From Terramyces sp. JEL0728 (lineage: Eukaryota; Chytridiomycota; Chytridiomycetes; Rhizophydiales; Terramycetaceae): a stretch of 20,753 nt of DNA. The stretch covers positions 1 to 20,753 of the forward strand of contig JADIIU010000181.1 of NCBI GenBank assembly GCA_027603945.1, read 5' to 3'. This document shows, in pieces, positions 1-20,753 of this stretch. The notes under the pieces were generated by a model. The model was not told the origin of the DNA and made no database searches. It saw nothing but the letters and a program-made list of their open reading frames with translations. Both the position numbers and the translations under genes were made by a program. Numbering within the stretch: position 1 is the stretch's first letter; each line of letters starts with the position of its first letter.

Positions 1-1
1 T

Positions 2-1372
2 TCACTCAATGCAACAGGAATTAATGGTATATTTTCTGGCCTCGCTGGTTCAGGTGGTAGTTATGGGATATTCTACAACGGGACATATTTGATTACCAAC
101 ACCACTCTTCAGGCACATTATGGGTTCTTCTTCGACAGCTTCACATTGTCTTCATTGCAATTCCAAGGAGTAAAAGACTTTCAATTTGCTAACCAAACGT
201 CTCGCACCGCAAATAGCAGTACAGAGTATTACGTTACCTTTACTGCTGAAAATACAGCTACTCTTCTGGATTTAGATGTTTATGATCGTTTTATTTTCAT
301 CGACTCTACAGCCCAAGTTAATTTTAATGGCAATGGTGGGTATGTCTTTGAATTATCCCGGTTACCTCCTCCAAGCTACAACTTTTTCCAAAGTGATCTA
401 TTCAAAATACTTGTTGGATGCTTTGCATTTGTATTGATAGTTATAGGTATTATCATCTATAGGAAAAGCAATAAACCCAATCAAAGTGGTCCAAGTCAAT
501 ATGAACTGCGAATCTTGGATAGCCGCAAAACAATGGCACAGAAATTTACTGGTGCTTATGCTCCAGATTCAGAAAATGCAGTTCTTGCACTGAATGCTAC
601 CAGTGCTATCCCCGAATCAATGCAAGGAATCGAAAATGCTCAAACGTTACTACAAATCAGAAAGTATGACGATTATCCTTTTAACTCTAACCCTGTTGCT
701 GAAATTTCAAAAATTAACCAAGAAACAGGAAAACAAATAGTTCAATTTGTAACTAGAACCGAATGTAGCATTCAGACTAATGCCTGCATGAAGCCTATTA
801 TTCTCAGTGATGGCGACTTGCAACCTCCACCGGCATTTGAGCAAGGTGAAGCAAGTCAAGAATGCTACTTTGAAGTAAAACTGGTTTCTAGTGTGCCAGG
901 AAACATTGGTATTGGGTTTGCTTCGTGTCCATTCCCCTCCTTTAGATTACCTGGCTTTGCTGAAACTTCAATTGGCTACCATTCCAAAGATGGCAAAGTA
1001 TATCAAAGCGACTATGATGAAAAGGGTGTAGAATGTGGTGAGCCATTAGCTAAAGATGATATTCTTGGTGCAGGCTACAGGATAGTTGAAATGGAAAGAG
1101 TAGGAGATCACATCTTGAACCAAACTGTATTCTACTTTACTCGAAATGGAACGAGAATTGGGGATGAGTTTGTCACTGAAGGTTTCTATCCTGACAAGAT
1201 CTATCCAACCATTGGGACAACCGGCAACTGTTCGCTAGAAGTTACTTTTGGAAAGCTATCAGAGGTGTTTTATCCACCAACAGAATTCAAAGTAAACACC
1301 AGTGAAACTCCGGGAGAACTCACGCAAGAACAAGTTGCTGAATCCACAGTGATAGAAGTAGATTCACAATAA
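2..1372 (+). CDS. Single-pass membrane SPRY-domain protein (5' end cut by window edge)
   Basis: The frame is open from the first codon in the window, so the true start lies upstream. The visible 456 residues divide into three parts. The first is an N-terminal stretch with N-glycosylation sequons (N-A-T, N-G-T, N-T-T, N-Q-T, N-S-S), likely lumenal or extracellular. The second is one hydrophobic segment encoded at about 401-463 (core ILVGCFAFVLIVIGIII) followed by a basic YRKSNK stop-transfer. The third is a cytosolic region with a SPRY domain encoded at about 865-1290 (CYFEVKL, GNIGIGFA, SIGYHSKDGKVY, FYFTRNGTRIGDEF, YPTIGT). Membrane-anchored SPRY proteins in fungi include the Rsp5 ubiquitin-ligase adaptors Ear1/Ssh4, which sort cargo for vacuolar degradation; that role here is inference. 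A PPSY motif is present but lies just before the membrane segment, on the presumed lumenal side. No intron is seen in the visible part. The stop is embedded in an AATAAA signal. Confidence 0.85.
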   Translation, partial: SLNATGINGIFSGLAGSGGSYGIFYNGTYLITNTTLQAHYGFFFDSFTLSSLQFQGVKDFQFANQTSRTANSSTEYYVTFTAENTATLLDLDVYDRFIFIDSTAQVNFNGNGGYVFELSRLPPPSYNFFQSDLFKILVGCFAFVLIVIGIIIYRKSNKPNQSGPSQYELRILDSRKTMAQKFTGAYAPDSENAVLALNATSAIPESMQGIENAQTLLQIRKYDDYPFNSNPVAEISKINQETGKQIVQFVTRTECSIQTNACMKPIILSDGDLQPPPAFEQGEASQECYFEVKLVSSVPGNIGIGFASCPFPSFRLPGFAETSIGYHSKDGKVYQSDYDEKGVECGEPLAKDDILGAGYRIVEMERVGDHILNQTVFYFTRNGTRIGDEFVTEGFYPDKIYPTIGTTGNCSLEVTFGKLSEVFYPPTEFKVNTSETPGELTQEQVAESTVIEVDSQ

Positions 1373-1382
1373 ATGGAATAAA
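1368..1382 (+). terminator. Two AATAAA poly(A) signals at the SPRY gene end
   Basis: AATAAA occurs at 1368-1373, overlapping the TAA stop at 1370-1372, and again at 1377-1382. The next gene starts 163 nt after the stop. Confidence 0.55.
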
Positions 1383-1535
1383 CATAGTTACCAAAAACGT
1401 GTCTCTTCAAGATGGATTATATAAATAACATGTGATAATTCTTGTTTGTAGAATATGCACATGTAATGATTACCAAATGGCGAGTGTGAATCAAATTGAG
1501 TCAATTTGTTTTGCAAGCTTTTTTTGATCTACAAA

Positions 1536-3791
1536 ATGTTGACCGCTGAAGAATTAGACTTGCTACCAGAGATCAACGGCCCAATATTCAAAGATGGGAT
1601 ACCAGTGTTCAGCCCGCATTATGAAGAATTCAAGGATTTTCACTCTTACATCAAACAAATTGAACACTATGGATACAAATCAGGGATATTGAAAATTATT
1701 CCACCAAAAGAATGGCTGGAAAAGAATTATACCAGCTATGAAATGCTAAAGGAAATCAAGATATCCAAACCTATTAATCAAACCTTTAACTGCGGCGGAC
1801 TACCCGCTGGATGTCAGAGACAATTTAATGTTGAAATGCGCAAGAACTATAGTATACAAGAGTGGTTCGAAATGAGCGAAAAAATATGCAGCCCGCCAGT
1901 GTTACTAGAGTCTGGCAAGATGGCACTCGCTGCCAATGATGGTAAAAAAAAGGGATGTGCAGATATTTCAAGTGATCTGGGAGAGAAATCAGTAGATGAA
2001 TATGGGATGGAGATTCCAGCATATATAAATACACCGCCGTCTAGACTAACTCCGGAATATTTGCAGGCCTTGGAAAGATTTTATTGGAGAAACGTTTCAT
2101 TTCAAACTACAATGTATGGTGCAGACATGCCTGGATCCATATTCACTAATGAAAAGGATAATCTTTGGAACATTGCGCACTTGGAATCGCTCTTATCTAC
2201 TATAAAAACAAAGATTCCTGGAGTAAATACACCGTATCTGTATTTTGGTTTGTACAAGGCGACGTTTGCTTGGCATGTTGAAGATATGGATTTGTTTTCA
2301 ATTAATTATATCCATTTTGGTGCTCCAAAGCAATGGTATGTCGTTCCACAAGAATATAAACCGAAATTTGAAAGATTTGCCAGCAGCATGTTTTATGATG
2401 AAGCCAAACAATGTCCAGAATTCCTGCGTCACAAAACAACAGTAATTTCACCATCAATATTGGAAAAGAATAACATCAAGGTAAACAAGATTATTCAATA
2501 TGCTAATGAGTTTATTGTTACTTTTCCTGATGGCTATCACCAAGGATACAATACCGGATTTAATTGTGCGGAAAGTGTCAACTTTGCACTTGAAAGTTGG
2601 ATTCCATTTGGGAGAAAAGCACACTTTTGTACCTGTATCGATGACAGTGTTTCCTTGGACGTTAACAAACTATTTGGGCCAGATCCCAATGCTGATCCAA
2701 ATGCTAAACCGAAAAAGGAAAGGAAACAGAGGCGGCTGCCAAAGAAAAAGGTATTTTTTATTAATGCAGTGCTGTCTATGTCCTTTGGGCGAGCTTCCCG
2801 CGTTCCCTTTGTACGAAACTGAGATTAAAGGGATATATTGTCATTATGAATGTGGGTTTTATATGCCGGAATCTTGGACTGAAATTGACGATGAGGCAAA
2901 CCTTGATACTGCAGCAGCTCCAGTTGAAAGCAAGATGCTTAGTTTTACAGATAGCAACGTTGGTGAATTGAACCAAGTTGTTTCAGATAATGTTTTACAC
3001 GCAAAAGTTCTCGCTGATATAGAAAAGGGGGCAGCTATTGATGCAGTGTATGAAGAATCATTGAAGCTCGAAGAAATGGAAATTGTCAATTTGAAAAGAG
3101 AATTTGTGGAAAAGAATGGAAAAATTATGGGGTTGGAACTAGTCCCGAAAGACAGATGGAAACTCAGATGTAGCTATTGCGCATACAGTGGCCCAGCTGA
3201 TAATAATGTAGGTGCGTGTGTTCAATGCACAAAAGGCAAATGTCTAACTGCTTACCATGTGTCCTGTGCTCTCAAAAAGCGCATATTCATTCAGACTCAG
3301 GACGGAATACTAGAGACGTATTGCCAAAAACACGATCCTGTATACATACAAGGGCAGAAATTGCTGAAAAAGCAAGAAAAAGAACGAGAGTATTTGGACA
3401 CATTGACTGTCGGCAAACATGTATCTGTAAAAGTTGCTGGTTCCTTATTTAGCGGATATATAACTGGTGTGGTTGCCAGCCACGGAGGATGTATGGTTCA
3501 CTACGAAGGAAGGTACTCTTTGTTAATTGTAGCTCAGAGCCGCAGTTTACTAAATGGGACTGCCTAAAGCTCAAAGAGATTAGGCAAATAGTCGAAAAGA
3601 GAAAAAAAGCACCTGTCTACACAGATACCAAGCCAAGAAAGAAAAAAGTTAAAGTTGGCCCAACTTGTGTGCTTTCTGATGCTAAAGATGGCGAGCAAAA
3701 AACAGTCGAGCCTGTTCAAACCGAGAATGGAACATCACTTGACAATATATCGCGACCTGAAATGCCAGTTCTGGATACTCCGATACACTGA
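1536..3791 (+). CDS. KDM4-type JmjN/JmjC histone lysine demethylase with PHD, extended PHD and Tudor
   Basis: Exons are 1536-2750, 2770-3512 and 3533-3791, giving 738 residues; introns are 19 and 20 nt. JmjN lies at about residues 12-55 (GPIFKDGIPVFSPHYEEF). In JmjC, the Fe(II) ligands are H247, E249 and H335 (WHVEDMDL, DGYHQGYN), and the KDM4-type zinc site is C293, H299, C365 and C367. The family removes methyl groups from histone H3 lysines using 2-oxoglutarate and O2 in the nucleus. Splicing restores CCLCPLGELPAF (residue 406 on), the start of a PHD module. A second Cys/His module runs from C539 (CSYCAYSG, GACVQC, TAYHVSCALKKR). A Tudor-like segment starts near residue 619 (VGKHVSVKVAGSLFSGYITG) and is completed across the second intron. 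The tail is lysine-rich. The ATG at 1536 is chosen because it directly precedes JmjN. Site specificity (H3K9 or H3K36) cannot be read from the sequence. Confidence 0.9.
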
Positions 3792-4183
3792 TCGATCAAC
3801 CAATTTATGAAATATAATGATTTTTTGGAAAAGTTTGAGGTACGCTGTTGTCTCAAGTTGAATGTAGTGTTCATTCTACAGGCAGAATATCGTCCTTTAG
3901 GTTCCTATAAATAAAAGTACTCTTGACCGCAGCTTTTTACGGGACCATATGCCGAGTTTTAGAGTTGAATAAAAGATATTAGAATATTGCTGGTCGGTAG
4001 TGCAGCCATTGCACCGAATGTAAATCTAGTTCTATTTCCGAGATTCCATGTTTTATAAGCAGTTTAGTGATGTGGGACCTGTTTGTGTCTTTTGTCTTTG
4101 CTGGCGGTGCAGATCAATTGAAACCCTTCCAATTTCCTTCACACAACCCGAATCCAAAGATTAATAGTTGAATTCACATATCA
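3792..4183. other. Intergenic region (392 nt)
   Basis: No gene is visible. AATAAA signals at 3910-3915 and 3968-3973 probably end the demethylase transcript. The remainder should hold the promoter of the coiled-coil gene at 4184; I see no recognisable operator. Confidence 0.5.
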
Positions 4184-6536
4184 ATGACCATATATGATCA
4201 GACAAGCAATAACGACACTCTCGTTACTCCAGAACTGGTAGCATTGAGAAAGGTATCCTCTGCTAACACAGGACCAAGTAGAATTGAATCAAATCATTGC
4301 CCAGTATTCAAAAAAACTGAATGGAGAAATAAAACTACTGGAATCTGCATTGCGAGCAAGAAAGCAGTCACCAACAAAGAAGGCGGATGAGAAAGTCAGT
4401 GGTAATTACTGCTAACGCAGGCTGTAGAAGGAACGCACAAATAGTTCTTGATGAACTGTACATTTATTTGAAAAGCATGCAGGAACTTGCACCAGCAAGG
4501 AGAAACGCTGAACTTGAAATTTTAAACATAATTCTCGACCAAACACAGTATGGAGAAATTCCAAAAGAAATTATGGATTTACGTCGCACGGGATGTGATA
4601 TTGAAATTTCAATTCGAGATATGGAGGAAAAGCTGCGGAAAATGTCTGAACCTAGGAATGATTTGAATTTTGTAGCGAAAATGGCTAGGGTTCAATGTAT
4701 TACTTGTTAATGGTAGATTCAGAGAGGGATATGTTCAATTTTAAGCATGAAATTGTAAAGAGTCTCCTGGACTATAAATTAATCGCTTTGGAATTGAACA
4801 CTGTCGAGATTGATTGGATTATTCAAGCTATAGAGAATCTCACGAAAAAGGTAGCATTTATCTCATGTTAGTCCATCGCTTCATTCGGTTACGTTCTATG
4901 CAAGGAATCTGGTAAAGTAGCTGTTCCGCTTCATTCATCCCAACAATCTACTACTACTGAGCGCAATAGTGTTATCTCGTCAGCAACCGACCCTACACTG
5001 ATTGAACAAGTATTCTTTGCAAAACCGAAACTGCTGCAGAAATCAGATCAATCAGAATTGCATCCCAACAACAGAGACTCGCTGTCTGAGCAAGATAATG
5101 TGCAACTAACGATGATTCCTTGTACACTAATTCCCGAACTGGGAGGTGACTCTCGAAATGTTGAAACCTCAATGAAAACCAAATCAAAGGCAGATCTAGC
5201 TATATTACCACCATTTAGAGAAAACAGCTTTGTCAAAAACTCAAATACTCCAACTGTAAAGTCAAGCAGTCGAGGACAACCCAAAAATGAAAATGAAAAT
5301 CCTCAATCCGCTACTGTACCGGTTCCAACCAATTCGAACGAGAAACAAGACTCGCCAGTCTGCAAGGCTAATGTAAAAGTGGCTCTCAAAAAACAAATTA
5401 TAAAGAAATATCCCAATGGTGTACCTCAGGAAGAATATTCCAAGGTAATGAAAGAACGAAACGCTCTAGTTGAAAAGTTGCTTGACAAAGTAGATCGCGA
5501 AAGGTTCGTAGAGAAATGGGAGCTGGTGCATGCCCAAGGTGAACTTGGGAGTCTAAAACTGAGTTTGCAAAAACTGCAATTGGAAAATGAAAGATTACAA
5601 AAAGGTCTAGAGTTGAAATCCAAGAATGATCAACTACGGGCACAGGTTCAGCAGTTGAAAGATGCTGTTTCCAAAGAACAGGAACAGAAAGCCAACCAAG
5701 AGCTGATATTGCAAGATCTAAAAAAGAAATTGGCAGAGAAAACTAGACATGAACAGAAATATATAAAACTGGAAGATTACAATGCAATTAAAAATAGAAA
5801 TAAAGAGCTGGAAAATAAACATCAGCAGTTGCAAATAGAAGGGATAAAGAAACAAGTTGTCGATTTATCCGCTGATGAAACGGAAAATCAAAATTTACGG
5901 AAAGAGATAGAACGGTTGAATACAATAAAAGTGCAGAAAACCATACTGGACAAAACCAATCAAGATCTGAGGTTGGAAATTGATCGGTTAAACACGCTGC
6001 AAAGCAAACATTCAAAAATAGAAATTGATAATCAAGTCTTGCAGTTGGAAGTAGAACGACTAAGCAATTTGGATATTTCGAAAGCAGCTCTTGAATCAGA
6101 AAACCAATCTCTACAAACCGAAATAGACAGACTGAGCCATATTGTATCATTAAAAGAGACACAGCTCGATATTAGAATAGAAACCCCAAAAGAATTTGCT
6201 GGAGGAATACCAAAGAAGGAATACGAGCGAGCAATAGAAGAAAGAAATAGATTTGCGGAAATGTGCAAAATATTATCACTAGACATGTTGGAGAATGGAG
6301 TTGATCAAATGTACATTACAGTTGCAAAAAAAGTAGGAGAAATCAAACAACGACTGGCGTACTCTGATAAACAGAATGGAAGATTGAGGAATCAAGTTAT
6401 TTTGCTTAAACAAGAAATCGAACAGTTGAAGAGTTTGCCGATTTCTCCCGGGCCTTCTGAATATGAATCCGAAGTCTGCGAAGAGTTTGTTTGGCTGAGT
6501 CAATTGGAATCTATCATTGCCTCCGAGACGTTCTAA
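4184..6536 (+). CDS. Large coiled-coil protein of unknown function, five exons
   Basis: Exons are 4184-4252, 4272-4401, 4421-4696, 4717-4850 and 4872-6536, giving 757 residues; introns are 19, 19, 20 and 21 nt. The spliced frame stays open throughout, and an in-frame stop just upstream (4169) supports the ATG at 4184. The N-terminal ~230 residues are charged and helical (VELNQIIAQYSKKLNGEIKL, IRDMEEKLRKMSEP). Residues ~230-340 are polar and probably disordered. From ~400 the protein is a long heptad-rich coiled coil with four 24-residue repeats at 541-636, each led by [E/T/D]NQxLxxE[I/V][E/D]RL. A motif G-[V/I]-P-x-x-E-Y-x-x-x-x-x-E-R-N occurs twice, at residues ~386 and ~648, bracketing the coil. 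I do not recognise the family. A scaffold or cytoskeletal role would fit the composition but is a guess. AATAAA lies 19 nt after the stop. Confidence 0.8.
5883..6170 (+). repeat. Four tandem 72-nt (24-residue) coiled-coil repeats
   Basis: Repeat units start at 5883, 5955, 6027 and 6099, spaced exactly 72 nt. The encoded starts are ENQNLRKEIERLNTI, TNQDLRLEIDRLNTL, DNQVLQLEVERLSNL and ENQSLQTEIDRLSHI. The DNA has diverged while the protein pattern is kept, so the duplication is old and the spacing is under structural constraint. Confidence 0.8.
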
Positions 6537-6554
6537 ACCCCGTGTTGTTATTCA

Positions 6555-6560
6555 AATAAA
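6555..6560 (+). terminator. AATAAA poly(A) signal of the coiled-coil gene
   Basis: The signal lies 19 nt after the stop at 6536. Its last A is also the first base of an ATG (6560) that is an alternative start for the next gene. Confidence 0.5.
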
Positions 6561-6640
6561 TGGTATCCGTCATTGAATTAAATACTTGGATTAATAGTCG
6601 GACCGAAATAGTTTGCGTTTTTTTGTCAAAAACAGAAAAC

Positions 6641-7352
6641 ATGAATCAGCTGAATTTGATAAAAAATGAAGTCAAGCATTTAATGTCTGGAATTCTAGCG
6701 ATAGGAAAGCAAACGGGGACAACACTGGGCCATTGGGCAAACGTCAAGGACACTGGCCTTGTGTCAGGTACACTATGCTAACGCAGACAGGAGAATACTC
6801 AGGAATATTCTACGAAACAAACAGGACTTGATTAAATTCGTTCCGGGAGTCTGTTATATCATCCTTCCAATGGCAATCCCAACTCTTCCATTTGTATTTC
6901 GCTTATTTCCAAACTTTTTACCTTCAACGTTATATTCACCAAATTTGTTGAAGATTAGATTGGATATTTTATCTAAAAAGAGGAATGCATTGGATGATCC
7001 TACCGATATGCAAGTTGCCAAGTACCTGGGGCTATCATTACCGTTCCTTTTCACCAGAGCCAGACTGTACCAGAGATTTGATTGGTTGTTGAAAGACGAC
7101 TTGCTTATACAAGAATTCGGAGTAAAGCGGTTGACTGAATATGAATTGGTTGAAGCATTGGAAGAACGAGGTAATATTTACTAAAAAGGTTTTAAGCAAT
7201 TGTATCCTGAAAATGAAGATTACACTAAATTACGAAAGGATTTAATCAAGTATCTGCAGCTGAGCAATCAAGTATCGAGACAGTATAAAAAAGAACCACA
7301 GGATATCTTCAAGATTGGGAAAACCCTTGTTACCAAAGTATCGCAGCTGTAG
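6641..7352 (+). CDS. Short LETM1-domain protein
   Basis: Exons are 6641-6767, 6787-7170 and 7189-7352, giving 224 residues; introns are 19 and 18 nt. The diagnostic LETM1 core is present: RRILRNILRNKQDLIKFVPG, then a hydrophobic segment (YIILPMAIPTLPFVF), then RLFPNFLPSTLYSP. It is followed by the helical ribosome-binding-like region, including EFGVKRLTEYELVEALEERG, completed across the 18-nt intron by FKQLYPENEDYTKLRKDLIKYL. LETM1/Mdm38 proteins sit in the mitochondrial inner membrane and act in K+/H+ or Ca2+ homeostasis and in binding mitoribosomes. Family members are usually much longer, and no clear mitochondrial presequence is seen here. An in-frame ATG at 6560 would add 27 residues (251 in all) but also looks unlike a presequence, so the start is uncertain. 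AATAAA lies at 7397-7402. Confidence 0.85.
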
Positions 7353-7491
7353 TCTTTGGGTTTAAACATCAAGAATAATCTTGGTAGAATACTAGGAATA
7401 AATTTTGGTTTTATTTAGAGAGTCGATATGATTGAGGAACACCTGATATTAGCGATCGCTTACCTGCGGGTTAATTCGTAAAAACCTATGA

Positions 7492-7951
7492 TTAGAATCC
7501 CAGATACCTAGTATAAGTAAAAGAAACCTTGTTGGTAATCATTTGGTCGAGCGTTTGATCCCAAAAGGTATTACAGCTGAGGTTAGTAAACCAATCGTGA
7601 ATCTGCTTAAAAATATGTTTGATTTCCAAATCCTTTAGTGTTTCATCCTTGTTTGTTACCATAATAATAAACTTGTGTTTGGTGTTTGTCGTGTAGCCGA
7701 ATACTGAGAGATCTTCAATTGAAAGCAACAGACCTCGTTATCTACCGAGTACCTGGTATTAGGATAGTAAACCTAAATACAAATCTTGTTTCTTGTCTTG
7801 CAATCGTTCTTCAAAAATGTCAATACATGTGTGCGAGACAAAATGGTATTTTAGTGGATCTGATTGGTTGAATATTTTGATTAATAGCGGATTATTCTTG
7901 TTTAATATGATCTACTTCTTTTCCTATTATTGAGATTGCTTCAATCAACAT
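7492..7951 (-). CDS. TRAPPC2L: TRAPP complex subunit, TRAPPC2L/Tca17-like (sedlin family)
   Basis: Exons on the minus strand are 7951-7916, 7896-7773 and 7733-7492, giving 133 residues, close to the family length. The protein reads MLIEAISIIGKENNPLLI..., HFVSHTCIDIFEERL, DLYLGLLLSIEDLSVFGYTT, NTKHKFIIMVTN, DLEIKHIFKQIHDWFTN. This follows the longin-like fold of TRAPPC2L, including the LYLGLL...VFGY[V/T]TN[T/S]K block. TRAPP is a tethering complex and Rab exchange factor in ER-Golgi and Golgi traffic. The first intron is 19 nt (7915-7897). The second gap is 39 nt (7772-7734) and reads as two abutting introns of 20 and 19 nt. Removing all 39 gives the conserved LYLGLL-x3-ED spacing with no gap. 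The gene is convergent with the LETM1-domain gene, with stops 139 nt apart. Confidence 0.88.
7734..7772 (-). other. 39-nt intron, or two abutting introns of 20 and 19 nt
   Basis: On the minus strand the first 20 nt (7772-7753) run GTTTAC...CTAATACCAG and the next 19 nt (7752-7734) run GTACTC...ATAACGAG. Each half has its own GT, branch-like motif and AG, and each has the length typical of this window. The junction CAG|GTACTC is an ideal recursive splice site with no exon base between. Confidence 0.7.
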
Positions 7952-8082
7952 TTTCAAGATTTGAAAATTGGATGATCACACTTGGATGGGACTAGAACAT
8001 ATTATTCTCAGAGGATAAATAGCAGAGTCCAGCTGATACTAGTTACGGAGAATATTGCAGAAAGATCAATACGGAAACAGGT

Positions 8083-8592
8083 TTATTTGAAAAATTTATA
8101 CTTTTGTTTTTTAACTTCAACCTTCTCCAATCCACTCAGCATCTCTTTGATTTCTCCCAGACACTCCAGATTAATCTCATAATTATTATTCCATTCTTCA
8201 ACTTTATTTTTTATATGAAACAGCAAATGTCTGTTTTTCACATTATTGTAGTGGGGATTATTGAATATTTCTACCAACAGGTTTGTGTACTGGATTAGTT
8301 CTTTGAATTGTGGGTTGCAAGAGGTAGAGATGAAATGTTGCCGGGTTTTACAGTTGAATTCTTGGATTGGGTCTTTTGAGGGCAATTCAGATTCGGATTC
8401 TTTGCGGTTCAGCGTGTTGTGTGATTGTGCTTTCTTTCTTCCTTGTTTCTCTGCTGGTGATGGGGATCTTGAGCTTGGTGGAGTAGCTTTATTTGGACTA
8501 CTTTCTGTATGGGTATCAGAACATCCCTTGTCTCGTTTGAATGAGAATGAGACCATCTTTTTGATCTTTTCTTTTTGGAATATAGCAAACAT
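8083..8592 (-). CDS. Hypothetical 169-residue protein
   Basis: This is a single open frame on the minus strand with an ATG at 8592 (a second in-frame ATG gives M13). The first ~75 residues are Ser/Pro/Lys/Glu-rich and probably disordered (SSRSPSPAEKQGRKKAQ). The C-terminal ~95 residues look helical and ordered (HFISTSCNPQFKELIQYTNL, LLFHIKNKVEEWNNNYEIN). The pattern FxxxxxxNPQFKELI followed by ...LLFHIKNKVEEW faintly recalls the last helices of a VHS domain, but this is weak and the N-terminal part of such a domain is absent. The stop codon is embedded in AATAAA on the minus strand (8087-8082), as in other genes here, which supports a real gene. No intron is apparent. The product is unknown. 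Confidence 0.5.
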   Translation of the reverse strand: MFAIFQKEKIKKMVSFSFKRDKGCSDTHTESSPNKATPPSSRSPSPAEKQGRKKAQSHNTLNRKESESELPSKDPIQEFNCKTRQHFISTSCNPQFKELIQYTNLLVEIFNNPHYNNVKNRHLLFHIKNKVEEWNNNYEINLECLGEIKEMLSGLEKVEVKKQKYKFFK

Positions 8593-9765
8593 GTTGAGGA
8601 CCTTCCTATTCCAGCATATTTATGTGTGATCTGCGAGTGACCTCAAAATGACTAATTTGAATTAATAAATTATCTGGAAAACACTGAAATTCTATTTAAA
8701 AAAGCGCTGAAATCAAGAGATCTATATCGGCCAGGCAAGCTATACTTGCTCAATTTTCCAGTCTCAAGTTTTCATGGAGTTGGGATCAGTTGTATGCATG
8801 ACTGGCATTTGCCGATAACATGGTGCACAGATATATGATACCACCCTGCCAATACTCCCAGAACTGATAAATGTGTAGCCAAGCGAATAATAATTATTAA
8901 TCCTTACTAATTCTGATGAAAGGTGATCCGATGTGCACATAACCGAAAAGTTACATTTCATCTCAGCAGCACCAACACAAAATGAAACGAGTTACTCGGA
9001 AACAAAAATTACCTATATCTGTAAACTCTTCCAAACTGCGAAAGAGAAAGTATTATTGGATTTAAAATCAGATTGCTAATCTAGTGGTGTGCGACAAATC
9101 TAGTTATAGATATATCAGGGTTTAGCAATATTTCAAGGTTATGGATAGTGGTTCAATGGTTGAGGTCCCCTTGTACCACGGCGTAATATCCGACCTACTG
9201 TTCTTTTGAATCCTCAGCAAAGAATCAAGGACTGCGGTTGTATTTATTACATTCTCTTTCTATAGCGATGTTTGAATAAATTCCAATCTTGTCCTTTTTT
9301 GGCGGGAAAATAAAAATGGTCACGCACTCTTTTTAACCGACAATGCAGCTTGAATGCAAGTAAACCTCGTTAAATATTGTTGAAATGGCGATAAATGTAT
9401 TCTGCCATACTGCAGCAATCCACCAGCCAGCTTCCTACACTGAATGATTTCAAATGTCGGGATAATTCTTTGTGCTACTACAACAACCCGCACTGACCCC
9501 TCAAACACTGTAACAGAGGAGATTGGAACAATCAGTGACTAATAAATAGCATTCAGAAATCGTTGGCCGGCGTTGATTCATAGACGTCATTGGCTGGCAT
9601 TTAACCAAAAACTCATCACAAATCGCTCGTATGCCGTTCGTTTGGAGCCCCGCCCAACAACCACGATGCCGAAATTAAAAAAAACAGTTACTAATAAACC
9701 AGCAGGTATTTAAAATACGTAACTATATTACATTGCAAAATTATTCTTTCTATGGTATATCCCTT
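8593..9765. other. Long region without a confident gene (1173 nt)
   Basis: No open frame here has convincing coding character. The longest are a 65-codon minus frame (8764-8961) and a 62-codon minus frame (9320-9508) that starts at GTG. The region holds an E2F-like motif at 9295-9310. Around 9563-9600 there are two CCAAT-type elements in a short direct repeat (GTTGGCCGGC and ATTGGCTGGC) and an AGACGTCA CRE-like site. A tiny ATG frame at 9666 (starting MPKLKKTVTNKPAG) is also present. Given introns of about 19 nt, a small multi-exon gene could be hidden here. Confidence 0.4.
9295..9310. promoter_or_regulatory. E2F-like motif (TTTTTTGGCGGGAAAA)
   Basis: The 16-base stretch contains the classic E2F core TTTGGCGGGAAA. 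It lies about 700 nt upstream of the hypothetical gene at 8592, with no recognised gene immediately beside it. The assignment rests on the motif alone. Confidence 0.3.
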
Positions 9766-10296
9766 TTACAATTCTAATTCTTCTTTTGGTTTGCATGCAC
9801 TGACAGATTCATGACGATGCAGCGCATCCATTCTTGTGAATGATTTTGAGCAGGTATTGCAAGTGTATGGACGCACTCCAAGGTGGATCCTTAAATGTCT
9901 CTTTAAATCGTGGTTGCGCGAGAATGTTGATGGGCAATGCTCGCAAAAGTAGGGTTTGAATGGATTCTTTTCTTTAGGGGAGGGAGGAGGGGAGAGCGGG
10001 CAAACGTCTTTTTCAATTTGAATGGCGACTGTTGGGATTAAAGGCGAGGTAGATGATTGGTCGCCTATGATTTCTTCCCTTCGTTTAAAATGCTGTTTGA
10101 TGTGTGGTTTGAATATGTTTGCGTTTAACTCCAGTTCAAACATGAAATCTTGTGGAATGACTACGAATTTCCATGCATCTACGTATTCATCTTCCATGTC
10201 AGGGATAAACCAATCGGAGGATTCGTAGCCAGAGTCGTATCGACTAGAGATGGAGGAGCAAACAGAACTTGCTGACGACATGGAATACAAGGACAT
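9766..10296 (-). CDS. Small C2H2 zinc-finger protein, probable transcription factor
   Basis: The product is 176 residues in one exon. The N-terminus is Ser-rich, starting MSLYSMSSASSVCSSISS, then acidic (DWFIPDMEDEYVD). Two fingers lie at the C-terminus. Finger 1 has C118, C121, H134 and H138 in a C-x2-C-x12-H-x3-H pattern (FCEHCPSTFSRNHDLKRHLR). It is joined by LGVRPYT to finger 2, with C146, C149, H162 and a terminal C168 in place of the last histidine (SFTRMDALHRHESVSAC). This pair, with NHDLKRH followed by MDALHRH and a final Cys, is common in fungal regulators. A nuclear DNA-binding role follows from the family; the target genes are unknown. Its upstream region of about 485 nt is shared with the Derlin-like gene. 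Confidence 0.85.
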   Translation of the reverse strand: MSLYSMSSASSVCSSISSRYDSGYESSDWFIPDMEDEYVDAWKFVVIPQDFMFELELNANIFKPHIKQHFKRREEIIGDQSSTSPLIPTVAIQIEKDVCPLSPPPSPKEKNPFKPYFCEHCPSTFSRNHDLKRHLRIHLGVRPYTCNTCSKSFTRMDALHRHESVSACKPKEELEL

Positions 10297-10781
10297 TTCG
10301 ATTGATTATTAGTGCAGAAATGCAAGTTCACATTGAATATTTATGAGGGTTCCCGAATCGCCAAATACGGAATGGGTTTCAATGAATGTCGTACAAGACA
10401 GCATTGTTACAAACTGATTGGTTGGTTTCGAGAATCCATTTTTTGTGTTCAAAGGCAAAGCTCGTTAAGACCGCAGGAACATTTCTATTGCAAATACTAT
10501 CATTCTCGTGTTGTTATTAAATTTTCATGGCGCTTGCAATGTGGAGCCATTGGGGGTGAATGACTGTAAAACTGGTGTCTTTCTCAAGTTCTTTGAATCT
10601 TTACTGACGGCGAACTGGGGCCCAAAAATATCTCTGGAAACGTTTGCTCTATAATAATTTGAGAATAGTAATTGATGAATGCCGAGGAGGGAGCCTTTAA
10701 TAGACCGCTCTCCGGCTGGTAGTCGATTAAATCACAAGCATGTATTAAAGTAGCTCGCCATCTTATTTTCATTGTTTTTTC
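10297..10781. other. Divergent intergenic region (485 nt) between the C2H2 and Derlin-like genes
   Basis: No gene is supported. An 83-codon frame at 10312-10563 has no recognisable features. The stretch presumably carries both promoters; an ATTGG (inverse CCAAT) lies near 10420 and another near 10547. Confidence 0.5.
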
Positions 10782-11663
10782 ATGTTAATCAGCCAACTGC
10801 ATTACCACCCACTAGGTCTCCCGGACTTGCTTTCAAGAGAAAGAACACTGCCAAGACTAAGAGGAGGAGCGCAAGTATCTCCCCTCTCTCCGATTATTTG
10901 GCAAGTAAAGAAACAAACAAGAAAACTAGCAAAGGAATCACCAGTTACATTTATTCAAATTGGACTTGGACTAGCAATCCACTTGTTTTCATTTGCTTCA
11001 ATTATATCACCAGCTAAACTGTTGTTTCATTCCAAACTAGTGGAAAACCCAGTAAATTCGTACAGAGTGCTGACTTCGTTCTTGGTTTTAGGAACCACAT
11101 TGTTTGATGTCGGAAAGAGAGCGGTGAGTTTATATTACACTCAGGCACCTCTCGAAGCAATGTTTGATCAACCTCTTAAACCCCCAGGCAGATATCCAGA
11201 GGACGATGATGAAAAGTTTGTTTTAGGAGCTCCAAAATGGAAATTCTTGACTATGCAATTAATGATGATGGGAATGATTGTTTCAATCGAAACATTGCTA
11301 TTTCCTACTTTTAATTTGACTAAAAAAGGCGGGGTTGTAAAGATATTCCCGTATACTCTATATCCAATATTGGAACACGCTGTTCAATGGATGTGGGCCA
11401 TGTGTACGGATGAAAGACAAACCGTGGCCATTGCTGGGGTTTTCAGACTAGAGCCAGTCCTAGTACCATTGGCAATGTGGACGCTGTCTGGATTTGATAA
11501 TGGCTTGTCTCTTATCAAAGGTTTGGCAGTAGCAGTAAGTGTCGGCCAAATATTAAAGATCAAACGATGGAATGGCGAAGATGCTGTTTCGTGGTTTGCT
11601 TACATCTCTAAATCGTGGTACAAGTGGATTAGAAAGCAAATTGATATTATGCAAGCTAAATAA
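10782..11663 (+). CDS. Derlin/Der1-like rhomboid pseudoprotease
   Basis: The single-exon frame encodes 293 residues. From residue ~52 it matches the Derlin pattern: PVTFIQIGLGLAIHLFS (membrane segment 1), ISPAKLLF, then SYRVLTSFLVLG (residues 93-104), the place of the Derlin WR motif with Tyr for Trp. This is followed by VSLYYTQAPLEAMF and by further hydrophobic segments (LTMQLMMMGMIVSIETLLF, FRLEPVLVPLAMWTLSGF, GLAVAVSVGQILKI). No rhomboid catalytic Ser/His pair was found. Derlins act in the ER membrane in ER-associated degradation, moving misfolded proteins to the Cdc48 machinery. The first ~50 residues (MLISQLHYHPLGLPDLLSRE...) are not Derlin-like; they could be a lineage extension or a sign that the true first exon is elsewhere. 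The stop overlaps AATAAA (11659-11664). Confidence 0.75.
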   Translation: MLISQLHYHPLGLPDLLSRERTLPRLRGGAQVSPLSPIIWQVKKQTRKLAKESPVTFIQIGLGLAIHLFSFASIISPAKLLFHSKLVENPVNSYRVLTSFLVLGTTLFDVGKRAVSLYYTQAPLEAMFDQPLKPPGRYPEDDDEKFVLGAPKWKFLTMQLMMMGMIVSIETLLFPTFNLTKKGGVVKIFPYTLYPILEHAVQWMWAMCTDERQTVAIAGVFRLEPVLVPLAMWTLSGFDNGLSLIKGLAVAVSVGQILKIKRWNGEDAVSWFAYISKSWYKWIRKQIDIMQAK

Positions 11664-11664
11664 A
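11659..11664 (+). terminator. AATAAA overlapping the Derlin-like stop
   Basis: The TAA stop at 11661-11663 forms the centre of the AATAAA signal. Confidence 0.5.
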
Positions 11665-11839
11665 TGTTTCATTATAATATGCATTTCTATCTGGAACAAT
11701 CATTGTTGCCGCGTACAGATCGGATCAAGAAGCGGAATGAACCACGGTAAGCTCAATTCAGTTGCATTTACAATTCATCCTCGAGTAGTTACCAGTTCCC
11801 ACGTCAAGGTACCAGTTCATTGACTGCTGTGGCTTCATC

Positions 11840-14800
11840 ATGGGAACATTCTTGTTTTTTCTTTCAATTTTGAGTGAAATGGACAAAGTGAGAAAACCCG
11901 TCCATATAACTCTGTTGAATTTTCTAACCGTTGAGTGGATTACCCCTCTTATGTTCCTCGGGGCCAGGAAGCCGCTTGACCAGGAGGATTTGTACGATTT
12001 GCCATTAGCAAATCAAGCAGACCACCTTTCAAGCTACCTAGCTCCATTCTGGAAAGATTTAAAAGCTAATATAAAACCTTCCTTGTTCAAAGTCGTCGCC
12101 AACAACTATAGTTTTCGATTTGCCATGGGTGTAGTTTTGCAATTACTGTCTGTCACCTGTATGCTCACATTTCCTACTTTTGTCGAACAGATTCTGTTGT
12201 ATTTGCAGCCAGACTACCCACGCACAGAATTGTACTTTGACAGCGGCCTAGCTATCTCATTCATCATTGCAGGATTACAACTAGGAAAAACACTATTTGA
12301 CAAAACTTCGCAACAGTTGTTCAATTCAATTCAAGTGGATATCAAAACGATCTTGATTGGTGCAGTCTATGAAAAATCACTGCGGTTGTCAAGATCCAGT
12401 TCAAATACTTTTACTCAGGGCAAAATACTGAATTTGATTAATGTGGATTCGGAAAAGGTTTCAAAAGCAGTTGCTCAGATTTGGCAAATGATCGTGTCTT
12501 CAATCGTCATCATTGTGTCTCTCATTTTGTTGGGCTTTAGGATTTCCTACACGGTCTTTGGTGGAGCTGCAATGCTAATTCTCATTGTGATGCTTCAGGC
12601 AAAAGTCGTGAAAAGAATTGGGGGCTATCAAAAGCAGTTTCTCAAGTTTGGCGACAAGAGATTGAAGGCAGTTAGAGAGATATTGTATGGGATAAAGATC
12701 ATCAAGTACCGCGCTCTTGAAAACTATTTTAGTGGTAGGGTTGAAAGTATCAGATCGGACCAGTTGCAAATACTAAAGAAATTCAATATGCTTCAAGTGT
12801 TGTTTATGGGAATGATTGAAAGCTCGGAAATTTCAATGGTAAGGAGATTTTAACATAGCCAATTACTGCTTTTTTGATTTATTCTGCTACTCATGGAGAT
12901 ATTACTCCGCAGATCATCTTCCCCGCTTTGCTATTGTTCAACAATTTGTCCAAACCAATGTTAGTTATCCCTCAGGTTTTCAATGCGTTGATGATTGCCA
13001 AAGTGTCTTGGACCAGACTGGTCGACTTTTTGGCTGCAGAAGAAGCTGATCAACTGGAAATCGAGGAACCTGGCGCAAGCTCAAGCAATGTCCATCTTGA
13101 ACTAACCAACGGATGTTATCAATGGGAAAATTTGAAACAGAACGACAATAAAAGCCCAAATGATAAACCAAAGATTGTAGGTGTTGGGGCTAAAAACAAC
13201 TCAGAATCGACCATTGCTCCTGAACTCAAGGATGGGTTCAAATTGGAGAGTTTGAACATTAAAATCAAGAAAGGATCAAAGGTGGCTATTGTCGGCCCAG
13301 TTGGAGCTGGTAAATCATCTCTTCTCAGTGCCATTATTGGGGAAATGCCAAAGCTCGCCGGTGACATCAAGATTGGTGGGAAACTCGCTTACTGTTCACA
13401 GCAGCCTTGGATCTTGACTGATACTATCGAAGGAAACATTGTATTCAACAACAAATTCAATGAAGAGCGATTCGAAGCGATTCTGGAAGCAACTGGTTTG
13501 GACAAGGATATGAAACAGTTCCCAGCTGGACAAAAGACTGGTATTGGTGAAAAGGGAGTCAATCTGTCTGGTGGTCAAAAAGCAAGAGTGTCGCTGGCAA
13601 GAGCAATGTACCAAGACACGGATATCGTCATTCTTGATGATCCAATCTCTGCTTTGGACGCGCAAGTTGGACGCAAAGTTTTCAACGATGCACTGAAGGG
13701 ATACATGAAGGACAAGACTGTCATTCTCGTCACTCATCAACTCCACTTTTTACCAGAAGTAGATCACATCATTGTGTTGGACAACGGAAAGATTGGCGAA
13801 CAAGGGGCATTCAAGGAATTGATGTCAAAAGGCGGTTCGTTGGCTGCCATGATGAAGAACTATGCCATCGACCATGAAGACGAAACCAAAGCTGAAAAAA
13901 AGAAAGAAACTAAAGTCGAAGAGAAGACTGAAGAAAAGGCGGAAATTATTGTCGCCGAAGATCAAGAAAGAGGGGTAATTAATTTTGATGTGTACTTTCA
14001 CTATTTCGAAAACGCTGGTGGATTAAAGTACATGATTGCTGTAGCAGTTACTGGTGTACTGAGTGCTGTTGCTCAAGTAATCAATAATTTGTGGTTATCC
14101 TGGTGGACAACGTAATACTTTTCTGATATTAGAAACAAGTTTAGTTTGGATCAACAAACCAATATGTGGATCTATGGCGCTTTAGGTGTTGCCCAATTCT
14201 TGACGCTGATTGTTTTAATATCTACGTTGATTATTGGATCTTATGTTGCCTGTAAAGTTTATCATAAGAAAGCCTTAACCAGTCTGTTACGTGCTCCAAT
14301 GGGTTTCTTTGACTCGCAGCCAGTTGGTAGAATCTTGAACAGAATGTCAAAGGATATTGAGAGTATGGATCAGGATATATGGATTATGATTTACTTGGTT
14401 GTACTTTCGTTCACATCCTTGACTTCTTCAATTGCATTGTTGATCTATGTAGAGTACAAATTACTGGGTAAGTTATTCTGTAATTATAGTAATCATTGTC
14501 CCCCTAGTGTTTATTTTCTTTTTCATTATAGTCTATTTCCAAAGATCCAACCGTGAATTCAAGAGATTTGAATCTACCAATAGATCTCCACTCTACTCCC
14601 ATGTTAGTGAAACAATGGCTGGTATCGCTACTGTCAAGGCGTATGGTGTTGAAAATCTATTTATTGAAAAGGAAAGGCTGCTTATCAACGAAAGCAATAT
14701 CCCTACATTCTTGCGTTTATTCGCTTCAACCTGGATTGCAATTCGTATGGAAGTGCTTACAAGTTTAATGACATTAATGTTGTGTATCTTTGGAACAGTT

Positions 14801-17800
14801 TATTCAAATGATCCTTCTTTAATTGGTCTGGCGCTGACCTATACTGTTACTTTTGCTGGGCTGTTAAGTTTACTCCTTATGGCGTCCACTCAACTTGAAA
14901 ATGCCTTCAACTCTGTTGAAAGATTATCAGTCTATTGTGAAAAATTACCCGCAGAATCAGCCGTAACTACCAAACAAGATCCAAACCCAGAATCATGGCC
15001 GTCTGTTGGGAATATTGAATTCAAGAACATTGTAATGGCTTATCCATCTCGTCCTGATTTGCCAGTGTTGAAGGACATTACTTTTGAAATCAAGGCTGGT
15101 GAAAAGATTGGTATTATCGGAAGAACTGGATCGGGAAAATCAAGTTTGATGACTGCACTGTTCAGAATTGTAGAGCTGTCTAGCGGTTCAATCACTATTG
15201 ATGGGGTTGACATTTCAAATATTGGGCTAGATACTTTGAGAAAGAGTATTCAAATCATTCCTCAAGAACCTGTTTTATTCACTGGAACCATCAGAGACAA
15301 CCTGGACGTTGAATCGCTTTACACAGATGCAGAAATCTGGAATATTTTGGGGTTGATTGGGTTGAAAGACTATGTTTCCTCTCTGACTGACAAACTGGAA
15401 AGTCCAGTGACAGAAAACGGAGAGAATCTTTCTGTTGGACAAAGACAACTGATCTGCTTGGGGAGAGCCATCTTGCTCAAACCAAGAATTTTGATCATGG
15501 ACGAAGCAACAGCCTCGGTTGACGCAGAAGCAGATAAACTGATCCAAGCATCCCTAAAGTCCCACTTTGCAAATACAACAGTGTTGTCCATTGCTCACAG
15601 ACTAAACACCATTGCAGACTTTGACAGGGTTCTTGTTTTGGAATTTGGAGAAAAGAAGGAATACGACACTCCCCACAACTTGCTTTCCTATCCAGAAAGC
15701 TTATTTTCGCAGCTTGCCGAAGCAACTGGTACCGCCAATGCAGCAGCTCTCAGACATAAAATCAAGAAAGGATCAAAGGTGGCTATTGTCGGCCCAGTTG
15801 GAGCTGGTAAATCATCTCTTCTCAGTGCCATTATTGGGGAAATGCCAAAGCTCGCCGGTGACATCAAGATTGGTGGGAAACTCGCTTACTGTTCACAGCA
15901 GCCTTGGATCTTGACTGATACTATCGAAGGAAACATTGTATTCAACAACAAATTCAATGAAGAGCGATTCGAAGCGATTCTGGAAGCAACTGGTTTGGAC
16001 AAGGATATGAAACAGTTCCCAGCTGGACAAAAGACTGGTATTGGTGAAAAGGGAGTCAATTTGTCTGGTGGTCAAAAAGCAAGAGTGTCGTTGGCAAGAG
16101 CAATGTACCAAGACACGGATATTGTCATTCTTGATGATCCAATCTCTGCTTTGGACGCGCAAGTTGGACGCAAAGTTTTCAACGATGCACTGAAAGGATA
16201 CATGAAGGACAAGACTGTCATTCTCGTCACTCATCAACTCCACTTTTTACCAGAAGTAGATCACATCATTGTGTTGGACAACGGAAAGATTGGCGAACAA
16301 GGGGCATTCAAGGAATTGATGTCAAAAGGCGGTTCGTTGGCTGCCATGATGAAGAACTATGCCATCGACCATGAAGACGAAACCAAAGCTGAAAAAAAGA
16401 AAGAAACTAAAGTGAAGGAGAAGACTGAAGAAAAGGCGGAAATTATTGTCGCTGAAGATCAAGAAAGAGGGGTAATTAATTTTGATGTGTACTTTCACTA
16501 TTTCGAAAACGCTGGTGGATTAAAGTACATGATTGCTGTAGCAGTTACTGGTGTACTGAGTGCTGTTGCTCAAGTAATCAATAATTTGTGGTTATCCTGG
16601 TGGACAACGTAATACTTTTCTGATATTAGAAACAAGTTTAGTTTGGATCAAAAAACCAATATGTGGATCTATGGCGCTTTAGGTGTTGCCCAATTCTTGA
16701 CGCTGATTGTTTTAATATCTACGTTGATTATTGGATCTTATGTTGCCTGTAAAGTTTATCATAAGAAAGCCTTAACCAGTCTGTTACGTGCTCCAATGGG
16801 TTTCTTTGACTCGCAGCCAGTTGGTAGAATTTTGAACAGAATGTCAAAGGATATCGAGAGTATGGATCAGGATATATGGATTATGATTTACTTGGTTGTA
16901 CTTTCGTTCACATCCTTGGCTTCTTCGATTGCATTGTTGATCTATGTAGAGTGGAAATTGCTGGGTAAGTTATTCTGTAATTATAGTAATCATTCTCCCC
17001 CTAGTGTTTATTTTCTTTTTCATTATAGTCTATTTCCAAAGATCCAACCGTGAATTCAAGAGATTTGAATCTACCAATAGATCTCCACTCTACTCCCATG
17101 TTAGTGAGACAATGGCTGGTATCGCTACTGTCAAGGCGTATGGTGTTGAAAATCTATTTATTGAAAAGGAGAGGCTGCTTATCAACGAAAGCAATATCCC
17201 TACATTCTTGCGTTTATTCGCTTCAACCTGGATTGCAATTCGTATGGAAGTGCTTACAAGTTTAATGACATTAATGTTGTGTATCTTTGGAACAGTTTAT
17301 TCAAATGATCCTTCGTTAATTGGTCTGGCGCTGACCTATACTGTTACTTTTGCTGGGCTGTTAAGTTTACTCCTTATGGCGTCCACTCAACTTGAAAATG
17401 CCTTCAACTCTGTTGAAAGATTATCAGTCTATTGTGAAAAATTACCCGCAGAATCAGCCGTAACTACCAAACAAGATCCAAACCCAGAATCATGGCCGTC
17501 TGTCGGGAATATCGAATTCAAGAACATTGTAATGGCTTATCCATCTCGTCCTGATTTGCCAGTGTTGAAGGATATTACTTTTGAAATCAAGGCTGGTGAA
17601 AAGATTGGTATTATCGGAAGAACTGGATCAGGAAAATCGAGTTTGATGACTGCACTGTTCAGAATTGTAGAGCTGTCTAGCGGTTCAATCACCATTGATG
17701 GGGTTGACATTTCAAATATTGGACTGGATGCTTTGAGAAAGAGTATTCAAATCATTCCTCAAGAACCTGTTTTATTCACTGGAACCATCAGAGACAACCT

Positions 17801-18287
17801 GGACGTTGAATCGCTTTACACAGATGCAGAAATCTGGAATATTTTGGCGTTGATTGGGTTGAAAGACTATGTTTCCTCTCTGACTGACAAACTGGAAAGT
17901 CCAGTGACAGAAAACGGAGAGAATCTTTCTGTTGGACAAAGACAACTGATCTGCTTGGGGAGAGCCATCTTGCTCAAACCAAGAATTTTGATCATGGACG
18001 AAGCAACAGCCTCGGTTGATGCAGAAGCAGATAAACTGATCCAAGCATCCCTAAAGTCCCACTTTGCAAATACAACAGTGTTGTCCATTGCTCACAGGCT
18101 AAACACCATTGCAGACTTTGACAGGGTTCTTGTCTTGGAATTTGGAGAAAAGAAGGAATACGACACTCCCCACAACTTGCTTTCCTATCCAGAAAGCTTA
18201 TTTTCGCAGCTTGCCGAAGCAACTGGTACCGCCAATGCTGCTGCTCTCAGACAGACTGCCTATGAAAAGCATATTTCAAATAAATAA
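11840..18287 (+). CDS. Giant ABCC (MRP-type) transporter with in-frame duplicated NBD1-TMD2-NBD2
   Basis: Exons are 11840-12838, 12859-14111, 14133-14467, 14490-16608, 16630-16964 and 16987-18287; introns are 20, 21, 22, 21 and 22 nt. The spliced frame is exact, giving 2113 residues (2100 if the ATG at 11879 is used). There is no TMD0, so the core is a short ABCC of ~1295 residues. Order: TMD1; NBD1 (Walker A GPVGAGKSS at 479, signature LSGGQKARVSLARA, Walker B ILDDP with Asp in place of the catalytic Glu); TMD2; NBD2 (Walker A GRTGSGKSS at 1073, signature LSVGQRQLICLGRA, Walker B IMDEA). Then come NBD1' (Walker A at 1297), TMD2' and NBD2' (Walker A at 1891). NBD1 is degenerate and NBD2 canonical, as is usual for ABCC. 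NBD1' lacks the strands and aromatic A-loop before Walker A (GCYQWEN in NBD1). The family exports conjugates, drugs or metal-thiol complexes across plasma or vacuolar membranes; the substrate here is unknown. Confidence 0.88.
13260..15756 (+). repeat. Tandem duplication unit, copy 1 (2497 bp)
   Basis: The unit runs from just before the NBD1 Walker A to the last codons after NBD2 (ending CAGACA). It includes a 21-nt intron (14112-14132) and a 22-nt intron (14468-14489). Confidence 0.92.
15757..18253 (+). repeat. Tandem duplication unit, copy 2 (2497 bp)
   Basis: This aligns to copy 1 at a constant offset of 2497 with no indels. By eye there are about 35 substitutions (~1.4%). Seven residue changes result: E to K in the linker, Q to K (DQQTN/DQKTN), two T to A, Y to W (VEYKLL/VEWKLL), V to L and G to A. 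Its introns are at 16609-16629 and 16965-16986. After 18253 the sequence continues into the original gene end (TAYEKHISNK). Confidence 0.92.
18279..18284 (+). terminator. AATAAA directly before the ABCC stop
   Basis: The last two sense codons (AAT AAA) form the signal, followed at once by the TAA stop at 18285-18287. Confidence 0.45.
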
Positions 18288-18375
18288 GATATTGAATATT
18301 TCCGACTGTATTTCATTGATCGCACCTACAGATTATTTAGTTGTACACAATTGTCATATGCTAATTCAAACAAAT

Positions 18376-18381
18376 TTTATT
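18376..18381 (-). terminator. AATAAA poly(A) signal of the lipase gene
   Basis: TTTATT on the plus strand lies 7 nt past the lipase stop codon. Confidence 0.5.
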
Positions 18382-18387
18382 TAAACA

Positions 18388-19507
18388 TTATGCAGAGAAT
18401 CTTGAATCTGCAGTTGGGCAGAATGGTTTCAAAACAGCAGTAGGATCAACTTGAGTTGATTTTTGAGCGAATGGCAAGAACATATTATTCCTGAAATTAA
18501 AAAAAGAGTTACCATGATCCAACAGCCATAAGTTGGTGCGTTTTGACATCAGGGTGGAAACAATCAACGTCTGAAATGTAATCCATGGACCAGTCTTGCA
18601 GATGGACTCCAGTGAAAAGGGGATCAACAATCAGCATGAAATTGTCATTGCTTTCAGCCAGATAGTCTTCTCTGATGGTCAGCAATCGTTGGTTGTACTC
18701 ATCAACCAAACTGTCCATGGATTTTCTGGTTGAATCGCCAAATGGCCAAAGCATGTAAGCACATGAACATTCGATACCAAATCCAAGGGCACGAAGATTC
18801 GAGCAATGGCTGCTGCCTTGAGTCAATTGTTGGATTCCAGATACTTTGAATTGCTGGTGGACGTTCAAGATCAGTTTTGGGATTTGGTGCTTGAGTTGCC
18901 AAATAACTTCGCGCATGGTTTCTTCGAAAGCATCTGGAGACAAGACGCTCTTTCCCAAGATTGGTAGACATCCCAAACAATCATCGTTGCTTCCGATAAA
19001 CAAGTTGAGGAGTTTATAATCGTTTACCATGTCTACGTTTGGCGATTGGGTAAGTTGCGCTACCAACCAGTTAACTTCGTCCATCAAGTTCATAGCCAAC
19101 GCACCAGAGCGAGCAGCGTTAAAGTGGTCGAGTTGCGGTTTATATTGGAATGGAGGGCACAAAGGGCCATAGCAAATGTTGACAATATGTTTACCAACAG
19201 ATGCGCCTACCAAATTTGGGCTGTATTGCTTGACAAAGTTTGCAATGGTAATAGCACCAGGATCGCCACCCATTGACCACGAAACACCTCTATCTTCATC
19301 TAAATTGTTTATATCTATAGGTTGGTTTGGATTTTCCATTCCTTTTGCGCCAAATCCTGCAGTAATGGAATCACCAATAGCAGCAATAACTTTAATATCG
19401 TCTGGTCTGACGTCTCTAATATTTGCTGGTGGAGAAGATCTTGCTGGAAGTGGAGCGCATTGGGACAAAACCAAGCTGACTAGTGCGAAAAGGGCTGGAG
19501 TAACCAT
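18388..19507 (-). CDS. Secreted SGNH/GDSL lipase, phospholipase B1-like
   Basis: Exons on the minus strand are 19507-18513 and 18490-18388, giving 365 residues; the intron is 22 nt (18512-18491). A signal peptide is clear (MVTPALFALVSLVLSQC, cleavage near residue 17-22). SGNH blocks: GDSITAGFG with nucleophile S47; NAARSGA with G135; GSNDDC with N174; DCFHPD with D315 and H318. The C-terminal continuation across the intron (VGSW|NNMFLPFAQKS) matches the PLB1 family pattern after CFHP. The arrangement is that of metazoan-type PLB1, not the patatin/cPLA2-like Plb1 of yeasts. Expected activity is hydrolysis of phospholipid acyl esters outside the cell. Several Cys (C112, C117, C177, C180, C235, C247, C249, C316) suit a disulfide-bonded secreted enzyme. 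Without the intron the protein would stop right after GSW. AATAAA on the minus strand is at 18381-18376, 7 nt past the stop. It is convergent with the ABCC gene, 100 nt apart. Confidence 0.9.
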
Positions 19508-20753
19508 TAGCCAATCTGCTGTATTGGGATTAATTTATAGTTGAAATGTTCATTGTCCTGTCAGTCATATGGTTATTTGTACTTGACAGTCTTTTACTCT
19601 CTCGTCCGAATGTCAATGCCCAGACTAACATTTAGCCAGTATTATAATAGAAACTCCGCGTTTAGCTATCAGTGCTCGTTGGAGTACGCTGTCAGCGCAT
19701 CACATGTATATTTTACTGTGCTGAATTTTGTAGTTGGATATCGAGTGCGGACATACTTCTAAATGCGGACCGCTATTAACCGAGTCACATTGGAGAGAAT
19801 GGTTAAAATTTGTGTAAATACCTCATGAAATTGGACTTTGTTTTGCAGGCTGTTGGGAACGACTTGAACTCTATAGATCAATCCCTTTCCGCACGAGAAT
19901 AGCCTAACAACACTCGAATGGCACGAGAAGTATTAGATGTCAATTGTAGAGACCGTCCACCTACCCATCACACCACCATTCACCCACCCACTCTCCCTAA
20001 AAGAAGTCCGCATTCGTAAACTCGATTTAGTAACTGTCTGATCGCATCAAATATCCAATTTTCCATCTCTTAACCGTAGTATCCGCCGTTGGATGATTAA
20101 TTATTCTACTAATCAATCGTTTTTTGGTAATGCAATTTAGCCATAATAGGGCACGCGATCCGATTAGATCCAAGCGCGTCTGTGGTTCCCAATCATTTGA
20201 TGCACACGACCATTTTGAAGATAGACAGCTAGAAAGAGTGTTATCCAAATTGATTGGTAATCAAAGAGTATCAGAAATCAATGATCAACACTTGACTCGG
20301 AGATTGGAATGATTCAGAACGATTTGGACATCAGCAAGATGATTCAAGAACATGAAAACAACTTAATTGATTATCCGCACTTTAAGCATGGATGCTTTGC
20401 ACACTGTTTGGAGAGTGAATATGACAGGGACACTGCTACATCTTTAATTAACAAAGCCCAATTATTTGGATATGGAACTCATTAATTGCAGTCATAAAGC
20501 GATGTGCATTGGATCTCACAGTCGAAACATCAATGCAGATGCTTCACGTTAATACAAATATATGCCTGATGCAAAACAACCCCGCCAATTGGGCCAGATT
20601 GTTTCCCAATAGAATTCCTAAACAACCTTCCCTTGATGGATTTCCATAAAATTATTAATTTTCCGAATTACTCTTTCCTCAATCGAGATCTTGACCTTGA
20701 AAAAAAATGGGGTTGGAGAAAAAAGTGGACAGTTTGAAGTGGACTCCCGCCAC
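19508..20753. other. Region without a confident gene (1246 nt)
   Basis: The first ~200 nt should hold the lipase promoter. A C/A-rich tract lies at about 19953-19999 (runs such as CCACCATTCACCCACCCAC). AATGCGGAC at 19762-19770 is mirrored by GTCCGCATT at 20006-20014. Two small plus-strand frames overlap in an ATGA: an ATG frame at 20130-20312 (coil-like end, HFEDRQLERVLSKLI) and a 58-codon frame at 20309-20485 starting MIQNDLDISKMIQEHENN. They might be exons of one gene missing an intron call, but no typical 18-22 nt GT-AG segment joins them. Nothing recognisable follows to the window end. Confidence 0.4.

Follow-up and report, generated by a model that had tools for sequence, protein, structure and literature searches.

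Ultrashort, probably spliceosomal introns throughout the genome of a chytrid fungus, Terramyces sp. JEL0728

Genes throughout the genome of Terramyces sp. JEL0728 carry GT..AG stretches of 19–22 nt. With a probability of about 0.93, judged from sequence, these are U2-type spliceosomal introns, predicted to be removed by a largely ordinary spliceosome. They are real and genome-wide, and probably spliceosomal. The assembly comprises 15,016,339 bases in 231 contigs, and the window analyzed here, 20,753 nt, is one entire contig. The first-pass annotation, made from the letters of the window, had proposed a genome of ultrashort introns in an organism that might be a fungus; the organism is indeed a chytrid (Chytridiomycota, Rhizophydiales, Terramycetaceae), since public Terramyces sp. 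JEL0728 proteins match a LETM1 exon and the spliced KDM4 at 100%.

Introns in the window

Six genes in the window contain the proposed introns. Pfam bears out the gene families that had been named there: JmjN, JmjC, and PHD (KDM4-like), LETM1_RBD, Sedlin_N, ABC_membrane with ABC_tran, and Lipase_GDSL. Genes and introns are as follows.

1536..3791, plus strand: KDM4-like histone demethylase gene (JmjN, JmjC, PHD) with two introns; Pfam, public model
2751..2769, plus strand: KDM4 intron 1, 19 nt, phase 0; GT..AG, gene finder; gapless, identical junction in Boothiomyces P0004
3513..3532, plus strand: KDM4 intron 2, 20 nt, phase 2; GT..AG, gene finder; in public model HDV01_002511
4184..6536, plus strand: coiled-coil protein gene with four introns; gene finder, spliced reading
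4253..4271, plus strand: coiled-coil gene intron, 19 nt; GT..AG, motif score 8.5; a 34-nt alternative exists
4402..4420, plus strand: coiled-coil gene intron, 19 nt; GT..AG, gene finder
4697..4716, plus strand: coiled-coil gene intron, 20 nt; GT..AG, gene finder
4851..4871, plus strand: coiled-coil gene intron, 21 nt; GT..AG, gene finder
6641..7352, plus strand: LETM1-like gene with two introns; Pfam LETM1_RBD
6768..6786, plus strand: LETM1 intron, 19 nt; GT..AG, motif score 9.4
7171..7188, plus strand: LETM1 intron, 18 nt, the shortest in the window; GT..AG, gene finder
7492..7951, minus strand: TRAPPC2L gene with two intron sites; solved TRAPPC2L 7b6d_H (E 9e-18), Sedlin_N
7897..7915, minus strand: TRAPPC2L intron, 19 nt; GT..AG, alignment to 7b6d_H, motif score 6.1
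7734..7772, minus strand: TRAPPC2L 39-nt site, two adjoining units, 7772–7753 (20 nt) and 7752–7734 (19 nt); frame restoration
11879..18287, plus strand: ABCC-type ABC transporter frame with internal tandem duplication; ABC_membrane, ABC_tran (Pfam, single exons)
12839..12858, plus strand: ABCC intron, 20 nt; GT..AG, gene finder
14112..14132, plus strand: ABCC intron, 21 nt; GT..AG, motif score 8.4
14468..14489, plus strand: ABCC intron, 22 nt; GT..AG, gene finder
16609..16629, plus strand: ABCC intron, copy of 14112–14132; GT..AG, duplication
16965..16986, plus strand: ABCC intron, copy of 14468–14489; GT..AG, gene finder, duplication
18388..19507, minus strand: GDSL lipase/phospholipase-like gene with one intron; Lipase_GDSL 59.7 bits, exon 1 alone
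18491..18512, minus strand: GDSL lipase gene intron, 22 nt; GT..AG, gene finder

All 16 segments originally claimed run from GT to AG, and their lengths agree with those reported (18–22 nt, and 39 nt for 7772–7734). Only 14 are independent, however, because two are copies inside the ABCC tandem duplication (98.6% identity over 2502 columns). Without being given the list, a gene finder recovered 10 of the 16 exactly. The six that it missed are 4253–4271, where it picked the 34-nt alternative, 4238–4271, with the same AG; 14112–14132 and its copy 16609–16629, where it favored 42-nt alternatives ending at the same AG; 6768–6786, its LETM1 gene having begun downstream; and both TRAPPC2L sites (7915–7897 and 7772–7734), where it built a different model. 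Neither Rfam nor a tRNA scan (ARAGORN in its bacterial setting) gave a match in the window.

Standard gene finders were expected to break such genes, which holds in part: one public model equals the spliced reading, but another is wrong. The former, the KDM4 model HDV01_002511 (P0003), matches at 100%, so introns of 19 and 20 nt are already present in a database. (At KDM4 intron 2 the Boothiomyces model is 8 residues short, and hence does not confirm that junction.) The latter, the LETM1 model HDV01_002513 (P0001), puts a wrong 48-nt intron where the 18-nt intron belongs and is missing exon 1, as judged by eye; its LETM1_RBD score is 27.4 bits, versus 60.8 bits for the spliced reading. After the same ALEER, the open frame of a relative (P0002, 83% identity) runs for four codons (GKIC, versus GNIY in Terramyces) before it stops. 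Judging from its protein, this relative seems to have the same LETM1 intron, read through as far as the branch-site TAA. For the coiled-coil protein, comparison by eye finds the C-terminal part similar in Boothiomyces macroporosus P0032.

The 39-nt site in TRAPPC2L had been taken for a single intron. Its length and ends stand, but it probably comprises two units back to back, of 20 and 19 nt, GTTTACTATCCTAATACCAG + GTACTCGGTAGATAACGAG. The reading frame returns when both units are removed, and not when one is. Motif scores are 6.3 for unit 1, 1.4 for unit 2, and −1.2 for the whole 39 nt, where the 5% quantile of predicted introns is 7.0. In the alignment to 7b6d_H both TRAPPC2L junctions are gapless; the sole gap, of 5 residues, comes some 10 residues before the second. 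This alignment is the support for the 39-nt site, as neither of the two candidates from a protein database search with TRAPPC2L reached E ≤ 0.001. Stepwise removal through the AG|GT junction is possible; the alternatives are a single 39-nt intron, or use of the proximal AG, leading to a stop. The idea that adjacent introns (zero-length exons) are common was rejected: pairs scoring at least 8 at spacing 0 number none, with 0.19 expected. The site is an isolated case, with no enrichment of adjacent pairs elsewhere.

A length peak across the genome

The wider sample consisted of the window plus 20 stretches of 10 kb (positions 20–30 kb of the 20 largest contigs), 220,753 bases in all. A motif-free gene finder, which used only codon usage, GT, and AG, with a prior flat over intron lengths of 10–200 nt, placed 262 introns, 73 of them at 19–21 nt. 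Thirteen wrong boundary pairs gave about 199–261 placements, yet only 2–12 at 19–21 nt (AT..AC was highest, with 12). The 19–21-nt peak is therefore specific to GT..AG, and the longer placements are mostly noise common to every boundary pair. With the window excluded, the peak still contains 71 introns: 26 of 19 nt, 33 of 20 nt, and 12 of 21 nt.

A second, motif-informed gene finder, whose motif was learned from 81 motif-free introns and whose length prior was flat from 13 to 300 nt, placed 185 of its 295 introns at 18–22 nt, where seven controls gave 2–14. These 185 divide into 1, 58, 76, 33, and 17 introns of 18, 19, 20, 21, and 22 nt, respectively. The remainder comprises 107 introns of 23–300 nt and three of 13–17 nt; the controls suggest that the 107 are mostly noise, possibly with some real longer introns among them. 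Direct counting of the pattern GTA N5-9 YTRAY N0-3 YAG gave 182 occurrences, against a mean of 26.75 and a maximum of 35 in 20 shuffles, and five altered versions of the pattern occurred 32–43 times each. Chance origin is ruled out by the boundary controls (73 versus 2–12) together with the shuffles (182 versus 26.75).

The claim that the genome as a whole is of this type is upheld by the 175 introns of 18–22 nt found outside the window, in the 200 kb of sampled stretches. Scaling gives about 13,100 for the genome, an extrapolation from the 20 largest contigs. Among predicted genes of at least 100 amino acids, 79 of 135 have one or more such introns, with 8 at most, many genes being cut by the ends of the stretches. 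Coding sequence contains 0.98 introns per kb; a mean of 3.93 is given for two Chytridiomycota (PMC8476143), although the gene sets behind the two figures differ. Stop-free introns of 3n length escape the gene finder, so no claim is made that such introns are avoided; motif matches (score at least 8) inside exons number 9 at 21 nt, versus 5 at 19 nt and 4 at 20 nt.

Intron anatomy and splicing machinery

The branch motif YTRAY stands shortly before YAG in 55 of the 73 motif-free introns, compared with 224 of 3982 (5.6%) in the background of every GT..AG pair of 19–21 nt in the sampled DNA. The donor resembles GTAATT: of 184 motif-informed introns, 169 have A at +3 and 116 have T at +6. In these same 184, the branch A lies at nucleotide 14 (88), 15 (76), or 16 (20) and is followed by 4–7 nt, the minimum of 4 being a setting of the script. 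Without the motif model the position is much the same: 14 (31), 15 (25), 16 (4), 13 (1), and 18 (1), for 62 introns. The gap between branch motif and YAG averages 1.4 nt. Between donor and branch the T content is 48%, versus 30% across the genome sample.

Of nine junctions in the genes for U2AF65, PABP, and PPIL4, eight fall within alignments to solved structures, seven in gapless regions and one between ranges of equal length. The U2AF65 gene has four introns (20, 20, 19, and 19 nt): introns 2 and 3 are in regions gapless against human U2AF65; intron 1 is beyond the alignment; and intron 4 falls between equal ranges, 337–432 to 3–98 (the residue alignment was not printed). Both PABP introns (20 and 22 nt) and all three PPIL4 introns (20, 19, and 20 nt) are at gapless junctions. 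The length peak, the boundary specificity, YTRAY with its short fixed tail, and these gapless junctions together argue for the U2-type reading.

Inspection of spliceosomal homologues, as proposed at the outset, turned up U2 RNA, SF1, and U2AF65, but not U6 RNA. The U2 RNA (140 bits) has its branch-pairing GTAGTA intact and complementary to the YTRAY branch site. SF1 and U1C were found with introns of 19 and 20 nt, respectively. Spliced U2AF65 matches human U2AF65 at E 9e-62, whereas U2AF65 and its relatives, read as single frames, fall below the family's curated cut-off. No U6 RNA was accepted: two Rfam matches below threshold (27 bits) are chance-like, being near-identical loci that by eye are coding DNA, and two U6 core patterns gave nothing. 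A genome search for U1 RNA gave no match, its control being silent as well. U1-70K gave no match by domain (control also silent) or by RRM, and the best RRM match by identity, on contig C49, is the PPIL4 gene. Loss of U1 was dropped as an explanation, since U1C was found despite these silent searches. According to PMC8363638, human introns whose pyrimidine tract is truncated use SPF45 in place of U2AF65; a search for an SPF45-type UHM gave only a weak match, coinciding with another RRM/UHM gene.

A mechanism can be proposed on these grounds. The U1 snRNP, with U1C present, would mark GTAATT, and SF1 and U2 RNA would take the branch site. The first branching step would form a lariat loop of 14–16 nt with a tail of 4–7 nt, whose AG would serve as the 3′ splice site. 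The space from branch to AG is too small for a pyrimidine tract, while the loop is 48% T; U2AF65 would therefore bind U-rich RNA on the 5′ side of the branch, or else work mainly by protein contacts. The fixed distance from 5′ site to branch suggests that shrinkage has brought the introns down to a spliceosomal limit, and the organism would also have lost many introns. A fuller picture is speculative and, taken whole, rather unlikely: some 13,000 introns trimmed to a length measured by the spliceosome in a 15-Mb, non-relic genome, with branch A 14–16 nt from the 5′ site and the usual order reversed, such that the U-rich stretch read by U2AF65 precedes the branch; and the TRAPPC2L site as two introns removed in turn via a zero-length exon, recursive splicing at its smallest scale.

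Rival readings and known systems

Several other readings were weighed. The least improbable, though still a poor prospect, makes the short introns one tail of a broad distribution in which many ordinary introns of 50–150 nt are undercounted. It could draw on the 107 predictions at 23–300 nt, and on a gene model neighboring U2AF65 with introns of 79 and 96 nt. Above 25 nt, however, predictions run at about 0–2 per nucleotide of length, like the controls, and the branch motif occurs in 9 of 52 placements of 25–59 nt and 15 of 119 of 60–200 nt, versus the 55 of 73 at 19–21 nt. Narrow lengths and a common motif would suit a single family of recently spread mobile introns (introner-like elements). 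This is very unlikely: the introns of 19–22 nt are distinct in 183 of 183 cases and do not form the near-identical copies sought for such elements; their logos, away from the splice motifs, show little beyond base composition; and P0002 seems to share the LETM1 intron.

That the frame breaks come from faulty sequencing or assembly, in genes that are really intron-poor, is harder still to credit, and nothing was found in its favor. Errors would not share GT..YTRAY..AG at a fixed length, the boundary controls refute them, and cutting out exactly these segments yields gapless alignments. Hardest of all to accept is removal of the segments from DNA (compare the IESs of ciliates), or their bypass in translation, instead of splicing. 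Nothing was found in its favor; the GT..AG ends, a branch motif able to pair with U2 RNA, and the presence of spliceosomal genes all speak against it, and DNA elimination is not known in fungi.

Taking an ultrashort-intron genome to be one with a main class below 25 nt and a narrow range, Terramyces belongs among them, with 185 of 295, and it shares their fixed geometry from branch to intron end. Ciliates, a nucleomorph, and mikrocytid parasites provide described examples of genomes whose introns are mainly about 20 nt. The ciliate Stentor coeruleus, as described in PMC9505925, has introns of 15–16 nt and resembles Terramyces in its GT..AG ends, very narrow lengths, AT-rich introns (75.6%, versus 70.5% in Terramyces), conserved U2AF2/SF1-type machinery, and a tail of 5 nt after branch A. 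It differs in that its branch A lies at nucleotide 10–11 rather than 14–16; and its branch consensus is weak, in contrast to the strong YTRAY of the fungus. The chlorarachniophyte nucleomorph has nearly the same range, 18–21 nt (PMC10245619), but its roughly 800 introns sit in what is left of an endosymbiont's nucleus, whereas Terramyces has a nuclear genome of 15 Mb and, by scaling, about 13,000. Mikrocytid introns (16–17 nt; same source) are likewise uniform in length and sequence, although they number 224, in a parasite with a reduced spliceosome, whereas Terramyces keeps U2AF65, SF1, and U1C. Paramecium introns, with means of 23–28 nt (PMC11334263), are almost all tiny, slightly longer than those of Terramyces, and belong to an unrelated lineage. 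An intron of 23 nt has been described in Trichomonas.

Among fungi, Cryptococcus neoformans is reported to have a mean intron of 56 nt and a small class of 20–40 nt whose splicing is poor (PMC11913375). Individual short introns therefore have a precedent in the kingdom. There the short introns are a minority; in Terramyces those of 19–22 nt are the main class. Among the matches listed in the open-licence literature, none described a fungal genome with its main class near 20 nt, and the Terramyces introns are likely among the shortest in any fungus. Terramyces is a new lineage for a known phenomenon.

In practice, the public LETM1 model in the window loses a conserved stretch through its false 48-nt intron, and the protein sets of the Terramyces group have likely been damaged. 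More broadly, a chytrid would add an opisthokont case to the ultrashort-intron genomes, one whose fungal spliceosome parts are directly comparable with the solved yeast and human complexes. Terramyces would provide a test of the minimum distance from 5′ site to branch; of how small an intron cells can splice; of the role of U2AF65 without a 3′ pyrimidine tract; and of whether intron shrinkage needs genome reduction.

Spliceosome components

Four spliceosome components, U1C, U2, SF1 and U2AF65, were found in the Terramyces assembly. Searches of the same assembly did not find U1 RNA, U6 RNA, U1-70K or SPF45 (SPF45 gave a weak match only; the U1 RNA and U1-70K controls were silent). One locus belongs to these latter searches:

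G000:C19:110518-110706 (Terramyces contig C19), locus L050

The missing components may reflect assembly gaps, introns within these genes, or real divergence. The U1C gene (L049, G000:C76) adjoins intron-free genes that read, by eye, as histones H3 and H4.

Unusual gene structures in the window

7734-7772 (-): TRAPPC2L gene, two exactly abutting GT..AG units of 20 and 19 nt
13256-18253 (+): ABCC transporter gene, in-frame tandem repeat, 98.6% identity between copies

From their sequence, the abutting units could possibly constitute a zero-length-exon splice site. The ABCC repeated unit is 2.5 kb, its copies lying in tandem and in frame, resulting in a single open gene with additional nucleotide-binding and membrane parts. 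The repeat may be a real duplication or an assembly effect. Elsewhere, positions 2-1372 (+) encode a protein with a SPRY domain (Pfam) and an apparent membrane segment; this frame runs open at the contig start.

Public Boothiomyces models

Two public Boothiomyces protein models likewise look damaged: P0032 joins KDM4-type zinc fingers to the carboxyl terminus of the coiled-coil gene in one model, and eight residues are missing from P0004 where an intron lies.
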